From Pseudonocardia sp. (GTDB lineage: Bacteria > Actinomycetota > Actinomycetes > Mycobacteriales > Pseudonocardiaceae): a stretch of DNA of 64,000 nt. The notes beneath the pieces were generated by a model that made no database searches, was not told the origin of the DNA, and worked only from the letters and a program-made list of their open reading frames with translations. Where the stretch lies: the NCBI RefSeq assembly GCF_029263155.1, contig NZ_JAJCYB010000088.1, positions 1-64,000 on the forward strand, read 5' to 3'. Shown here piece by piece: positions 1 through 64,000 of the stretch. The translations under genes were made by a program, and so were the position numbers. Each line of letters begins with the position of its first letter. Position 1 is the first letter of the stretch.

Positions 1-33
1 AGCGCCGAGGAACGGAATCGGCGCGGCAGCACA

Positions 34-243
34 TCGGTAGAAGCCGACCACCACACCACCCGGCACGGAACGGTTCACCTGAACCGCTGGGAGGCCGCCG
101 ACACGCCCGAACCCGGCCCGCCCGACCCGGCGGGCGGGCCCGGTCGCGGGTCGGTAGAAGCCGACCATCCCCGAAACGGTTCACCTGAACCACCGGAAGG
201 TCGACGGACTCGGAAACCAGCCCGAAACGGTTCACCTGAACCG
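34..243. repeat. Patch of two interspersed inverted-repeat motifs
   Basis: Motif A, TCGGTAGAAGCCGA, occurs at 34-47 and 151-164. The second copy extends to a perfect GTCGG-N6-CCGAC at 150-165. Motif B, GGTTCACCTGAACC (arms GGTTCA and TGAACC around CC), occurs at 72-85, 178-191 and 229-242; the first and third copies extend to CGG...CCG. A is followed by B in both cases, then B stands alone. Spacing is irregular (about 106 and 51 bases between B centres). They could be operators, intergenic repeats or recombination sites; I cannot tell which. I see no gene I can support elsewhere in bases 1-453. Confidence 0.7.
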
Positions 244-453
244 CCAGCAGGTCGCCGAGCTCGAACCCCGCCCAGTGCCGTGGTCAGGAGTCGGTGCGCC
301 GGATGGTCGGGGTCACGTCCGCAGCGTGTGGGGCCCGCCGGACAGCGTGCCGGACGTGCTCCGCGCGCCCGGGCCGTGCCCGCGGGCTACGGCAGCGGGT
401 GCGGGCTCCGTCCCACCCACGCTCCTCGCCCTGCCCGGCGCGGGCCCGCCCGG

Positions 454-2622
454 TCATCTCCCGGGCAGGGCCGGGGTCGCGGTGAGCGCGTCGGTCAGCA
501 GCGTCACGAGCGCCTCGTGCTGCAGGTCGGCCGAGGACCCGACCTCCTCGTCGGAACCGTCGAGGGCCTGGGCGGCGAGCCCGGCCTTGCTGTCGATCAG
601 CTCGGCGATGCGGGCGTCGATCGTCTGCGCGGCGATGATGCGCCAGGCGGTGACCGGCTGGTCCTGGCCGATCCGGTGGCTGCGGTCGATGGCCTGGGTC
701 TGCTCCGCCGCGGTCCAGGACAGCTCCGCGAGCACGATGTTGGAGGCCACCTGCAGGTTGAGGCCCACCCCGGCGGCGGTGAGCGAGCAGACCGCCACGG
801 CGACGCCCGGGTCCTCGACGAAGGCGTCGATGTTGCGCTGGCGCACCGCGGAGGTCTGGTCGCCGCGGATGGAGGAGAACCGGACGCCCTGCGCGGCGAA
901 GGTCTCCTCGGCGGTGTCCATCACGTCGACGTGCTTGGCGAAGAACACCACCTTGCCCGCGCTGCGCGCGAGCTGGGCGGCGTAGTCGGCGGCGAGGGCC
1001 GCCTTGGCCTGGCCGATGCGCCGCATCATGGTGAAGACGTTGTCGCCGGACTTGGCCTCGGCCGCGTCCTTCTGCTCCCACCGGGCCACCTGGCGCACGA
1101 GGTCGTGGTCGATGCCGTCGACGACGGACCCGGACCGTCGGGCGGCGAGCGCGTCGGAGTAGCGGGCGACCAGCCGGGCCGCGAGGTCGCGCTCGGCCGC
1201 CCGGATCGACCGGCCGGCCGCCCCGTCCAGCTCGACGGGCAGGTCGGCGATGCGCCGCGCGGGGATGTCGGCGGCCACGTCGACCTTGCGGCGCCGGACG
1301 ATGCCGCGGTCGACGACGCACGCGCGGGCGGCGGCGTAGAAGCCGGGGTCGGCCGGGGTGAGGCCGGTGGCGTCGAGAGCGTCCATCAGGTCGGCGAGCG
1401 GCTTCTTCGCGTCGATCCAGCCGAGGAACTGCCAGATGGCGAGGAAGTCCTCGATGTCGTTGATCAGCGGGGTACCGGTCAGCGCCATCAGCAGCGGGCG
1501 CGCGGTGAACGACCGGATGCGCTGCGAGAGCTCCAGGACGTGCTGCGAGCGCTGGGAGGTCTTGTTCTTGATGAAGTGGGCCTCGTCGACGACCATCCCG
1601 CGGAAGCCGAAGTCGCCCAGCCATCCCACGTGCCGGTCGAGCACCTCGTAGTTGACGACGACGATGTCGGCGAAACCGTCGATGGACTCGCCGTTGCCGT
1701 GGATGGCGGTGGCCGTGCGGTGCGGGGTCCACAGGCCGGCCTCGCGCACCCAGTTCGTCTTGACCACGTTGGGGACGACGACGAGCAGCGGGTAGGCACC
1801 CGCGGCCTCCGCGGCGAGCAGCGCCTGCGCGGTCTTGCCCAGCCCCGGCTCGTCGGCGAGCAGGAAGGTGCGGTGGCCGTCCGCGGCCGCGGCGACCAGC
1901 CGGGCCTGGTGGGGCATGAGCTCGCGGCCACCCGGCGCGAGGGGGGAGGACGGCGCGGGCAGCTCCATGCACGTCGAGACCCGGGGGCCGGTCACCCGCT
2001 CGAACGACCGCAGCAGCGGGCCCAGCAGCTCCCAGCCGGCCAGCGGCGTCGGCCGGGGCGCGCTCGGGCGGGCGGCCGAGAAGTCCGGGGCGAGGAACGG
2101 GTTGGCCAGCTGCCGCGAGACGACCGACTGCGGCACCACCTGGGGCTTGGCGGGGGCGGTCGGGGCCTCGTCCGGCGCGGGTTCCTCGGTGACCGGCGCG
2201 GCGGGCGGCTCGACACCCGCGGAGCGCAGCACCTCGCGGCTGAGCGACCTGGCCTCGTCGGAGACCACGGCGTCCTCGGCGAGCAACGCCAGCAACGCCG
2301 GATCGCGGACGGCGGTCATCGCCAGGGTCTTCGCGATGCCGTCGAGGCGCTTGAGCTGCTCGGTGCGGTGCGTGTCGCTGCCCTGCTGATCCGTCCGGAC
2401 CCGGGCCCGTTCCTCGCGCAGCAGCAGGGCCACCGCCTGGAACTTCGTGCGCGTCGCGGACGTCACCCGCCCGTTGCGCAGGGCGGACTCGACCTCCCGG
2501 ACGGCGCGCGCGAGCACCGACATGACATCTGCGCTGCCCGCACCGTCGCGGTGGCGGCCGCCTCGCCGGTCCCGCGGGGCACCGCGGCGAGCCCTGGTCG
2601 GGGGCTGGCCTCGTCGAGCCAC
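454..2622 (-). CDS. SNF2-family DEAD/DEAH-box helicase
   Basis: Superfamily 2 ATPase of the SNF2/RapA type, probably a DNA translocase acting in repair or chromosome remodelling. Walker A is DEPGLGKT (Lys near residue 263), the Walker B box is VVDEAH near 345, then ALTGTP. The C-terminal helicase half has the SNF2 signature DRSHRIGQ. About 230 N-terminal residues are proline- and alanine-rich and unassigned. I chose the GTG at 2622 because GGAGGAGGAG lies about 4 bases upstream. An ATG at 2523 would give 689 instead of 722 residues and lacks a clear ribosome binding site. It reads away from the neighbouring acetyltransferase gene. Family assignment is firm; cellular role is inferred. Confidence 0.88.
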   Translation of the reverse strand: MARRGQPPTRARRGAPRDRRGGRHRDGAGSADVMSVLARAVREVESALRNGRVTSATRTKFQAVALLLREERARVRTDQQGSDTHRTEQLKRLDGIAKTLAMTAVRDPALLALLAEDAVVSDEARSLSREVLRSAGVEPPAAPVTEEPAPDEAPTAPAKPQVVPQSVVSRQLANPFLAPDFSAARPSAPRPTPLAGWELLGPLLRSFERVTGPRVSTCMELPAPSSPLAPGGRELMPHQARLVAAAADGHRTFLLADEPGLGKTAQALLAAEAAGAYPLLVVVPNVVKTNWVREAGLWTPHRTATAIHGNGESIDGFADIVVVNYEVLDRHVGWLGDFGFRGMVVDEAHFIKNKTSQRSQHVLELSQRIRSFTARPLLMALTGTPLINDIEDFLAIWQFLGWIDAKKPLADLMDALDATGLTPADPGFYAAARACVVDRGIVRRRKVDVAADIPARRIADLPVELDGAAGRSIRAAERDLAARLVARYSDALAARRSGSVVDGIDHDLVRQVARWEQKDAAEAKSGDNVFTMMRRIGQAKAALAADYAAQLARSAGKVVFFAKHVDVMDTAEETFAAQGVRFSSIRGDQTSAVRQRNIDAFVEDPGVAVAVCSLTAAGVGLNLQVASNIVLAELSWTAAEQTQAIDRSHRIGQDQPVTAWRIIAAQTIDARIAELIDSKAGLAAQALDGSDEEVGSSADLQHEALVTLLTDALTATPALPGR

Positions 2623-2943
2623 GTACTCCTCCTCCGGAATGCCCGGCAGGGCCGCCGTGGGCGGCCGCGCCGCACATTGGTGCTGCGGTCGGGTGGTGGG
2701 CGTCGCGGGGAGGAGCCGGACGGCTCCTCCGGGATGCGACCCGGCCATGGTCTGCGGGAGATCACCGACTCGGACGCGACGGCCCGCACACGGGAAGGTG
2801 GCTGCCGGTCGGGACATCCACCGCACCGACCGGCCGTGCCGGACGATCAGCGGCGGGCCGGGTCGGATCTCCCGGTCAGCATACCGCCTGGCGGCCGGTG
2901 CTCCGCGCCGCACCGCGGACCCCGACCGGGTTACGGTGGCGGC
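2623..2943. other. Divergent intergenic region with 22-base palindrome
   Basis: This 321-base region separates the helicase gene from the divergent acetyltransferase gene. It contains the perfect inverted repeat GGAGGAGCCG-GA-CGGCTCCTCC at 2709-2730, about 90 bases upstream of the helicase start, which could be an operator or a transcript hairpin. I see no coding sequence with a plausible start and composition in it. Confidence 0.5.
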
Positions 2944-3474
2944 ATGGCCGAGATCCTGCGCACCGAACGGCTGATCGTGCGCGAGTGGGAGCCGGGCGAC
3001 GCCCCGGCGGCGCTCGAGGTGTACGGGCGGGCCGAGGTGGCGCGCTGGTTGACCCCGGCGATGGAACGCGTGACCGACGAGGACGCCATGGGCAGGCAGT
3101 TGCGGTCCTGGATCGAGGAGACCCGGGAGGGCGAGAGCGGGCTGGGACACTGGGCGGTGCTCACCGCCGAGGGGGCGCTGGTGGGCGGTGTCGGCCTGCA
3201 CCTGCTGCCGGTCGAGGAGCAGGACGTCGAGATCGGCTGGCAGCTGGCCCCGGCCCACTGGGGCCGCGGCTATGCCGTGGAGGCGGGTGCCGCGGTGATC
3301 GGTCGGGCGTTCGGGCTCGACGTCGACGAGGTGTTCGCACTGGTGCGCCCGGGCAACGCGCGCGGCGCGCGCACCGCCCGCAGCGTCGGCATGAGCTGGG
3401 TCGGCGAGACCGACAAGTACTACGGCCTCCGGCTGGAGGTCTTCCGGGTGCGGTCCTCGGACCCCCGTCCCTGA
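2944..3474 (+). CDS. GNAT family N-acetyltransferase (RimJ/RimL-like)
   Basis: A 176-residue acetyltransferase of the Acetyltransf_3 type, which transfers acetyl from acetyl-CoA to an amine, often a protein N-terminus or a small molecule. It opens with the typical LRTERLIVREWEPGD segment. It has the acetyl-CoA loop region HWGRGYAVEAGAAVIGRAF near residue 100, followed by the end motif of the fold, NARGARTARSVGM. Length is normal for the family. Its 3' end overlaps that of the convergent alanine dehydrogenase gene by 55 bases, so transcripts of the two would be antisense there. Substrate cannot be read from sequence. Confidence 0.9.
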   Translation: MAEILRTERLIVREWEPGDAPAALEVYGRAEVARWLTPAMERVTDEDAMGRQLRSWIEETREGESGLGHWAVLTAEGALVGGVGLHLLPVEEQDVEIGWQLAPAHWGRGYAVEAGAAVIGRAFGLDVDEVFALVRPGNARGARTARSVGMSWVGETDKYYGLRLEVFRVRSSDPRP

Positions 3475-4601
3475 CCGTCGCCGAGGACCTCCTCGGCGGG
3501 AGTGTGCGGCAGGCCGTGGGCGGCCGCGACCGGTTCGCTGACCAGTGCCCCGGCGAGGGTGCTCAGGCCCGCGGCCAGCGCCGGGTGCGTCCGGGCCACC
3601 CCGGCCACGCCCTCGCGGGCGACGTCGACCAGGTAGGGCAGCGTGGCCGAGGTGAGGGCGAGTGTCGAGGTGCGGGCCACGGCGCCGGGGATGTTGGCCA
3701 CGCAGTAGTGGACGACGCCCTCCTCGACGTAGACGGGGTCGGAGTGCGTGGTGGCCCGGCTGGTCTCGAAGCACCCGCCCTGGTCGATGGCGATGTCGAC
3801 GGCGACGCTGCCCGGCCGCATGCTCGCGATCATCGCGCGGCTGACCAGCTTCGGGGCCCTGGTCCCCGGCACGAGCACCGCGCCGATGACCACGTCGGAG
3901 TCGGCGATGTAGGCGCTGAGCCGGGCCCGGTTCGGGGTGACGAGGTCGAGCCGGCCCCCGAAGATGTCGGACAGGTAGGCCAGCCGCATCGGGTTGGTGT
4001 CGAAGACGCGCACGATGGCCCGCATGCCGACCGCGATCTTCGCCGCCTCGGTGCCCGCCACGCCGCCGCCGATGATGGTGACCTTCGCGGCGGGCGTGCC
4101 GGGGACACCGCCGAGCAGCACGCCGGCACCACCCGCGGGGCTCTCCAGGTGGTGGGCCGCGGCCTGCACCGCCAGCCGGCCCGCCACCTCGCTCATCGGG
4201 GTGAGCAGCGGCAGCTTCCCGTCCGCGGTCTGCACCGTCTCGTAGGCGATCGCGTCGATCCGCCGCTCGACGAGGAACTCGGTCAGCCCGCGGTCCGCGG
4301 CGAGGTGCAGGTAGGTGAACAGCTGCTGGCCCTCGCGGAAGCGGTGGTACTCGGCCGGGACCGGTTCCTTGACCTTGACGACGAGGTCGGTCCGCGCGAA
4401 CAGCTCGTCGGCGGTGTCGACGATCGTGGCGCCCGCGGTGCGGTAGTCGTCGTCGGCGAAGCGCGATCCGTCCCCGGCCCCGGACTGGATCAGCACCTGA
4501 TGGCCGTCGTGGACCAGCTCGACGACACCGTCGGGCTGCATCGCCACGCGGTTCTCGCTGTCCTTGATCTCCGTGGGTACGCCGATCACGAGTGCGCTCA
4601 T
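3420..4601 (-). CDS. ald: Alanine dehydrogenase
   Basis: NAD-dependent L-alanine dehydrogenase interconverting L-alanine and pyruvate plus ammonia. It is 393 residues long, against about 370 for the family. The N-terminal motif GVPTEIKDSENRVA carries the substrate-binding Arg and the following AlaDH/PNT N-domain has KVKEPVPAEY with the catalytic-region Lys. The Rossmann motif IIGGGVAGTEAAK sits near residue 175. The extra length is a basic, Ser/Arg-rich tail that runs into the 3' end of the convergent acetyltransferase gene. The extension may mark a lost original stop. A GTG-start ligase gene lies divergently upstream. Confidence 0.95.
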   Translation of the reverse strand: MSALVIGVPTEIKDSENRVAMQPDGVVELVHDGHQVLIQSGAGDGSRFADDDYRTAGATIVDTADELFARTDLVVKVKEPVPAEYHRFREGQQLFTYLHLAADRGLTEFLVERRIDAIAYETVQTADGKLPLLTPMSEVAGRLAVQAAAHHLESPAGGAGVLLGGVPGTPAAKVTIIGGGVAGTEAAKIAVGMRAIVRVFDTNPMRLAYLSDIFGGRLDLVTPNRARLSAYIADSDVVIGAVLVPGTRAPKLVSRAMIASMRPGSVAVDIAIDQGGCFETSRATTHSDPVYVEEGVVHYCVANIPGAVARTSTLALTSATLPYLVDVAREGVAGVARTHPALAAGLSTLAGALVSEPVAAAHGLPHTPAEEVLGDGQGRGSEDRTRKTSSRRP

Positions 4602-4726
4602 GGCTCGTTGCCTTCCGTCGTCGAGGGGGACGTCGCCGTAGCCTCCCGCACCGGCGCCCGGGCCACCGGATCCCGTACCCGGCCGGGGTACTCGCGTCGC
4701 GGCGGCCCACGGCGGACACTGGGGCG

Positions 4727-5743
4727 GTGCGCGGGTCCGGTCGGGTGGCGGAGGGGCTGGTGCGGCCCATGCTCGCGACGGCGGGGGAGGTGCCGACGGC
4801 GTCCGGGTGGGCGTTCGAGATCAAGTTCGACGGGGTGCGGGCCGTCGGCTACGCGCGGGACGGCGGGGTGCGCCTGTTCAGCCGCAACGACCGCGACATC
4901 ACCTCGTCCTACCCCGAGATCGCCTCCTCCGGGATCGCGGCGGCCGGTCTCGGCGACGGCGCGGTCGTCGACGGGGAGCTCGTCGCGCTCGACGCGCGGG
5001 GCCGTCCGGACTTCGGCCTGCTGCAGCACCGGATGCACGTCGCCGCACCGGCCGCCGAGCTGCTCGCCGAGGTGCCGGTGCGGTACGTGGTGTTCGACCT
5101 GCTGCGCCACGAGGGCCGTCCCACGACCGGGCTGCCCTACACCGAGCGGCGCGCGCTGCTGGCCGGCCTGGATCTCGGCGGTGCGCCGGGGGTGGCGGTG
5201 GCGCCGAACTTCGTGGACGTCGACGGTGCGGTGGTGCTGGGTGCCGCGCGCGAGCAGGGGCTGGAGGGGGTGGTCGCGAAGCGCGCCGACTCGACGTACC
5301 AGCCGGGGCGCCGCTCGCGCAGCTGGATCAAGACCGCGATCCGGCACACCCACGAGGTCGTCGTGGCCGGCTGGTCGGCGGGCGCCGGGAACCGGCACGG
5401 CTCGATCGGCGCGCTGTTGCTCGCCGCGCACGACGAGGACGGCAGGCTGGTGTACGTCGGGGACGTCGGGACCGGGTTCACCGACGCCGCCCGGGAGCGG
5501 TTGCTGCAGCAGCTGCGCGGCCTGGAGCGGCCGGGGTCGCCGTTCGAGGGCGAGGTCGCCCGGGCCCGCGGATGGCCCGGACGGGGCGCGGGTCGCGGGG
5601 AGGTGCGGTGGGTGGACCCGGTGCTCGTCGGCGAGATCGAGTACCGCTCCTTCAGTGGCGACGGGGCGTTCCGGCACCCGTCCTGGCGTGGCCTGCGCCC
5701 CGACCGCGACCCCGGCGAGGTGCGGCTGCCCGAACCCGGGTGA
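4727..5743 (+). CDS. ATP-dependent DNA ligase (LigC/LigD-ligase type)
   Basis: Single-domain ATP-dependent DNA ligase of 338 residues that would seal nicks via a ligase-adenylate intermediate. The adenylated Lys lies in FEIKFDGVRAVG near residue 40 (KxDGxR motif). Motif III-like VVFDLL, motif IV EGVVAKR and motif V SWIKTA follow, then an OB-fold C-terminal part. It has no primase or nuclease domain of full LigD, so it resembles the stand-alone LigC or the isolated LigD ligase module used in end joining; no ku gene is visible here. GTG at 4727 is chosen because the conserved LVRPMLA segment starts just after it. It converges on nrfD with 17 bases between stops. Confidence 0.9.
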   Translation: MRGSGRVAEGLVRPMLATAGEVPTASGWAFEIKFDGVRAVGYARDGGVRLFSRNDRDITSSYPEIASSGIAAAGLGDGAVVDGELVALDARGRPDFGLLQHRMHVAAPAAELLAEVPVRYVVFDLLRHEGRPTTGLPYTERRALLAGLDLGGAPGVAVAPNFVDVDGAVVLGAAREQGLEGVVAKRADSTYQPGRRSRSWIKTAIRHTHEVVVAGWSAGAGNRHGSIGALLLAAHDEDGRLVYVGDVGTGFTDAARERLLQQLRGLERPGSPFEGEVARARGWPGRGAGRGEVRWVDPVLVGEIEYRSFSGDGAFRHPSWRGLRPDRDPGEVRLPEPG

Positions 5744-5760
5744 GGGCGACCGGCCCGGCG

Positions 5761-6786
5761 TCACCGCTCCCCGGCGCTCCGGGCGGCCAGCCGTTCCCGC
5801 TGCGGCACCACCGTGTAGGCGGGGTCGCGCGCGGAGACCATCCCCGCGTCGAAGACCCCGAACCGGGTGGCGGCCGACCCGGCGTTGAGCAGTGCCCCGG
5901 CCATGATCGACAGGGCCCGGCCGCGGCGCCCCGCCACGAGCCCGCCGCCCACCGCGGCGGCCGCGCCCGCGGCGGTGACCGCCCGCGCGGCGCGCAGCAG
6001 CCGCCCGGGTCTGCCCGTGGTGTACGCGGTGCGGGCGAAGCCGATCCGGCGCTCCAGCACCGCGGTGGCCGCCAGCTCCAGCGCCGCCCCGGCGACCGCC
6101 ACCCGGCGGGCGGGCTCCACGTCGCCGCGGGCCACGAGCCCGATGCCGCCACCCGCGGCCATGGCGCTGCCGGCGAACACGAAGGGCAGCTCGCGATGGC
6201 CGTCGTGCCAGGCGGGCACGGCGGTGTCGGCGAGCAGCACGGCGGTGTAGGTGGTCATCGCGGGCCCCACGACGCCGGCGCCGAACCCGGCGGCCCGGCC
6301 GAGCCCGGGGGCGACACCGGTCAGCTCGGACGCCGCGGCGAGCCCGGACAGAGTGCCGAACGGCGAGAGGATCCAGGAGCCCACCGACAGCGGGGACGTG
6401 GGCTTGACCACCCGGAGCATGTTGAGGAACCGCTGGGGGCGGCCCAGGTCGTGGATCAGGGCGCCGACGCTGACCAGCGCACCGGCGAGCGAGGCGTACC
6501 GCCCGGTGCGGCGCAGGCCGGGACGCCCGGTGACGTCGGCCAGCGCGGCGACGGCGGCCGATACGCCCGCGGCGCCGCCCAGGTAGAGGTAGAGCGGGAC
6601 GTCGGGGACCTTCCAGGTCGGCGGCTTGATGATCGGCCGGCCGTAGTAGGAGGTGAACTCGGCCTCGGGCACCATCAGGGCCTCGCCGCGCCCCTTGCGC
6701 CGGCGGCCCTTGCGGTGCCCGTTCGCGGCCGGGTCGCCATCGGGCCGCAGCCGCGGTGCGTGCCCGGACTCCTGCGGCCGGGTCAT
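5761..6786 (-). CDS. nrfD: NrfD/PsrC-type membrane subunit of formate dehydrogenase
   Basis: Integral membrane quinone-interacting subunit of 341 residues. It has about eight hydrophobic segments and the family pattern LGRPQRFLNMLRVVKPTSPLS between helices. It follows the ferredoxin-like subunit with an ATGA overlap (start 6786, upstream stop 6783-6785), so it is the third subunit of the complex. Known NrfD proteins pass electrons between an iron-sulfur subunit and the quinone pool. Here it takes the place of the cytochrome b gamma subunit of FDH-N. The first 40 residues are hydrophilic and rich in Arg/Lys. Confidence 0.9.
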   Translation of the reverse strand: MTRPQESGHAPRLRPDGDPAANGHRKGRRRKGRGEALMVPEAEFTSYYGRPIIKPPTWKVPDVPLYLYLGGAAGVSAAVAALADVTGRPGLRRTGRYASLAGALVSVGALIHDLGRPQRFLNMLRVVKPTSPLSVGSWILSPFGTLSGLAAASELTGVAPGLGRAAGFGAGVVGPAMTTYTAVLLADTAVPAWHDGHRELPFVFAGSAMAAGGGIGLVARGDVEPARRVAVAGAALELAATAVLERRIGFARTAYTTGRPGRLLRAARAVTAAGAAAAVGGGLVAGRRGRALSIMAGALLNAGSAATRFGVFDAGMVSARDPAYTVVPQRERLAARSAGER

Positions 6787-7712
6787 CGCCGCGCCCCCAG
6801 GAACGACGCGGCGACCGTGCCGGCCACGGCGAGGGCGGCGGCCGCGGCGTGGCGCCACATCGACGGCAGGTCGCGGGTGGTGACCACGGGGTCCGGGGGC
6901 AGCCCGTACACCTCGGGCTCGTCGAGCAGCAGGAAGAACGCGCCGTCGCCGCCGACACCGTCGTCCGGGTCGTGGCCGTAGAGCCGCGCCTCGGGGACCC
7001 CGTTGTCCTGCAGCGTCGCGACCCGTTCCGCGGCCCGCTCGCGCAGCTCGTCGAGCGGGCCGAACTGGATCGACTCGGTCGGGCAGGCGGTGGCGCACGC
7101 GGGCTGCAGTCCGGCGCCGAGGCGGTCCTGGCACATCGTGCACTTGAACGCGCCGCCGCCGCCCTGGGCCGGGTCCCCCTTGCGCTGGTCGATCACGCCG
7201 TAGGGGCAGGCCGGGACGCAGTACCCGCAGCCGTTGCAGATGTCGTCCTGCACCAGCACCGTGCCGTGCTCGGTGCGGATCAGTGCCCCGGTCGGGCAGA
7301 CGTCCAGGCACGCCGCGTGCGTGCAGTGCTTGCACACGTCCGACGACATGAGCCAGCGCACCTCGGTGGCGTCGCGGCCCTGCGGCAGCTCCGCCGCCGG
7401 CATCCCCAGGTCCACGGGGTCCGGGCGCCGGGCGGGCACCTCCTGCTCGATGAACGCGACGTGCCGGTAGGTGCTGGCGCCGAGGCCGCCGGTGTTGTCG
7501 TAGCTCATGCCGGTCAGCGCGAGCACGTCCACATCGGCGGGGTCGGCGCCGTCGGCGGGCAGCGAGTTCCACTCCTTGCACGCCACCTCGCACGCCTTGC
7601 AGCCGATGCACACGCTGGTGTCGGTGAAGAACCCGACGCGCGGCGGGTGTCCCTCGGCGTAGCCGGCGTCGGCGGTCGGGTCCGCGAGCGGCCCGTACAG
7701 CGAGTTCGCCAT
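6783..7712 (-). CDS. fdhB: Formate dehydrogenase iron-sulfur (beta) subunit
   Basis: Four-cluster ferredoxin-like electron-transfer subunit of 309 residues, similar in plan to FdnH. Cluster ligands are seen in CIGCKACEVAC, CKHCTHAACLDVC, CNGCGYCVPACPYG and CTMC followed by CATACP. A single hydrophobic segment near the C-terminus (around residues 285-305) would anchor it to the membrane next to the NrfD protein. Its ATG shares one base with the stop of the catalytic subunit gene (TGATG), so translation is coupled. It carries electrons from the molybdenum/tungsten subunit to the membrane subunit. Confidence 0.95.
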   Translation of the reverse strand: MANSLYGPLADPTADAGYAEGHPPRVGFFTDTSVCIGCKACEVACKEWNSLPADGADPADVDVLALTGMSYDNTGGLGASTYRHVAFIEQEVPARRPDPVDLGMPAAELPQGRDATEVRWLMSSDVCKHCTHAACLDVCPTGALIRTEHGTVLVQDDICNGCGYCVPACPYGVIDQRKGDPAQGGGGAFKCTMCQDRLGAGLQPACATACPTESIQFGPLDELRERAAERVATLQDNGVPEARLYGHDPDDGVGGDGAFFLLLDEPEVYGLPPDPVVTTRDLPSMWRHAAAAALAVAGTVAASFLGARR

Positions 7713-10700
7713 CAGTCCTCCAGGCCGGCGCGCCGGCGGTAGTCGGCGAGGTAGTCCACGAGCGCGGGGCCGCGGGGGCGGCGTCCGGGACGGATGTCGC
7801 AGGTGGCGGCCTTGGTCTCCATGATGTGCACGTTCGGGTCCAGCGCCACCGACAGCATCTCGTTGGCCGCGTCGCCGGTGGACAGCCCGTTGGACCCCCA
7901 GTGCCAGGGCACCCCGATCTGGTGGACGGTGCGGGCATCCTCCGCGGAGCCGATCCGCAGCGGCGTGGCTCGCCGGGTCACCAGCACGCGCCCCTCGACG
8001 GCGGACCGGGCGGTGACGACGTGCGCCCACTGCGCGTTGGCCAGGCCCCGCTCGGCGGCCAGCTCCGGGGAGACCTCCAGGAACATCTGCGGCATCAGCT
8101 CGTTGAGGCGCGGTGTCCAGCGGCTCATGCCGCCCGCCGTGTGGTGCTCGGTGACGCGGAAGGTGGTGAAGACGAACGGGAACACGTCGCCCTCGGGTGC
8201 GTCCGGCACGGCGTGGTAGCGGTTGCCCGGCCGGTCGAACAGCTCGACGGCCGGGTTGGCCCGGTGCCGCTGGTACAGGGCGTTGCGCACCGGCGACTCC
8301 TGCGGTTCGTAGTGCGCGGGCATCGGGGCGTCGGCCAGTCCGGCGGGGGCGTGCAGCCACGCCCGCCCGTCGGACTGCATGATGAACGGCTCGTCCCCGC
8401 TGATCGCCCGCGCCGCGCGGGCGTCGTCGGGTGCGCGGTAGCCGGGCGCGGTGGTGGCGGGGAAGTCCGGGACGTCGTCGCCGGTCCAGCGCTCGCCGTC
8501 CCACCAGACGAGCTTCTTGCGCTCGCTCCACGGGCGGCCCTCCGGGTCGGCGGAGGCCCGGTTGTAGAGCACGTGGCGGTTCATCGGCCACGCCCAGCCC
8601 CACTCGTGCGCACCGGGATCCTCGGGTGAGGCGGGGGTGCGCCGGGCCGCCTGGTTGACCTCATCGGCGTACACGCCCGAGTAGATCCAGCACCCGCAGC
8701 GGGTGGAGCCGTCGGCGCGCAGCTCGGTGTAGCCGGACACCGCCCGCCCGTCGGAATCGGTCCCGTTGATCTCGCGCAGCACCGCGGCCGCGTCCGGCTC
8801 ACCGCGGGAGTCGACGGGGTAGTCCCAGGTCAGGTGCTGCAGCGGCCGGTCGCGGGGCTCGGTCGAGTCGGCCAGCCGCTGCTTGATGCGCCGGCCCAGC
8901 TCGAAGTAGAACCACAGGTCGCTGCGGCAGTCCCCGGGCGGCTCGACGGCCTTGTGCCGCCACTGCAGCAGCCGCTGGGTGTTGGTGAACGTCCCCTCCT
9001 TCTCCGAGTGGTTCGCGGCCGGAAGGAAGAACACCTCGGTGCCGATGTCCTCGGTCCGCTGCTCCCCGGTCTCGATCTCCGGGCCGTCCTTCCAGAACGT
9101 CGCCGTCTCGATCATGTTGAGGTCGCGCACCACCAGCCACTCCAGCTTCGCGAGGCCCTGGCGCTGCATCCGCGAGTTCGCCGTGCCCACCGCCGGGTTC
9201 TCGCCGATCACGAAGTAGCCGGGCACCTTCCCGTCGGCCTGGTCCATCACGGTGCGGAAGCTGGAGTGGTCGCCGTCGAGCCGGGGCAGGTCGTCGAAGC
9301 AGAAGTCGTTCTCGGCGGTGGCGGCGTCGCCGAACCAGGACTTGAGCAGGCTCACCAGGTAGGCGTCCATGTCGCCCCAGAAGCCCTTGTCGCCGGAGTT
9401 GGCCTCGATGAAGGTCGCCAGGGTCTGCTCGCGGTGCGCGTTGGGCATCGGGATGTAGCCGGGCAGCAGGTCGAACAACGTGGGGATGTCGGTGGAGCCC
9501 TGGATGCTGGCGTGCCCGCGCAGCGCCAGGATCCCGCCGCCCGGCCTGCCGATGTTGCCCAGCAGCGCCTGCAGGATCGACGCCGCCCGGATGTACTGCA
9601 CGCCGACGGTGTGGTGGGTCCAGCCCACGGCGTAGGCGAACGCGCTGGTGCGCTCGCGGCCCGAGTTGCGGGTCAGGGCGTCGGCGACCTGCCGGAAGGT
9701 CTGCGGCGGGATGCCGCACACCTGCTCCACCATCTCGGGGGTGTAGCGCGAGTAGTGGCGCGTGAGCAGCTGGAACACGCACCGCGGATGCTGCAGCGTG
9801 TCGTCGCGCTCCGGGGCGCTGGTCGTCGGCGCGCCACCGGACCCGGCGATCTCGCCCCGCTCGCCCTCGGGCATGGTCTGCCGCTCGTCACGCTGCCCGG
9901 TCGCCGCCTCGGCCACGCCGCCCTCGTACTGCCAGGACCGCACGTCGTAGCGGCCCGTCTCCGGGTCGAAGCCGGAGAACACGCCGTCGAGGTCCTCGGT
10001 GTCGCGGAAGTCCTCGCGCACGATCATCGGCGCGTTCGTGTACGCGCGGACGTAGTCCTCGAACCACGCACCGGTCTCCAGCACGTGGTGGATCAGCCCG
10101 CCCAGGAACGCGATGTCCGTGCCGGCCCGGATCGGGACGTGCAGGTCGGCCAGGGCCGAGGTCCGGGTGAACCGCGGGTCGACGTGGATCACCGTCGCGC
10201 CCCGCTTCTTGGCCTCCATCACCCACTGGAACCCGACCGGGTGCGCCTCGGCCATGTTGGAGCCCTGGATGACGATGCAGTCGGAGTTGGCCAGGTCCTG
10301 CTGGTAGTTGGTGGCGCCGCCGCGCCCGAACGAGGTCCCCAGACCGGGGACGGTGGAGCTGTGTCAAATGCGGGCCTGGTTCTCGATCTGCACCGCGCCC
10401 ATCGCGGTGTAGAGCTTCTTCATGAGGTAGTTCTCCTCGTTGTCGAGGGTCGCCCCTCCGAGGCTCGCTATCCCCATCGTGCGGTGCAGGTGCCGGCCCA
10501 GGTCGTCGACGTCCTGCCAGGTGCGCTCGCGGGTCTCCAGCACCCGGTCGACGATCATGTCGACGGCGGTGTCGAGGTCGAGGTCCTCCCACTCGGTCCC
10601 GTGGGGCCTGCGGTAGCGCACGGTCGTCTGCCGGGTCGGCGCGGTCAGCAGCGACAGCGTCGAGGAGCCCTTGGGACACAGCCGCCCCCGGCTGATCGGC

Positions 10701-10936
10701 GACTCGGGGTCGCCCTCGACGTGGGTGACCTTCCCGTCCTTCGCGAAGATCTGCTGCCCGCAGCCGACCGCGCAGAACGGGCAGATCGACCGGGTGACGG
10801 TGTCGGCCTCGGTCGTGCGGGCGGGCCGGTCCGCGGTGCCGCCCGACGACCGTGCTGCGGCGCCGCGGCCCAGGCGGTCCGGGCCGGAGGCCTGGCGGTA
10901 CGCGGGCCAGCGGGACAGGAACTCCTCGATCCACAC
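7712..10936 (-). CDS. fdhA: Formate dehydrogenase catalytic subunit, selenocysteine-containing
   Basis: Molybdopterin-bis(guanine dinucleotide) formate dehydrogenase oxidising formate to CO2, about 1074 residues including one UGA codon. The codon at 10366-10364 falls in the context ENQARI-UGA-HSSTVPGLGTSFGRG, matching the selenocysteine site of FdnG/FdhF-type enzymes (QARV-U-H). The same frame continues uninterrupted to 7712, so I read it as Sec191 and not as a stop. The [4Fe-4S] ligands are Cys52, 55, 59 and 87 (CPFCAVGC, LCPKG). Later FDH-N-like landmarks include AEAHPVGFQW, DPRFTRTSA and WAWPMNRHVLYNRASAD. No twin-arginine signal is visible, so a cytoplasmic position is inferred. Start GTG at 10936 is uncertain. 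Selenocysteine insertion genes must lie elsewhere. Confidence 0.92.
10335..10366 (-). promoter_or_regulatory. Sec UGA codon and bacterial SECIS-like hairpin
   Basis: In the coding strand the UGA at 10366-10364 is followed by 12 bases and then a perfect 6-base-pair stem, GTCCCC and GGGGAC (10351-10346 and 10340-10335). The 5-base loop is GGTCT. The loop equals the GGUCU element that SelB recognises in the E. coli fdhF SECIS, and its distance from the UGA is also similar. Function as a selenocysteine insertion element is inferred from that match. Confidence 0.85.
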
Positions 10937-10985
10937 CCCTGCCAGATCCCCGCGCCCGACCGGGCCCAAACCTCCGGAAGGCGAC

Positions 10986-11306
10986 TCAGCGCCGGTCCGG
11001 TCGCGCCGGACCCGCCGACGGCTCGTCGTCGGCGACCGCGTCGTCGTCCGTGCCGAAGGCCCTGGCCTCGGCCCCGCTGGTGCGTTCGGTCCCGTCGTCC
11101 TGGCCGGACACCCGGCCCACGAACTCCTCGTTCTCGCCGGTGCCGGTGGTCGTGGCGGTGTCACCGGCGCCGCCGTCGAGGCCGCCCGTCGCGCGGGTCT
11201 GCGCGAGATGGCCGTCGCCTGCGACGTCGTCCTCCGCCGGGGTGGCACGCAGCCCCAGCTTGTCCTTCATCCTGTCGAACAGGGACGCATCGGATCGTGG
11301 TGTCAC
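10986..11306 (-). CDS. Small acidic hypothetical protein upstream of fdhA
   Basis: A 106-residue protein starting at GTG 11306. The N-terminus LFDRMKDKLGL looks helical. The rest is low-complexity, rich in Asp, Glu, Gly, Thr and Ala, and probably disordered. No signal peptide or membrane segment is seen. It ends 49 bases before the fdhA start on the same strand, so it may head the formate dehydrogenase operon. A GGTTGG-N14-GGGTAG element at 11341-11316 resembles a stress-type sigma (SigF/SigB) promoter. I do not recognise the family. Its composition differs from frame-shadow translations of its neighbours, which supports it as a real gene. Confidence 0.55.
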   Translation of the reverse strand: MTPRSDASLFDRMKDKLGLRATPAEDDVAGDGHLAQTRATGGLDGGAGDTATTTGTGENEEFVGRVSGQDDGTERTSGAEARAFGTDDDAVADDEPSAGPARPDRR

Positions 11307-11436
11307 CGCACAGCACTACCCCGGACCGGGCCGGGCCAACCGGCCCGGTCCCGGCCGCGGGTGGTGTGTGGGCGGCCACGCCGGCCGGTCACGGGATCAC
11401 GGCGTGACCCCGCACCCGAGGGGGTAGTGATCCGAC

Positions 11437-12360
11437 GTGGACACCCTGCTGCTCGGGCCGCCCGCCGCGGGGGCCACCCTCGCGGACCTGCTGCGCGACG
11501 GATCCCTCGACCTCCCGCTGCCCGGGCACGGCGACACCGCCCTCCGGTGGTCGGTGCTGACCGGCTGGGGCCGCACCGATCTCGTGCTCGCCCGGCTGGC
11601 CGAGGGGCACACCGACGCCGTCGCGATACTGGCCGAGGCCGGCGGGAAACCGGTCCCGGACGCCCGCTACGGCGTCTGGGCGGCCCGCTCGGGCGGTACC
11701 GGCGCCGTGCTGGTCGACGGCGCGGTGCACGGCACCGTGCGGTTCTGCTCGGGCGCGCACACCCTGGACCGGGCGCTGGTCGTGACGCCCGACGGCATCG
11801 TCGACGTCGAACTGAGCGATCCCCGTGTGCGCCCGGTCGAGGGCAGCTGGCGCCCCGCCGGGATGGCGGCCAGCGACAGCGTCGACGTCGTGTTCGACGG
11901 CGTGCCGGCCGGAGCGGTCATCGGTGCGCCGGGGTTCTACACCGACCGCCCGGGGTTCTGCTGGGGCGGCGGGGGAGTGGCGGCCGTGTGGCTGGGCGGG
12001 GCCGCGGGCGTCGTCGACGACGTGCGGGAGCACGCGGACGACCCCCACGGGCTGACCCACCTCGGCGCGCTGCACACCGCGCTCGCCGGCACCGACGCGC
12101 TGCTCGCCCGGACCGCGGCCGGGATCGACGCCGACCCGGCCGCCGATCACGCGACCGCCGTGGCGATCGTGCGCGCGTCGGCGGAGCACACCGCCCGCGC
12201 GGTGCTCGACCTCGCCCCGCGCCTGGCCGGAGCCACCGTGCTGAGCCGCCACGAGCGGCTCGGGGACCGGCTGGCCGACCTGGGCGTCTACGTCCGCCAG
12301 CACCACGCCGAACGCGATCTCGCCGCGCTGGGCGCCCGTCTCGTCGAGGAGAGCGCATGA
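11437..12360 (+). CDS. Acyl-CoA dehydrogenase-like protein (degenerate)
   Basis: A 307-residue protein, short for the acyl-CoA dehydrogenase family (about 380). It keeps a weak N-terminal/middle-domain pattern and a helical C-terminal domain (ASAEHTARAVLDLAPRLAG) but I see no catalytic Glu motif, so enzymatic activity is doubtful. It starts a plus-strand operon: its stop overlaps the start of the PIG-L gene (ATGA at 12357-12360), and a methyltransferase part and a glycosyltransferase follow. Such four-part operons recur in actinobacteria; their product is not established to my knowledge. GTG at 11437 follows a GAGGGGG stretch. Confidence 0.65.
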   Translation: MDTLLLGPPAAGATLADLLRDGSLDLPLPGHGDTALRWSVLTGWGRTDLVLARLAEGHTDAVAILAEAGGKPVPDARYGVWAARSGGTGAVLVDGAVHGTVRFCSGAHTLDRALVVTPDGIVDVELSDPRVRPVEGSWRPAGMAASDSVDVVFDGVPAGAVIGAPGFYTDRPGFCWGGGGVAAVWLGGAAGVVDDVREHADDPHGLTHLGALHTALAGTDALLARTAAGIDADPAADHATAVAIVRASAEHTARAVLDLAPRLAGATVLSRHERLGDRLADLGVYVRQHHAERDLAALGARLVEESA

Positions 12361-13660
12361 CGGTCCCGCTCCCGATCACCACGCCCGGGGAGTGGGCGGA
12401 GGCCCTCGCGCAGCGGCCGCCGCGCCCGCTGGACCCCGGCTCGCTGGGCAGGGTCGTCGTCGTCTCGGCCCATCCCGACGACGAGACGCTCGCGGTCGGC
12501 GGCCTGATGCGGGCGGTGCACGCGGCGGGCGGGGAGGTCGAGCTGGTCGTCGCCACCGACGGCGAGGCGGCGTTCCCGGAGCTCGACTCGCGCGGGCGCG
12601 CGGACCTGCGCCGGGTCCGGCGCCGTGAGCTCGACGACGCCCTGCGCGTGCTGGGCCTGGGGTCGGTGCGCGTGCACCGGCTGGGGATGCCCGACTCCGC
12701 CCTGGACGCCGACGCCCTCGCGGGCACACTGGCCCCCTGCTCGACGGCGCCGACGCGGTGCTCGCGCCCTGGACGGAGGATCCGCACCCCGACCACGCCG
12801 CGGCCGGGCGGGCGGCCGCCGCCGCGACCCCGGTGACGGCCACCGGCTGGGCCTACCCCATCTGGCTGTGGCCGTGGCGCGGCCCCGACGACCCGTCGAT
12901 CCCGTGGGACCACGCCCACGCCCACGTCCTCGACGAGCGGGCGCGCGCGGTCAAGCGGGCGGCGGTGGCCTGCTTCGGGTCCCAGCTGCGGCCGGGGCCG
13001 GACGGCCAGACGGAGATCCTGCCCCCGGAGGTGCTGGTGCACTTCGACTCGGCGTCGGAGGTGGTGTTCCGCAGCCCGCTCGCCCGCGGGGCGCCGCTCG
13101 CGCGGTTCGACGAGCTGTACGCGGCGGCGGGCGGGGACCCGTGGGAGACCCGCACCAGCTGGTACGAGCGCCGCAGGCGGGCGGCGCTGCTGGCCTGCCT
13201 GCCCCGGGAGCGCTACCGGCACGCGGCCGAGCCCGGCTGCGGCACCGGGACGCTGACCGCCGAGCTCGCCGCGCGCTGCGACCGCCTCGACGCCTCCGAC
13301 TTCGCCGAGGCCGCGACCCGGCAGGCCCGGTCGGCCACCGCCGGGCTGCCCGGGGTCACCGTCGCGCGCCGGGCGCTGCCCGCCGCCGCCGCGCTGCCCG
13401 GCGGCATCGACCTCGCCGTGCTCAGCGAGGTGCTGTACTACCTGTCCGACGGGGACCTGGCCGCCACGGTCGACCGGCTCGCCGAGGCGCTGGAGCCCGG
13501 CGGGGACCTCGTGCTGGCGCACTGGAGCGGTGACTGGCCCGCCGACGCGCCGCGCGACGCCGCGGCGACGCACCGGGTGCTGCTCGACGACCCGCGGTTC
13601 ACCCCGCTCGTCGAGCACCGCGACGACGGGTTCCTGCTGCACGTGCTGCGGCGCCGATGA
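12357..13660 (+). pseudogene. PIG-L deacetylase / SAM methyltransferase fusion, frameshifted
   Basis: Reading from ATG 12357 gives a PIG-L (LmbE-like) zinc deacetylase N-terminus with the metal motif AHPDDE near residue 40. Around 12733-12737 the frame is lost: a run of five C would need six for LAP to continue as LLDGADAVLAPWTEDPHPDHAAAG in the next frame. That second frame runs to 13660 and carries the PIG-L HPDH motif and a class I methyltransferase domain (EPGCGTGTLTAELA, AVLSEVLYYL). As given, the first part stops at 12836. Homologues are fused bifunctional proteins. A one-base loss in a C run suggests an assembly error, so the gene may be intact in the organism. Confidence 0.85.
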
Positions 13661-14424
13661 GCAGGTCCGGGGGACCGCCCACCGGCGGTGCGGGGCACGT
13701 GCGGCGGGGGAGCGCGGCGACCCCGATCGGTGCCGTCGGGGTCGTCGTGCCCGCCCGGGACGAGCAGGAGCACATCGGGCGCTGCGTCGGGTCCGTCCTG
13801 CGCGCGCTGGAGGGCGTCGACGTGGACGCGGCGCTGTGCGTGGTGCTCGACCGCTGCACCGACCGCACCGCCTCCCGTGCCGCCGCCGCGCACGGCGGCC
13901 GGCCCACCGCCCTCGGCCTGGTGCCGCACGAGGGAGCCGGCAGCGTCGGCGCGCTGCGCAACCTCGGCGTCGCGTGGCTGACGCGGCGGCTCGCGACGCA
14001 CCCGCCCGAGGCCCTGTGGTTGCTGAGCACCGACGCCGACACGACCGTCGACCCCGGCTGGGTGCGCGACCACCTGCGTCACGCCGCGGACGGTGCCCAC
14101 GCCGTCGCCGGACTCGCCGACCTCGACGACGCCCACCACCTGTCGCCCACCGCCCGCCGCGCGTACGCCCGCATCCTCGGCGACGGCACCCGAGGTGCCG
14201 GGCACACCCACGTGTACGGCGCCAACCTCGGCATCCGGGCCGACGTGTTCCGGGCGGTCGGCGGCTTCCCGCCGGTGCGCTGCGGGGAGGACCACGGGCT
14301 CGCGGCCCGCGTGCGTGACGGCGGGTTCCGCCTGGTGACCGCGCTGGACGGGCGGGTGCGCACCAGCGCGCGCACCGTCGGGCGGGCCGAGGACGGCCTG
14401 GCCGGCCTGCTCGCCGGGCTGTGA
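13657..14424 (+). CDS. Glycosyltransferase family 2
   Basis: A 255-residue GT-A fold glycosyltransferase using a nucleotide sugar. The N-terminal motif VVVPARDEQEHIGRCVGSV, the DxD-type STDADTTVD near residue 125 and the GEDHGLAARV acceptor-site region (ED motif) are all present. No membrane segment is visible, so it is cytosolic. Its ATG overlaps the stop of the methyltransferase part (ATGA), so it belongs to the same operon and may glycosylate a metabolite that is deacetylated and methylated by the upstream enzyme. Acceptor and sugar are unknown. Confidence 0.88.
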   Translation: MSRSGGPPTGGAGHVRRGSAATPIGAVGVVVPARDEQEHIGRCVGSVLRALEGVDVDAALCVVLDRCTDRTASRAAAAHGGRPTALGLVPHEGAGSVGALRNLGVAWLTRRLATHPPEALWLLSTDADTTVDPGWVRDHLRHAADGAHAVAGLADLDDAHHLSPTARRAYARILGDGTRGAGHTHVYGANLGIRADVFRAVGGFPPVRCGEDHGLAARVRDGGFRLVTALDGRVRTSARTVGRAEDGLAGLLAGL

Positions 14425-14433
14425 GCCCCGCGG

Positions 14434-14649
14434 TCAGGTCTCCTCCAGCGCGGTCGGCCGGTGGACGGCGTCGCGCCCGCTCCGGTCGCTGCGGACGCGG
14501 TACTGCGGGTCATCGGGGGAGGCGCGCACCGTGCGGCCCGCCGCCTCGGTGTCCTCCGTGATCTCCTCGACGACCTCGCCCTCGGTCGTCGTGCCGTGGG
14601 TGGACCACTCGACGTGGTCGCCCGGGTGCAGTCGCTTCTCGTCGCTCAC
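14434..14649 (-). CDS. DUF2945 (TUDOR-like hypervirulence-associated) small protein
   Basis: A 71-residue protein starting at GTG 14649. The pattern HPGDHVEWSTHGTTTEGEVVEEI followed by YRVRSDRSGRDAVHRPTALEE is that of DUF2945, a small SH3/Tudor-like domain common in actinobacteria and of unproven function. It converges on the glycosyltransferase gene with 9 bases between stops. A stress-sigma-like promoter lies directly in front of it and overlaps the 3' end of the PucR-type gene. General-stress expression is therefore inferred. Confidence 0.75.
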   Translation of the reverse strand: MSDEKRLHPGDHVEWSTHGTTTEGEVVEEITEDTEAAGRTVRASPDDPQYRVRSDRSGRDAVHRPTALEET

Positions 14650-14658
14650 CGACCGCGG

Positions 14659-14684
14659 GTACCCCCGCTGCGGTAGCTCACACC
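14659..14684 (-). promoter_or_regulatory. Candidate SigF/SigB-type promoter of the DUF2945 gene
   Basis: On the minus strand GGTGTG (14684-14679), a 14-base spacer and GGGTAC (14664-14659) match the GGNTN-N14-16-GGGTAY pattern of actinobacterial SigB/SigF promoters. Transcription would begin within a few bases of the GTG at 14649, giving an almost leaderless message. The -35 element overlaps the stop codon of the upstream PucR-type gene. Confidence 0.45.
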
Positions 14685-16222
14685 GGCGTCGGCCGGTCCC
14701 CGGGATCCTCACGAGGCGCTCCGTGCGGCATCGACTGGGCGTAGCAGGCGAGGTAGAGGGCGAGGAACTGGTTCGGGTCGTCGAGGTCGATGCCGAGCAC
14801 GTCGAGCACCTTGGTGATCCGGTACGCGACGGTGTTGCGGTGCAGGTAGAGCTGCGCGGCGGTACGCCCGACCGACCGGTTGGTCTCCAGGTACACGCGC
14901 AGCGTCGTGCCGTACTCACGTCGTTTCGCCGGGCCGAGCGTGCTCAACGGCGCCAGCAGGTCGTCGATGCTGTGGCGCACCGAGCTCGACGAGTACCACT
15001 CGACCAGCAGCCTGCTCAGTCCGGGAGCGTCGAACGCCACGGGCTCGCCGATGGCGCCGCGCAGCCGTGCGCTCTGCAGCGCGGACGCCGCCTCGGCCCG
15101 GGAGGCCCGCAGCCCGGCCAGCCCCTCGTGCGCGCCGCCGATGCCGCACAGCACCTGCATGCCGGGGAACGTCGCGGCGGCGCGGTCGAGCACCGCCTGC
15201 ACCGACGAGCGCAGCCGCCGCAGCCCGGCCGGGCCGTCGGCGTGGGTGCGGGTGCGCAGCAGCAGGACGCCACCGGCCCGCGGCGCCATCGCCCAGGACC
15301 CGTCCTGCCGGGCGGCTGCCTGCGCGGCGACCCGGCTCATCGTCTGTGCGTAGTGGTACGCGGTGACCGGGTCGTCGTCGGCCACGGCCAGCACGTTCGC
15401 GAACTCCACGTCGACCACCTCGTTCCAGTTCTCGACGTGGATGCCCAGCTGCGCGGCCCGGCGCAGCAGCGGCCCGCTGTTCTCGGTGGCCGCGTCGAGC
15501 AGCTGGTTGAGCAGCTCGCCCGAGGACAGCAGCGACAGCTGTTCGGCGCGGTCGGTCTCGACGGCGCGCCGGGTCATGGCCCCCGCGAGCCGCCACATGG
15601 CGAGCTGGGCCAGCGAGTCCTCCGCCACGACGGTCGGTGTCCGCTGCAGCCAGGGACCGTCGCGGTCGGTCAGGACGGCCGGGATGCCGTCGCGGCTGCC
15701 GTCGCGGGGGCCCAGCGTCAGCCCGAAGAGCTCGGCCGCGCCCGAGCGGACCAGCAGGCCCGTGCCGTCGACGTCCTGGCTCTCCAGCCGGTCGACCGCC
15801 CGGCACACGCCCACTGCGCGCTCCAGCAGCATCGGCAGCCGCGTGTCGAGCATGCGGACGGTCATGGCCAGCACCGAGGTGACGTCGGTGGGGCGGGTCA
15901 GCCGGACCAGCGGCAGGTCCTCGCGGCGGGCCAGTGCCAGCGCGCTGAGCGAGGGTGGCGGTGCGTCGGACTGCAGGACCAGTCCGGCCACGCTGCTCAG
16001 CCGCCGCAGTGCGACGTCGAGCCGGTAGCCCTGTGCGTCCCGCGAGGCGGCCCGGGTCAGGACCACCAGCGCGTGCGCAGGGCAGTCGTCGAGGTCTCGC
16101 AGGTTCTCGGCGAGCCAACCCGCGCGGACCTCCCGCTCGGGTGATCCGCAGACGAGCTCGGTCAGGCCGGGAGCGCCGCGCTCCAGCTCGGCGAGCACGT
16201 CCGCGACGGTCAGGCGGTCCAT
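14678..16222 (-). CDS. PucR/CdaR family transcriptional regulator
   Basis: A 514-residue regulator. The N-terminal part (LTVADVLAELERG, then an allantoin/purine-catabolism PucR-like domain) precedes a GGDEF-like middle region. A C-terminal PucR helix-turn-helix follows (YLETNRSVGRTAAQLYLHRNTVAYRITKVLDVLGIDLDDP). PucR-type proteins often control purine, hydantoin or amide catabolism. It is divergent from the LLM/hydantoinase/Mo-hydroxylase operon across 124 bases, so control of that operon is the simplest inference. TTGAAC (16261-16266) followed by TAGTTC at 16283-16288 in this gap is a weak candidate promoter for the operon. Confidence 0.9.
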   Translation of the reverse strand: MDRLTVADVLAELERGAPGLTELVCGSPEREVRAGWLAENLRDLDDCPAHALVVLTRAASRDAQGYRLDVALRRLSSVAGLVLQSDAPPPSLSALALARREDLPLVRLTRPTDVTSVLAMTVRMLDTRLPMLLERAVGVCRAVDRLESQDVDGTGLLVRSGAAELFGLTLGPRDGSRDGIPAVLTDRDGPWLQRTPTVVAEDSLAQLAMWRLAGAMTRRAVETDRAEQLSLLSSGELLNQLLDAATENSGPLLRRAAQLGIHVENWNEVVDVEFANVLAVADDDPVTAYHYAQTMSRVAAQAAARQDGSWAMAPRAGGVLLLRTRTHADGPAGLRRLRSSVQAVLDRAAATFPGMQVLCGIGGAHEGLAGLRASRAEAASALQSARLRGAIGEPVAFDAPGLSRLLVEWYSSSSVRHSIDDLLAPLSTLGPAKRREYGTTLRVYLETNRSVGRTAAQLYLHRNTVAYRITKVLDVLGIDLDDPNQFLALYLACYAQSMPHGAPREDPGDRPTPV

Positions 16223-16346
16223 GGCTCACCTTGGCTTGTGCGACACGCCAGAGCAAGCCCTTGAACCTGTGCGCTCGGCCCATAGTTCGGGCGGGGCCCG
16301 GCGGCTAGCTTCACCGCAGAAGTATTCCTCCGCGAAGGGGTTGTCC

Positions 16347-17333
16347 GTGAAGCTCGGGATCCTGCTGCTGTCCACCACCCCGCCGGAGCGCCTGGCCGAG
16401 CTGGCCGCCCTGTGCGAGGAGCTCGGCTTCGACGAGGTCTGGCTGGCCGAGGACTACTTCTTCTACGGCGGCTTCACCGCCGCGGCGAGCGTGCTCGCCG
16501 CGACCTCGCACGTCCGCGTCGGGCTCGGCATCATGTCGTGCGTGGCCCGCCACCCCGCCGCGGCCGCCATGGAGATCGCCTCGCTCGACCGCGCCTTCCC
16601 GGGCCGCTTCCTGCCCGGCGTCGGTCACGGTGTGCCGGCGTGGGTGCGCCAGATGGGTCTGACCCCGAAGTCGCCGATGCGGGCGCTCACGGAGGCCGTC
16701 ACCGGTATCCGCACGGCGTTGACCAGCCACGAGCCGTTCACCGTCGAGGGCGAGTACTTCACCTTCCGCGACGTCGTGCTGTTCCACCCGCCGGCCACCG
16801 AGGTGCCGCTCTATCTCGGGGTGATCGGGGCGAAGGGCTGCGAGCTGGCCGGGCGGATCGCCGACGGCAACGTGCTGTCCGTGCTGGCGCCGACCGAGTA
16901 CGTCAGCTGGGCGCGGTCGCTCGGCGAGAAGGGCATGCGCGACGCCGGTCGCAGCGGCACCTTCGCCCTGCCCACCTACGTGCTGACGTCGGTCGACCCG
17001 GACCGCGACAGGGCCAGGGCCGCGGTGCGCGAGTCGCTCGCGTTCTACCTGCAGGCCGTCGGCCCGACACCGCTCACCGGCTCCATCGGGATCAACGACA
17101 CGGTGTCGGAGCTGATCGACGCCGGTGGCTACCAGGCGCTGCTCGACGGGATGCCGGAGGACTGGGTCGACGTCCTCGCCGTCTCCGGTACACCCGACGA
17201 GGCCGCGGACCGGATCCGGGCGTACTGGGCGGCCGGAGCCGACAGCGTCATCCTCTCGCCCCAGCCCCCGGACGGGACCGAGGCCCAGCTGCGCCTGATC
17301 GCGGCCGAGGTGCTCCCGAGGCTGGGCCGGTGA
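16347..17333 (+). CDS. LLM class flavin-dependent oxidoreductase
   Basis: A 328-residue luciferase-like (LLM) enzyme using reduced FMN or F420. It opens with KLGILLLSTTPPERLAELAALCEELGFDEVWLAED and has the barrel pattern HVRVGLGIMSCVARHPAA and the C-terminal GTPDEAADRIRAYWAAGADSVILSPQ. GTG 16347 is chosen because AAGGGG lies 6 bases upstream. It is the first gene of an 11-gene operon; its stop overlaps the next start (GTGA). In this context it may oxygenate or oxidise a ring intermediate before or after the hydantoinase step; the substrate is unknown. Confidence 0.9.
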   Translation: MKLGILLLSTTPPERLAELAALCEELGFDEVWLAEDYFFYGGFTAAASVLAATSHVRVGLGIMSCVARHPAAAAMEIASLDRAFPGRFLPGVGHGVPAWVRQMGLTPKSPMRALTEAVTGIRTALTSHEPFTVEGEYFTFRDVVLFHPPATEVPLYLGVIGAKGCELAGRIADGNVLSVLAPTEYVSWARSLGEKGMRDAGRSGTFALPTYVLTSVDPDRDRARAAVRESLAFYLQAVGPTPLTGSIGINDTVSELIDAGGYQALLDGMPEDWVDVLAVSGTPDEAADRIRAYWAAGADSVILSPQPPDGTEAQLRLIAAEVLPRLGR

Positions 17334-18418
17334 CGGCCCGGATCGATCTGGACAACCTGCCCGCGCTGTCGCTGGGCTGCACGGTGTTCGCCGGCGGCGG
17401 GGGTGGCGACCCGCGGATCGGCGAGCTGATGGCGATGGTCGCGATCCGCGCGCTGGGGCCGGTCGACGTGCGCCCGATCGACGCCTTCGACGACGACGAC
17501 CTCGTCATGCCGTGCGGCATGATCGGGGCCCCCACGGTCATGGTGGAGAAGATCCCCAACGGTGCCGAGGGCCGAGTCATCCGGGAGAGCTACGAGCGCC
17601 ACTTCGGGCGTCCGGTGGCCGCGGTGATGCCGTTCGAGATGGGCGGGATCAACGGGGTGCTGCCGGTGGCCTGGGCGGCCTACGCGGACCTGCCGCTGCT
17701 GGACGGCGACTTCATGGGCCGCGCGTTCCCGGAGCTGCAGATGCTGACCCCGCACCTGTACGGGATGCCCGGCTCGCCCGCGGTGATCACCGACGAGCGC
17801 CTGCAGACGATCGTGTTCACGACCCGCGACAACGTGTGGCTGGAGAAGCTCGTCCGCAACAGCGTCGCGGCCCTGGGCGGGTCGGCGTGCGGCGGGCTGT
17901 ACCCGATGACCGTCGGACAGGCCCGCCGCCCGGCGATCCCGGGCACGGTGACCCGCGCGATCCGGATGGGGGAGGCGATCCTGCGCAGCACGGACGACCC
18001 GCTCGCCGCGATCGCCGAGGTGGCCCCGCTGCTGCGGCTGGGGCAGGGCAAGGTGATCGACATCGAGCGGCGCACGGCGGGCGGGTTCGTGCGCGGTTCG
18101 GCGCTGGTCGAAGGCCTGGGCGAGGACAAGGGGCGGCTGTTCCGGCTGGAGTTCCAGAACGAGAACCTCGTGGTGATCGAGGACGGCGAGCCGCTCGCCA
18201 CCGTCCCGGACATCATCACGCTGCTCGACATCCACACCGGTCACGGGATCGTCACCGAGATGATCCGCTACGGCCAGCGTGTGGAGATCGTGGCGTTCCC
18301 GGCCCCGGAGGTGTGGACCTCCGCCGAGGGACTGCTCGCGGTCGGGCCCCGCGCCTTCGGCTACGACTTCGACTTCGTGCCGGTGGCCGACCGCGTCTCC
18401 GGAGGTGCCCGTGCGTGA
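17330..18418 (+). CDS. DUF917 family protein
   Basis: A 362-residue DUF917 protein (S-methyl thiohydantoin desulfurase family). Recognisable segments are the glycine stretch FAGGGGGDP near residue 25, MPCGMIGAPTVMVEKIP, AVMPFEMGGINGVLPVAWAA and the C-terminal GHGIVTEMIRYGQRVEIVAFPAPEVW. Members are usually encoded next to HyuA-type hydantoinase/oxoprolinase genes, as here. Few have been tested biochemically, so the reaction is inferred only as processing of a hydantoin-like or lactam ring. Translation is coupled on both sides (GTGA overlap upstream, 8-base overlap downstream). Confidence 0.88.
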   Translation: MTARIDLDNLPALSLGCTVFAGGGGGDPRIGELMAMVAIRALGPVDVRPIDAFDDDDLVMPCGMIGAPTVMVEKIPNGAEGRVIRESYERHFGRPVAAVMPFEMGGINGVLPVAWAAYADLPLLDGDFMGRAFPELQMLTPHLYGMPGSPAVITDERLQTIVFTTRDNVWLEKLVRNSVAALGGSACGGLYPMTVGQARRPAIPGTVTRAIRMGEAILRSTDDPLAAIAEVAPLLRLGQGKVIDIERRTAGGFVRGSALVEGLGEDKGRLFRLEFQNENLVVIEDGEPLATVPDIITLLDIHTGHGIVTEMIRYGQRVEIVAFPAPEVWTSAEGLLAVGPRAFGYDFDFVPVADRVSGGARA

Positions 18419-19994
18419 GGGCGAGGGCGGCCTGCGCGTCGGCATCGACGTGGGTGGCACCAACACCGACGCGGTCGTCGTCGACGCCGGCGACCGGCTG
18501 CTGGCGAAGGTCAAGCACCCCACCACGTCCGACGTCACCACCGGGATCCTCTCGGCGCTGGACCGGGTGCTCGGCCAGCTCGACGGGGCATCGGGCCGGA
18601 TCACCCACGTCATGCTGGGGACGACGCACGCCACCAACGCCATCCTGGAACGCCGCCACCTCAACCGGGTCGCCGCCGTGCGGCTGGGCGGGCCCGCGAC
18701 CCACGCGATCCCGCCGCTGTCGAGCTGGCCGCCCGACCTGCGCGGCGCCATCTCCTGCGGCGAGATCATCGTCGACGGCGGCGTGGAGATGACCGGCGAG
18801 CCGATCGTCGCGCTCGACGAGGACGCGGTGCGTCGCTTCCTCGACGGCGTGCGCGAGCAGGCCGAGTGCGTCGCGGTGTCCGGGGTCTTCTCGCCGGTCC
18901 TGTCCGACCAGGAGTTCCGCGTCGAGGAGCTGGTGCGGGAGGTGCTCGGCGACGACGTCCCGGTCTCGCTGAGCCACGAGATCGGCTCGCTCGGGCTGCT
19001 CGAACGGGAGAACGCCTGCGTGCTCAACGCGGCGCTGGTGGCGGTGGCGGAGCGGATCACCTCCGGGCTGAGCAACGCCATGCGCGCCCACGGCATCGCC
19101 GCCGAGGCCTACATCGCGCAGAACGACGGCACGCTGATGAGCCTGGACTACGTCCGGCGCTACCCGATCCTCACCATCGGCAGCGGGCCGACCAACAGCA
19201 TGCGGGGTGCTAGCTACCTGACCGGCGCCGCGGACGCGCTGGTCGTCGACGTCGGGGGCACCTCCACCGACATCGGCATCCTCTCCTCGGGGTTCCCGCG
19301 CGAGTCCTCCACGGCCGTCGAGATCGGTGGCGTGCGGACCAACTTCCGGATGCCCGACCTGGTGTCGCTGGCGCTCGGCGGCGGCACGATCCTGCGCGCG
19401 TCGCCCGGCGGGGTGGCGCTGGGTCCCGGCAGCGTCGGCTACCGCCTGACCTCGGAGGCGCTGGTGTTCGGCGGGTCGGTCCCGACGCTCACCGACGCGA
19501 TCGTGGCGTCGGGTCGCAGCCGCGGGATCGGCGAGTCGGGCCGGACCGACGGGTACACCGACCTGCTGCTCGCCGGACTCGCCGCGTGTGACCTGCGCAT
19601 CGAGGAGGCCGTCGACCGCGTCAAGACCTCGGGCCGGGAGCTGCCGCTGATCGCCGTCGGTGGCGGCAGCGGGCTGATCCCCGAGACCCTCGCCGGGGTG
19701 GCGGGGGTGCACCGGCCGGACAACCACGACGTGGCCAACGCGATCGGCGCGGCGATCGCGTCGGTGTCCGGTGAGGTCGACCGGGTGTTCAGCTACGGCA
19801 AGGACGGCCGGGACGACGCGCTGGCCGAGGCGGTCCGGCTGGCCCGCGACGAGGCGATCCGCGCCGGCGCGGACCCGATGCACGTGGAGATCGTGGAGAT
19901 CGACGAGGTGCCGCTGGCCTACCTCACCGATCCGGTCGCGCGGGTCCGGGTCAAGGCCGCGGGTCCGCTCAGAACGCACCCTGTGGAGGCGTGA
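18411..19994 (+). CDS. Hydantoinase/oxoprolinase family protein (HyuA-like)
   Basis: A 527-residue ATP-dependent hydantoinase A-type subunit. The N-terminal ASKHA-like motif is GIDVGGTNTDAVVVD near residue 10; the second domain has GTTHATNAILER and VVDVGGTSTDIGIL near residue 280. Family members hydrolyse hydantoins or 5-oxoproline with ATP. The usual HyuB partner is absent, and DUF917 sits in its place. GTG 18411 lies after GGAGG at 18401 and inside the end of the DUF917 gene. It is followed directly by a molybdenum hydroxylase trio. Confidence 0.9.
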   Translation: MREGEGGLRVGIDVGGTNTDAVVVDAGDRLLAKVKHPTTSDVTTGILSALDRVLGQLDGASGRITHVMLGTTHATNAILERRHLNRVAAVRLGGPATHAIPPLSSWPPDLRGAISCGEIIVDGGVEMTGEPIVALDEDAVRRFLDGVREQAECVAVSGVFSPVLSDQEFRVEELVREVLGDDVPVSLSHEIGSLGLLERENACVLNAALVAVAERITSGLSNAMRAHGIAAEAYIAQNDGTLMSLDYVRRYPILTIGSGPTNSMRGASYLTGAADALVVDVGGTSTDIGILSSGFPRESSTAVEIGGVRTNFRMPDLVSLALGGGTILRASPGGVALGPGSVGYRLTSEALVFGGSVPTLTDAIVASGRSRGIGESGRTDGYTDLLLAGLAACDLRIEEAVDRVKTSGRELPLIAVGGGSGLIPETLAGVAGVHRPDNHDVANAIGAAIASVSGEVDRVFSYGKDGRDDALAEAVRLARDEAIRAGADPMHVEIVEIDEVPLAYLTDPVARVRVKAAGPLRTHPVEA

Positions 19995-20845
19995 TGGAGT
20001 TGCATGCTGTCGACACGGTCGACGCCGCCCTCGACGTGCTGGCCGCGCGCGGCGACGGTTGCCAGGTGCTCGCGGGTGGCACCGACGTGATGATCCAGCT
20101 GGCCCGCGGGGAGATCACCCCGGCCGTGCTGCTGCACGTGGAGCGGGTCGCGGGGCTGCGGGGCGTCGAGGCGAACGGCTCGGTGCACCTCGGCGCGCTG
20201 GTGACGCACCGCACGCTGGCGACCGGTGTGCTCGGCGACCGGTTCCGCGCGGTGGCCGAGTCCGCCGCCACCGTCGGCGGCCGGCAGACGCAGGTGGTCG
20301 GCACGATCGGCGGCAACGTCTGCAACGCCTCGCCCGCGGCCGACACGCTTCCCGCGCTGCTCGTCCACGACGCCACCGTGACGCTGCGCAGCCGGGCGGC
20401 CGGTCGCACGGTGCCGCTGCAGGAGTTCCTCGTCGGCCGCCGCACGACCACCCGCGCCGCCGACGAGCTGCTCACCGGGGTCTCGCTCGGCGATCCGGGG
20501 AAGGGCAGCGGCGATGTCTACCTGAAGGTGGGTCGGCGCGGGGCCATGGAGGTGGCCATCGTCGGCCTGGCGATGCGGTTGTCCTTCGACGCGGCCGGGG
20601 CGGTCACCGGGGCGAGGGTCGCGCTGGCCGCGGTCGGGCCGCGCCCGGCGCGCTCCACCGGGGCCGAGGAGGCGCTGGTGGGCGGCCCCCTGGAGGCGGA
20701 CCGCCTGGATGCGGCCGCGGCGGCCGCGTGCCGGGACATCACCCCCGTCGACGACCTGCGCGGCTCGGCCGACTACCGGCGCCGCGTGGTGCCGGGCCTG
20801 CTGCGCCGGGCCGCCGGGATCTGCGCACGACGAGCTGGGAGGTGA
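19994..20845 (+). CDS. Molybdenum hydroxylase FAD subunit (trio 1)
   Basis: A 283-residue CoxM/XdhB-type FAD-binding subunit. FAD motifs are VLAGGTDVMIQL near residue 35 and TIGGNVCNASPAADTLPALL near 105; the C-terminal CO_deh_flav_C domain ends in YRRRVVPGLLRRA. It passes electrons from the 2Fe-2S subunit to an acceptor. The ATG at 19994 is preferred over GTG 19991 because GGAGG ends 4 bases before it. It overlaps the hydantoinase stop by one base and precedes the iron-sulfur gene by 5 bases. The gene order is FAD, FeS, Mo. Confidence 0.92.
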   Translation: MELHAVDTVDAALDVLAARGDGCQVLAGGTDVMIQLARGEITPAVLLHVERVAGLRGVEANGSVHLGALVTHRTLATGVLGDRFRAVAESAATVGGRQTQVVGTIGGNVCNASPAADTLPALLVHDATVTLRSRAAGRTVPLQEFLVGRRTTTRAADELLTGVSLGDPGKGSGDVYLKVGRRGAMEVAIVGLAMRLSFDAAGAVTGARVALAAVGPRPARSTGAEEALVGGPLEADRLDAAAAAACRDITPVDDLRGSADYRRRVVPGLLRRAAGICARRAGR

Positions 20846-20850
20846 GCGGG

Positions 20851-21318
20851 ATGGAGTTGTCGTTCGTGGTGAACGGGACGCCGCGGTCGGTGGACGTCGA
20901 CGCCGCGGAGACGCTGCTGGGGGTGCTGCGGGACCGCCTGCGGCTCACCGGGACGAAGGAGGGTTGCAACGAGGGCGAGTGCGGCGCGTGCACCGTCCTG
21001 GTCGACGGCCTGCCGGTCGACTCCTGCATCTACGCCGCGGGAGCGGCGGCCGGGCGCGGGGTCGAGACCGTCGAGGGCCTGACCCGCGACGAGCTGGGTG
21101 CCGCGCTGCAGGCCGCCCTCGTGGCCGCGGGCGGGGTCCAGTGCGGGTTCTGCACACCCGGGTTCGTGACCACCCTGGTGGCCGTGCTGCGCGAGGACGC
21201 CGCACCCTCCGAGGACGCGGTCCGCGAGGCACTGGCCGGCAACATCTGCCGCTGCACGGGCTACAGCCAGATCGTCGACGCCGTCGCCGCGACGGTGGCC
21301 GGGAGGAACGGGCGATGA
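20851..21318 (+). CDS. Molybdenum hydroxylase 2Fe-2S subunit (trio 1)
   Basis: A 155-residue CoxS-type protein with two 2Fe-2S clusters. The plant-ferredoxin-like cluster is in CNEGECGACTVLVDG and the helical-domain cluster in CGFCTPG plus ICRCTGY. It links the molybdenum centre to FAD. The ATG at 20851 is supported by GGGAGGTGA just upstream. Its stop overlaps the start of the large subunit (ATGA at 21315-21318). Confidence 0.95.
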   Translation: MELSFVVNGTPRSVDVDAAETLLGVLRDRLRLTGTKEGCNEGECGACTVLVDGLPVDSCIYAAGAAAGRGVETVEGLTRDELGAALQAALVAAGGVQCGFCTPGFVTTLVAVLREDAAPSEDAVREALAGNICRCTGYSQIVDAVAATVAGRNGR

Positions 21319-23597
21319 CCGTGATCGGTGAGCGCGTGGCCCGCACCGACGGGCAGGCGAAGGTCAGCGGCGAGGCCGTCTACGGCGTCGACCACGAGGA
21401 ACCGGGGATGATCTGGGGCGCACTGCTGCGCTCGCCGGTCAGCTCCGGGCTGGTCACCCGGCTGGACACCGCGCCCGCACTGGCGATGCCCGGGGTGCAC
21501 GCCGTGGTCACCGCGGCCGACGCACCGGACGCCTACGCGGGCTGGGTGCTGCGCGACCAGCGGCTGTTCGCATCCGACCGCGTGCGCTTCGAGGGCCAGC
21601 CCGTCGCGGCGGTGGCCGCGGACTCGCTGGCACAGGCCAGGGCGGCCGCGGCCGCGATCGGGCTGGACATCGAGCCGCTGCCGGCCGTGGTCGACCTGCG
21701 GCAGGCGACGAGCCCGGACGCGCCGCTGGTGCACCCCGACTGGGCGAGCTACGTCCCGACGGCCGGCCCGGACTTCCCGCGCCACGGCAACGTCGCCGCC
21801 GAGTGCGTGGCCGACCCGCCCGGCGTCGACGAGGCGTTCGCCCGCGCCCACCGCGTGATCACCGACGAGTACGTGGCCCAGCGCCAGTACCAGGCCTACA
21901 TCGAGCCCAAGAGCGCCGTCGGCATCTACCGGGGCGGGCGCTACACCGTGCACACCGCGCACCAGTTCCCGTTCAACGTGCGCGACCGGGTGGCGCAGTT
22001 CCTCGACGTGCGCCCGTCGGCGGTGCGGGTGGTCGGGCACACCATCGGCGGCGGCTTCGGCGCCAAGCTCGACGCGAGCCTGGAGCCCTACGCCGCGCTG
22101 CTGTCCCGCGCGGCGGGCGGGCTCGCGGTCAAGCTCGTCAACACCCGCACCGAGGACCTGCTGAGCTGCCCGAGCCGGGAGGGCGCGATCACCCGGATCC
22201 GCTCCGCGGTGGACGCCGACGGCACGGTGCTGGCCCGCGAGCTGGAGGTGGTCGCCGACAACGGTGCCCACAGCGGCGAGATGCCGTGGCTGGCCGCGAT
22301 CGCGCTGCACTGCGCGCGGGGGGTGTACCGGGGTGGCCCGACCCGGGTGATCTCCCGGCTGGTGTACACCAACACCACCCCGACGGGCGCGTTCCGCGGC
22401 GTCAACGGCACCTACCTGTACCACGCCGTCGAACGACACATGGACCACATCGCGGCCGAGCTGGGGCTCGACCGCCGCGAGTACCGGCTGCGGCTGCTGT
22501 TCGCCGACGGTGAGGAGCTGCTCAACGGCCAGGTGCTGCACGACGCCGGCATCCTGCGCCGTGGCTTCGACGCGCTGGAGGCCCGCGCCCCGTGGGCCGA
22601 GCTGCAGGCCGGGAAGCGACCGTACCGGGGCATCGGGATCGCCGCGGCGTGGTGGCTGACCAACCCCGGGCCCGGATCTGCGGTGGTCTCGCTGCGCGAG
22701 GACGGCACGGCCGCCGTGGTGACCGCGGCCAACGACAACGGCTCGGGCGCGGTGGCCCTGGGCGTCACGCAGATCGTCGCCGAGCGCCTGGGCATCCCGC
22801 CCGCCGACGTGTTCGTCACGCTGCCCGACACCGACGTCTCCGGCTACGACGGCGGCTCGCAGGGCAGCCGCACCACCCGCGCCGTCGGCGGGGCCGCGCT
22901 GATCGCGGCCGACGAGGTCGTCGACAAGCTCAAGGACGTGGCGTCCGCGCTGCTGGAGGCGGCACCGGAGGATCTCGAGGTCGCCGACGCGACGGTGCGG
23001 GTGAAGGGCGCGCCGGGCACCAGCGTGCCGATCGCGCTGGTGGCGGCGACGGCACTGAACACCGTGGGCCCGATCCAGGGCACCGGCTCGTTCGTCACCC
23101 CGTTCCCCGACTTCAACCCCGGCTGCGCGAGCGGGCTGCTGTTCCCCTCGTTCCCCACCCCGACCTACCACGTGCACATCGCGGAGGTCGAGGTCGACCC
23201 GGTGACCGGCACCGTGCGCGTGCTGCGCTACCTGGTGGCACAGGAGGTGGGGCGGATGATCAGCCCGGACGGCACGTACGGCCAGGTGTCGGGCGCGGTC
23301 GCCCAGGGCATCGGCTACGCCCTGCACGAGAGCCTGCGGATCGGCGCGGACGGCCGCTACCGCGAGCGGACCCTGGAGAGCTACCGGCTGCCGCTGGCCT
23401 GCGACGTGCCGCGCGTCGAGTTCGTCGCGCTGGAGCACCCGGACCCGGACGGCCCGTTCGGGGCCAAGGGCGTGGCGGAGGGCCCGGTGCTGCTGCCCGC
23501 CGCGGTGATCGCGAACGCGGTCTGCGACGCGATCGGCAGGCCGCTGGACAACATCCCGATCACGCCGGAGGAGGTCCTCGCTGCGATCCAGAGCTGA
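21315..23597 (+). CDS. Molybdenum hydroxylase large subunit (trio 1)
   Basis: A 760-residue aldehyde-oxidase/xanthine-dehydrogenase-type molybdopterin subunit. It has an N-terminal Ald_Xan_dh_C domain, the cofactor motif GGGFGAKLDASLEPYAALL near residue 240, and DNGSGAVALGVTQIVAERLG. The likely active-site Glu lies in FGAKGVAEGPVLLPAAV near the C-terminus. The active loop reads TPTGAFRG, not the AYRCSFR-type of form I CO dehydrogenase, so it should hydroxylate an N-heterocycle or aldehyde. It ends 33 bases before the second trio. Confidence 0.93.
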   Translation: MTVIGERVARTDGQAKVSGEAVYGVDHEEPGMIWGALLRSPVSSGLVTRLDTAPALAMPGVHAVVTAADAPDAYAGWVLRDQRLFASDRVRFEGQPVAAVAADSLAQARAAAAAIGLDIEPLPAVVDLRQATSPDAPLVHPDWASYVPTAGPDFPRHGNVAAECVADPPGVDEAFARAHRVITDEYVAQRQYQAYIEPKSAVGIYRGGRYTVHTAHQFPFNVRDRVAQFLDVRPSAVRVVGHTIGGGFGAKLDASLEPYAALLSRAAGGLAVKLVNTRTEDLLSCPSREGAITRIRSAVDADGTVLARELEVVADNGAHSGEMPWLAAIALHCARGVYRGGPTRVISRLVYTNTTPTGAFRGVNGTYLYHAVERHMDHIAAELGLDRREYRLRLLFADGEELLNGQVLHDAGILRRGFDALEARAPWAELQAGKRPYRGIGIAAAWWLTNPGPGSAVVSLREDGTAAVVTAANDNGSGAVALGVTQIVAERLGIPPADVFVTLPDTDVSGYDGGSQGSRTTRAVGGAALIAADEVVDKLKDVASALLEAAPEDLEVADATVRVKGAPGTSVPIALVAATALNTVGPIQGTGSFVTPFPDFNPGCASGLLFPSFPTPTYHVHIAEVEVDPVTGTVRVLRYLVAQEVGRMISPDGTYGQVSGAVAQGIGYALHESLRIGADGRYRERTLESYRLPLACDVPRVEFVALEHPDPDGPFGAKGVAEGPVLLPAAVIANAVCDAIGRPLDNIPITPEEVLAAIQS

Positions 23598-23630
23598 CCC
23601 CCTTCCCACCACCGGCAGGAGCAACGCCCC

Positions 23631-26027
23631 ATGACCATCGTTGAACCCCCCGTCCAGACCCGCTACACCGGCACCCCGGTCCGGCGCACCGAGGACCCGC
23701 GGCTGCTTGCCGGCCGAGGGCAGTACGTCGACGACGTCACCGTCCCGAAGATGATCGAGGCCGCGGTGCTGCGCAGCCCGGAGGCGCACGCCCGCATCAT
23801 CAGCATCGACACCAGCGCCGCGCGGGCCCTGCCCGGCGTGTTCGACGTCATCACCGGCGCGGACCTCGTCGCGGTCGCGGGCGAGCAGCCCGTCATCTGG
23901 TTCCCGATCCCCGACCAGCGGATCGCGAAGACCCACGCACTGGCCACCGACCGGGTGCGCTGGGTCGGCCAGGCCGTGGCCGCGGTCGTCGCCGTCGACC
24001 GCTACGTCGCCGAGGACGCCCTCGAGCTGATCGAGGTCGAGTACGAGCCGCTGCCCGTGGTGGCCGACCTCGACGCCGCGCTGGCTCCCGACGCCCCGAC
24101 GCTCTACGACGACTGGCCCGACAACGTCAGCGGCTCGCTCACCTACACCTTCGGGGACCCCGACGCGGCCTTCGCCGCGGCGGACGTGGTGGTGCAGGAG
24201 CGCTTCACCCACGGGCGGGCGTTCGGCTGCCCGCTGGAGCCGCGCGGCGCCATCGTCAACTGGGACGCCTTCTCCGGCACCGTCGATGTGTGGCTGTCCA
24301 CCCAGTCCCCGAACCTGGCCCGGGACCTGCTCTCGGAGGTGCTCGGGGTGCCGGTGCACAAGATCCGCGTCCGGACGCCCCACCTTGGCGGCGGCTTCGG
24401 AAACAAGTTCGACTTCTACGGCGAGGAGGTCATCGCCGCGGTCCTGTCCCGGCGCACCGGCCGCCCGGTGAAGCTGATCGAGGACCGCCGCGACAGCTTC
24501 TTCGCCACCTCCCACTCGCGCGACCAGCGCCTCGACTTCGAGATGGCGCTCAACAACGACGGCACGATCGTCGGCCTGCGCGGGATCTCCTACGGGGTGC
24601 TCGGCGGCGCGCTCGGCACCGTCGGCACCGGCCCGCCCTGGGCGTCGGTGCTCACCTGCATGGGGCCCTACAAGATCCCGAACCTGGACGTGACGGTGAA
24701 GGCCGTCATGACCAACCGCTCGCCCTACGGCTCCTACCGGGGCTGGGGGGTACCCAAGGGCAACATCGTGCACGAGCGGCTGATCGAGATCGCCGCACGC
24801 GAACTCGGGATGGACCGCACGGAGATCCGCCGCAAGAACTTCCCCGCTCCCGAGGAGTTCCCGCACTTCTCCGGCGTCGCGTTCACCTACGACAGCGGCC
24901 GCTACGCCGACTGCCTCGACCTGGCGATGGGCAAGGTCGACGAGCTGGGCTGGCCGCAGCGCCAGGCGCAGGCGCGCGCCGAGGGCAGGTCGGTGGGGAT
25001 CGGCTACTCGTTCCACGTCGAGCCCAGCGCGTACGGGCCGAGCCGCATCCTCAACCTCGTCGGCCTGGCGCACTCCGGCTTCGACGAGGTGACCCTGCGG
25101 ATGGACTCGATCGGCAAGCTCACCGTCTACTCCGGACAGATCAACATGGGCCAGGGCACCCACACCGTCTACGCCCAGCTCGCCGCCGACAGCCTCGGCA
25201 TCCCGATGGACGACGTCGTCGTGGTCACCGGGGACACCGACTCCTGCCCGTACACCGGGTACGGCACCGGCGGCAGCCGGGCCGCGCCCCTGGGCGGCGC
25301 GGCCATCCTCCGGGCGGGGGAGCGGCTGCGCGCGAAGCTGCTCCGGATCGGCGCGCAGCTGCTGGAGGCCTCCCCGGACGACATGGAGATCGTGGACGGG
25401 GTGCTCAGCGTCCGCGGGGCCCCGGGCCGCTCGGTGACCACCCGCGACATCGGCGACGCCGCCTACCGCCGGCTGCTCGACACGCTGCCCGACGAGGAGA
25501 CCCCGACCCTGGAGGAGGTCGACGTCTTCGACCCGCCCAACATGGCCACCTCCTTCGGGTGCACCGCGCTGCTGGTCGAGGTCGACCGCGAGACCGGCAC
25601 GGTCAGCCTGCTGGACTGCCTGGCGGCCCACGACTGCGGCACCGTCATCAACCCGATGCTGGTGGACGGCCAGCTCGCCGGCGGGCTGGCCCAGGCGCTG
25701 GGCGGGGCCCTGCTGGAGGAGCTGGTCTACGACGAGCAGGGCCAGCTGCGCACGGCCAGCTTCATGGACTACCTGCTGCCCACCGCCATGGAGATCCCTC
25801 CGTTCCACTTCTACCACCAGGAGACACCGGCGCCCGACATCCCCGGCGGCATCAAGGGGGTCGGCGAGGCCGGCACGATCGCCGGGGTCTCGCTGGTCGG
25901 CAGCGCCATCGACGACGCCCTGAGCGACCTCGGCGTCACCGTGACCCGGTTCCCGGTCACGCCCCCACGGCTGTTGGACCTGATCCGCACAGCCCGGACC
26001 GCGTCATCCCAGGAGGCGTCGGCATGA
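23631..26027 (+). CDS. Molybdenum hydroxylase large subunit (trio 2)
   Basis: A second molybdopterin-binding large subunit of 798 residues, CoxL-like in layout. Landmarks are GTPVRRTEDPRLLAGRGQYVDD at the start, GGGFGNKFDFYGEEVIAA near 255, INMGQGTHTVYAQLAADSLG, and GIKGVGEAGTIAGVSLVGSA with the catalytic Glu near 750. The active loop is SPYGSYRGWG and lacks the Cys of form I CO dehydrogenase. Its sequence is clearly different from the trio 1 large subunit, so this is a second enzyme, not a recent copy. Its own spacing and RBS (GGCAGGAGC) suggest a fresh start of translation within the operon. Confidence 0.93.
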   Translation: MTIVEPPVQTRYTGTPVRRTEDPRLLAGRGQYVDDVTVPKMIEAAVLRSPEAHARIISIDTSAARALPGVFDVITGADLVAVAGEQPVIWFPIPDQRIAKTHALATDRVRWVGQAVAAVVAVDRYVAEDALELIEVEYEPLPVVADLDAALAPDAPTLYDDWPDNVSGSLTYTFGDPDAAFAAADVVVQERFTHGRAFGCPLEPRGAIVNWDAFSGTVDVWLSTQSPNLARDLLSEVLGVPVHKIRVRTPHLGGGFGNKFDFYGEEVIAAVLSRRTGRPVKLIEDRRDSFFATSHSRDQRLDFEMALNNDGTIVGLRGISYGVLGGALGTVGTGPPWASVLTCMGPYKIPNLDVTVKAVMTNRSPYGSYRGWGVPKGNIVHERLIEIAARELGMDRTEIRRKNFPAPEEFPHFSGVAFTYDSGRYADCLDLAMGKVDELGWPQRQAQARAEGRSVGIGYSFHVEPSAYGPSRILNLVGLAHSGFDEVTLRMDSIGKLTVYSGQINMGQGTHTVYAQLAADSLGIPMDDVVVVTGDTDSCPYTGYGTGGSRAAPLGGAAILRAGERLRAKLLRIGAQLLEASPDDMEIVDGVLSVRGAPGRSVTTRDIGDAAYRRLLDTLPDEETPTLEEVDVFDPPNMATSFGCTALLVEVDRETGTVSLLDCLAAHDCGTVINPMLVDGQLAGGLAQALGGALLEELVYDEQGQLRTASFMDYLLPTAMEIPPFHFYHQETPAPDIPGGIKGVGEAGTIAGVSLVGSAIDDALSDLGVTVTRFPVTPPRLLDLIRTARTASSQEASA

Positions 26028-26896
26028 AGCCACCACCCGTCAAGTACGCCCGGGCCGGTGACGCCGCCGAGGCCGTCGCCCTGCTCACCGAGCACGGCAC
26101 CGACGCCAAGGTGCTCGCCGGTGGCCAGAGCCTCATCCCGCTGATGAGCTTCCGGCTGGCCCGCCCGTCGGTTCTGATCGACATCAACCGGGCCTCCGGC
26201 CTCGACGAGGTCCGGACCGACAACGGCAGCCTGCTGATCGGCGCCATGGCTCGCCAGCGCGACGTCGAGACCAGCGCGGTCGTCGCGGACGCCGTCCCGC
26301 TGCTGCCGCAGGTGCTGCGCCACGTCGGGCACGTCGCCAACCGCAACCGGGGCACGGTCGGGGGCAGCCTGGCCCACGCCGACCCGGCCGCCGAGCTGCC
26401 GGCGCTGGTCACCGCGCTGGGCGGCGAGCTGCTGGTGCAGGGCCCCGGCGGACCCCGTTCGGTGGCCGCGCAGGACTACTTCCTGGGTACGTTCACCACC
26501 GCCATGGACTACGACGAGGTCCTCGTCGGGGTCCGGCTGCCCCGGCTGCCCGCCGGCACCGGCGTGGCCGTCGAGGAGCTGGCCCGCCGGCACGGCGACT
26601 TCGCCATCGTGGCCGCGCTCGCCGCGGTCCACCTCGGTCCCGACGGCACGGTGGACACGGTTCGGCTGGCGGTGAGCGGAGCGGCGTCGGTGCCGGTCCG
26701 GCTGCACGCCGCGGAGGCGGCGCTGACCGGCGCGGCGCCGACGGCCGAGGCGGTCGACGCGGCCGCCGGCACGGTCGCCGCCGCCATCGACCCCACCGAC
26801 GACGTCCACGCGCCGGCCGGGTACCGGCGCGACATGGCCCGGCTGCTCGTGCGGCGGGCCCTCCAGGCAGCGATCCAGCGAAGCGAGGCGGCGTGA
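26024..26896 (+). CDS. Molybdenum hydroxylase FAD subunit (trio 2)
   Basis: A 290-residue CoxM-type FAD subunit. FAD-binding motifs are VLAGGQSLIPLMSFRLARP near residue 30 and NRGTVGGSLAHADPAAELPAL near 105. The start ATG 26024 has AGGAGG upstream and overlaps the stop of the large subunit (ATGA). The order in this trio is Mo, FAD, FeS, unlike trio 1, which argues for independent origins of the two sets. The product would transfer electrons from the iron-sulfur subunit to a quinone or other acceptor. Confidence 0.93.
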   Translation: MKPPPVKYARAGDAAEAVALLTEHGTDAKVLAGGQSLIPLMSFRLARPSVLIDINRASGLDEVRTDNGSLLIGAMARQRDVETSAVVADAVPLLPQVLRHVGHVANRNRGTVGGSLAHADPAAELPALVTALGGELLVQGPGGPRSVAAQDYFLGTFTTAMDYDEVLVGVRLPRLPAGTGVAVEELARRHGDFAIVAALAAVHLGPDGTVDTVRLAVSGAASVPVRLHAAEAALTGAAPTAEAVDAAAGTVAAAIDPTDDVHAPAGYRRDMARLLVRRALQAAIQRSEAA

Positions 26897-27375
26897 TGAG
26901 CGAGGACAGCCAGGCGGTGTCGATGACCATCAACGGTCACGTCTACACCGGCCACTGCGAGCCACGGCTGACGCTGGCGGACTTCATCCGCCACGAGTGC
27001 GGCCTGACCGGCACCCACCTGGGCTGCGAGCACGGGGTGTGCGGCGCCTGCACGATCATCGTGGACGGCCGCAGCACGCGGGCCTGCCTGATGCTCGCCG
27101 TGCAGGCCGACGGGTGCGTCATCACCACCGTCGAGGGGCTCGCGAGCGGCGCGGAGCTCAACCCGCTGCAGGAGGCCTTCTGGAACAACCACGGCCTGCA
27201 GTGCGGGTTCTGCACGCCCGGGATGCTCATGTGCGCCACGGAGTTCCTGGAGGGCAACCCCGACCCCACCGCGCAGGAGGTGCGCGAGTGCATCTCCGGC
27301 AACCTGTGCCGGTGCACCGGATACGACGCCATCGTGCGCTCGGTGCTCGACGCGGCCGCGGAGCTGCGGCGGTGA
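26896..27375 (+). CDS. Molybdenum hydroxylase 2Fe-2S subunit (trio 2)
   Basis: A 159-residue CoxS-type subunit with two 2Fe-2S clusters: CEHGVCGACTIIVDG, CGFCTPGMLMC and LCRCTGY. The ATG 26896 shares one base with the FAD-subunit stop (TGATG); a GTG at 26893 is also possible and would add one residue. Its stop overlaps the GTG of the next gene. It completes the second hydroxylase. Confidence 0.94.
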   Translation: MSEDSQAVSMTINGHVYTGHCEPRLTLADFIRHECGLTGTHLGCEHGVCGACTIIVDGRSTRACLMLAVQADGCVITTVEGLASGAELNPLQEAFWNNHGLQCGFCTPGMLMCATEFLEGNPDPTAQEVRECISGNLCRCTGYDAIVRSVLDAAAELRR

Positions 27376-27686
27376 CCCACCGCGTGTACTTCCTCAGCAC
27401 GCTGCACGAGACGACCGATCCCGCGGCCTACGAGGACTGGATCCGGACCGGCGACTACCCGCCGGCCCGGGCCCACCCGGCGATCGTGAGCTACGACGTC
27501 ACGCGCATCGAGGCGACGCTGGACGGCACCGGCACCCCGTCGATCCAGTACCTGGAGGTGCTGGAGGTCACCGACCTGCAGTCCTACCGGGAGGCGCTGG
27601 CGACGCCGGCGTTCGAGCAGCTCCTCGCGGAGTGGTCGACGTTCGTGGCGTCCGCCGAGGCCGTGCACGGGACGGTGATCGAGTAG
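27372..27686 (+). CDS. REDY-like (HapK-type) alpha-beta barrel protein
   Basis: A 104-residue small dimeric alpha/beta-barrel protein. The pattern DPAAYEDWIRTGDYPPARAHPAIVSYDV and a later YLEVLEVTDLQSYREALATP resemble the REDY/HapK family, whose best known member is tied to pyrrole metabolism. Its role here is unknown; it may be an accessory or ring-cleavage factor. GTG 27372 overlaps the preceding stop (GTGA). It is the last gene of the operon that starts at 16347 and is followed by a strong hairpin. Confidence 0.7.
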   Translation: MTHRVYFLSTLHETTDPAAYEDWIRTGDYPPARAHPAIVSYDVTRIEATLDGTGTPSIQYLEVLEVTDLQSYREALATPAFEQLLAEWSTFVASAEAVHGTVIE

Positions 27687-27689
27687 TTC

Positions 27690-27724
27690 GGCCCGGCCGG
27701 GGGTGCGGGAGCCCCGGCCGGGCC
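27690..27724. terminator. Bidirectional GC-rich hairpin terminator
   Basis: A perfect 13-base-pair inverted repeat (GGCCCGGCCGGGG at 27690-27702, CCCCGGCCGGGCC at 27712-27724) with a 9-base loop fills the gap between two convergent genes, the REDY-like gene and the nucleoside hydrolase gene. There is no U tract, as is common in high-G+C actinomycetes. It would end transcripts from both sides. Confidence 0.7.
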
Positions 27725-27726
27725 GC

Positions 27727-28665
27727 TCAGCCGAGCGTGCACAGGCGACGCAGCATCTCCGCCGCCGCGCTCCCGGTGTCGCCGTCGAGGGCGACGTGCA
27801 CGTCGGGGCCGTGGCCGCCCGGGTCCGGGTGGGCGACCGTGGTGCCCCGGTCCGGGCCGAGATCGCAGCGGACACCGAGCGGCAGGGGCGTCGTGCGCAG
27901 CGTCCCCGGCAGGATCGCCTCGAGCACGGCCAGCGGGTCGTGCAGCGCCACGCTGTCCGTGCCGTGACGCTCGCGGAACGCCGCCCGGTACAGCGCGAGC
28001 ATGCGCGCCAGCGTGGCGCCGCGCGGCCCGCTCGCCGTCAGCTCCTCGACCCAGCCCCCGCCGGCCAGGCAGCGCATGGTGATGTCGAGGGGGACCAGCG
28101 TCACCGGCACGTCGGGCTGGGTCAGGACGCGGTGGGCGGCCTCGGGATCGGCGTAGACGTTGAACTCGGCGCGGCCCTGCCGCGTGTTGCCCCCGCCGAG
28201 GGAGCCGCCCATCGTCACGATGCGGCCGATCCTCGCGGTGAGCTCGGGATGGACCGCCAGCAGCAGCGCCACGTTCGTCAGCGGTCCGATGGTCGCGATC
28301 GTCGCCGGCTCGTCCGCTCCGCGCAGCACGTCGGCCATCAGCTCCACCGCCGAGCGCGGGTCCGGGTCGATCGGGTCCGGGAACTCCGCGGAGCGCTGCC
28401 CGAGCCCGTCGGCCCCGTGCCACTCCGGCGCCCACTCCTCCTGCGGGTAGACCAGCGGGCGGGCCGCGCCGGCGGCCACGGGCACGTCGGGCCGCCCGGC
28501 GAGGGCGAGCACGCGGCGGGCGTTGGCGAACGTGCGGTCCAGCCCGACGTTGCCGAACGGCACGGTCACCGCGCGCAGGTCCACCTCGGGGCTGCGCAGC
28601 GCGAGCACGAGCGCGAGGGCGTCGTCGACGCCCGGGTCGGTGTCGATGATCAGGGGGTGCGGCAT
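27727..28665 (-). CDS. Inosine-uridine-type nucleoside hydrolase
   Basis: A 312-residue nucleoside hydrolase splitting N-ribosyl bonds to give a free base and ribose. The calcium-binding aspartate cluster is IDTDPGVDDALAL at the N-terminus; NVALLL, MGGSL and EFNVYADPEAA follow, and the C-terminal HDPLAV has the second metal/catalytic region. It sits 11 bases downstream of the CoA transferase gene on the same strand, so both share the operator-bearing promoter near 29.8 kb. It would supply ribose to the ribokinase of the same regulon. The base it removes is not known. Confidence 0.93.
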   Translation of the reverse strand: MPHPLIIDTDPGVDDALALVLALRSPEVDLRAVTVPFGNVGLDRTFANARRVLALAGRPDVPVAAGAARPLVYPQEEWAPEWHGADGLGQRSAEFPDPIDPDPRSAVELMADVLRGADEPATIATIGPLTNVALLLAVHPELTARIGRIVTMGGSLGGGNTRQGRAEFNVYADPEAAHRVLTQPDVPVTLVPLDITMRCLAGGGWVEELTASGPRGATLARMLALYRAAFRERHGTDSVALHDPLAVLEAILPGTLRTTPLPLGVRCDLGPDRGTTVAHPDPGGHGPDVHVALDGDTGSAAAEMLRRLCTLG

Positions 28666-28676
28666 GGCGGTCGCCC

Positions 28677-29789
28677 TCACTGCGGCAGTGGTGCGGGTGC
28701 GGTGCGGTAGGTCGGTGGCGTGGCCGAGAGCCCGATCGGGTTGCGCACCAGGTGGACCAGCGACCCGTCCGGCCGCGGCACGCCCACGACCGGCGCGAGG
28801 CCGAGCTCGGTGGCGAGCCGGAAGGCGCCCGCGACGTCGTTGACGACGCCGGCGGGGACCCGCGCGGCGGTGCACGCCGCGGCCCACTCGGCGGCCGGGC
28901 GGGCCGCCAGGCGCTCGGCCAGCAGGCCGCGCAGCGCCGCCCGGTTCGCCACGCGGGCCGGGTTGGTCGCGAAGCGCGGGTCGTCGGCGACGGACTCCTC
29001 GCCCAGCACCGCGCACAGCGCCCGGAACTGGCGGTCGTTGCCCACCGCGAGCACCAGTTCGCCGTCGGCGGCCGGGAGCAGCTCGTAGGGCGCGATGCTC
29101 GGGTGCCGGTTGCCCATCCGGCCCGGTGCGACGCCGCCGGAGGTGTAGGCCGACGCCTGGTTGACCAGTGCGCCGAGCAGCGACGACAGCAGGTCGACCT
29201 CGACCCGCTGGCCCGCACCCGTGGCGGCGCGGTGGCGCAGCGCGGCGAGGATGCCGACCGTCGCGAACAGCCCGGACAGCACGTCCACCACGGCCACGCC
29301 GACCTTCTGCGGCTCGCCGTCCGGCTCCCCGGTGATGTGCATGAGCCCGCCGAGGGCCTGGATCAGCAGGTCGTAGCCGGGCAGGTCGGCCCCTGCGCCA
29401 CGGCCGAACCCGGTGACCGAGCAGTAGACCAGGCCCGGGTTCGCGGCGCGCAGCTCGTCGTACCCGAGCCCGAGCCGCTCCATCACACCCGGCCGGAAGT
29501 TCTCGACGACGACGTCGGCGGTGCGGGCGAGCAGGCGGGCCTCGGCGAGGTCGTCCGCGGCGGTGAGGTCGAGCGCCAGCACGTCCTTGTTGCGGTTGAC
29601 CGACTGGAAGTAGGTGGCGGTGCCGCGGTCGTCGTAGGGCGGCCCCCAGCTGCGGGTGTCGTCCCCGGCGCCGGGACGCTCGATCTTCGTCACCGCGGCG
29701 CCCAGATCGGCCATGAGCATGGTGGCGAACGGGCCGGCCAGCACGCGGGAGAAGTCCAGCACCCGCAGGTCGCCCAGGGCGGAGGGCAT
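28677..29789 (-). CDS. CaiB/BaiF family III CoA transferase
   Basis: A 370-residue class III CoA transferase moving CoA between carboxylic acids. It opens with LGDLRVLDFSRVLAGPFATMLMADLGA and ERPGAGDDTRSWGPP, and has the catalytic-Asp region NRNKDVLALDL and FRPGVMERLGLGYDEL. Length is slightly short (family about 390-400). ATG 29789 lies 5 bases after AGGAAGG. A LacI-type operator (29806-29819) covers the leader. Because a glutaryl-CoA-dehydrogenase-like gene occurs in the same regulon, a dicarboxylate such as glutarate is a reasonable guess for the substrate. Confidence 0.92.
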   Translation of the reverse strand: MPSALGDLRVLDFSRVLAGPFATMLMADLGAAVTKIERPGAGDDTRSWGPPYDDRGTATYFQSVNRNKDVLALDLTAADDLAEARLLARTADVVVENFRPGVMERLGLGYDELRAANPGLVYCSVTGFGRGAGADLPGYDLLIQALGGLMHITGEPDGEPQKVGVAVVDVLSGLFATVGILAALRHRAATGAGQRVEVDLLSSLLGALVNQASAYTSGGVAPGRMGNRHPSIAPYELLPAADGELVLAVGNDRQFRALCAVLGEESVADDPRFATNPARVANRAALRGLLAERLAARPAAEWAAACTAARVPAGVVNDVAGAFRLATELGLAPVVGVPRPDGSLVHLVRNPIGLSATPPTYRTAPAPLPQ

Positions 29790-29805
29790 CGGCACCTTCC
29801 TGGTA

Positions 29806-29819
29806 GAGAATCGTTTCGA
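29806..29819. promoter_or_regulatory. LacI-type operator 1 (CoA transferase promoter)
   Basis: GAGAATCGTTTCGA matches 12 of 14 positions of the palindromic consensus TAGAAWCGWTTCTA that I derive from six sites in this region. It lies 17-30 bases upstream of the CoA transferase ATG on the minus strand, where bound repressor would block transcription or initiation. Confidence 0.7.
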
Positions 29820-29915
29820 GAAAGCTACGGCGCGTGCTCGGCGAGGGTCAAGCCCCGGGAGTGCCGCGGCGCCGGGCAGGGCGTGGCGGCGGGGACTCGG
29901 ACGCCCGTCGTGGCC

Positions 29916-29960
29916 TTGACCCACCTGCGAACGCGTCGATACGATGCAGAAACGTTTATA
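29916..29960 (+). promoter_or_regulatory. Promoter with LacI-type operator 2 (aldehyde dehydrogenase)
   Basis: TTGACC at 29916-29921, an 18-base spacer and TACGAT at 29940-29945 form a sigma-70-like promoter reading towards the aldehyde dehydrogenase gene. The operator CAGAAACGTTTATA (29947-29960) follows immediately and would cover the transcription start, a classic repressor position. The leader to the ATG at 30033 is about 80 bases. Confidence 0.7.
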
Positions 29961-30032
29961 TCGCTGCCCCGGGGTGGCCCGTGCGCACCGGCCAGTGGCC
30001 GCGCCGGGCCGACACCGGACGAGGGAGACCGA

Positions 30033-31457
30033 ATGCGCAACGCCGACCGCTTCTACATCGACGGTTCCTGGGTACGGCCGAGGTCGACGTCGATCCGCGA
30101 CGTGGTCGACCCGTCGACCGAGAAGCCCATCGCCACCGTCGCGCTCGGCGGAGCGCGCGACGTCGACGCCGCGGTCGCCGCCGCGCGCACGGCGTTCGCG
30201 ACGTTCTCGCAGTCGAGCGTGGCCGAGCGGGTCGCCCTGCTGGAGCGGATCATGGAGGTCTACCGGGAGCGCAGCGACGACCTCGCGCGGGTGCTCATGG
30301 TCGAGCTCGGTGCGCCGGCCGCCCTCGCGCACGGCGCGCAGGTCGGGGCCGGCCTCGGCCAGTTCGCCTCGGCGCTCGACGCGCTCAAGAACTTCGAGTT
30401 CGAGCAGCAGCGGGGCACCACGCAGATCCGGTACGAGCCGATCGGCGTGTGCGGGCTGATCACGCCGTGGAACTGGCCGCTCCTGCTGATCGCCGCGAAG
30501 GTGGCACCCGCCCTCGCCGCGGGCTGCACCGTCGTGCTCAAGCCCTCCGAGCTCGCCCCGCTCAACGCCGCGGTCCTCGCCGAGATCCTGCACGAGGCCG
30601 GGGTCCCGGCCGGTGTGTTCAACCTCGTCCACGGCGACGGGGCGGGCGCCGGGTCCGCGATCACGTCGCATCCCGACGTCGACATGGTGTCGTTCACCGG
30701 CTCGACCCGCGCAGGTGTCGAGGTCGCGACGAGCGCCGCGCCGACGGTCAAGCGCGTGGCGCAGGAGCTCGGCGGCAAGTCGGCAAACGTGCTGCTCGAC
30801 GACGCCGACCTGGAGACGGCCATCCCGCGGGACATGAACGACGTGTTCGCGAACTCCGGGCAGTCCTGCAACGCGGGCTCGCGCTGGCTGGTCCCGCGGT
30901 CCCGGCTGGCCGAGGCGGAGCGGATCGCGCGGCGCTGCGCCGAGTCGGTCACCGTGGGGCATCCGCAGGACCCGGGCGTCGCGCTCGGCCCGCTGATCTC
31001 CCAGGCGGCCTACGACAAGGTGCAGCGGCTCGTCGGCGGCGCGCTCGAGGAGGGCGCGACGCTGGTCGCGGGCGGCCTCGGTCGCCCCGACGGCGTGGCG
31101 GCCGGGTACTTCGTCCGGCCGACGGTGCTCACCGGCGTGCGCAACGACATGGCGATCGCCCGGGAGGAGATCTTCGGCCCGGTGATCACGCTGATCGCCT
31201 ACGACGACGAGGACGAGGCCGTGCGCATCGCGAACGACACCGTCTACGGCCTCGCCGGGTTCGTCTCCTCGGCCGACCCGGAGCGGGCGCGGTCCGTCGC
31301 GCGCCGGCTGCGGACCGGGATGGTGCACGTCAACGGGGCGGGCCTGGACTTCGCGGGCGCCTTCGGCGGGTACAAGCAGTCCGGCAACGGCCGGGAGTAC
31401 GCCGACTTCGGCCTCCGGGAGTTCCTCGAGGTGAAGACGGTGTTCGGGCACGGCTGA
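30033..31457 (+). CDS. NAD(P)-dependent aldehyde dehydrogenase
   Basis: A 474-residue aldehyde dehydrogenase oxidising an aldehyde to the acid. Landmarks are PWNWPLLLIAAKVAPALAAGCTVVLKPSE near residue 150, FTGSTRAG near 225, the catalytic Glu in QELGGKSANVLLDDAD and the catalytic Cys in NSGQSCNAGSR near 280, and EEIFGPV. It has its own promoter and operator and is followed by another operator before the cupin gene. A semialdehyde from ring opening is a plausible substrate, inferred from the CoA transferase and acyl-CoA dehydrogenase of the regulon. Confidence 0.94.
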   Translation: MRNADRFYIDGSWVRPRSTSIRDVVDPSTEKPIATVALGGARDVDAAVAAARTAFATFSQSSVAERVALLERIMEVYRERSDDLARVLMVELGAPAALAHGAQVGAGLGQFASALDALKNFEFEQQRGTTQIRYEPIGVCGLITPWNWPLLLIAAKVAPALAAGCTVVLKPSELAPLNAAVLAEILHEAGVPAGVFNLVHGDGAGAGSAITSHPDVDMVSFTGSTRAGVEVATSAAPTVKRVAQELGGKSANVLLDDADLETAIPRDMNDVFANSGQSCNAGSRWLVPRSRLAEAERIARRCAESVTVGHPQDPGVALGPLISQAAYDKVQRLVGGALEEGATLVAGGLGRPDGVAAGYFVRPTVLTGVRNDMAIAREEIFGPVITLIAYDDEDEAVRIANDTVYGLAGFVSSADPERARSVARRLRTGMVHVNGAGLDFAGAFGGYKQSGNGREYADFGLREFLEVKTVFGHG

Positions 31458-31464
31458 CAGGCGC

Positions 31465-31483
31465 TACGATAGAAACGAGTCCA
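31465..31483 (+). promoter_or_regulatory. -10-like TACGAT with LacI-type operator 3
   Basis: TACGAT (31465-31470) runs straight into TAGAAACGAGTCCA (31470-31483), which matches 12 of 14 consensus positions. The same TACGAT-operator arrangement stands before the aldehyde dehydrogenase gene. It lies just after that gene and upstream of the cupin gene. A convincing -35 box is not seen. Confidence 0.6.
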
Positions 31484-31526
31484 CCCGCTCTCCTACTGGG
31501 TAGATGTGGATTCGTAGGCGATCAGA

Positions 31527-31540
31527 TAGAATCGTTTACC
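31527..31540 (+). promoter_or_regulatory. LacI-type operator 4 (cupin gene leader)
   Basis: TAGAATCGTTTACC matches the first eleven positions of TAGAATCGTTTCTA and loses the last three. It lies 54 bases upstream of the cupin GTG and 44 bases downstream of operator 3, centre to centre 57 bases. Two sites at this distance could be bridged by a tetramer or by two dimers on one helix face only with looping. Confidence 0.6.
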
Positions 31541-31593
31541 GCCGGGCCTCGCTCGCCAGAGCGGCACACCGGACGGAGATAGGGGAGACGACC

Positions 31594-32049
31594 GTGACCG
31601 ACTACGACGCGGCAGCGCCCGACGCGCGCCGCTATCCACGGGTCATCGTGCCCGAGGAGATCGACAAGATGCCGCGGCTGCACTTCAACACGGGGATCGA
31701 GACCAACATCTTCCTCTCCCGCGAGCGCGACGACGCACGGTACTTCCGCCACGGCTACTGCTACCAGGAGCCCGACCACATGCCCTACGAATGGCACCAG
31801 CAGGACTTCGACGAGACGCACTACGTGCTCAAGGGCAAGATCCACCTGGTGGTGGAGGACGCCGCGGGGCGGGTCGTCGTGCTCGAGGCCGTGGAGGGCG
31901 AGCACATCTACCTGCCGGCGGGCTACAAGTACCGCCTGGAGGCCACCGGCATGCAGTCGGTCTTCTTCTGGACGTCTGGTCCCTCGCCGCGCGTCGGCGT
32001 GGCGGACGCGCCGGAGTTCAGCCGTGAACTCAAGTCGCTGAGGAGCTGA
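31594..32049 (+). CDS. Cupin-domain protein
   Basis: A 151-residue single-domain cupin. The metal-site pattern is YEWHQQDFDETHYVLKGKIHLVVED (His, Glu/His ligands) near residue 65 and a second motif EGEHIYLPAGYKYRLEATG near 105. Such proteins are dioxygenases, isomerases or ligand binders. Start GTG 31594 follows GGGGAG by 7 bases. Two operators precede it, and the next gene follows after 2 bases, making cupin, oxidase, amidotransferase-like, LacI and ribokinase one operon. The specific reaction is not known. Confidence 0.85.
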   Translation: MTDYDAAAPDARRYPRVIVPEEIDKMPRLHFNTGIETNIFLSRERDDARYFRHGYCYQEPDHMPYEWHQQDFDETHYVLKGKIHLVVEDAAGRVVVLEAVEGEHIYLPAGYKYRLEATGMQSVFFWTSGPSPRVGVADAPEFSRELKSLRS

Positions 32050-32051
32050 CG

Positions 32052-32567
32052 ATGGCCGTGACCGCGAGCACCTGGCAGCCGCTGCGGGGAGACAAGCGCT
32101 GGGCGTACCTGGCGAGGGCACGCACGATCCGGGTCGCCACCGCCAACGAGGACGGCTCGATCTACCTGTCCCCGCTGTGGCTGGTCGTGCACGAGAAGAA
32201 GCTCTACATCCCCATCGACGCCGCGAGCAGGCACGCCGCGAACTTCACCGCGGGCCGGCCGCTGTCCGCGCTGGTGGACCAGGGCGAGGAATACGCCACC
32301 GTCAGCGGGGTGCGCGTGATGGGCCGGATGCAGGAGGTGAGCGACCCCGCGCTCGTCGAGACGCTGGCCGGCCTCGTCGTCGACAAGTACTTCCACGTCG
32401 GCCACCCCTACCTGGAGCAGTACCTGGAGTTCGGGGCCGTCGCCGGGCGCCGGTACTTCGAGCTCGTCCCCGACAAGATGATCGGCTGGGACATGCGCGA
32501 GATCAACGTCCTCCCCATGCCCGAGGCCCGCACGCTGCCCGCGCACGTGGGGGACCGACTCGTATGA
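32052..32567 (+). CDS. Pyridoxamine 5'-phosphate oxidase-like (PPOX) flavin protein
   Basis: A 171-residue split-barrel flavin/F420-binding protein. The N-terminal pattern WAYLARARTIRVATANEDGSIYLSPLWLVVHEKKLYIP and RHAANFTAGRPLSALVDQGEEY are typical of the PPOX class. It could act as an F420- or FMN-dependent reductase or oxidase on a pathway intermediate. Its stop overlaps the next ATG (ATGA at 32564-32567). True pyridoxamine phosphate oxidase activity is unlikely given the divergent C-terminus. Confidence 0.85.
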   Translation: MAVTASTWQPLRGDKRWAYLARARTIRVATANEDGSIYLSPLWLVVHEKKLYIPIDAASRHAANFTAGRPLSALVDQGEEYATVSGVRVMGRMQEVSDPALVETLAGLVVDKYFHVGHPYLEQYLEFGAVAGRRYFELVPDKMIGWDMREINVLPMPEARTLPAHVGDRLV

Positions 32568-33388
32568 GCGCGCCGACCGACACGAAGCCGCTGCGGGTGC
32601 TGGTGGCCGGGGAGTCCTGGATCAAGCACACGGTCCACATGAAGGGCTTCGACCAGTTCCACACCACCGAGTACGAGGAGGGCGCCGGGGTGTTCCTCGA
32701 CGCCCTCGCGGAGTCGGGCTTCGAGGTCACCTACATCCGGGCGCACGAGATCTCGGCCCGCTTCCCCCGGACCGCCGCCGAGCTCGAGGCCTTCGATGTC
32801 GTCGTGCTCAGCGACATCGGGTCCAACTCGTTCCTGCTGTCCGACGAGACGTTCCTGCGCTCCGAGCGCACGCCCAACAAGCTGGGCGTGCTGGCGGAGT
32901 ACGTCCGCGGCGGAGGCGGACTGGTGATGGTCGGCGGCTACATGTCGTTCACCGGGATCGACGGGCGGGCCCGGTACGGCATGAGCCCGCTGGCCTCCGT
33001 GCTCCCGGTGACGATGCTCGACCACGACGACCGGATCGAGCGGCCCGAGGGGGTGGAGGCGTGCGTCGACGCGCCCGAGCACCCGGTGCTGGGCGGCACG
33101 CCGCCCCGCTGGCCCGCGCTGCTCGGGTACAACCGCCTGGTGGCGAAACCGGACGCGACGGTGGTCGCGCGCGCGGAGGGCGATCCGCTGCTGGTCGTGG
33201 GGCCGGTGGCCGCCGGCCGTGCGGTAGCGTTCGCCTCCGATCTCGCTCCGCACTGGGCGCCGCCCGAGTTCGTGCGGTGGCCGCACTACCGGCAGCTGTG
33301 GGCGTCGATCCTGCGGTGGGCGGCCGCGGGGTCGGACGCGGTCGACGGCGGCCGGCCCGCACGACGGACGGAGAGGGTCACGGCGTGA
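32564..33388 (+). CDS. DUF1355-type glutamine amidotransferase-like protein
   Basis: A 274-residue protein with a class I glutamine-amidotransferase-like fold (PF07090 type): LRVLVAGESWIKHTVHMKG at the start, VVLSDIGSNSFLL, and GGGLVMVGGYMSFTGIDG near residue 120. The nucleophile elbow reads GGYMS with no Cys, so amidotransferase activity is doubtful and a ligand-binding or ThuA-like sugar role is possible. It is coupled by overlap to the PPOX gene upstream and the LacI gene downstream (GTGA). Confidence 0.75.
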   Translation: MSAPTDTKPLRVLVAGESWIKHTVHMKGFDQFHTTEYEEGAGVFLDALAESGFEVTYIRAHEISARFPRTAAELEAFDVVVLSDIGSNSFLLSDETFLRSERTPNKLGVLAEYVRGGGGLVMVGGYMSFTGIDGRARYGMSPLASVLPVTMLDHDDRIERPEGVEACVDAPEHPVLGGTPPRWPALLGYNRLVAKPDATVVARAEGDPLLVVGPVAAGRAVAFASDLAPHWAPPEFVRWPHYRQLWASILRWAAAGSDAVDGGRPARRTERVTA

Positions 33389-34425
33389 ACAACCGGCGCC
33401 GCCCGACGATGAAGGACGTCGCGAAGCACGCGCGGGTCTCGGTCAGCACGGTGAGCTACGTGCTCAACGACAGCGGGCCCGTCGCCCCGGAGCGACGCGA
33501 GCGCGTGCTGGACGCCGTGCGGGTGCTGGAGTACTCGCCCAACGCGTCCGCGCGCAGCCTCAAGCGCCGGTCGGCGTCGGCGATCGGGTTGGTCGTGCCC
33601 GACCTGACCAACCAGTTCTTCGCACTCGTCGCCGAGGGGGTGCAGGGCGCGGCGATCGAGCGTGGCGTGGTCGTCGTGCTGTGCGCTCCCGAGGCGACCC
33701 ACCTGACCGAGGCCCACCACGCGAAACTGCTGCGCAGCCAGCGGCTGGACGGGGTCATCTACCTGACCGGGACCGGCACGCTGCCGACCGCCGTGCTGGA
33801 GCTGGCCCGCTCGGGCCCGGTGGTGCTGGTCGACGAGCAGATCCCGGGATTCGACCTGCCCGCCGTGGTGTGCGACTCGCGCCGCGGAGCACGCGAGGTC
33901 GCCCGCCACGTACTCGACCAGGGCCACCGGCGGATCACCGTCATCGGCGGCCCCGTCGCGATGTGGACGGCCGAGCAGCGCCTCGCCGGGTACCGCGAGG
34001 CGGTGGCCGCCACCGGGCTCGACCCGGACTCCGTGCCCGTGCTGGTCGGTGACTACCGGCAGGACTCGGGCTACGCGCTCGCCCGCAGGGCGCTCGAGGT
34101 GCCCGACGCGGAACGTCCGACGGCGCTGGTGTGCGCGAACGACCTGATGGCGATCGGGGCGCTGGAGTACTGCAAGTCCGCCGGGCTGCGCGTGCCGCGC
34201 GACGTCAGCATCGTCGGTTTCGACGATCTCCCGGTGTCGGCCCTGCTCACGCCGCGGCTCACCACCGTCCGGCAGCCCGCGCGCGAGATGGGCGCCGAGG
34301 CGGCGAACTGCCTGCTGGACATCCTCACCAAGGACGACGCGGACGCGGTCCCGGCCGGGCCCGCGGTGCTCTCCACCTCGGTGGAGATCCGCGAGTCGGT
34401 CGCCCCGCCCGCGGGTGCGCCGTGA
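33385..34425 (+). CDS. LacI family transcriptional regulator
   Basis: A 346-residue LacI/GalR repressor. The helix-turn-helix is TMKDVAKHARVSVSTVSYVLNDSG with the hinge helix YSPNASARSLKRRSASAIG, then a periplasmic-binding-protein-like effector domain (SIVGFDDLPVSALLTPRLTTVRQP near 275). LacI proteins bind even palindromes centred on CG, as do the six sites around it (29.8, 29.95, 31.47, 31.53, 35.70, 35.85 kb). It is therefore the probable regulator of the whole regulon, with an effector likely to be a sugar or nucleoside. It lies in the operon it would control. Confidence 0.93.
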   Translation: MNNRRRPTMKDVAKHARVSVSTVSYVLNDSGPVAPERRERVLDAVRVLEYSPNASARSLKRRSASAIGLVVPDLTNQFFALVAEGVQGAAIERGVVVVLCAPEATHLTEAHHAKLLRSQRLDGVIYLTGTGTLPTAVLELARSGPVVLVDEQIPGFDLPAVVCDSRRGAREVARHVLDQGHRRITVIGGPVAMWTAEQRLAGYREAVAATGLDPDSVPVLVGDYRQDSGYALARRALEVPDAERPTALVCANDLMAIGALEYCKSAGLRVPRDVSIVGFDDLPVSALLTPRLTTVRQPAREMGAEAANCLLDILTKDDADAVPAGPAVLSTSVEIRESVAPPAGAP

Positions 34426-35360
34426 CCGCGCCCGCGGTCGTGGTGGTCGGGGCGATCAACGTCGATCTCGTCGTCGCGGCCGCCCGGCTGCCGGGTCCGG
34501 GGGAGACCGTCGTCGGTGGCGGGGTGCAGCGCCACGGGGGCGGCAAGGGTGCCAACGCCGCGGTGGCGGCGGCGCGGGCGGGCGCGGACGTGCGGCTGGT
34601 CGGTGCGGTCGGTGCCGACGACACCGGTGCCGCGGCGCTGGCCGAGCTGCGCGCCGACGGCGTCGACACCTCAGGCGTGGCCGTGCTGTCCGGCGTGCCC
34701 ACCGGGGTCGCCCTGATCGTCGTGGACGACCACGGCGAGAACCAGATCGCCGTCGGCGCGGGGGCGAACGCGGCCGTCACGGCCGAGCACGTCCGCGACG
34801 CGCTGCGGGCGGTGCTGCCCCGGGCCGGCTGCGTGCTGGTCAGCACCGAGATCGGTGCCGCCGCGGTGGCGGCGGCGGTCGAGTCCGCCTCCGCGGCCGG
34901 CGTGCGGTGCGTGCTGAACCCGGCGCCGGTGGTGCCGGTCGTCGCGCAGTTGCTGGCCCACGGGCCGGTCCTCACCCCGAACGCCACCGAGTGCCGCCAC
35001 CTCGCGGCACTGGTCGACGCGGACTCGCCGCCGGAGGGCATCGCACCCCGGGGCGCCCGCGCGCTGGTGGCGCGCACCGGCGCGCCGGTCGCGGTGACGC
35101 TGGGCGGCGACGGAGCGGTCGTGCTCGGCCCCGGCGAGGACCCGCACCACGTCCCGCCGCTGACCGCCACCGTGCGGGACACGACCGGCGCCGGCGACAC
35201 CTTCAACGGCGTGCTCGCCGCCGGCCTGGCGGCCGGGGACGACATCCGCACCGCGGTGCGGGCGGGCACCGTGGCCGCCTCGCTCTCGGTCGCGCACGTG
35301 GGGGCGCGGACCGGGATGCCGCGCGCCGCGGCGATCGCCGCCGCGCTGCCGGTCGGCTGA
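34422..35360 (+). CDS. rbsK: Ribokinase (PfkB family)
   Basis: A 312-residue PfkB kinase most like ribokinase, making ribose 5-phosphate from ribose and ATP. The PfkB signature 1 region is GGGKGANAAVAAARAGADV near residue 40 and signature 2 DTTGAGDTFNGVLAAGLA near 255 with the catalytic Asp. It overlaps the LacI gene stop (GTGA). Together with the nucleoside hydrolase upstream and the PRPP synthetase downstream, it would recycle ribose into PRPP. Confidence 0.9.
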   Translation: MTAPAVVVVGAINVDLVVAAARLPGPGETVVGGGVQRHGGGKGANAAVAAARAGADVRLVGAVGADDTGAAALAELRADGVDTSGVAVLSGVPTGVALIVVDDHGENQIAVGAGANAAVTAEHVRDALRAVLPRAGCVLVSTEIGAAAVAAAVESASAAGVRCVLNPAPVVPVVAQLLAHGPVLTPNATECRHLAALVDADSPPEGIAPRGARALVARTGAPVAVTLGGDGAVVLGPGEDPHHVPPLTATVRDTTGAGDTFNGVLAAGLAAGDDIRTAVRAGTVAASLSVAHVGARTGMPRAAAIAAALPVG

Positions 35361-35686
35361 CGGCCCACGCCTGGGGCTCGGGTCCGGGGCGCGCCAGAAT
35401 GCTTTTCACCGCCTCCGGGTCCGGGCGCGTCCGACGAAGGGTGCTGCACCGGCGCACCGGTGTCCGGGCCGGCGCCGACCTGGTACGGCCGTGCCCCGGG
35501 CGTCGGCCGCCCACGAGCCGGCCGGGCCGGCGACCTGCCGCCGCACCGAGCCTCTGAGCTGGCGTTACGCCGTGTCGTGGGCAGGTGTCACGGGGGAGCC
35601 GAGGGATGGGCGGTGGCGGGCCCGGCGACGGGCCGGGTGCGGATCCGCCGCCCACGGCCGCTCGCGGATACACACCGCGGAGTGCG

Positions 35687-35714
35687 TTGACAGTCACAGT
35701 AGAAACGTTAATAT
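35687..35714 (+). promoter_or_regulatory. Strong sigma-70 promoter with LacI-type operator 5
   Basis: TTGACA (35687-35692), a 16-base spacer and TAATAT (35709-35714) are the best housekeeping-type promoter in the window. The operator TAGAAACGTTAATA (35700-35713) lies within the spacer and -10 box, so repressor would exclude polymerase. It reads towards nadV. Confidence 0.8.
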
Positions 35715-35846
35715 CGTGTTGCTCAGTCAGCTGACATCTAGTGATCACGCGCCTGACAGGTCATCGTGTGACAGGCGATGGACGACGAGGTCGGCGCGAG
35801 TAGGTCCACCGGCCTCCGGCGGATCCCGAATGCGGCAATCCCCTGG

Positions 35847-35860
35847 TAGAAACGACTCTC
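35847..35860 (+). promoter_or_regulatory. LacI-type operator 6 (nadV leader)
   Basis: TAGAAACGACTCTC matches 12 of 14 consensus positions and sits 20 bases before the nadV ATG. It is 147 bases downstream of operator 5, a spacing of about 14 helical turns that would allow looping. Confidence 0.65.
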
Positions 35861-35879
35861 AGACCGAGGTGGCAACCAG

Positions 35880-37355
35880 ATGCGGCGGTACCTGGACAAC
35901 CTGATCATCAACACCGACAACTACAAGCACTGCCACTACCCGCTCTACCCCCCGGGCACGGAGTACGTGTCCAGCTACATCGAGTCCCGCGGCGGGCCGT
36001 GGCCGGTGACGCAGTTCGTCGGCCTGCAGGCCTTCATCCGCGAGTACCTCATGCGCCCGATCACCCTCGAGGACATCGACGAGGCCGAGTTCGTCGTCCG
36101 CGAGCAGGGCATGCACTTCAACCGCGACAACTGGCTCGGCATCCTCAACGACTACGACGGCTTCCTGCCCGTCGAGATCGAGGCCGTGCCCGAGGGCACC
36201 GTGCTGCCCTCGCGCAACGTCCTCGTCCAGGTCATCAACACCGATCCGAAGTACTTCTGGGCCACCAGCTTCTTCGAGACGGCCCTGCTGCGGGCGGTCT
36301 GGTACCCGACGACGATCGCCACGGTGAGCTGGCTGTCCAAGCAGGTCATCAAGGAGGCGCTCGCCCGGACCTCGGACAACGAGTTCCTCGTCCGCAACAT
36401 CCTCCACGACTACGGCGCCCGCGGCGTCAGCTCCCAGCAGTCCGCGGCGCTCGGCGGGCTCGCGCACCTGGTCAACTTCGACCAGAGCGACACCGTCCCG
36501 GGCATCCTGGCCGCCAAGTACTTCTACAACGCCGGGAAGGTCTCCAACTCCGGCCCGAACTCCGAGCACGCCGGGTTCTGCGCCTGGGGCCGGGAGAACG
36601 AGACCGACGCCCTGCGCAACATGCTCGACATCTACGCGAAGGAGGGCTGCGCCCTCCTGCTGACCGACACCTACGACCACGAGAACTGCGTCAAGAACAT
36701 CATCGGCGGGGAGCTGCGCGAGCAGATCCGCACCTTCCCGGGCCTGGTCGGTGTCCGGCCCGACTCCGGTGACATCGTGCAGGTCACCGCCGACACCACC
36801 GAGTGGCTGATGGACGCCTTCGGGTTCGAGACCAACAGCAAGGGCTTCAAGATCCTCCCGCCCTTCGTCCGGGTCGTGCAGGGCGACGGCGTCACCTTCC
36901 ACAGCCTGCCCAAGGTCTTCATGGAGCTGGAGCGCCGTGGCCTGGCCGCCGACAACGCGGTGTTCGGCATGGGCGGCGGGCTCCTGCAGCACTGGAACCG
37001 CGACACCATGAACTTCGGGCAGAAGGGCAGCGCGGCCTGCGTGAACGGGGAGTGGCGCTCGATCGCGAAGACCCCGACCGGCGACAGCATGAAGGTCTCC
37101 AAGGGTGGGCGGCTCGCGCTGAAGAGGGAGAACGGCACCTACGTGACCGTGCCGCGCGACTCGATCCCGCCGGAGCAGAACGAGCTGGTCCCGGTGTTCC
37201 GCAACGGCAAGCTGCTCAAGAAGTGGGACTTCACCGAGCTGATCGCGGCCGGCGAGCAGGAGGTCCCGGAGTGGTACTACCTCGACCACGTGGGCCAGAT
37301 GCGGGTGTCGGACAACGGGCAGGTCGCGGCGCCGCAGGTCGCCACGCCGGCCTGA
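35880..37355 (+). CDS. nadV: Nicotinamide phosphoribosyltransferase (NAMPT-like)
   Basis: A 491-residue homologue of NAMPT/NadV, which joins nicotinamide and PRPP to give NMN. Segments shared with the human enzyme as I recall it are HDYGARGVSSQQSA, LVNFDQSDTV with the amide-recognising Asp, SEHAG with the phosphorylated His, GVRPDSGD (PRPP site) and FGMGGGLLQHWNRDTMNF. The ring-stacking Phe appears as Tyr. ATG 35880 has GAGGTGG 7 bases upstream. It is expressed from the strongest operator-controlled promoter and followed by a HAD phosphatase and PRPP synthetase. In this catabolic setting another pyridine-like base is possible as substrate. Confidence 0.92.
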   Translation: MRRYLDNLIINTDNYKHCHYPLYPPGTEYVSSYIESRGGPWPVTQFVGLQAFIREYLMRPITLEDIDEAEFVVREQGMHFNRDNWLGILNDYDGFLPVEIEAVPEGTVLPSRNVLVQVINTDPKYFWATSFFETALLRAVWYPTTIATVSWLSKQVIKEALARTSDNEFLVRNILHDYGARGVSSQQSAALGGLAHLVNFDQSDTVPGILAAKYFYNAGKVSNSGPNSEHAGFCAWGRENETDALRNMLDIYAKEGCALLLTDTYDHENCVKNIIGGELREQIRTFPGLVGVRPDSGDIVQVTADTTEWLMDAFGFETNSKGFKILPPFVRVVQGDGVTFHSLPKVFMELERRGLAADNAVFGMGGGLLQHWNRDTMNFGQKGSAACVNGEWRSIAKTPTGDSMKVSKGGRLALKRENGTYVTVPRDSIPPEQNELVPVFRNGKLLKKWDFTELIAAGEQEVPEWYYLDHVGQMRVSDNGQVAAPQVATPA

Positions 37356-37366
37356 GGCGTGCCACG

Positions 37367-37398
37367 GCCGCCCGCCGCACCCTGGTGCGGCGGGCGGC
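37367..37398 (+). terminator. Intra-operon hairpin after nadV
   Basis: A perfect 14-base-pair stem (GCCGCCCGCCGCAC at 37367-37380, GTGCGGCGGGCGGC at 37385-37398) with a CCTG loop follows the nadV stop by 11 bases. It may be a partial terminator that lowers expression of the HAD and prs genes, or a stabilising 3' end for a nadV message. Confidence 0.6.
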
Positions 37399-37437
37399 GT
37401 CGGACCGGGACCATTCGACGAGGAGCCGTTCTCGATC

Positions 37438-38091
37438 ATGACCAAGCTGCACATCTTCGACATGGACGGCACGTTGTTGCGCGGTGCCGCGTCCGTCGAG
37501 CTCTCCCGGCACCTCGGGCGCTTCGAGGAGGCCAACGCGGTCGAGGAGGCGTGGCTGCGCGGGGAGGTCGGGGAGGTCCGGTTCTGGGAGCTCGTGCTGC
37601 CCCTGTGGGACGGGGTCTCCGAGGACGAGATCGACCGCGCCTTCGAGGCCTGCCCGTGGATCGACGGGGTGGCCGAGGTGTTCGCCGACATCGACGCCCG
37701 CGGCGAGCACAGCGCGGTGATCTCGCAGTCACCGCTGTTCTTCGTCCGCAGGCTGCGGCGTTGGGGCGCCGGTGCGGTGTTCGGCGCCGGGGTGGAGCCG
37801 GGCGGCCGGGCCGGCGAGGACCTGCTGCTCACCGTGGACGACAAGGTGTCGATCACCGAGCAGCTGGTGGCCGAGCGGGGCCTGACGCACGACGACTGCG
37901 TCGCCTACGGCGACTCGACCTCCGACGTCGGGCTGTTCGGGCGCCTGCGGCGGACCGTGGCGGTGAACGGCACGCCCCTGCTGCGGGGGCTGGCCGCGGC
38001 CGTGTACGACGGCCCTGACCTGCGCGAGGCGTACGCGATCGGGCGCGACCTGCTCGCCGGCTCCGTGCTGTCGTCGCCGGAGCGGTCGTGA
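37438..38091 (+). CDS. HAD-IB family phosphatase (SerB-like)
   Basis: A 217-residue HAD hydrolase. Motif I is FDMDGTLL at the N-terminus with nucleophile Asp, motif II is VISQS near residue 100, Lys motif DDKVSI near 140 and motif IV YGDSTSDVGL near 160. The plan is that of phosphoserine-phosphatase-like subfamily IB. Being between nadV and prs, it may dephosphorylate a nucleotide or sugar phosphate made by its neighbours; phosphoserine is a less likely substrate. The stop overlaps the prs GTG. Confidence 0.88.
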   Translation: MTKLHIFDMDGTLLRGAASVELSRHLGRFEEANAVEEAWLRGEVGEVRFWELVLPLWDGVSEDEIDRAFEACPWIDGVAEVFADIDARGEHSAVISQSPLFFVRRLRRWGAGAVFGAGVEPGGRAGEDLLLTVDDKVSITEQLVAERGLTHDDCVAYGDSTSDVGLFGRLRRTVAVNGTPLLRGLAAAVYDGPDLREAYAIGRDLLAGSVLSSPERS

Positions 38092-39128
38092 CGGCGACGA
38101 TCCCGGGGAACGCCCCGGACGCGACGAGCCTGCCGCTGCACTACGACAAGCGGCTGATGCTGTTCAGCGGGCGCGCCAACCCCGCGCTGGCCCGGTCGAT
38201 CGGGGACCGGCTCGGCGTCGGGCTGGGACCGGTGACGCTGCGGACGTTCTCCAACGACGAGGTCTACTGCCGGTTCGAGGAGTCCATCCGTGGCGCCGAC
38301 GTGTTCATCGTGCAGCCGACCTGCGCGAACCCCGCGGGGGGCGTCAACGCCAACGACGCGCTGGTCGAGCTGCTCGTGATGATCGACGCAGCGGTCGGGG
38401 CGAGCGCACACCGGGTGATCGCGGTGACGCCCTGGTACGGGTACTCGCGGCAGGACAAGAAGAGCGCACCCCGGGAGCCGATCTCGGCCCGGCTCGTGGC
38501 GCGGATGCTCGAGTCCGCAGGTGTCGACCGGGTGCTCACGATGGACCTGCACGCGGGCCAGCTGCAGGGCTTCTTCCAGGTGCCGGTCGACCACATGACG
38601 GCGCTGATGATGCTCTCCGGGTACTTCCGGGAGCTCCGCCGCGACCGCGACGATCTCGAGGACCTCGTCGTCGTGGCGCCGGACGCGGGCCGGGTCAAGC
38701 TGAACAAGCAGTTCGCCGACCGGCTCGGCGCCGACCTCGCGATCCTCGACAAGGAGCGCCCGCAGCAGCAGGTCGCCTCGGTCGGCCACGTGATCGGCGA
38801 CGTGAGCGGCAAGACGGCCATCATCGTCGACGACATCATCGACACCGCCGGGACGCTGTGCGCCGCGGCCGACGCCGTCGTGCGGGCCGGGGCGGCCCGG
38901 ATCTACGCCGCGGCCACGCACGGGGTGTTCAGCGGATCGGCCTACGCGAACCTCGCCGCGTCGCCCTTCGAGCAGGTCGTCGTGACCGACACCATCCCGC
39001 TGCGCCCGGGTGCGCCCGCGGCGGTCCGGGTCCTGTCGTGCGCGGACCTGCTCACCGACTCCATCCGCCGCATCTTCACCGACGACTCGGTGAGCGCCGT
39101 GTTCGGCGGCAAGAACCACACCTTCTGA
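38088..39128 (+). CDS. prs: Ribose-phosphate pyrophosphokinase (PRPP synthetase)
   Basis: A 346-residue PRPP synthetase making PRPP from ribose 5-phosphate and ATP, the co-substrate of NadV. The flexible loop is RQDKKSAPREPISARL near residue 120, MDLHAGQLQGFFQVPVDH near 160, and the PRPP loop VDDIIDTAGT near 250. The segment that is usually SPDVGGVVRAR reads APDAGRVKLNKQ, so it is a divergent, probably pathway-dedicated copy next to a housekeeping one elsewhere. GTG 38088 overlaps the HAD gene stop. Relation to the ADP-ribose pyrophosphate synthetases of phages cannot be excluded. Confidence 0.9.
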   Translation: MTATIPGNAPDATSLPLHYDKRLMLFSGRANPALARSIGDRLGVGLGPVTLRTFSNDEVYCRFEESIRGADVFIVQPTCANPAGGVNANDALVELLVMIDAAVGASAHRVIAVTPWYGYSRQDKKSAPREPISARLVARMLESAGVDRVLTMDLHAGQLQGFFQVPVDHMTALMMLSGYFRELRRDRDDLEDLVVVAPDAGRVKLNKQFADRLGADLAILDKERPQQQVASVGHVIGDVSGKTAIIVDDIIDTAGTLCAAADAVVRAGAARIYAAATHGVFSGSAYANLAASPFEQVVVTDTIPLRPGAPAAVRVLSCADLLTDSIRRIFTDDSVSAVFGGKNHTF

Positions 39129-39152
39129 CCGCAGAGCGAGGAGAGGACCGAC

Positions 39153-39272
39153 GTGGTCGTCAGGATCGGGTACAAGGCCTCGGCCGAGCAGTTCGGGCCG
39201 AGTGAGCTGCTGGAGTTCTCGGTGGAGCGCGCGGCCGCGGCACCCCTCGCCTCCACCGGGAGCCCGGCATGA
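39153..39272 (+). pseudogene. N-terminal remnant of an F420-dependent LLM oxidoreductase
   Basis: A 39-codon reading frame from GTG 39153, with GAGGAGAGG upstream, encodes VRIGYKASAEQFGPSELLEF. This is nearly the N-terminus of F420-dependent glucose-6-phosphate dehydrogenase-type LLM proteins (GYKASAEQF). After about 24 residues it turns into unrelated AAAAPLASTGSPA and stops, with its TGA overlapping the ATG of the next gene. The rest of an approximately 330-residue gene is missing, so this is a deletion scar that still keeps a ribosome binding site and may act only in translational coupling. Confidence 0.75.
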
Positions 39273-40438
39273 CCCGCCAGCCGTTGGAGCTGTTCGCCGT
39301 CGACGGCCTGCTGCAGGAGGAGGAGGCCGACATCGCGCGCACGGTGCGCCGCTTCGTCGACGACCGGTTGCGACCCGAGATCGCCGGCTGGTTCGAGGCG
39401 GGGACGCTGCCCGCACGCGAGCTGGCGAAGGAGTTCGGCGCCCTCGGCGTGCTGGGCATGCACCTGGAGGGCTACGGCTGCGCCGGGACCAACGCCGTCA
39501 GCTACGGCCTCGCGTGCGCCGAGCTGGAGGCCGCCGACAGCGGGCTGCGCAGCTTCGTGTCGGTGCAGGGCTCGCTGTCGATGTACTCCGTGCACCGCTG
39601 GGGATCGGAGGAGCAGAAGCAGCAGTGGCTGCCGCGGCTGGCGGCGGGCGAGGCGATCGGGTGCTTCGGCCTGACCGAGCCGGACTTCGGTTCCGACCCC
39701 GCCGGCATGCGCACGACGGCGCGCCGCGACGGCTCGGACTGGGTCCTCGACGGCACCAAGATGTGGATCACCAACGGGAGCATCGCCGACGTCGCCACCG
39801 TGTGGGCGCGCACCGAGGAGGGGATCCGCGGGTTCCTGGTACCGGCCGGGACCCCCGGCTTCTCGGCCCGCTCGATCCCGCACAAGCTCTCGCTGCGGGC
39901 GTCGGTCACCGCCGAGCTCGTCCTCGACGGCGTGCGGCTGCCCGACACGGCCCGGCTGCCGCTGGCGACCGGCCTGGGTGCGCCGCTGTCGTGCCTCAAC
40001 GAGGCCCGGTTCGGCATCGTGTTCGGGGCGCTGGGCGCGGCGCGCGACTGCCTGGCGGCCACGCTCGACCACGCCGTGACGCGCGTGCAGTTCGACCGCC
40101 CGATCGCCGGGTTCCAGCTCACCCAGCAGAAGCTCGCGGACATGACCCTCGAGCTCGGCAAGGGGTGGCTGCTGGCGCTGCACCTGGGGCGGCTCAAGGA
40201 CGCCGGGACGATCCGGCCGGAGCAGGTGAGCCTGGGCAAGCTCAACAGCGTGCGGGAGGCGATCGCCATCGCGCGCGAGTGCCGCACCATCCTGGGCGGC
40301 AGCGGGATCACCCTGGAGTACCCGGTGCTGCGGCACGCGAACAACCTGGAGTCGGTGCTGACCTACGAGGGCACCAGCGAGATGCACGCGCTGGTCATCG
40401 GCCAGGCCCTGACCGGCCTCGCGGCCTTCCGGGGATGA
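39269..40438 (+). CDS. Glutaryl-CoA-dehydrogenase-like acyl-CoA dehydrogenase
   Basis: A 389-residue FAD acyl-CoA dehydrogenase closest in pattern to glutaryl-CoA dehydrogenase: SVQGSLSMYSVHRWGSEEQKQ, CFGLTEPDFGSDPAGM (FAD/substrate site), KMWITNGSIADV, and the catalytic Glu in TYEGTSEMHALVIGQALTG near residue 367. GCDH oxidises and decarboxylates glutaryl-CoA to crotonyl-CoA. With the family III CoA transferase and two aldehyde dehydrogenases it could finish a C5 semialdehyde to glutarate route. Substrate assignment is inferred. Confidence 0.88.
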   Translation: MTRQPLELFAVDGLLQEEEADIARTVRRFVDDRLRPEIAGWFEAGTLPARELAKEFGALGVLGMHLEGYGCAGTNAVSYGLACAELEAADSGLRSFVSVQGSLSMYSVHRWGSEEQKQQWLPRLAAGEAIGCFGLTEPDFGSDPAGMRTTARRDGSDWVLDGTKMWITNGSIADVATVWARTEEGIRGFLVPAGTPGFSARSIPHKLSLRASVTAELVLDGVRLPDTARLPLATGLGAPLSCLNEARFGIVFGALGAARDCLAATLDHAVTRVQFDRPIAGFQLTQQKLADMTLELGKGWLLALHLGRLKDAGTIRPEQVSLGKLNSVREAIAIARECRTILGGSGITLEYPVLRHANNLESVLTYEGTSEMHALVIGQALTGLAAFRG

Positions 40439-41916
40439 GGGCGGTGGAGACGAGCCCGGGGGAGACAGGCCCCGTGCGGCTGCAGCACCTCGTCGACGGG
40501 CGCTGGCGTGACGGCGCGGGCGCCGCCTACACCGACGTCAACCCGGCCCGGCCGAGCCGCTCGGTCGCCGCGGGGACCGAGGCGAGCGCGGAGGACGCCG
40601 TCGCGGCCGTGGCGGCGGCCCGGCGCGCCGCGCCCGGCTGGTCGGGCACCCCGTACCACGAGCGCGCGGCCGTGCTCGTGCGCGCGGCCGCCCTCGTCGA
40701 GGCCGCCGCCGAGCGGTGGGGTGCCGAGCTGGCGGCCGAGGAGGGCAAGACCCGCCCGGAGGGCGTCGGCGAGGTGCGCCGGGCGGCAGAGATCCTGCGC
40801 TACTGCGCCGGGGAGGCCGACCGCGAGGCCGGCGAGGTCTACGCGTCCCCGCGCCGGGGTGAGCGCATCCTGGTCACCCGCCGCCCGGTCGGTGTCGTAC
40901 TGGTCGTCACGCCGTTCAACTTCCCGATCGCCATCCCGGCCTGGAAGATCGCGCCCGCGTTGGTGCACGGCAACACCGTCGTGTGGAAGCCGGCGAGCAC
41001 GGTCCCCCTGCTGGCGGTGCGACTGGCCTCCGCGCTGCACGACGCAGGCCTGCCCCCCGGCGTGCTCAACCTGGTCGTCGCGGGCGGGCGGACCGGCGGC
41101 GCGCTGGTCCACCACCCCGGTGTCGACGCCGTCACGTTCACCGGGTCCACGGCGGTCGGGCGGGCGATCGCGGCGTCCTGCGCGGCCCGCGGGGTCCCGG
41201 TGCAGGCGGAGATGGGCGGCAAGAACGCCGCGGTGGTGCTCGCCGACGCCGACCTCGACCTCGCCGCCGAGCAGGTGCTGCTCGGCGCCTTCCGGTCGAC
41301 CGGCCAGAAGTGCACCGCGACCTCCCGCCTGGTCGTCGAGCGGGCCGTCGCCGACGAGTTCGTCGCCGAGATCGCGCGGCGGGCCGACGCGCTCGTCGTC
41401 GGTGACCCGCTGGTCGACGGTGTGCAGATGGGCCCGCTGGTCAGCGCCGCCGCGGCGGAGGCGGTCGGCGCGGGCGTCACCGCCGCCGTGCGGCAGGGTG
41501 CACGGCCCCGTACCACCCGCGAGCACCTGCCCGGCGGCGATCTGGCCGAGGGCTTCTTCGCGCCGCCGGCCGTCCTGGAGCTCGACTCGACCGATCCCGT
41601 CATCTGGCGCGAGGAGCTCTTCGGCCCGGTGCTCGCCGTCGTGCGCGCCGCCGACCCCGCCACGGCGTTCGCGCTCGCGGCGGACAGCGCCTACGGGCTG
41701 GCGGCCGCGGTGTTCACGACCGACCTGGGGGCGGCGCTCGACGCCGTCGACACGCTGGACGTCGGTGTCCTGCACGTCAACTCCGAGACCGCGGGCGCGG
41801 ACCCGCACGTGCCCTTCGGCGGCGCGAAGCACAGCGGCTACGGCCCGAAGGAGCAGGGCCGGGCCTCCCGGGAGTTCTTCACCCACACCACCACCGTCTA
41901 CCTGAGAGGCAGGTGA
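40435..41916 (+). CDS. Aldehyde dehydrogenase (semialdehyde type)
   Basis: A 493-residue aldehyde dehydrogenase with PFNFPIAIPAWKIAPALVHGNTVVWKPAS near 155, FTGSTAVGRAI, the catalytic Glu in AEMGGKNAAVVLADAD, the catalytic Cys in RSTGQKCTATSR near 295, and EELFGPVLAVV. The AEMGGKN motif recalls alpha-ketoglutaric-semialdehyde-type enzymes. It is clearly distinct from the aldehyde dehydrogenase at 30.0 kb, so the pathway may have two aldehyde steps. The ATG overlaps the acyl-CoA dehydrogenase stop (ATGA at 40435-40438). Confidence 0.93.
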   Translation: MRAVETSPGETGPVRLQHLVDGRWRDGAGAAYTDVNPARPSRSVAAGTEASAEDAVAAVAAARRAAPGWSGTPYHERAAVLVRAAALVEAAAERWGAELAAEEGKTRPEGVGEVRRAAEILRYCAGEADREAGEVYASPRRGERILVTRRPVGVVLVVTPFNFPIAIPAWKIAPALVHGNTVVWKPASTVPLLAVRLASALHDAGLPPGVLNLVVAGGRTGGALVHHPGVDAVTFTGSTAVGRAIAASCAARGVPVQAEMGGKNAAVVLADADLDLAAEQVLLGAFRSTGQKCTATSRLVVERAVADEFVAEIARRADALVVGDPLVDGVQMGPLVSAAAAEAVGAGVTAAVRQGARPRTTREHLPGGDLAEGFFAPPAVLELDSTDPVIWREELFGPVLAVVRAADPATAFALAADSAYGLAAAVFTTDLGAALDAVDTLDVGVLHVNSETAGADPHVPFGGAKHSGYGPKEQGRASREFFTHTTTVYLRGR

Positions 41917-41922
41917 CCGGGC

Positions 41923-42546
41923 GTGGAGACGGCACTGCGGAGCGTGTGCGTGTTCTGCGGTTCCAACCCGGGCCGCACGCCGGTCTACCTCGACACGGTC
42001 GGCGAGCTGGCGGACCTGCTCGCCACGCGCGGCGTCCGGGTCGTCTACGGGGGTGCCGCCGTCGGCACGATGGGGGCGCTGGCCGACCGGGTGCTCGCGG
42101 CGGGCGGCGAGGTCGTCGGGGTCATCCCCGAGCAGCAGGTGGGCGCCGAGATCGCCCACCCGGGACTGACCGAGCTGCACGTCGTCGGCTCGATGCACGA
42201 GCGCAAGGCCCTGATGAACGAGCTCTCCGACGGCTTCATCGCCCTGCCCGGGGGTCTCGGGACCCTGGAGGAGTTCGCCGAGATCGTCACCTGGTCGCAG
42301 CTGGGGCTGCACCACAAGCCGACCGGCCTGCTCAACACCGCCGGCTACTACGACCTGCTGCTGGCGTTCCTCGACCACGCGGTCCGGGAGCGCTTCCTGC
42401 GCGACGACGACCGGGCGCTGGTCCTGGCCGCCGCGGGTGCGCCGGAGCTGATCGCCCGGATGGGCGCGTGGCGGGCCCGGGCGGACCAGCGGTGGACACC
42501 GGCGGTGGAGCCCGGCGGGAGCGATCGCGATGGTGACCGGGGGTAG
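41923..42546 (+). CDS. LOG family nucleotide 5'-monophosphate phosphoribohydrolase
   Basis: A 207-residue LOG (TIGR00730) protein. The signature PGGLGTLEE is near residue 110 and VVYGGAAVGTMGALAD near 45. LOG enzymes cleave the N-glycosidic bond of nucleoside 5'-monophosphates to give base and ribose 5-phosphate; plant and some bacterial members act on cytokinin nucleotides. Only 6 bases separate it from the aldehyde dehydrogenase gene. In this regulon it could release base and ribose 5-phosphate directly for the PRPP synthetase. Confidence 0.88.
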   Translation: METALRSVCVFCGSNPGRTPVYLDTVGELADLLATRGVRVVYGGAAVGTMGALADRVLAAGGEVVGVIPEQQVGAEIAHPGLTELHVVGSMHERKALMNELSDGFIALPGGLGTLEEFAEIVTWSQLGLHHKPTGLLNTAGYYDLLLAFLDHAVRERFLRDDDRALVLAAAGAPELIARMGAWRARADQRWTPAVEPGGSDRDGDRG

Positions 42547-42578
42547 CGGGCCGACCCTGCTGCAGGATCGCGCCCACA

Positions 42579-42605
42579 GGTGTCCCGACCGCCCCCCGCG
42601 GGTAT
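42579..42605 (+). promoter_or_regulatory. Candidate SigF/SigB-type promoter of the HAD gene at 42.6 kb
   Basis: GGTGTC (42579-42584), a 15-base spacer and GGGTAT (42600-42605) match the stress-sigma pattern. The expected start site, about 7 bases later, coincides with the GTG at 42614, so the message would be leaderless. This suggests the HAD gene is controlled apart from the LacI regulon before it. Confidence 0.45.
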
Positions 42606-42613
42606 CCGCCCGC

Positions 42614-43312
42614 GTGCCCGACACCTCCTCCCGTGCCGACCGGCTCCGCCCCGGCGTCCTGTTCGACGTCGACGGCACCCTGCTGGACACCAACTACCTG
42701 CACGTCCTCGCCTGGTCCCAGGCGTTCGTCGACACCGGGCACCCCGGGGTCGTGATGGCGGACATCCACCGGGCGATCGGGATGCCCGGCTCGGCACTGG
42801 TGCGGCACCTGCTGGGCATGGACGACGAGGCGACGGTGACAGCGCACGGCGAGCGCTACGAGCCGCTGCGCGAGCGGGTCGTCGCGTTCCCGCGGGTGGC
42901 GGAGCTCATCACCGCGTGCGCGGCCCGCGGCGCCACCGTGGTGCTGGCCACGAGCGGCGCGGCGTCCGATCTCGACTGGATGCGGCCCGCGATCGGCGCA
43001 GGCGACGCGGTGGCCGGGGCCACGACCTCGGCCGACGTGGAGGCCGGGAAGCCGGCCCCCGACCTGCTGGGCGTCGCCGTCGAGCAGCACGGCCTCGACC
43101 CGGCGCGGACCGTGGCCGTGGGCGACACCGTCTGGGACGTCGAGGCGGCGCGGGCGGCCGGGCTGCCCTGCATCGCGCTGGAGTGCGGCGGCATCGGTGC
43201 GGCGCAGCTGCGGGAGGCCGGGGCCCGGGACGTGCGCGCCGATCCGGCCGACCTGCTGGAGCGCCTCGACGACTCCCCGCTGGGGCGGGTGCTCGACCGG
43301 CCCGGACGGTGA
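42614..43312 (+). CDS. HAD family hydrolase (beta-phosphoglucomutase/PGP-like)
   Basis: A 232-residue HAD subfamily IA phosphatase. Motif I is VLFDVDGTLLDTN with the nucleophile Asp, motif II LATSGAAS, the Lys in EAGKPAPDLL, and motif IV VGDTVWDVEAA. A four-helix cap lies between. Start GTG 42614 fits the leaderless promoter immediately upstream; the frame is open further back but without a better start. It converges on the HD-domain gene with 21 bases between. Substrate unknown. Confidence 0.88.
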   Translation: MPDTSSRADRLRPGVLFDVDGTLLDTNYLHVLAWSQAFVDTGHPGVVMADIHRAIGMPGSALVRHLLGMDDEATVTAHGERYEPLRERVVAFPRVAELITACAARGATVVLATSGAASDLDWMRPAIGAGDAVAGATTSADVEAGKPAPDLLGVAVEQHGLDPARTVAVGDTVWDVEAARAAGLPCIALECGGIGAAQLREAGARDVRADPADLLERLDDSPLGRVLDRPGR

Positions 43313-43333
43313 CGGCAGGCCCGCCGTCGGCCG

Positions 43334-43876
43334 CTACAGCCGGAGCATCGGCAGCGGACGTCGCGGGTCCTCGCGCAGCCCGCGACGGAACGCCCGCAGC
43401 AGCATCGGACGGAAGCCGGTGGCGGGGTGGCGCGCCGTGAGCGCCCGGTAGGCGGCGCGGGGCACTCCGGGGGCACCCACGAGCCCGCCGGTGACGTCGG
43501 TGAGGTCGGCCCGGCGGAACGCCTCGACGAGCGGGTCGGGATGGTGGGCGTGCCGGACGCGGTGGTGCTCGTCGATCATCGCTGCGACCAGTGGGCCGTG
43601 GTCGTCCGCGCCGCCGAGTTCGGCCCGGGCGTGCCGGATCGAGGGTGGCAGGTAGTCCCAGGTGCCGCCGTCGAACCACAGGCCGGCGTCGTGGAAGAAT
43701 CCGGCGACGCCGACCGCGTCGGCGGTGGTGCCTTCGAGGGGCGCCTGCAGCGCGACGAGGCCGATCACGCGGTGGACGTGGCCGCGGTAGCGGTCCAGGT
43801 CGTCGCCGAACACGGTGGCGTGTCGGGCGAACAGCCCGTCGGCGACGTCGTGGGCGCGGTCTGCGGCGAGGGGCAC
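43334..43876 (-). CDS. HD-domain phosphohydrolase-like protein
   Basis: A 180-residue HD-superfamily protein. Metal-ligand candidates are HVHRV near residue 35, GFFHDAGLWFD near 62 (His-Asp) and later ID-EHHRVR. The plan resembles metal-dependent hydrolases that act on small phosphorylated or amide compounds. The last 40 residues (FRPMLLRAFRRGLREDP) are basic. It starts at GTG 43876; a decayed reductase gene lies 139 bases upstream on the same strand. Confidence 0.8.
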   Translation of the reverse strand: MPLAADRAHDVADGLFARHATVFGDDLDRYRGHVHRVIGLVALQAPLEGTTADAVGVAGFFHDAGLWFDGGTWDYLPPSIRHARAELGGADDHGPLVAAMIDEHHRVRHAHHPDPLVEAFRRADLTDVTGGLVGAPGVPRAAYRALTARHPATGFRPMLLRAFRRGLREDPRRPLPMLRL

Positions 43877-44015
43877 GGCTCTCCCGGGTGCGGTGGTCAG
43901 GACGGCTGCGGCGCTCGCCCGTGGGGGTACCAGAATGACGCTCCCACCTCGGGGCCGGACGAGGACCGGCCACAGTGCCGCCCATCGTCTCGTGCGGGTG
44001 GCCGGGATCGATCAC

Positions 44016-44283
44016 CTACGTCAGGTCCGTGACGCCGTCGTAGTCGGCGAGGGCCGGGGCGCCGGTGACGTCGTACTCGAGCAGCAGCAGGGTAGGTCCG
44101 GCGGCCGAGCAGCAGGCCGTCGGCCAGGTCGAGCCAGGCCGACGCGCATCCGACGAACGCGGCGTCCAGGTGCGGCACCAGCCAGCCGCCTGCGGCGAAG
44201 CCGTCGCTCGTGTCCTCGGTCGAGGAGCCCGGTGCCTGGCTCACCCCGTCGAGGGTGAGGAACTGCGTGACGGCGATCCTCAT
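44016..44283 (-). pseudogene. Dihydrofolate-reductase-family (RibD_C) gene with internal deletion
   Basis: From ATG 44283 the first 60 residues (RIAVTQFLTLDGVSQAPGSS through LADGLLLGRRTY) are the N-terminus of a RibD_C/DHFR-like reductase, normally about 190 residues. Right after GRRTY, in a different frame, comes LLLLEYDVTGAPALADYDG followed by a stop at 44018-44016, which looks like the normal C-terminus. About 110 middle residues and the frame are lost at a CTG repeat. The untranslated-frame continuation to 43897 is junk. The start overlaps the stop of the SRPBCC gene (ATGA), so it was the third gene of an ArsR operon. Confidence 0.7.
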
Positions 44284-44756
44284 CGTCGCATCCCGCTCTC
44301 GGCGAGCCCGGCGAGCTGGTCGGTGGTGGTGCCCCAGCCGTCGGCGAAGCCGAGCGCGGCGTGCCGGGCGCGGGCCACGGGATCGCCGTGCCGCACGGTC
44401 ACCCGGTAGTCGGTGCCCTCCGGGTGGTCGCGCAGGACCACCTCGGCGGTCATCGCTATCGGGTCGGGCATCGCGGGGCGCCAACCGCTGTCGACCGCGT
44501 TGGTGAACACGATCCGCTCCGACGGCTCGACCACGAGGAAGCACGCGTCCAGGTGCGGGACGAACCCCTGCGCGTCGTCGCTCATCTGCGTGACGAACGC
44601 GCCGCCGGGCCGGACGTCGAGCCGCTGGACGCGGCAGCGGGTGGGGGCGGGCAGCCACCACCGCGCCAGCTGGTCCGGATCGGTCCAGGCCGCCCACACC
44701 TGCGGGCGGGGTGCGCGGATGATCCGGTGGATGCCGAGATCGAGGTCGGGGTTCAC
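44280..44756 (-). CDS. SRPBCC/AHSA1-type protein
   Basis: A 158-residue START-like (AHSA1, SRPBCC) ligand-binding protein with HRIIRAPRPQVWAAWTDPDQLARWWLPAPTRC near the N-terminus and a C-terminal helix GWGTTTDQLAGLAE. Such proteins are commonly paired with an ArsR regulator, as here, and bind hydrophobic ligands. GTG 44756 overlaps the ArsR gene stop (GTGA) and its own stop overlaps the decayed reductase. Ligand unknown. Confidence 0.9.
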   Translation of the reverse strand: MNPDLDLGIHRIIRAPRPQVWAAWTDPDQLARWWLPAPTRCRVQRLDVRPGGAFVTQMSDDAQGFVPHLDACFLVVEPSERIVFTNAVDSGWRPAMPDPIAMTAEVVLRDHPEGTDYRVTVRHGDPVARARHAALGFADGWGTTTDQLAGLAESGMRR

Positions 44757-45100
44757 CGGTTCTCCTCCGGGGTGGTGACGAACCGTTCGAGACGGTCGGT
44801 GCGGTCCGCCCAGATGCGCCGCTGCTCCGCGAGCCAGTCGTCGACGAGCTCGAACCGCTCCGGATCGAGCTCGCACATGCGCACCCGGCCGGACTTCGTG
44901 GTGCGGATCAGGCCGTTCGACTCCAGCACCCGCACGTGCTTCATGAACGACGGGAGCGTCATCGGGGCGTCGCGGGCGAGGTCACCGACACTGGCCGGCC
45001 CGCGGCCGAGCCTGCCGACGACCGCGCGCCGCGTCGGGTCCGCGAGCGCGACGAACACCCCGTCGAGCACCCCGTCGAGCACCGCTGAATACTGAGCCAT
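44753..45100 (-). CDS. ArsR family transcriptional regulator
   Basis: A 115-residue winged-helix ArsR/SmtB-type repressor: LADPTRRAVVGRLGRGPASVGDLARDAPMTLPSFMKHVRVLESNGLI covers the helix-turn-helix. No metal-binding Cys pair is present, so it senses something other than metal, as is usual for ArsR proteins paired with SRPBCC genes. ATG 45100 is chosen because the conserved domain begins soon after and an inverted repeat suited to autoregulation lies upstream. Confidence 0.9.
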   Translation of the reverse strand: MAQYSAVLDGVLDGVFVALADPTRRAVVGRLGRGPASVGDLARDAPMTLPSFMKHVRVLESNGLIRTTKSGRVRMCELDPERFELVDDWLAEQRRIWADRTDRLERFVTTPEENR

Positions 45101-45125
45101 GGGGCAAAGTGTCGCGCTCACCGAA

Positions 45126-45145
45126 ACTTAGCGCAAAGGCTAAGT
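45126..45145. promoter_or_regulatory. Inverted repeat, candidate ArsR operator
   Basis: ACTTAGC-N6-GCTAAGT, a perfect 7-base inverted repeat, lies 25-45 bases upstream of the ArsR ATG, in an A+T-richer patch that should be the promoter. It is in the short gap between the ArsR gene and the STAS gene end. Autoregulation is inferred. Confidence 0.55.
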
Positions 45146-45153
45146 GTTACCGC

Positions 45154-45642
45154 TCAGGTCCCGACCACGTCGCGGTCGCCGGGCCCGCGGACGACCGCGA
45201 GGTGTGACCGGCGCGGGTCGATCTCCACTACGGGACCGGATGTCGCGGGCAGGCCGGGTGCGGCCGGGTCGTCCAGCGCGTCGAGGGCGATCTCGGGCGT
45301 GCGGAAGCCCGGGAGGGCGGCGAGCAGGGAGTCGACGTGCTGCGGGAGCGCGGTACGGCGGTCCGCGACGCCGGTGACGTACAGCGACGCCCCCGCGCGA
45401 CGGCACGCCTGCTCGGCCTCGCCCAGCACCTCCAGGCCGCCGGTGCCGAAGGTCCGGACGTCGTGCAGGTCGACGACGACGTGCGTGCACCGTGCGGCGT
45501 CGGCCCGCAGGCTGGTGCACGTGTCGAGCAGCCGGGCCAGGCGGCGGGCGGTGATCCGGTTGAGGTCGCCTGCCACCCAGACCACCGCGATGCCGCGCCG
45601 GGTGTGCTCGACGGCCAGTTGCATGTCGTCCACTGAAGTCAC
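45154..45642 (-). CDS. STAS-domain protein (anti-sigma factor antagonist-like)
   Basis: A 162-residue STAS protein. The fold pattern IAVVWVAGDLNRITARRLARLLDTC, VVVDLHDVRTFGTGGLEVLGEAEQ and an acidic C-terminal extension are seen; the position usually holding the phosphorylatable Ser is Thr/Gly (FGTGG). GTG 45642 is chosen because GGGAGG lies 5 bases upstream. A stress-sigma-like promoter precedes it, in keeping with the partner-switching role of STAS proteins in SigF/SigB control. Confidence 0.82.
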   Translation of the reverse strand: MTSVDDMQLAVEHTRRGIAVVWVAGDLNRITARRLARLLDTCTSLRADAARCTHVVVDLHDVRTFGTGGLEVLGEAEQACRRAGASLYVTGVADRRTALPQHVDSLLAALPGFRTPEIALDALDDPAAPGLPATSGPVVEIDPRRSHLAVVRGPGDRDVVGT

Positions 45643-45695
45643 GGGTACCTCCCACGTTCCGCGGGCTGCATGGACGCCGCCGCGCGGCCCCGGGG

Positions 45696-45723
45696 ATACC
45701 CGGTTGCCCGGCCCGCTCACACC
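45696..45723 (-). promoter_or_regulatory. Candidate SigF/SigB-type promoter of the STAS gene
   Basis: On the minus strand GGTGTG (45723-45718), a 16-base spacer and GGGTAT (45701-45696) fit the actinobacterial SigB/SigF pattern. The -35 box overlaps the stop codon of the mycothione reductase gene. The leader to the GTG at 45642 would be about 47 bases. Confidence 0.55.
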
Positions 45724-47104
45724 TCGGCGTGCGGGCCTGCGCGGCCGAGCCCCAGCAGGGCGTTCTCCACCACCTCGGTGAGCGCGGGATGGATCCAGAA
45801 CGGCGTGTTCGCGAGCGTGCGCGCGTCGATGCCGCAGGACAGCGCCACCACGAGCGGCTGGATCAGCGTGGCCGCCTGGGGGCCCATGATGTGCGCGCCG
45901 AGCAGCCGGCCGGTGCCGCGCTCGGCCAGGACCTTGCAGAACCCGGTGGTGTCCTCCAGCGCCCATCCGTAGGCCGTCCCGGAGTAGGGCTGGACGCTCT
46001 CGACGTGGTCGATGCCCTGATCGCGGCACTGCTGCGAGGTGCGCCCGACGGCGGCGATCCGGGGGTCCGTGAAGATCGCCGCGGGGACCGCGGACAGGTC
46101 GGTCTCCATCGGGTCCTCGGGGTGGAGCAGGTTGTACGAGGCGACCTCCGCCTCGCGGTTGGCCACGTGCTTGAGCGGCACCGACGTGCTCACGTCGCCC
46201 AGGGCGTAGACGCCCTCGGCGGTGGTGCGCTGGCCCGCGTCGACCACGATGCGCCCGTCGGGGTGCCGCTCGATCCCGGCCGCGTGCAGGTCGAGGCGGT
46301 CGCCGTTGGGCGTGCGGCCGACCGCGACCAGCAGCGTGTCGGCCTCGACGGCCCTTCGTCCAGCACGAGCCGCACCGCCCCGGCGGTGCCCGTCACGGAC
46401 TCGACCTGCCGGCCCAGCCGCACGTCGTAGCGCTCGCGGGCGAGCGCGGTGAACCCGTCGACGACGGCCTCGTCCTGGCCGCCGAGCAGCCGGTCCGCCA
46501 TGTCGATCATGACGATGTCGGCGCCGAGCGCGGAGAAGACGTGCGCGAACTCGGCGGCGATGTAGCCGCCGCCGAGGATCGCCAGGCGCCGGGGCAGCGC
46601 GGCCCGGCGCATGATCGTGTCCGAGGTCTCGAACGGTACGCGAGACGACGCCACCGGCTCGGGAACCGCCGGGCGGCTTCCGGCGGCGACGACCACCCGG
46701 TCCCCGGAGACCACGTCGTGTCCCGACCCGTCGGTTCGTTCGACGGACAGCGTGCGCGGCCCGGTGAACCGGGCGTGCCCCGAGTGGACGGTGACGTGCT
46801 CGGCGTCGACCCGGCCCGCCCGGCCGTCCGCGGCGACGGCGTCCAGCCGCCCGAAGACCCGGTCCTGGACCTCGGTCCACCGCACCGCGTCGAGCCGGGC
46901 GTCGACACCGAAGCGACCGGCCGCGCGGACGGCCTCGGCGACGTCCGCGGTGTGGGTGAGCATCTTCGTCGGGATGCAGCCCGCGTTCAGGCAGGTGCCC
47001 CCGAACTCCCCGTGGTCGACGACGGCCACGTCCAGGTCGGTGCAGGCGTCGACGACGGTGTTGCCGGACCCGGCGCCGAGGATGACGAGATCATGATGGG
47101 TCAC
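45717..47104 (-). pseudogene. mtr: Mycothione reductase, frameshifted
   Basis: NADPH-dependent flavoprotein disulfide reductase that keeps mycothiol reduced. The redox-active disulfide is GGTCLNAGCIPTKM near residue 40, the NAD(P) motif AILGGGYIAAEFAHVFSALG near 180, and the C-terminal His-Glu region HPALTEVVENALLGLG. The frame breaks at 46352-46354: a run of three G (minus strand) would need four for LDEG to continue into VEADTLLVAVGRTPNGD. As given the first part ends at 46190 and the C-terminal half (to 45717) is in another frame. A one-base loss in an essential-type gene suggests an assembly error. The GTG overlaps the stop of the small upstream gene (GTGA). Confidence 0.88.
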
Positions 47105-47280
47105 CGCGGAAGGGTGGGCGGGTCGGGCTCCTCCTGCCGATCGGCGTCGCGCGGTCGCACACCGGGCTCCTCGCCGCGCCTGCCCTCTGCCGGTCCGAGG
47201 TCGTTGGCCACCGCCAGGTCGCGGTCCAGCCTGTCGACCTCGTCGTCCTCGTCCGGGTGTCCCGGTTCCGTGCCGGTCAT
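47101..47280 (-). CDS. Small acidic hypothetical protein upstream of mtr
   Basis: A 59-residue very hydrophilic protein (HPDEDDEVDRLDRDLAVAND and later RRGEEPGVRPRDADRQEEP) with no hydrophobic core, so probably disordered. ATG 47280 has GAGGAG 6 bases upstream, and its stop overlaps the mycothione reductase GTG, which makes it a coupled first gene. I do not recognise the family. Confidence 0.6.
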   Translation of the reverse strand: MTGTEPGHPDEDDEVDRLDRDLAVANDLGPAEGRRGEEPGVRPRDADRQEEPDPPTLPR

Positions 47281-47596
47281 CGGCGACTCCTCACCGTCGG
47301 ATGCCCGGGGGTACCCGCGTGCGAGCGGAGCGATGCGCGGCCGCCGTTGTGGGATGGCACATATCGCGTCGCGGCGCGACCGATGACGGTGAGGATCGCC
47401 GCTCGTGGTGCCGCTGCCGACGCACCGGGGTCCTGTCCGCATCCACAGTCCGCGGACGCCCAGGATTGAGGACCGTCCCAGAGACCCGACGGCCGTCGCG
47501 CTGGCATCGTTCGGGAGGTGCCGCCCAGCACCGCCCGATCCACTCGCGAGCCGGTCCCCACGCCCACGCCACACCGGATCCCGACCCGGAGTCGCC
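47281..47596. other. Divergent intergenic region, mtr and adoK sides
   Basis: These 316 bases lie between the divergent small-protein/mtr operon and the adenosine kinase gene. A GGGTAC at 47316-47311 (minus strand) recalls a stress-sigma -10 box but has no matching -35. I see no repeat or gene of note. Confidence 0.4.
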
Positions 47597-48598
47597 ATGC
47601 CCCACGGAACCGTCGCCGTCGCCGGCTCGATCGCGACCGACCACCTCATGCACTTCCCCGGCCGGTTCGCCGACCAGCTGGTCGGCAGCCATCTGGAGAA
47701 GATCTCGCTGAGCTTCCTCGTCGACGATCTCGTCGTGCACCGGGGCGGGGTCGGCGCCAACATCGCCTTCGGGCTGGGGGTGCTGGGCTGCCGCCCGCTG
47801 CTGATCGGGTCCGCCGGACCCGACTTCGCCGACTACCGCACCTGGCTGGAGTCGCACGGGGTCGACTGTGCCGGGGTGCACCTCTCGGCGACGGCCCACA
47901 CCGCCCGGTTCACCTGCACCACCGACGACGACCAGTGCCAGCTGGCCTCGTTCTACCCGGGCGCGATGAGCGAGGCCGGCCGGCGGCCGATCGCCCCGCT
48001 GGTCGGGAGCCACGGCGTCGGGTTGCTGCTGGTCGGCGCGGACGACCCGGCCGCGATGATCGGCCACACCGAGCAGGCGCGCGGGATCGGCCTGCCCTTC
48101 GCCGCCGACCCGTCCCAGCAGCTGCCCCGACTCGACCGGGACCAGTGCCGCACGCTCGTCGACGGCGCGCACTACCTTTTCACCAACGAGTACGAGTGGG
48201 CCCTGCTCACCCGCCGGACCGGCTGGGACGAGGCCGAGATCGCCGGGCGGGTCGGGACGCGCATCACGACGCTGTCCGCGCAGGGCGCCGTGCTGGTCGC
48301 CGGGGGAGAGGAGGTCCGGGTCGGCGTGGTCCCCGCGCGCGAGACCGTGGACCCGACCGGCGTCGGGGACGGGTTCCGGGCCGGTTTCCTGGCCGCCACG
48401 GCCGCCGGGCTGGGCATCGAGCGGGCCGCCCAGCTGGGCTCGCTGGTCGCCACGCTGGTGCTGGAGACCGAGGGCACCCAGGAGTGGGACCTGGACCCCG
48501 CCCGCGACCGGGCCCGCGTCGCCGACGCCTACGGGACCGAGGCCGCCGCGGACCTCGACCCGCTGCTGCAGGCGGCCGCCGGCGGGGCCGTGGCGTGA
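47597..48598 (+). CDS. adoK: Adenosine kinase (PfkB family)
   Basis: A 333-residue adenosine kinase of the mycobacterial AdoK type, forming AMP from adenosine and ATP. The start VAVAGSIATDHLMHFPGRFADQL and SLSFLVDDLVVHRGGVGANIAFGLGVLG are close to AdoK; TDDDQCQLASFYPGAMSEA and the catalytic DPTGVGDGFRAGFLAATAAGLG (Asp near residue 260) follow. Purine salvage is the expected role. ATG 47597 leads directly into the conserved domain. It converges on the mycofactocin-type SDR gene with 105 bases between. Confidence 0.93.
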   Translation: MPHGTVAVAGSIATDHLMHFPGRFADQLVGSHLEKISLSFLVDDLVVHRGGVGANIAFGLGVLGCRPLLIGSAGPDFADYRTWLESHGVDCAGVHLSATAHTARFTCTTDDDQCQLASFYPGAMSEAGRRPIAPLVGSHGVGLLLVGADDPAAMIGHTEQARGIGLPFAADPSQQLPRLDRDQCRTLVDGAHYLFTNEYEWALLTRRTGWDEAEIAGRVGTRITTLSAQGAVLVAGGEEVRVGVVPARETVDPTGVGDGFRAGFLAATAAGLGIERAAQLGSLVATLVLETEGTQEWDLDPARDRARVADAYGTEAAADLDPLLQAAAGGAVA

Positions 48599-48703
48599 CC
48601 GCGGTCGTGCCCGGCGGCGCCCGGTCGTCGCCCGCGTCCGTGCCCAGCTGTGCGCACCGTCCTGTCCGGCGTCGTGCCGCGGCGCCACCCCGCCGGCACC
48701 CCG

Positions 48704-49539
48704 TCACTTCACGGACATGCCGGCGTCGACGGGCAGGGCGACGCCGGTGACGTAGCGGGCCTCGTCGGAGGCGAGGAACAGCAGCGCGTTGGCGATGTCC
48801 TCCGCCTCCACCCACGGCACCGGGAGCAGGTTGAGCCCCTGGTAGAGGTGGATGACGTCGTCGAGGGTCGGTGCGTCGAGGTCGGGGCGGAAGATCCGCC
48901 AGTTGTTCTCGTTGAGCAGCAGCGGCGTGGGCACCGTGGTGGGGTGCAGCGAGTTCACCCGGATCGAGTGCGGCGCCAGCTCCACGGCCAGGCTGCGCAT
49001 CAGCCCGACCACGCCGTGCTTCGCCGAGGTGTAGGCCGAGAAGTTCGGCACGGCCTTGAGGGCGAGCGAGGAGCTGGTCAACACGATCGCCCCACCCCGG
49101 CCGCGCTCCACCAGGTGCGGGATGGCCGCCCTGGCGGTGTTCCAGACCCCGGTGAGGTTGGTGTCGAGCACCGCGCGCCAGTCCTGCTCGGTGGTGTGGG
49201 CGGAGTCCGCGGCGATGCCCTGGATCCCGGCGTTCGCCGAGACGATGTCGACGTGACCGAGCTGCTCGACCCCGTCGTCGACCAGGCGCTGCACGGCGGC
49301 GAAGTCGCGCGCGTCGGCCTTCGCCCAGACGATCCGGCGGTCCAGCTGCTCCACCCGTGCGACGGTCTCCGCCAGGTCCTCCTCGGCGGCGGCGGGGGCA
49401 CCCTGGGCGTCGACCGGCCCGCAGATGTCGAACGCGATGATGTCCGCCCCCTCCTGGGCCAGGCGCACCGCGTGCGCACGGCCCTGGCCACGGGCGGCCC
49501 CGGAGATGAGGGCGACCTTGCCTCGACGCGGCCGGTCAC
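48704..49539 (-). pseudogene. Mycofactocin-coupled SDR oxidoreductase, frameshifted near the start
   Basis: Short-chain dehydrogenase with the mycofactocin-type insertion after the first beta-alpha unit (FDICGPVDAQGAP through EQLDRRIVWAKADARD). Active-site residues are Ser in LTSSSLAL and YTSAK, with the typical C-terminus YVTGVALPVDAGMSVK. The natural N-terminus starts at GTG 49539 (TGRVEG), but at 49521-49522 a GG should be GGG for KVALISGAARGQGRAHAVRLAQ to stay in frame. As given only the part from GTG 49468 (254 residues) is open and it lacks the NAD-binding GxxxGxG. A one-base loss suggests an assembly error. The enzyme would oxidise an alcohol with non-exchangeable NAD. Confidence 0.82.
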
Positions 49540-49613
49540 GCGACCATCTCGCTGTCGACGCTGCCCCGCGCGGTGCCGTCGTCGACGGCGAGCGTGCTGC
49601 TGATCTCGATCAT
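49536..49613 (-). CDS. Short 25-residue reading frame coupled to the SDR gene
   Basis: ATG 49613, with GGAACGGAG upstream, opens a frame of 25 codons (MIEISSTLAVDDGTARGSVD then SEMVA) whose TGA overlaps the GTG of the SDR gene. It is not a mycofactocin precursor, since the GVY-type end is absent. It may be a leader peptide for translational coupling, or the remains of a larger gene. No family is recognised. Confidence 0.35.
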   Translation of the reverse strand: MIEISSTLAVDDGTARGSVDSEMVA

Positions 49614-49925
49614 GGGGTGAACTCCGTTCCTCGGTGACGGACGGCGGGTCCGGCCAGGGCCCGGCCCCGGGCCGGCTGGTTCTGCGCTCCCGGTCCCCGG
49701 TCCCGAACTGCCCCGTGACTCCCGCATCGAAGAGGTAGACACTTATTTCGTATCTCCACGTCAGATGCATGTGTGAGATAGAGTGTCTACACATTGTGGG
49801 GACGTCAACCCCTGTCGCCGGGTTGGCGCAGTAGGCTGCGGTACGCGTGGTCCGCGGTGCTGTCGGCCGACGTCGGACCGGGGTGGGCCGCCGGGGGTCG
49901 ACGAGCCGGTGACGCGCTGCCCGGG
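49614..49925. other. Intergenic region with SDR promoter
   Basis: These 312 bases between the SDR leader frame and the end of the TPM-domain gene hold an A+T-richer patch at 49735-49800 with a nested inverted repeat (listed separately), which is the likely promoter of the minus-strand SDR gene. I see no gene in the rest. Confidence 0.5.
49735..49790. promoter_or_regulatory. Nested inverted repeat upstream of the SDR gene
   Basis: GTAGACACT (49735-49743) and AGTGTCTAC (49782-49790) are perfect 9-base arms. Inside them TATCTC (49751-49756) and GAGATA (49775-49780) form a second pair. Each side therefore reads GTAGACACT-TATCTC, with a 7-base or 1-base gap. Such a site could bind a TetR- or GntR-type regulator as two dimers. 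No regulator gene is adjacent. Confidence 0.5.
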
Positions 49926-51530
49926 TCAGGTGCTGCCGGCGGCGCCGCCCCCGCCGCCCGCCCCACCGCCGCTGACGGTGGTGCCGCTCGCGGACGTCCC
50001 CGCCGTGGAGTTGAAGGCGATCCACCACGGGAACGTCGCGAGCTGAGCGGAGTGCCCGGCCGCCCCGAACGCGCGCACGACCTGCCCCGACTCCGCGGCG
50101 GCCTTCATCCGGTCCTCCAGCGCGCCGGCGAGGTCGAGGGCCACGGCGTCGGGGAGGACGGCGTCGAGGTCCAGGTCCGCGTGCTCGTCCTCGGCCGCGG
50201 CCTTGAGCCCGTCGCGGTAGGCGATCCAGCCGACGGCGGCGTTCTGGCCGGCGATGGTGAGGCTGGGGTACGTGGTGGCCAGCACGGTCGCGGCGAGGGC
50301 GGCCACCGCGAGGCCGCCCAGCGCCACCCACGCCGGCCAGGGCGCCTCGCCGATCGCGCCGACGACGAACCCGGCCACCAGCAGGACCCAGCCGAGGACC
50401 GCGATCACGGCGAGCCACGCCCGCGGCACCCGCGCCGCCTCGTCGAGCCAACCCTGGGCGACGAGCCTGTTGCGCAGGGCCGTGCGGACCGCGGACGGGT
50501 CGCGGACGACCTTCCCGAGCGCGGTGCTGTCGACGACCTCGCCGTCGGCACGGTCGGCGAGGCCGCGCCAGACCGCGCGGTCGACGTCGTCGCGGAGCAG
50601 CCCCTCGTCGCGCAGCCGGACCTGCACCTTCGGGCTGCTGAACGTCCCGCCGTCGCTCTCCGGCTCGATGTCGACGGCCCCGCGGGTCGCGAGGTCGAGC
50701 AGGACCGCCGGTGTCGGCGAGGAGGGCGGTCCGCCGGCGACGAGCGCGGCGGCCACCGCGGGCGGCAGGTCCCCCGGGCGGCGGGTGGTCGGCTTCCCGG
50801 GAGTCCGGTCGGTGGTGCGCCGCCCGCGGAACAGGCCGAACGCCCCGGTCAGCGCGACGAGTGCGGCGGCGAGCGCCGCCGTCGGCAGCCAGCTCCGCGA
50901 GGCGTCCGCCGCCCACTGCTCGGCCGCGCTGACCGGCGGCCCGAACCGGATGCTGTCCGAGAGCCGCTCGATCCCCGCGACGAGGCTCGCGTGGACGTCG
51001 CCCTCGCGCAGCGGCGGGATCAGGGCGTCCTCGACGATGTCCTCCTGCTCGTCGCGCGGGACGTTGCCGTCGTCGAGGGTGCGCCCGACGAAGATGCCGG
51101 CGCGCGCCTCCTGCGGGTCGTCGGGGTCGCGGTTGACCAGGATCGCCACGGCAGTGTCCTGGTCCGCACCGGTGCGCGCGACCCACGCCTGCTGCAGGGC
51201 CTCCACCTGGTCGAAGGTGTCCTCGCTCGACGCGTCGAGCGCGCGCACGAGTACGACCGCATCGGCCCCGGTGTCGCGCAGCGCGTCGAGCCGGTCCTGC
51301 AGGTCGCTCGTCTGCTCCGGCGTCAGCGAGGACCCGGTCTCGTCGTAGACGCGCACGCCCGGTTCGAGGCCGGGGAACCGGTCGGCCTCCTGCGCGAGCG
51401 CCGCGGGCGCGGTGACGAGCACCGCCAGCAGCACCGCCAGGACGGCAGCCAGCCCTCCGGGCACCGATGACCCCCGGACAGCACCAACCCGCACCGCACC
51501 AACCCCCCGTCGGTGATCCACCCCCAGCAT
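49926..51530 (-). CDS. TPM-domain membrane protein (DUF2207-like plan)
   Basis: A 534-residue exported membrane protein. A signal peptide-like segment (residues about 20-48, ending ALAQEAD) is followed by a TPM domain (GVRVYDETGSSLTPEQTSDLQDRLDALRDTGAD, then AILVNRD and IFVGRTL) of about 130 residues outside the membrane. Then come a membrane segment (WLPTAALAAALVALTGAFGLF), a cytosolic DUF2207-like region, a membrane pair (about residues 375-430) and a Gly-rich C-terminus. TPM proteins have been tied to photosystem repair and membrane-protein quality control. ATG 51530 is chosen for signal-peptide length; the frame is open a few codons further upstream. Confidence 0.8.
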   Translation of the reverse strand: MLGVDHRRGVGAVRVGAVRGSSVPGGLAAVLAVLLAVLVTAPAALAQEADRFPGLEPGVRVYDETGSSLTPEQTSDLQDRLDALRDTGADAVVLVRALDASSEDTFDQVEALQQAWVARTGADQDTAVAILVNRDPDDPQEARAGIFVGRTLDDGNVPRDEQEDIVEDALIPPLREGDVHASLVAGIERLSDSIRFGPPVSAAEQWAADASRSWLPTAALAAALVALTGAFGLFRGRRTTDRTPGKPTTRRPGDLPPAVAAALVAGGPPSSPTPAVLLDLATRGAVDIEPESDGGTFSSPKVQVRLRDEGLLRDDVDRAVWRGLADRADGEVVDSTALGKVVRDPSAVRTALRNRLVAQGWLDEAARVPRAWLAVIAVLGWVLLVAGFVVGAIGEAPWPAWVALGGLAVAALAATVLATTYPSLTIAGQNAAVGWIAYRDGLKAAAEDEHADLDLDAVLPDAVALDLAGALEDRMKAAAESGQVVRAFGAAGHSAQLATFPWWIAFNSTAGTSASGTTVSGGGAGGGGGAAGST

Positions 51531-51670
51531 GATGCCGCGTCGGGCGGCGGCCGGCACACCGGGGTGATCGGCGTCCGGTCAGCGCCGGCCCAGCACCGGG
51601 GTTGGCGGGTACCCCGTCGACCTGGTGTCCGATCGTGGTCCGTTGCCGGGGTGTGGGAGGCGCGCCGCGC

Positions 51671-54600
51671 TCATCCGGCCTCGCGGTCGTGCGTGTACAG
51701 CGGCGCCATCGCCTCCATCTGCTCGATGACGAGCCGGATCGCGTCAGGCTGCTTGTCCGGTGGGTACTTGTGTTTGACGAGCAACCGCTTGATCGACGAC
51801 CGGAGCTTCGCGCGGACGTCGTCGCGGACCATCCAGTCCGTCTTGACGTCCCGGCGCATCACCGCGACCAGCTCGCGCGCGATGCTCGCCAGGACGTCCT
51901 CGCCCTGCACTTCCACCGCCGACTCGTTGTCGCTGACCGCGTCGTAGAACGCCAGCTCGTCCTCCGAGAGCGGCGGGGTGAACCGCTGTCCGCGGTCGCC
52001 CTCGGTGGCGACCTCCCTGGCCAGCGCGATCAGTTCCGCGATCACCTCCGCCGAGGTGAGCTGCTGGTTCGTGTAGCGGTTCATCAGCGCCCTGATGCGT
52101 TCGGAGAAGGCGCGCTGTCGGACCACGTTGTTGCGCGCGACGCCGGCGGCCTGGGCGGTGAGCAGGTTGCGCAGCGCCTCGATCGCCAGGTGCGGGTTCT
52201 CGGCCTGCTGGGCTCTGAGCTGGAAGTCCGGGGTCAGGTCGGACAGCGAGGGCTTCGGCATGCCCGCGGCCTCGTAGATGTCGACGATCCGTCCGGTCTT
52301 CGTCGACGTGGCGACGAGCTCGGACAGCAGGCGCTGGATCTCCTCGGGCACCGGCTCACCGTTGGCCTGCCGCTCGGCGGCGTCGAGTTTGGCCATGTAG
52401 ACGCGGACCTCTTCGTAGAACTGCACCGACGGCAGCAGCTCGGCCAGCGTCACCTCCCCGGCGGCCACCGACCACCACCGTGCGAGCTGGGCGGTGAGCG
52501 TGCGGAACCGCTGGCCGACGGGCTCCTCGCCCTCGGCCACCTGGTTGCCCGGTGTCGACGGCGAGCGCAGCCAGGTGGCCAGCCCGACGGCGGTCTTGAG
52601 CCATGCGGTCGTGCTGGTCAGCTTCGACCGCCATCCGAACGGGGCGCTCAGGGCGTCGAGCTGTTCGACGAGCCTGCGGGTCTCGACGGCGGCCTCGTCG
52701 ATGTCCCGCCCGACCGGCTTGCGGGTGCGGTCGTTGTCGGTGTACTGCGCGAGTGCGGACTCCAGGTTCTCCGCCAGCGGCGCGTAGGCGACGAGCAGGC
52801 CGTCCGGCTTGCCCTCGAACGTGCGGTTGACCCGGGCGAGCGTCTGCATCAGCAGAGCTCCCTGGAGCGGCCGGTCCAGGTAGAGCGTGTGCAGCGGTGG
52901 GGCGTCGAACCCGGTGAGCATCATGTCCTTGACGATCACGATCTGGAGCGGGTCGTGCTCGTCGCGGATCCGGTTCTGCACCTTCTTCACCTCCGACCCG
53001 CGCCGGACGTGCGTCTGGATGTGATCGGGATCCGTCGCCGAGCCGGAGTAGACGACCTTGATGACACCTGCGAGGTCGTCGGCGTCGTGCCAGCCCGGCC
53101 GCAGCGCGATGATCTCGTCGTACAGCCGGGCGCAGATCTCCCGCGTCGCGCCGACGATGAACGCCTTGCCCGGGACACCGAGGAACGGCGCCATGGCGGT
53201 GCAGCGGCGCTCCCAGTGCTCGACGATGTCCGCGGCGAGGGCCTTGAGGCGGGCCGGTGCGCCGTAGAGCGCGTTGATGACCGCGACCGACTTCTCGATG
53301 TTGGCCCGCTCGACGTCGTCGAGGCCGGAGGTCGCCTCGTCCGCGGCGTGGTCGAGCTGCTCCTCACTGACGCCGGGCGCGAGCTCGATCAGCCGCTGCT
53401 CGAACCGCACGGGAACGGTGGCGCCGTCGTCCACGGCCCGGGTGAGGTCGTAGACGTCGATGACGTCGCCGAACACCTCCTGCGTGTCGCGGTCGGCGAA
53501 GGAGATCGGGGTGCCGGTGAAGGCGATGAACGTGGCTCTGGGCAGCGCGTCACGGATGCTGCGCGCGAACCCGCGGATGCGGTCGTAGTGACTGCGGTGG
53601 GCCTCGTCGACGATCACCACGATATTGCGCCGGTCCGACAGCATCGGGTGCTCGGCTCCGGCCTCACGCTCGGCCTGGGTGCGTCCGAACTTCTGCAGCG
53701 TCGTGAAGTAGATGCCTCCGGTCATCCGCTCGCGCAGCGCGGTCCGCAACGCGTCGCGCGACGACACCTGGACGGGGGTCTCGGTGAGCAGCCGGGAGCG
53801 GTTGAAGGTCTCGAAGAGCTGCGTGTCGAGCTCGGTGCGGTCGGTGACGACCACGAGCGTCGGGTTCTTCAGCTTCGGCGCGACGGCGACGAGGTGGGCG
53901 TAGAGCTCCATCTCCATCGACTTGCCCGACCCCTGGGTGTGCCAGACGACGCCCGCCTTGCCGTCGCTCTCGGCGGCCGCGACCGTCTTGCCGACCGCCT
54001 TGGTGACCGCGAAGTACTGGTGCGGCTTGGCGACCCGCTTCGCCAGGCGGCCCCCGTCCAGGTCGAAGGCGACGAAGTTCCGCAGCATCTGCAGGAGCCG
54101 CTCCTGGTTTCCGAGCCCTTCGATGAGGGTCTCGAGCGCGACGTCGGCGAGGCCTTCGGAGAAGACGCCGGGGGTGACCGGCTCCCCGCTGTCGTCCACG
54201 TTCCACGGCGAGTAGTGGTTGAGCGGCGTGAACGGGGTGCCGTAGCGGGCGGTGATGCCGTCGCTGATGATCGTCAGCACGCAGAACCGGAACGCGGCCG
54301 GGAACTCCTGCAGGTAGGTCGCGAGCTGCGCGTGCGCCTTGGCCGTCGTGGCCGACGCCGAACCGGCGTTCTTCAGCTCGACGACCACGACCGGCATGCC
54401 GTTGAGGTAGAGCACGACGTCGAACCGCCGCTCGTGTTCCTTCGAGCGGACCGTCACCTGGTTGACCGCGAGCCACTCGTTGTCCTCGACGCGGTGGCTG
54501 ACCACGCGGATCGTGGGGTTCTGCTCGATCCCGTCGGCGTCGACGTAGCTGATCCTGCGGTAGCCCTCCACGAGCACCCGGTGCATCCGGTAGTTCTCGG

Positions 54601-54841
54601 CGATCGCGTCCTGGGATCCCAGCTTCAGGATCTCGGCCAGCGCCTCCTCCAGGTATCCGCCCGGCACGTGGGGGTTGAGCCGCCGTAGCGCGGTGAGGAG
54701 TCGGCCGCGGAGCACGATGTCGTCCCAGGACGTCCGGCCGTCCTCGCTTCCGGGCGCGACGGCGGCGCCGGGGAGCGGCATCCACCCGTGCTCCTCGAAC
54801 CGGTCGAGCGCGATCTGCTCCCAGTCGGCCTCGCCGGCCAT
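51671..54841 (-). CDS. hsdR: Type I restriction enzyme R subunit
   Basis: A 1056-residue HsdR, the translocating nuclease of a type I system. The N-terminal PD-(D/E)xK nuclease has FDVVLYLNGMPVVVVELKN near residue 155; Walker A is HTQGSGKSMEM near 295; the DEAH-type box is VVIVDEAHRSHYDRI near 415, with AFTGTPIS after it. The C-terminal helical part would bind HsdM/HsdS. It is the last gene of a five-gene minus-strand operon; its ATG shares one base with the stop of the ATP-binding gene (TGATG). Length is typical. Confidence 0.95.
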   Translation of the reverse strand: MAGEADWEQIALDRFEEHGWMPLPGAAVAPGSEDGRTSWDDIVLRGRLLTALRRLNPHVPGGYLEEALAEILKLGSQDAIAENYRMHRVLVEGYRRISYVDADGIEQNPTIRVVSHRVEDNEWLAVNQVTVRSKEHERRFDVVLYLNGMPVVVVELKNAGSASATTAKAHAQLATYLQEFPAAFRFCVLTIISDGITARYGTPFTPLNHYSPWNVDDSGEPVTPGVFSEGLADVALETLIEGLGNQERLLQMLRNFVAFDLDGGRLAKRVAKPHQYFAVTKAVGKTVAAAESDGKAGVVWHTQGSGKSMEMELYAHLVAVAPKLKNPTLVVVTDRTELDTQLFETFNRSRLLTETPVQVSSRDALRTALRERMTGGIYFTTLQKFGRTQAEREAGAEHPMLSDRRNIVVIVDEAHRSHYDRIRGFARSIRDALPRATFIAFTGTPISFADRDTQEVFGDVIDVYDLTRAVDDGATVPVRFEQRLIELAPGVSEEQLDHAADEATSGLDDVERANIEKSVAVINALYGAPARLKALAADIVEHWERRCTAMAPFLGVPGKAFIVGATREICARLYDEIIALRPGWHDADDLAGVIKVVYSGSATDPDHIQTHVRRGSEVKKVQNRIRDEHDPLQIVIVKDMMLTGFDAPPLHTLYLDRPLQGALLMQTLARVNRTFEGKPDGLLVAYAPLAENLESALAQYTDNDRTRKPVGRDIDEAAVETRRLVEQLDALSAPFGWRSKLTSTTAWLKTAVGLATWLRSPSTPGNQVAEGEEPVGQRFRTLTAQLARWWSVAAGEVTLAELLPSVQFYEEVRVYMAKLDAAERQANGEPVPEEIQRLLSELVATSTKTGRIVDIYEAAGMPKPSLSDLTPDFQLRAQQAENPHLAIEALRNLLTAQAAGVARNNVVRQRAFSERIRALMNRYTNQQLTSAEVIAELIALAREVATEGDRGQRFTPPLSEDELAFYDAVSDNESAVEVQGEDVLASIARELVAVMRRDVKTDWMVRDDVRAKLRSSIKRLLVKHKYPPDKQPDAIRLVIEQMEAMAPLYTHDREAG

Positions 54842-56592
54842 CAGTGTCCCTCCGTATCGACGATCCGGTAGCTCTGCTTGCTGCTGCGGAAGGGATACAG
54901 GGGTGCAATGAGACCGCGATCCACCAGCACCGACAGCCGCCGAGTTGCGGTCCGCTCCGACAGGCCCAAGCGTGCCGCAAGAGCGCGAGGGCTGGTGCTG
55001 CCGGCTCGGATCGCCTGCATGACGGCGTCGAGGTCGGCTTCTATCCCTGCCGGCCGGGCCTTCCGTTGATCGGGCTCGGCGGGTGGGTCGTGCTCGACCG
55101 GGCCGACGTCGTCGACGAGGTGGTAGCTGGCGTATCGCCGTCCACCGCTGATCTCGGCGACCCCGCGCTGGACGAGGTCCTTGAGTGCTCGACCGGCATC
55201 GGTCCGATCAACCCCCCACGCCTGCAGCATGGCGTTCGTGACGCGGCCGGTCGCCCGCATCATCGCGAGCGCGAGGTGCTGCGCGTCGGTGAGCGCGGAC
55301 AGTTTCAGCGAACCGATCCACGCGACGATCTCCGGTGCGAGGAGTGCGTGCTGCGGAATCGACACCGTGACGGTTCCGGGTCGCACGTCGAACTTCGGCG
55401 GGCTCATGCCGACCCTGCGCAGTTCCGCCATCACGTCGAGCAATCCGGAACCGCGGTTCTCGCACAGCATCTCGTCACGGGATCCGGGCAGCTCGATGTC
55501 GGCGAGCAGCGCGGCCATGGTCTGATTGCGTGACGTCGAGCGATGCGCCGCCGAGCCGAGGTCGGCCACGGTGATCGGCCCGAAGAGGCCCCCTGCGTTC
55601 GCGACGACCAGGCGGTCCGGGTACAGCTCGACCCGCACCTGGGCGCCACGCGCGTCAGGGCTGTAGTCGCGGTGCATGAGCGCGTTGACGACCAGTTCGC
55701 GGACGACGTCGAGAGGGTAGTCATATCGGTCCTCCCGGCCGATACCGGTGATGATCGCGCCCGCCCGCATGTTGCGGATGGCCATCGCGACGACGTCGGC
55801 GACGATCGTCGGGATCGGCCCGGTGATGGTCTTGTTGTCCAGGAAGCGCCGGCCGTCCGGCGACCGTTCGCCCATACGTGTCGTCGGCAGGACGACGAAC
55901 GAGACGAAGAGCTGCGGGAAGTACTGCTGCGGGTACTCGCCGAAGCACAGCAGGCCGGCGAGCGTCGGCCGCAGAACGCCGTCCGCATCTGGAGTCAGCA
56001 CACCCAGACGGGTCAGGAAGCGCTCGCGGTCGTCATGGCGTAGCCCTCGTGAGCGGCGGACCCGCGTGAGGTAGGCGATGACGAGGTCCTCGTCCAGGTC
56101 GGCCTGCGTGGCGTCCGGAACGGCCATGCGGTCGAACGTCGGCTGGCTCCGGTTGGACAGGAGCTGCGTCACCTCGTAATGCGAGAGCCTGCGGTCACCG
56201 TCCCCGCCGCGGATGAACGAACCTCCGTAGGTCCCGCGGCTGCTCACGAAACACGGCTTCTCCACCGGGTCGAGCTCCGGCACGTCGAGGTGCACGACGA
56301 GCACACCGTCGACCTCCTCGATCTCGATCGGAGCCCGGCAGGGTGGCTCGACTTTGTTCGCGCAGGCATCCGCGAGCGCGTCGCGGATGGCCGGGGCGTC
56401 GAAGCCCGCGGCCGGCACGAACCCGGCCCCCTCGTCCACGCCGACCAGGAGGGTGCCGCCGGTACCGTTGGCGAAGGCGCTGATCGTCTCGGTGACCGAC
56501 GTCGGCAGACCGCCGGCGCCCGACTTGACCTCGACGTCGGTGGGCTCGACGCCGAGCTTGCGCAGCCGCCCGATCAGCGCCATCGTGTCCAT
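54841..56592 (-). CDS. AlbA/HATPase-type ATP-binding protein of the restriction locus
   Basis: A 583-residue protein with an N-terminal AlbA_2 (Schlafen AAA-like) domain (EVKSGAGGLPTSVTETISAFANGTGGTLLVGVDE near residue 30). A RecG-like/HATPase_c_4 domain has ELVVNALMHRDYS near 290, and a C-terminal winged-helix pair ends in LAARLGLSERTATRRLSVLVDRGLI. Such proteins often accompany type I systems; regulation or a second defence activity has been proposed but not settled. ATG 56592 is chosen because GAGGAAGG lies 6 bases upstream. It sits between hsdS and hsdR, unlike a minimal hsd operon. Confidence 0.88.
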   Translation of the reverse strand: MDTMALIGRLRKLGVEPTDVEVKSGAGGLPTSVTETISAFANGTGGTLLVGVDEGAGFVPAAGFDAPAIRDALADACANKVEPPCRAPIEIEEVDGVLVVHLDVPELDPVEKPCFVSSRGTYGGSFIRGGDGDRRLSHYEVTQLLSNRSQPTFDRMAVPDATQADLDEDLVIAYLTRVRRSRGLRHDDRERFLTRLGVLTPDADGVLRPTLAGLLCFGEYPQQYFPQLFVSFVVLPTTRMGERSPDGRRFLDNKTITGPIPTIVADVVAMAIRNMRAGAIITGIGREDRYDYPLDVVRELVVNALMHRDYSPDARGAQVRVELYPDRLVVANAGGLFGPITVADLGSAAHRSTSRNQTMAALLADIELPGSRDEMLCENRGSGLLDVMAELRRVGMSPPKFDVRPGTVTVSIPQHALLAPEIVAWIGSLKLSALTDAQHLALAMMRATGRVTNAMLQAWGVDRTDAGRALKDLVQRGVAEISGGRRYASYHLVDDVGPVEHDPPAEPDQRKARPAGIEADLDAVMQAIRAGSTSPRALAARLGLSERTATRRLSVLVDRGLIAPLYPFRSSKQSYRIVDTEGH

Positions 56593-56618
56593 CGATCGCC
56601 TTCCTCGCCACGTCCCGG

Positions 56619-56659
56619 CCATACTCCGCCATACTCCGCCACTATCGTGGCGGAGTATG
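56619..56659. repeat. CATACTCCGCC repeats and hairpin between hsdS and the ATP-binding gene
   Basis: CCATACTCCG occurs twice in tandem (56619 and 56629). The second copy forms the left arm of a perfect 13-base inverted repeat, CATACTCCGCCAC (56630-56642), TATC loop, GTGGCGGAGTATG (56647-56659). It lies 27-67 bases upstream of the ATP-binding gene. It may be an operator for a protein that binds three half-sites, or an attenuating hairpin dividing the operon. Confidence 0.65.
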
Positions 56660-56670
56660 GCGCAGTGTTG

Positions 56671-57924
56671 TCACAGTTGCTCCTCGACCTGCCGCTCGGC
56701 GTCTCGCACGCGGATCTTGCCGGCCATGAGCAGCGGCAGCAGTTCGTCACGCGTCTGTACCAGCCTCTCGTTCTCGACGAGTAGTGTCGCAATGTGCGAC
56801 TCCATCGCGACGAGTTTTTCCTCAAGCCACAGGCCTCGCGACTCTTCTATAGCTGGCACGCTAACCAACTCAAGCTGCGCCTTATTGATCGCTCCGAAAA
56901 CCGTTCCCTCTGCCTCGTATGGTATCCATTCACGATGCGCCGCTCGGACCTGGTGAAAGAGGGTCATGGGTCGACCTTCTTTCGATCGGAGCCCTGCAAG
57001 TCCTCGTCCTAGACAAAGCGATTCTTCAGCCAGGTTCATCCTTCCCACCGGTGCCCGAACGCTAAGCAGCGTGTCAGTCGCTTCCGCCGAACGAACGGGT
57101 TCTGTCGTCCATACACGTCGTTTCGGGAATCGCGGTCCGAAGTCACGAACTCCCTGATAGAAGGGCGTTCCAGTGCCGTCCTCGTTGTAGCTGGTTCCGG
57201 GTGGCGATGATCCCATGGTGACAGTTGCTATGGCCGAAAGCGATACTTCAGACCGCTTGAATGTGCTACGTGCGAGGGTCGCTGCCAGCTCGTCCATCGT
57301 GGCAATTACCATCTCGTTTATGACGATCTTGTCGTCGAGTGCTCCCAGCACTGCAACGATGGCGTCCTGCTGGCGACGAGTCGGTACCAGAACGTTTAGC
57401 GCCTTCGCTTCCGGATAGTACATGGTCTGGTGGGTGGTACCATGAGCGAAACGTCGCACACTGTCTTGCTCCAGCATGAATATGTACCGCAGATACGAGC
57501 TGTTGAGCTGCGGGCCGCAGATCCAGTTCACGAAGTCCTGACTGGTGGCCATGGGTCGGCCCATTTCGACAACGAATCCGACCGAGGCTGTGCGGGAGAG
57601 GCAGACGGTCCTCGCAGGAAGAATCCGAGCTGAGGAGTTGTCGAGGCCTTCCTGAGTGACGCGATCGAGCGTATTATCGATAACCTTTCCATGGTTGGCG
57701 GTCGCATCCCGAATGCCGATCCAGGGAATTTTCCCGCCCCAGTATTCGTCCCTTGATCTACTCGGGGTGTGTCCGCTCTCCAGATGCGCAATATCGCTTA
57801 GTATGCACCAACTGAAACCTGGCGGCTCCGGGAGCTCCTCAGGTCTGCCGACGCTCAATGCGATGCGGCCCGGAATCACCCCTTTCGTGGCCTCCCGGCC
57901 ACCTGTACGAGTTGATCTGCTCAT
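56671..57924 (-). CDS. hsdS: Type I restriction enzyme specificity subunit
   Basis: A 417-residue HsdS with two target-recognition domains separated by helical spacers. The first repeat ends with PTRRQQDAIVAVLGALDDKIVINEMVIATMDELA near residue 195 and the second near the C-terminus (LVENERLVQTRDELLPLLMAGKIRV). The first domain has SGHTPSRSRDEYWGGKIPWIGIRD. It determines the DNA sequence that the enzyme reads. The gene is visibly less G+C-rich than its neighbours, in keeping with exchange of recognition domains. The ATG overlaps the hsdM stop (ATGA at 57924-57921). Confidence 0.95.
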   Translation of the reverse strand: MSRSTRTGGREATKGVIPGRIALSVGRPEELPEPPGFSWCILSDIAHLESGHTPSRSRDEYWGGKIPWIGIRDATANHGKVIDNTLDRVTQEGLDNSSARILPARTVCLSRTASVGFVVEMGRPMATSQDFVNWICGPQLNSSYLRYIFMLEQDSVRRFAHGTTHQTMYYPEAKALNVLVPTRRQQDAIVAVLGALDDKIVINEMVIATMDELAATLARSTFKRSEVSLSAIATVTMGSSPPGTSYNEDGTGTPFYQGVRDFGPRFPKRRVWTTEPVRSAEATDTLLSVRAPVGRMNLAEESLCLGRGLAGLRSKEGRPMTLFHQVRAAHREWIPYEAEGTVFGAINKAQLELVSVPAIEESRGLWLEEKLVAMESHIATLLVENERLVQTRDELLPLLMAGKIRVRDAERQVEEQL

Positions 57925-59543
57925 GAAAGGGTCGCCAGCTGCGCGCGTACTACATGCTCGAGCCGGGCCGATTCATCAAACTCCGCGAGAAGTTTCTTGG
58001 TCAGGCGCTCGATCTTGACATCCAGCGCTTCGCCGTCGTCGCTGACTTCGGCCAATCCGACGTATCGCCCTGGCGTCAGGGCGTAGTCGGCAGCTTTGAT
58101 CTCATCCAGGGTCACCGACTTGCAGAATCCTGGGATGTCCTGGTATGTGCAATTCGTCGCGGTAGCTGAGGGCGAGCCTCGCCAGGCGTGGTAGGTGTCT
58201 CCGATGCGGACGATGTCCTCGCTGGAGAATGCCCGCTCGGCACGGTCGACCATGAAGCCCATCTCGCGGGCGTCGATGAAGAGCACCTGACTAGTGCGGT
58301 CGATCGAGCCTTGCTTGCCCGCGCTCTTGCCCTTGGCAAAGATCCAGAGGCACACCGGGATGCCGGTGCTGCGGAAGAGCTGCGTGGGCAGCGCGATCAT
58401 GCAAGACACGAGGTCCGACTTGACGATCTCCGCGCGAATCGCGCCTTCGCCGTTCGAGTTCGACGACATCGATCCGTTCGCCATCACGACGCCGCCCTTC
58501 CCGCCCGGTGCGAGCTTCCACAGGATGTGCTGGATCCAGGCATAGTTGGCGTTGTTCGCCGGCGGGACGCCGAAGCGCCAGCGTGGGTCCTCGGTGTTGC
58601 GCGTCCAGTCCTTGATGTTGAACGGCGGGTTGGCGAGGACGTAGTCCATCTTGGTGTCAGGGTGCTGGTCGCGGGCGAAGGTGTCGCCGGGGCCGGCGCC
58701 GAGGCCGTTGTTGTCGATGCCGTGGATGGCGAGGTTCATGCGCGCCAGGCGCCAGGTCTCGCCGATGGCCTCCTGCCCGAACACCGAGATGTCGGTGGGG
58801 TCGCCGTCGTGCTCGCGGATGAACCGCTCGGTCTGCACGAACATCCCGCCCGAGCCGCAGCACGGGTCGTACACCCGGCCTTGCGACGGCTCCAACACCT
58901 CGACGAGGACCTTCACCACCGACGGGGGAGTGAAGAACTCCCCGCCTCGGCGGCCCTCGGAGCGGGCGAAGTTGCCGAGGAAGTACTCGTACACCTCGCC
59001 CATGAGGTCGCGGGCGCGGTGCTCTCCCTGCCGGCTGAAGCGAGCGCTGTTGAACAAATCCACCAGCTCGCCGAGGCGGCGCTGGTCGACCGCGTCGCGG
59101 TTGTAGCCGCTCGGCAGGGTGGCGCGCAGGCTCTCGTTGGCCTGAGCCAGTGCCTCCATGGCGGCGTCGATCAGCGAGCCGATCGTGCGCGGCGGCTCGC
59201 TGCCCTCCGCCGGCCTGCCCTTGGCATTCTCGGAGAGGAAGGACCAGCGCGCCTTCTCCGGCACGAGGAACACGCCGTAGCCCTGGTACTCGTCGGGGTC
59301 GTCGATCACGGCGGCGATCTGCTCGTCGTCCCAACCGTCGTCGGCGAGGCCGGCGCGGATGGCCTCGCGGCGCTCGTCGTAGGCATCGGAGACGTACTTG
59401 AGGAAGACGAGCCCGAGGATCACGTCCTTGTACTGGCTCGACGAGAGGGAACCGCGAAGCTTGTCGGCGGCCTTCCACAGCGTGTCCTTGAGCTCTTTCA
59501 TGGTCGACGGCGCCTGCGGCTCCGCCTTCTTCCGTGGTGGCAC
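57921..59543 (-). CDS. hsdM: Type I restriction enzyme M subunit (N6-adenine methylase)
   Basis: A 540-residue HsdM. The N-terminal helical domain (LWKAADKLRGSLSSSQYKDVILGLVFLKYVSD) is followed by the SAM motif VYDPCCGSGGMFVQTERF near residue 215 and the catalytic NPPF in DYVLANPPFNIKDW near 285. IPVCLWIFAKGK lies in the later part of the methylase domain. It methylates adenine in the site set by HsdS. GTG 59543 lies one base after the stop of the upstream HTH gene, so translation is coupled. Length is normal. Confidence 0.96.
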   Translation of the reverse strand: MPPRKKAEPQAPSTMKELKDTLWKAADKLRGSLSSSQYKDVILGLVFLKYVSDAYDERREAIRAGLADDGWDDEQIAAVIDDPDEYQGYGVFLVPEKARWSFLSENAKGRPAEGSEPPRTIGSLIDAAMEALAQANESLRATLPSGYNRDAVDQRRLGELVDLFNSARFSRQGEHRARDLMGEVYEYFLGNFARSEGRRGGEFFTPPSVVKVLVEVLEPSQGRVYDPCCGSGGMFVQTERFIREHDGDPTDISVFGQEAIGETWRLARMNLAIHGIDNNGLGAGPGDTFARDQHPDTKMDYVLANPPFNIKDWTRNTEDPRWRFGVPPANNANYAWIQHILWKLAPGGKGGVVMANGSMSSNSNGEGAIRAEIVKSDLVSCMIALPTQLFRSTGIPVCLWIFAKGKSAGKQGSIDRTSQVLFIDAREMGFMVDRAERAFSSEDIVRIGDTYHAWRGSPSATATNCTYQDIPGFCKSVTLDEIKAADYALTPGRYVGLAEVSDDGEALDVKIERLTKKLLAEFDESARLEHVVRAQLATLS

Positions 59544-59544
59544 G

Positions 59545-61470
59545 TCAGCCAGCTCCCGTGTCGATGAGGGTCGGGTCGAGGGTGACCGCACCGGCGGCCA
59601 CACCGTGGATGAGGTTCGTGACGAGGTCCCGCAGCGCCTGTTCGTGGCGGCGCAGCACCTCCTTGTGGGCGGCCGCGCCCGCGAGGGCGGCGTCGAGCAG
59701 GCCGCACTCGGCCGGCGGCAGTTCGGGCACGCTCCACGTCGGCCATTCACTGCCGGGCGGGGCGATGTCGTTGACGATCGCGGCGAGCGCGTGCGGTCCG
59801 ACCGGGGCGGTGGGCGTCAGGCGCAGGATCCGGCTCGGCGACGCGACCAACGCCCCGCCCCGCGGATCGACCCGCGCGACGGGGCGCCTCCCGTCGAGGA
59901 CGATCACGTCGCCCGGCTCGGTCCGGTGGGCGCGGCGGTAGTGCTGGTCCGCGTCGAACGGGTCGAGGAAGAGCGTGTCCGTGCTCCCGTCGGCGGAGAG
60001 CACCGGCACCGTTCCGGCGGGATCGGTGTGGCCGGCGTCGATGCGGGATCCGCGCCGCACCACCAGCTGTCCGGTGTCGCGCAACTCCGCGAGGGACCGG
60101 CGCCGGACCACCATCCCCGTCGACGCCGAGGTGGCGGTGACGTCGAAGCCGGCGATGGTCTCGCCGGTGGTCAGGCTCGCCGCGTAGATCCGGTCGAGGC
60201 GGGCACCGCCCTCCACGACGGCGAACCGGGCCGCCCGGGCTCCGCGCGGGACCACCGCGCCGCCACCCAGCACTCGGGTGAGCACGTCGCGGCGCGCGTA
60301 GCGGTAGGCGCGCCGCTCGGTGCCGCGGAGCGCGGCCAGTACATCGTTCGCGAGGTCGTCGCGCTCAACGGTCTCCGTGTCCAGATCCGCCAGCCACAGC
60401 GTCGACGCGCTACCGCCGCCGCGCAGCACCCACATCCCCAGGCTCTGGCGGTGCGCGCCCTTCCACAGCCCGCGCGGAAGGCGCATCGCCATCGCCAGGT
60501 TCCCCGGCCGGAGGGTGTGGGCGCGATCCCGCTCGCCAGGTCCCGGCAGCGGATCGCACATCACGGCCGCGGAGCCGATCACCACGCCCACCTCGGTTGG
60601 TGCCAGCGTGACCGTCAGTTCGTCGACGGCCTCCAGCGCCGCCTGCTCCGACGCACCGACCACCGACCGCACCCGGACCGTCGACGGGCTGCCCTCGACG
60701 ACGTCGACGCCGTCGAGCAGGGCACGCCTGCGCTGCCGCCGCCGGTCGACGTCATCGCCGAGGACGATGCCGGCGAACCCACCGGCCAGCCGGCGCGCCA
60801 GCACGAGGTCGGCGGGCGGGTCGAGCGCGACGACGTCGGCATCGAGCGAGAGTCGCGCGGCCTCGACGACCGCGCGAACGAGCTCGATGGCCTCGTCGTC
60901 GAGGCCCCGCTCCGGCTGTGACAATCCGACCCCGGCGGCTCCGCCGCCTCCCGCCCCCGCCGCAACCCGGCTCAGTGGCCCGGCCTGCAGCCGATTCAGC
61001 GCGTCGGACAGCCCGAACGAGGCCTCCACCAGATCGTCGACGTAGCGGAGCATCTCGGCCGTCGGCCGCATCGCGCGCAGCTCTCGCAGCATGACGCGGT
61101 CGCCCGCATCGACCCGCTCCGCGGCCGCCACCAGCTCGGCCGCCGAGCGACCCTCCAGCTCGTCACCGGTGAGGGCGTGCAGGCACAGCAGGACCACGAC
61201 GTCCTCGATGGCGAGCCCGTCCGGAGCCGAGACGCCCGGCGCGTCGTAGCGGGCGTCGGTGTTGTTGCCGCGGCGGGTCGTGGCCAGGTAGTCGACGACC
61301 TCGTCGCGATCGAAGCGGAGGACCCCGTCGGTGGACGGCACAGGCTCCGGGAAGGGGATGCGTTCGCCGCGGACCGTCGGCCGGCTGCGCCACATCGACA
61401 CGACATGCCGCTGCACCCGGGCGAGCTGGGCGATGTCCTGCATCGTCACGGACGCCCCGTGTGCCACCAT
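59545..61470 (-). CDS. HTH protein with degenerate N6-methylase-like region, restriction-linked
   Basis: A 641-residue protein opening the hsd operon. Residues about 8-60 form a MerR/AlpA-like helix-turn-helix (VTMQDIAQLARVQRHVVSMW, then FDRDEVVDYLATT). The middle is helical. Around residue 320 on, LAMAMRLPRGLWKGAHRQSL and then GMWVLRGG recall the last third of HsdM-type methylases, but I find no SAM motif and no NPPF/DPPY, so it is probably catalytically dead. ATG 61470 is chosen because GGGGAGG lies 6 bases upstream; the frame stays open to GTG 61542. Possible roles are operon regulator or extra DNA-recognition subunit. The call rests on pattern memory and is moderate. Confidence 0.6.
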   Translation of the reverse strand: MVAHGASVTMQDIAQLARVQRHVVSMWRSRPTVRGERIPFPEPVPSTDGVLRFDRDEVVDYLATTRRGNNTDARYDAPGVSAPDGLAIEDVVVLLCLHALTGDELEGRSAAELVAAAERVDAGDRVMLRELRAMRPTAEMLRYVDDLVEASFGLSDALNRLQAGPLSRVAAGAGGGGAAGVGLSQPERGLDDEAIELVRAVVEAARLSLDADVVALDPPADLVLARRLAGGFAGIVLGDDVDRRRQRRRALLDGVDVVEGSPSTVRVRSVVGASEQAALEAVDELTVTLAPTEVGVVIGSAAVMCDPLPGPGERDRAHTLRPGNLAMAMRLPRGLWKGAHRQSLGMWVLRGGGSASTLWLADLDTETVERDDLANDVLAALRGTERRAYRYARRDVLTRVLGGGAVVPRGARAARFAVVEGGARLDRIYAASLTTGETIAGFDVTATSASTGMVVRRRSLAELRDTGQLVVRRGSRIDAGHTDPAGTVPVLSADGSTDTLFLDPFDADQHYRRAHRTEPGDVIVLDGRRPVARVDPRGGALVASPSRILRLTPTAPVGPHALAAIVNDIAPPGSEWPTWSVPELPPAECGLLDAALAGAAAHKEVLRRHEQALRDLVTNLIHGVAAGAVTLDPTLIDTGAG

Positions 61471-61539
61471 GGCCGACCTCCCCTCGTCCTGCAGCGCCCG
61501 CCGAACAGTAGCGGGTTGCGCATGGCGCACACGCTTGTT

Positions 61540-61563
61540 CACTGAGAACCCGGTTTCTCAGTG
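61540..61563. promoter_or_regulatory. 24-base palindrome between divergent restriction-locus genes
   Basis: CACTGAGAA (61540-61548), CCCGGT, TTCTCAGTG (61555-61563) is a perfect 9-base inverted repeat with a nearly symmetric centre, in the 177-base gap between the HTH gene and the coiled-coil nuclease-like gene. Its place suits an operator for joint control of both transcripts, with the HTH protein as first candidate. Confidence 0.65.
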
Positions 61564-61647
61564 CACGCGCTCGACCTGCCGGACTGTGCGGCCTCATCGT
61601 TCCTCCATCGCGGTCGCCCCGGCCGCCGCCGAGGAGGAGACAGTCCG

Positions 61648-63048
61648 ATGCCCGCACACTTCGACGACACTGGTCCCACGGTCGTCATCGACCACCTCGA
61701 CCTGCGCGACCCGGCCGTTGTCACGGAGGCCCGGCGCTGGTCGACCGGCCGTCGTGGCGCCGCCGTGGCGGCCACCGACATGGCCGGCGCCGACGTGACG
61801 GCGTTCGCCGTCCAGGCGCTCTCGGTCGGCGCACACGCCATCGCCACCGCAGGCGGCGCCCAGGAGGCCTACAACCTGGGGGCGCTGGTCACGGAGGTCG
61901 GCGAGCGCACCGCGGAGGCATCCCGGCAGGCCGGCCAGGTCACCGACGAGGCGATCCGGAAGGCCACCGAGACCATCGAGACGTCGACCGTCGCGATGCG
62001 CGCCGCGATCGGCGAGCTCGGCACCGAGACGCGGCGCGCGTTCGCCGAGAACGTCGACGCCGCGGGGAAGGTGCTCGCCGGTGACGTCAACCGACTCCTC
62101 GGTGGCGAGCACCCCGAACTGCTCGCCCGGCTCGCCCCGGTCATCGATCGCTTCGAGCGGGACCTCGAGGCGCGCTCCACGCAGCAGACCGCGGAGCTGA
62201 TCGCGAAGGCCGCCCGCCAGTTCGATCCGGCCGACCCGGCCTCGCCCGTGGCCCAGCAGTCGCGCCTGCTGGCCGAGCAGCTCCAGAAGCAGGCGGACAC
62301 GCTCGTGACGAACAACGCCGACCTCGGGCGCAAGATCGACGCCCTGACCGAGACGGTCAAGCTCGCCCAGGCGGCAGGCGGTGCGCGCGCGACGGCGGAG
62401 CGGATGAGCACGCTCAAGGGCAAGCCGTTCGAGGACGCGCTGCACCTCGTCCTCGCCGAGCTGGCGGCCGGCTACGGCGACGAGTACGTCGACACCTCGG
62501 CGACGGTCGGGCTCTTCCGGTCGAACAAGAAGGGCGACGGTGTCCTGGCCGTGCACGGCGGCGACGCGCGGATCGTCATTGAGATGACCGACTCCGAGCG
62601 CAAGGGATGGGGCGACTACCTCTCCGAGGCAGAGCGCAACCGCAGCGCGCGGGCATCGCTGGGCATCGTGCGGAGCGCTGATCAGCTGGGCGGCCACGGA
62701 GTCGTCAGCCTCGGCCCCCGCCGCCTGCTGCTGGCGTTCGATCCCGAGTCCGACTCGGTCGACCTCCTGCGCGTCGTCCTGCAGCTGCTGCGGCTCGCGG
62801 CCCAGAGCGCGGTCCACGACGAGCGGTCGGGCGAGGTGCGCGTCGCCGAGGAGAAGATCGCGGAGGCGATCGGCGTGCTCGGCCGGATCGACAAGGTCAC
62901 CAAGGCCGTCGGCATCATCCGCCGGGAGGCGACCACCATCGGCGACCAGTCCGAGGCGCTGCACACCGAGCTGTCGCGCCTGCTGTCCCAGGCGCGCACC
63001 GCCCTCGGCGCGGCGAGCGACGCGGAGTCCGGCGATGCCGCGGCCTGA
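61648..63048 (+). CDS. Coiled-coil protein with PD-(D/E)xK-like C-terminal domain
   Basis: A 466-residue protein divergent from the hsd operon. Residues about 85-260 are helical and probably coiled-coil (QVTDEAIRKATETIETS, LLAEQLQKQADTLVTNNADL). Residues about 265-390 look like a restriction-endonuclease fold: GKPFEDALHLVLAELAAGYGDEYVD, NKKGDGVLAV with a possible acidic ligand, and ARIVIEMTDSE. The usual E-x-K is E-M-T, so the Lys is missing and cutting activity is uncertain. ATG 61648 follows GAGGAGGAG. A helical tail ends the protein. It may be a defence partner of the type I system; function is not known. Confidence 0.65.
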   Translation: MPAHFDDTGPTVVIDHLDLRDPAVVTEARRWSTGRRGAAVAATDMAGADVTAFAVQALSVGAHAIATAGGAQEAYNLGALVTEVGERTAEASRQAGQVTDEAIRKATETIETSTVAMRAAIGELGTETRRAFAENVDAAGKVLAGDVNRLLGGEHPELLARLAPVIDRFERDLEARSTQQTAELIAKAARQFDPADPASPVAQQSRLLAEQLQKQADTLVTNNADLGRKIDALTETVKLAQAAGGARATAERMSTLKGKPFEDALHLVLAELAAGYGDEYVDTSATVGLFRSNKKGDGVLAVHGGDARIVIEMTDSERKGWGDYLSEAERNRSARASLGIVRSADQLGGHGVVSLGPRRLLLAFDPESDSVDLLRVVLQLLRLAAQSAVHDERSGEVRVAEEKIAEAIGVLGRIDKVTKAVGIIRREATTIGDQSEALHTELSRLLSQARTALGAASDAESGDAAA

Positions 63049-63154
63049 CCGTCGGGACATCTCGTACCCGTGGGTCTGGGCCGAGATCGTGCTGACGGTC
63101 TCGCGACGGGCCGTCGGCCGCGCAGCGGTCCCACAGCAACCCGTGGGTGACTGC

Positions 63155-63182
63155 GCCGGCCGTCACGTGCGTGACGGCCGGC
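63155..63182 (+). terminator. GC-rich hairpin after the coiled-coil gene
   Basis: GCCGGCCGTCAC (63155-63166), loop GTGC, GTGACGGCCGGC (63171-63182) is a perfect 12-base-pair stem 107 bases after the stop of the coiled-coil gene. With no U tract, it fits an actinobacterial terminator. Confidence 0.6.
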
Positions 63183-63263
63183 GTGCCACCGATCGACGGC
63201 ACCCGAGCCCCCTCCAGCGGTGCCACCGAGCAGCTTCCTGATCCCCGTCCGAGAGGAATCCCC

Positions 63264-63512
63264 ATGCACTCCTGCATCCACGGCCACCGGCGGGCCGCCG
63301 GTCCGCTGTCCCTGCGTTTCCGGCACAGCTCCTGCAGCCAGGGCGCCGACCAGACCTGCGTCGACGTCGCCCTCCGCGGCGACGCCGTCGTGGTGCGTGA
63401 CTCGAAGGAGCCCTCCGGGCCGCTGCTGCGGTTCACCCGGGCCGAGTGGCGGGTGTTCCTCTGCGGGGTGAAGGCGGGGGAGTTCGAGCTCCCGCCGGAT
63501 CCCGATCACTGA
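63264..63512 (+). CDS. DUF397 domain protein
   Basis: An 82-residue DUF397 protein: FRHSSCSQGADQTCVDVALRGDAVVVRDSK, then LLRFTRAEWRVFLCGVKAGEF, the typical pattern. DUF397 proteins are small partners, in some cases antitoxin-like or regulatory, of XRE/DUF5753 regulators. ATG 63264 has GAGAGGAA about 7 bases upstream. Here the regulator gene is convergent, overlapping by 7 bases at the stops, instead of in tandem as is more usual. Confidence 0.9.
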   Translation: MHSCIHGHRRAAGPLSLRFRHSSCSQGADQTCVDVALRGDAVVVRDSKEPSGPLLRFTRAEWRVFLCGVKAGEFELPPDPDH

Positions 63513-64000
63513 TCGACCTCGGCGAGGCGAGCGGCGAGCAGCTCCCGCGACCGGTCCGGCCCGGCCGCGACCGCGGCCGCCGCGGTGAGCGAGGCGTGGT
63601 AGCCGGCCACGGCGTCCGGGTCGTCGAGGAACGCGTTGGCGTCGAGCTGCTCGCGGAACACGACGCCGGTGGGGTCGCCCGCGAACCGGAACAGGGTGAA
63701 GGTGATGCCGACAGCGGGGTGCACCGGCGCGTCGAACTCGATCATCCGAAGTGACACCGACGGCCGATCGGCCACGGCGAGCAGGTGTCGCAGCTGCTCG
63801 GCGAACACCTCCTGTCCGCCGATCACCCGCCGCAGCACGGCCTCGTCGAGCAGCACGTCGAGCTCCGGCGGCTCCGGGCGGTCGAGCAGCGTGGCCCGGC
63901 GGAGGCGAAGCTCGACCCGGCGGTCCACGATCGCCGGATCGATCCCCGCCACCGAACCGACGAGCGCCCGGATGTATCCCTCGGTCTGCAGCAACCCCGG
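63506..64000 (-). CDS. XRE-family regulator with DUF5753, partial
   Basis: The last 164 residues of a DUF5753 regulator; the window ends inside the gene, so its N-terminal XRE helix-turn-helix is not seen. The visible part has PGLLQTEGYIRALV, ELRLRRATLLDRPEPPELDVLLDEAVLRR, a ligand-pocket region HPAVGITFTLFRF, and a tail DRSRELLAARLAEVD. Together with DUF397 it forms a WhiJ/BldB-like pair common in filamentous actinomycetes. The frame is open to base 64000. Confidence 0.88.
   Translation of the reverse strand, partial: PGLLQTEGYIRALVGSVAGIDPAIVDRRVELRLRRATLLDRPEPPELDVLLDEAVLRRVIGGQEVFAEQLRHLLAVADRPSVSLRMIEFDAPVHPAVGITFTLFRFAGDPTGVVFREQLDANAFLDDPDAVAGYHASLTAAAAVAAGPDRSRELLAARLAEVDQ

Follow-up and report, generated by a model that had tools for sequence, protein, structure and literature searches.

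The stretch of DNA analysed here, called the window below, comprises 64,000 nucleotides from Pseudonocardia sp., and a Pfam scan of the translations of its open reading frames places a tight run of ten genes on the plus strand between positions 16347 and 27686. These genes follow each other in the order LLM, DUF917, short HyuA, FAD-FeS-L1 (trio 1), L2-FAD-FeS (trio 2) and REDY-like, and have the following setting:

14678–16222, minus strand: PucR-family regulator (HTH_30 and GGDEF_2; Pfam PF13556, PF17853), divergent from the operon
16347–17333, plus strand: LLM (luciferase-like, Mer-like) oxidoreductase, 328 aa (PF00296, 2e-54)
17330–18418, plus strand: DUF917 / S-Me-THD-like protein, 362 aa (PF06032, PF20906)
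18411–19994 (alternative start 18405), plus strand: short HyuA, 527 aa, ASKHA-type ATP-binding subunit (PF05378, PF01968)
19994–20845 (alternative start 19991), plus strand: FAD subunit of trio 1 (PF00941, PF03450)
20842–21318 (alternative start 20851), plus strand: [2Fe-2S] subunit of trio 1 (PF00111, PF01799)
21315–23597, plus strand: molybdopterin large subunit of trio 1, L1, 760 aa (PF01315, PF02738, PF20256)
23631–26027, plus strand: molybdopterin large subunit of trio 2, L2, 798 aa (PF01315, PF02738, PF20256)
26024–26896, plus strand: FAD subunit of trio 2 (PF00941, PF03450)
26896–27375 (alternative start 26893), plus strand: [2Fe-2S] subunit of trio 2 (PF00111, PF01799)
27372–27686, plus strand: REDY-like/HapK protein, 104 aa (PF11639, 2.9e-10)
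27727–28665: nucleoside hydrolase, neighbour of the operon

The first-pass annotation had counted eleven genes where we find ten; the components it had named, the LLM enzyme, DUF917, HyuA, two molybdenum hydroxylase trios and a REDY-like protein, were all recovered with Pfam, in the two different trio gene orders it had described. Its picture of overlapping or nearly touching junctions holds as well: with the starts listed above, eight of the nine junctions overlap by 1–8 nt and a gap of 33 nt separates L1 from L2, the overlaps being seven if the start at 20851 of the trio 1 [2Fe-2S] subunit, which is the gene caller's choice, is right.

Both trios possess the complete domain set of the xanthine oxidase family (FAD_binding_5 and CO_deh_flav_C; Fer2 and Fer2_2; Ald_Xan_dh_C and MoCoBD_1/2). 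In that family a glutamate close to the C-terminus of the large subunit is catalytic; the C-terminal motif that bears it reads GAKGVAE in L1 and GIKGVGE in L2, and Glu722 (E722) of L1 is invariant in the seven L1 rows of our alignment A2. The active loops, GAFRG in L1 and GSYRG in L2, are indeed, as had been claimed, not those of CO dehydrogenase, for which the reference 1n5w has AYRCSFR, and together with scores below the CO dehydrogenase NCBIfam cut-offs they rule out a form-I enzyme. The best NCBIfam matches of L1 are 4-hydroxybenzoyl-CoA reductase (421 bits, cut-off 995) and XdhA (379 bits, cut-off 780), models with the same domain plan whose cut-offs lie far above these scores; L2 reaches 424 bits with the latter model (XdhA_XDHase), and the FAD and FeS subunits of trio 1 are nearest to the XdhB and XdhC models. 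Among PDB entries, the large subunits of quinoline 2-oxidoreductase (the best match, 561 bits) and CO dehydrogenase are the closest sequences to L2 and share its domain plan, whereas L2 lacks the CO dehydrogenase loop and forms a clade of its own, without QorL or KdhL, in a quick tree with long reference branches. In the same tree the L1 clade, likewise without QorL or KdhL, holds none of the seven characterised references, namely quinoline oxidoreductase, two CO dehydrogenases, 6-hydroxypseudooxynicotine dehydrogenase, 4-hydroxybenzoyl-CoA reductase and the E. coli XdhA and XdhD. The tree was built from 113 of 147 rows, with every fourth of L116–L160 kept and L089 and L109 present twice. The phylogeny that had been proposed as a check was in this way carried out for some of the enzymes: both large subunits stay separate from the seven references, caffeine and nicotinate enzymes are outside the tree, and nicotinate dehydrogenase was compared by phmmer score only. 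As for the view that the two hydroxylases are unrelated, they do fall in separate clades, yet both belong to the xanthine oxidase family.

The ATP-dependent cyclic-amide hydrolases include HyuAB and PxpABC, and it is with the former that the third gene of the operon has to be compared. Its product carries the phosphate motifs DVGGTNTD and DVGGTSTD and matches PF05378 and PF01968 above cut-off, and its predicted structure aligns over nearly full length with the alpha subunit of acetophenone carboxylase (Z 28) and with CapA of caprolactamase (Z 27). In caprolactamase, following the available text of PMC8453981, CapA is responsible for activation and CapB for metal-assisted hydrolysis. With CapAB and the HyuAB hydantoinases/5-oxoprolinases the window thus shares the HyuA-type ATP subunit, similar phosphate motifs and the predicted fold; it differs from them in having no HyuB (PF02538) among its ten operon proteins, in a HyuA that is some 150 aa shorter and lacks Hydant_A_C, and in a DUF917 gene as its neighbour instead. 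HyuA without HyuB, which had been singled out at the outset, is true of this operon but no anomaly, as among 40 DUF917 regions (from 42 matching genomes, several per genome, HyuA being counted anywhere within the stretch) 38 hold HyuA and one holds HyuB. HyuAs adjoining DUF917 have a median length of 520 aa (n=58) and those adjoining HyuB of 675 aa (n=33); Hydant_A_C is absent from the five short HyuAs scanned with Pfam and present in the one long HyuA scanned. In a tree the short and long kinds lie on opposite sides of one branch with support 100, a split that is in part built in, since the short rows had been selected for their length and their score against the window HyuA.

The DUF917 family (PF06032/PF20906), now named S-Me-THD in Pfam, was found in 42 of the 394 genomes of the class and in 140 plasmid records. 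The window protein has both Pfam domains of the S-methyl thiohydantoin desulfurases and the fold of 2o3i, a PDB entry without a stated function that is the only clear match to its predicted structure (the VIA-align matches below it, at Z < 5, were treated as background); it differs from them in having HyuA as its partner and in falling far below the equivalog cut-offs, with 83.9 bits against 450 for the S-methyl thiohydantoin desulfurase model and 67.5 bits against 440 for the thiohydantoin desulfurase model. No histidine is kept at 85% or more in the DUF917 alignment, so that the family lacks the Asp/His metal tetrad found in CapB; residues that are conserved include E103, N108, D127, R131, E172, R176, E278 and D294. 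DUF917 also occurs in cyclodipeptide oxidase gene clusters, near other cyclic-amide enzymes, and a hydantoinase role has been suggested there from sequence and structure comparison; the portion of that article available to us mentions neither a molybdenum hydroxylase nor a DUF917–HyuA partnership (PMC11055893). Literature searches on thiohydantoin desulfurase and on Pseudonocardia with hydantoinase and xanthine dehydrogenase found no papers.

The association was then weighed against other loci. A genome scan gave relatives of L1, of which the best 80 were kept, so that weaker relatives are missing. Group A comprises 36 loci with an L1 identity of about 49% or more, including the window and a locus of another family, G183, which entered through a DUF917 search and is therefore not independent of DUF917; group B comprises 50 loci, mostly of Alphaproteobacteria. 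The two were divided by listing order, and L122 (Prauserella, 51%), placed in B, belongs by identity with A. The control consists of 40 other molybdenum hydroxylase loci of the class, taken in listing order with a start above 9000 and without the window operon; G055:C11:179678 and G000:C13:19949, too near to ones taken, and, through an oversight, G054:C68:10897 were left out, and two control stretches are only 11–12 kb long. As L2 was the better query in all 40, the control is not matched for L1-like enzymes. A HyuA, HyuB or DUF917 gene is present in 29 of the 36 group A loci listed (28 if L100 is set aside, its 6.7-kb contig having DUF917 but no HyuA) and HyuA or HyuAB in 9 of the 40 controls. 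DUF917 is found in 26 of the 36 group A loci listed, in six of them (L092, L093, L094, L102, L105 and L106) on the strand opposite to HyuA, and in none of the controls. LLM, at 1e-10, is found in 31/36 loci listed against 0/40, counts that vary with the query (30/36 against 0/40, or 22/36 against 2/40 with the second LLM of L093).

In group B the partner changes. Candidate amide-opening genes lie in 45 of the 50 loci listed, HyuB in 37 and PxpBC-like genes in 24, and DUF917 in none of the 50 stretches listed, so that HyuAB or PxpBC-like proteins stand beside these relatives of L1 instead of the HyuA–DUF917 pair. Once L1 sequences are merged at 80% identity, such a system accompanies 19 of 23 clusters in A and 18 of 22 in B. 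Loci without such a gene in the stretch number 7/36 in A and 5/50 in B, as listed; five of the seven are shorter than 13 kb, while L113 and L115 span the full 22 kb. Some of the HyuAB proteins compared could be carboxylases instead of amidases, judging from L078, whose HyuA and HyuB reach 524 and 289 bits against caprolactamase cut-offs of 1000 and match acetophenone carboxylase models too. Clusters resembling the 5-oxoprolinase PxpABC adjoin L1 relatives in Diaphorobacter, Sulfitobacter and others. They consist of different proteins, none of them in the window. In L077 PxpA is above its model cut-off, and the PxpB-like protein (77 bits, cut-off 146) is better matched by urea carboxylase and adjoins biotin carboxylase genes, so that a biotin-dependent carboxylase is possible.

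The same gene order recurs, among the matches listed, in five Pseudonocardia loci (P. acidicola, P. dioxanivorans CB1190, P. asaccharolytica and two metagenome-assembled genomes) whose large subunits are 83–89% identical to those of the window; REDY was found in one of the five (L087). The arrangement is thus more than a chance one. G183 has the gene set minus REDY, rearranged, with a trio 2 that lies on the other strand in the company of CoxD, CoxE, a second DUF917 and a second PucR. A relative of L2 is present in 10 of the 36 group A loci listed, several of these stretches being short, and L1 and L2 score above strict thresholds in the same two of 394 class genomes, with the top two candidates per genome scored. 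A REDY-like gene occurs in 7/36 group A loci listed, window included, and adjoins an LLM gene in L089, L091, L093 and L107, which is not so in the window. Presence in archaea is unsure, as L093, named Poseidoniales, is nearly identical to L094 (Acidimicrobiales), probably through a binning error. PucR matches lie in 13 of the 36 group A loci listed, window included, and expression of the operon would be under the control of this regulator; an alignment of six PucR–LLM intergenic stretches contains no clear palindrome as its operator. Short words are common to these six stretches.

Neighbouring genes were also considered for what they might tell of the substrate, leaving aside, in the clustering of open reading frames, the many antisense frames of GC-rich genes. 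Group A loci listed have an M24 peptidase (7/36), a threonine-synthase-like PALP protein (6/36) or a SnoaL protein (6/36), none of these loci being from Pseudonocardia. A class III aminotransferase is commoner in group B (16/50 loci listed) than in group A (3/36) or the control (1/40). Ectoine hydrolase was considered and set aside (the M24 protein has 76 bits, cut-off 575), as were diaminopropionate ammonia-lyase (the PALP protein is best with threonine synthase models, 222/303 bits), RidA, which is rare (2/50 group B and 0/36 group A loci listed), and homarine catabolism, for which the titles and abstracts of a literature search gave no such operon.

We can understand the operon, with a probability of about one half, as encoding a pathway that breaks down a small nitrogen heterocycle, with molybdenum hydroxylation followed by activation by HyuA and by hydrolysis by DUF917 in place of HyuB. 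What we observe is the gene content, the linkage, the two kinds of HyuA and the exchange of the HyuA–DUF917 pair for HyuAB or PxpBC-like genes near relatives of L1. The chemistry, the order of the steps, the substrate class and the working of HyuA and DUF917 as one enzyme are what we infer, as follows. Trio 1, and here also trio 2, would introduce a water-derived oxygen onto a carbon adjoining a ring nitrogen and so form a lactam-like cyclic amide. The LLM enzyme, possibly F420-dependent (its best NCBIfam match is methylenetetrahydromethanopterin reductase, and it lies below the cut-off of every one of the 25 matches listed), would, to judge from its family, alter the redox state of the ring. 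Short HyuA would use ATP to phosphorylate this amide in its lactim form, one mechanism considered for CapA, and DUF917, as a stand-in for HyuB, would cut the activated C–N bond to yield an open-chain amino or ureido acid. An ATP-driven opening of an N-heterocycle is supported by comparative genomics; the two successive hydroxylations also proposed at first fit only the loci with trio 2, the L2 relative being confined to ten group A loci listed, and are not general. Against the pathway counts that the reactions named by NCBIfam for the DUF917 family are desulfurations, not ring openings, and that HyuA or HyuAB lies near nine control loci too. The missing metal tetrad of DUF917, the possible carboxylase nature of some HyuAB and PxpB-like proteins, the loci with no candidate amide-opening gene and those with DUF917 and HyuA on different strands also speak against it. 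A wider proposal, to which we would lend somewhat less than even odds, is that short HyuA and DUF917 constitute an ATP-dependent cyclic-amide hydrolase with an architecture distinct from those of HyuAB and PxpABC, where the imidoyl phosphate made by HyuA would be hydrolysed by DUF917 with no need of HyuB's Asp/His metal site, and that this pair, joined with LLM and with an L1 clade into which none of the characterised references falls, would serve an undescribed heterocycle pathway in several bacterial phyla.

If DUF917 were instead a (methyl)thiohydantoin desulfurase, as its Pfam and NCBIfam family names say, it would act on a sulphur-bearing heterocycle, while HyuA would open the ring by itself or together with a HyuB whose gene lies elsewhere; this seems unlikely to us, given the low scores already cited, the company of a HyuA kind without Hydant_A_C, and the absence of DUF917 from the group B stretches listed, which implies that the L1 family at large can do without desulfuration. 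It is harder still to see short HyuA as a reactivating or electron-activating ASKHA ATPase of the MutL or BadF/HgdC-like sort with DUF917 as its client enzyme: weak MutL, ROK and BcrAD_BadFG matches in Pfam and an alignment of 2-hydroxyacyl-CoA dehydratase activators to the HyuA model at Z 16–17 speak for such a role, which we deem scarcely credible, as the acetophenone carboxylase alpha subunit and CapA match more strongly and Hydant_A_N and Hydantoinase_A are above their cut-offs.

Ordinary purine oxidation, in which both trios would be xanthine/hypoxanthine dehydrogenases fed with bases by the neighbouring nucleoside hydrolase, would account for this gene, for the PucR regulator and for the XdhB/XdhC-like subunits of trio 1; both large subunits being far below the xanthine dehydrogenase cut-off, and neither grouping, long branches notwithstanding, with E. 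coli XdhA or XdhD, we hold it to be very improbable. The trios might also have different substrates, trio 1 forming one pathway with LLM, HyuA and DUF917, and trio 2 having been added for a related N-heteroaromatic under one shared regulator. This arrangement, which would explain the scarcity of L2 relatives in group A, the closeness of L2 to quinoline 2-oxidoreductase and the position of trio 2 in G183, is possible though not probable: L1 and L2 are neighbours in five further Pseudonocardia loci, and their strict matches fall in the same two genomes. It can be compatible with the preferred reading of trio 1, that of a hydroxylation leading to ATP-driven ring opening.

DUF917 is widespread and little described in the literature we found, and if it does replace HyuB, a function open to test could be assigned to many 'hydantoinase/oxoprolinase' genes that have no HyuB with them, and a new enzyme would be at hand for the hydrolysis of stable cyclic amides. 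The L1 clade, whose neighbours include candidate amide-opening genes of several kinds, would mark heterocycle degradation in several phyla.

The plus-strand gene run that the first-pass annotation placed at 16347-27686 was borne out by Pfam and NCBIfam scans, start and stop reading and a codon-usage gene caller; these found ten genes, and the eleventh that had been claimed was not seen by any of them. With the starts listed here, eight of the nine operon junctions overlap, and a gap of 33 nt separates L1 from L2, the large subunits of the two molybdenum hydroxylase trios.

Genes of the operon and its flanks
14678-16222, divergent from the operon, PucR-type regulator
16347-17333, +, luciferase-like oxidoreductase (LLM)
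17330-18418, +, DUF917 (S-Me-THD-like protein)
18411-19994, +, HyuA
19994-20845, +, FAD subunit, trio 1
20842-21318, +, FeS subunit, trio 1
21315-23597, +, L1
23631-26027, +, L2
26024-26896, +, FAD subunit, trio 2
26896-27375, +, FeS subunit, trio 2
27372-27686, +, REDY-like protein
27727-29789, -, nucleoside hydrolase and CoA-transferase III, directly downstream of the operon and convergent to it

Elsewhere in the window, molybdopterin oxidoreductase parts lie on two neighbouring ORFs (7712-11270, minus strand; Fe4S4 domain on one, Molybdopterin and Molydop_binding on the other), possibly a split or frameshifted gene, and consecutive nicotinate phosphoribosyltransferase-like, HAD and PRPP-synthetase-like genes occupy 35880-39128 (plus strand).

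A phylogeny covering part of the check that had been proposed placed neither large subunit in a clade with any of seven references, a small set with long branches: in this 113-row tree L1 falls in a reference-free clade (support 99) whose 53 rows include two proteins twice, and L2 in another of nine rows (support 100), and both score under every NCBIfam equivalog cut-off listed. A scan of GTDB genomes, for which seven aligned L1 proteins served as the query, yielded at least 79 loci, the best matches being listed. Group A gathers the 36 loci closest to the window, with the window and genome G183 included, and group B 50 mainly alphaproteobacterial loci, five plasmid records among them. Among the matches listed, HyuA with DUF917 accompanies 25 of the 36 group A loci, DUF917 26 and LLM 31; in 26 of them the trio has a HyuA, DUF917 or LLM gene on its own strand no more than 400 bp away. 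Group B carries HyuB in 37 of 50 loci and PxpBC-like genes in 24, so that 45 have at least one of the two. When L1 was merged at 80% identity, such a system was kept in 19/23 A and 18/22 B clusters of the matches listed. Annotated plasmids of Rhizobium rhododendri and Rhizobium sp. TH2 bear HyuA-HyuB-trio, that of Aureimonas HyuA-HyuB-importer-trio-PxpA-aminotransferase, and those of Diaphorobacter and Sulfitobacter PxpA, biotin carboxylase genes, importer and trio, together with two carboxyltransferase-type (PxpB/PxpC-like) genes. A class III aminotransferase, expected where an amino acid is released, occurs in 16/50 group B and 3/36 group A loci (matches listed) versus 1/40 control loci.

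It is mainly because candidate amide-opening systems interchange beside one Mo-hydroxylase clade that we read HyuA-DUF917 as the pair that would open a cyclic amide produced by trio 1. Finding HyuA or HyuAB close to a Mo hydroxylase is in itself not rare, as 9/40 control loci around other large subunits of the class have one or the other; DUF917, LLM and PxpBC were each absent from these 40 loci at the same threshold, and the linkages without counterpart there are DUF917 and LLM, and PxpBC in group B. Some of the HyuAB or PxpBC-like systems might, judging from their sequences, be carboxylases, because HyuA and HyuB of locus L078, with caprolactamase models as best matches, fall far under the cut-offs and match carboxylase models too, and the PxpB-like protein of locus L077 is under the PxpB cut-off, urea carboxylase being the better match; PxpA of L077 is over its model cut-off.

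An LLM-(REDY)-LLM2-M24 peptidase-PALP-(SnoaL) block recurs near the L1 trio in L089, L092, L093, L094, L097 and L099 and may represent an extended form of the pathway; the near-identical L1 genes of L093 (named Poseidoniales) and L094 (named Acidimicrobiales) probably reflect a MAG binning error. Directly behind another DUF917-HyuA pair, L107 (Streptomyces carpinensis) carries at 16854-20544 a second L1-like trio, which is divergent (39% identity) and has the order L-FAD-FeS.

DUF917 is present in 42 of the 394 class genomes, the window's own counted, and of 40 regions fetched around its matches HyuA is present in 38 and HyuB in one. The median length of HyuA is 520 aa next to DUF917 (446-840; n=58 complete genes) and 675 aa next to HyuB (674-723; n=33); a branch with support 100 separates short from long HyuAs in a FastTree whose rows were picked in part by length and score. 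In Pfam scans, Hydant_A_C was detected in the single long HyuA examined but not in any of five short ones, which cover just the first 174-197 of 291 Hydantoinase_A positions. The short HyuA model (pLDDT 88) aligns over 485 residues with 5l9w_b, the alpha subunit of acetophenone carboxylase (Z 28.4), and over 498 residues with caprolactamase CapA (Z 27.0), and the sole clear match of the DUF917 model (pLDDT 92) is 2o3i (Z 40.5), whose title gives no function. Over 77 rows, conserved DUF917 residues include E73, E103, N108, D127, R131, E172, R176, E278 and D294, and no histidine is conserved at 85% or more. Loci L031, L034, L035, L036 and L038 combine one HyuA with three tandem DUF917 paralogues, which may hint at hetero-oligomers.

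For caprolactamase, passages of PMC8453981 weigh three mechanisms, two of them with a phosphorylated lactim, all sending the activated lactim formed by CapA to the CapB metal site for hydrolysis. By analogy, ring activation would fall to the short HyuA and hydrolysis to DUF917, which would have to do without the metal tetrad of CapB. On chemical reasoning, an activated lactim would resemble an S-methyl isothiourea, whose carbon is of the type expected to be attacked by the enzymes after which the DUF917 family is named. The LLM step is a proposal based on the enzyme's family. A hydantoinase role for DUF917 is suggested in passages of PMC11055893, which do not describe the partnership with HyuA; no further paper was retrieved under PF06032 among open-licence papers, and the wider literature may hold more.

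The operon is patchy even inside its genus, since L1 at 83-85% identity was found in just 3 of the 24 other Pseudonocardia genomes searched (G405, G409, G412). The G409 copy (C1:6845005) coincides in position with that of P. dioxanivorans CB1190, and because G409 and the window's genome share a genus, the window is assigned to Pseudonocardia. Pseudonocardia genomes G405, G406, G412 and G417 have a second L1-type large subunit (53-55% identity). The window's own genome, with 14 MoCoBD_2 matches, above each of 59 other genomes searched, is therefore rich in Mo hydroxylases. An L2 relative accompanies just 10 of the 36 group A loci among the matches listed. L1 and L2 each exceed strict thresholds in 2/394 class genomes (top two candidates per genome scored), and these are the same two. 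G183 has a rearranged set, PucR and HyuA-DUF917-trio 1, with L2-FAD-FeS-CoxD-CoxE-DUF917-PucR on the opposite strand and additionally CoxG-LLM-XdhC-MoaA. Because of this shared occurrence and of the G183 set, trio 2 seems to be part of the pathway in this lineage.
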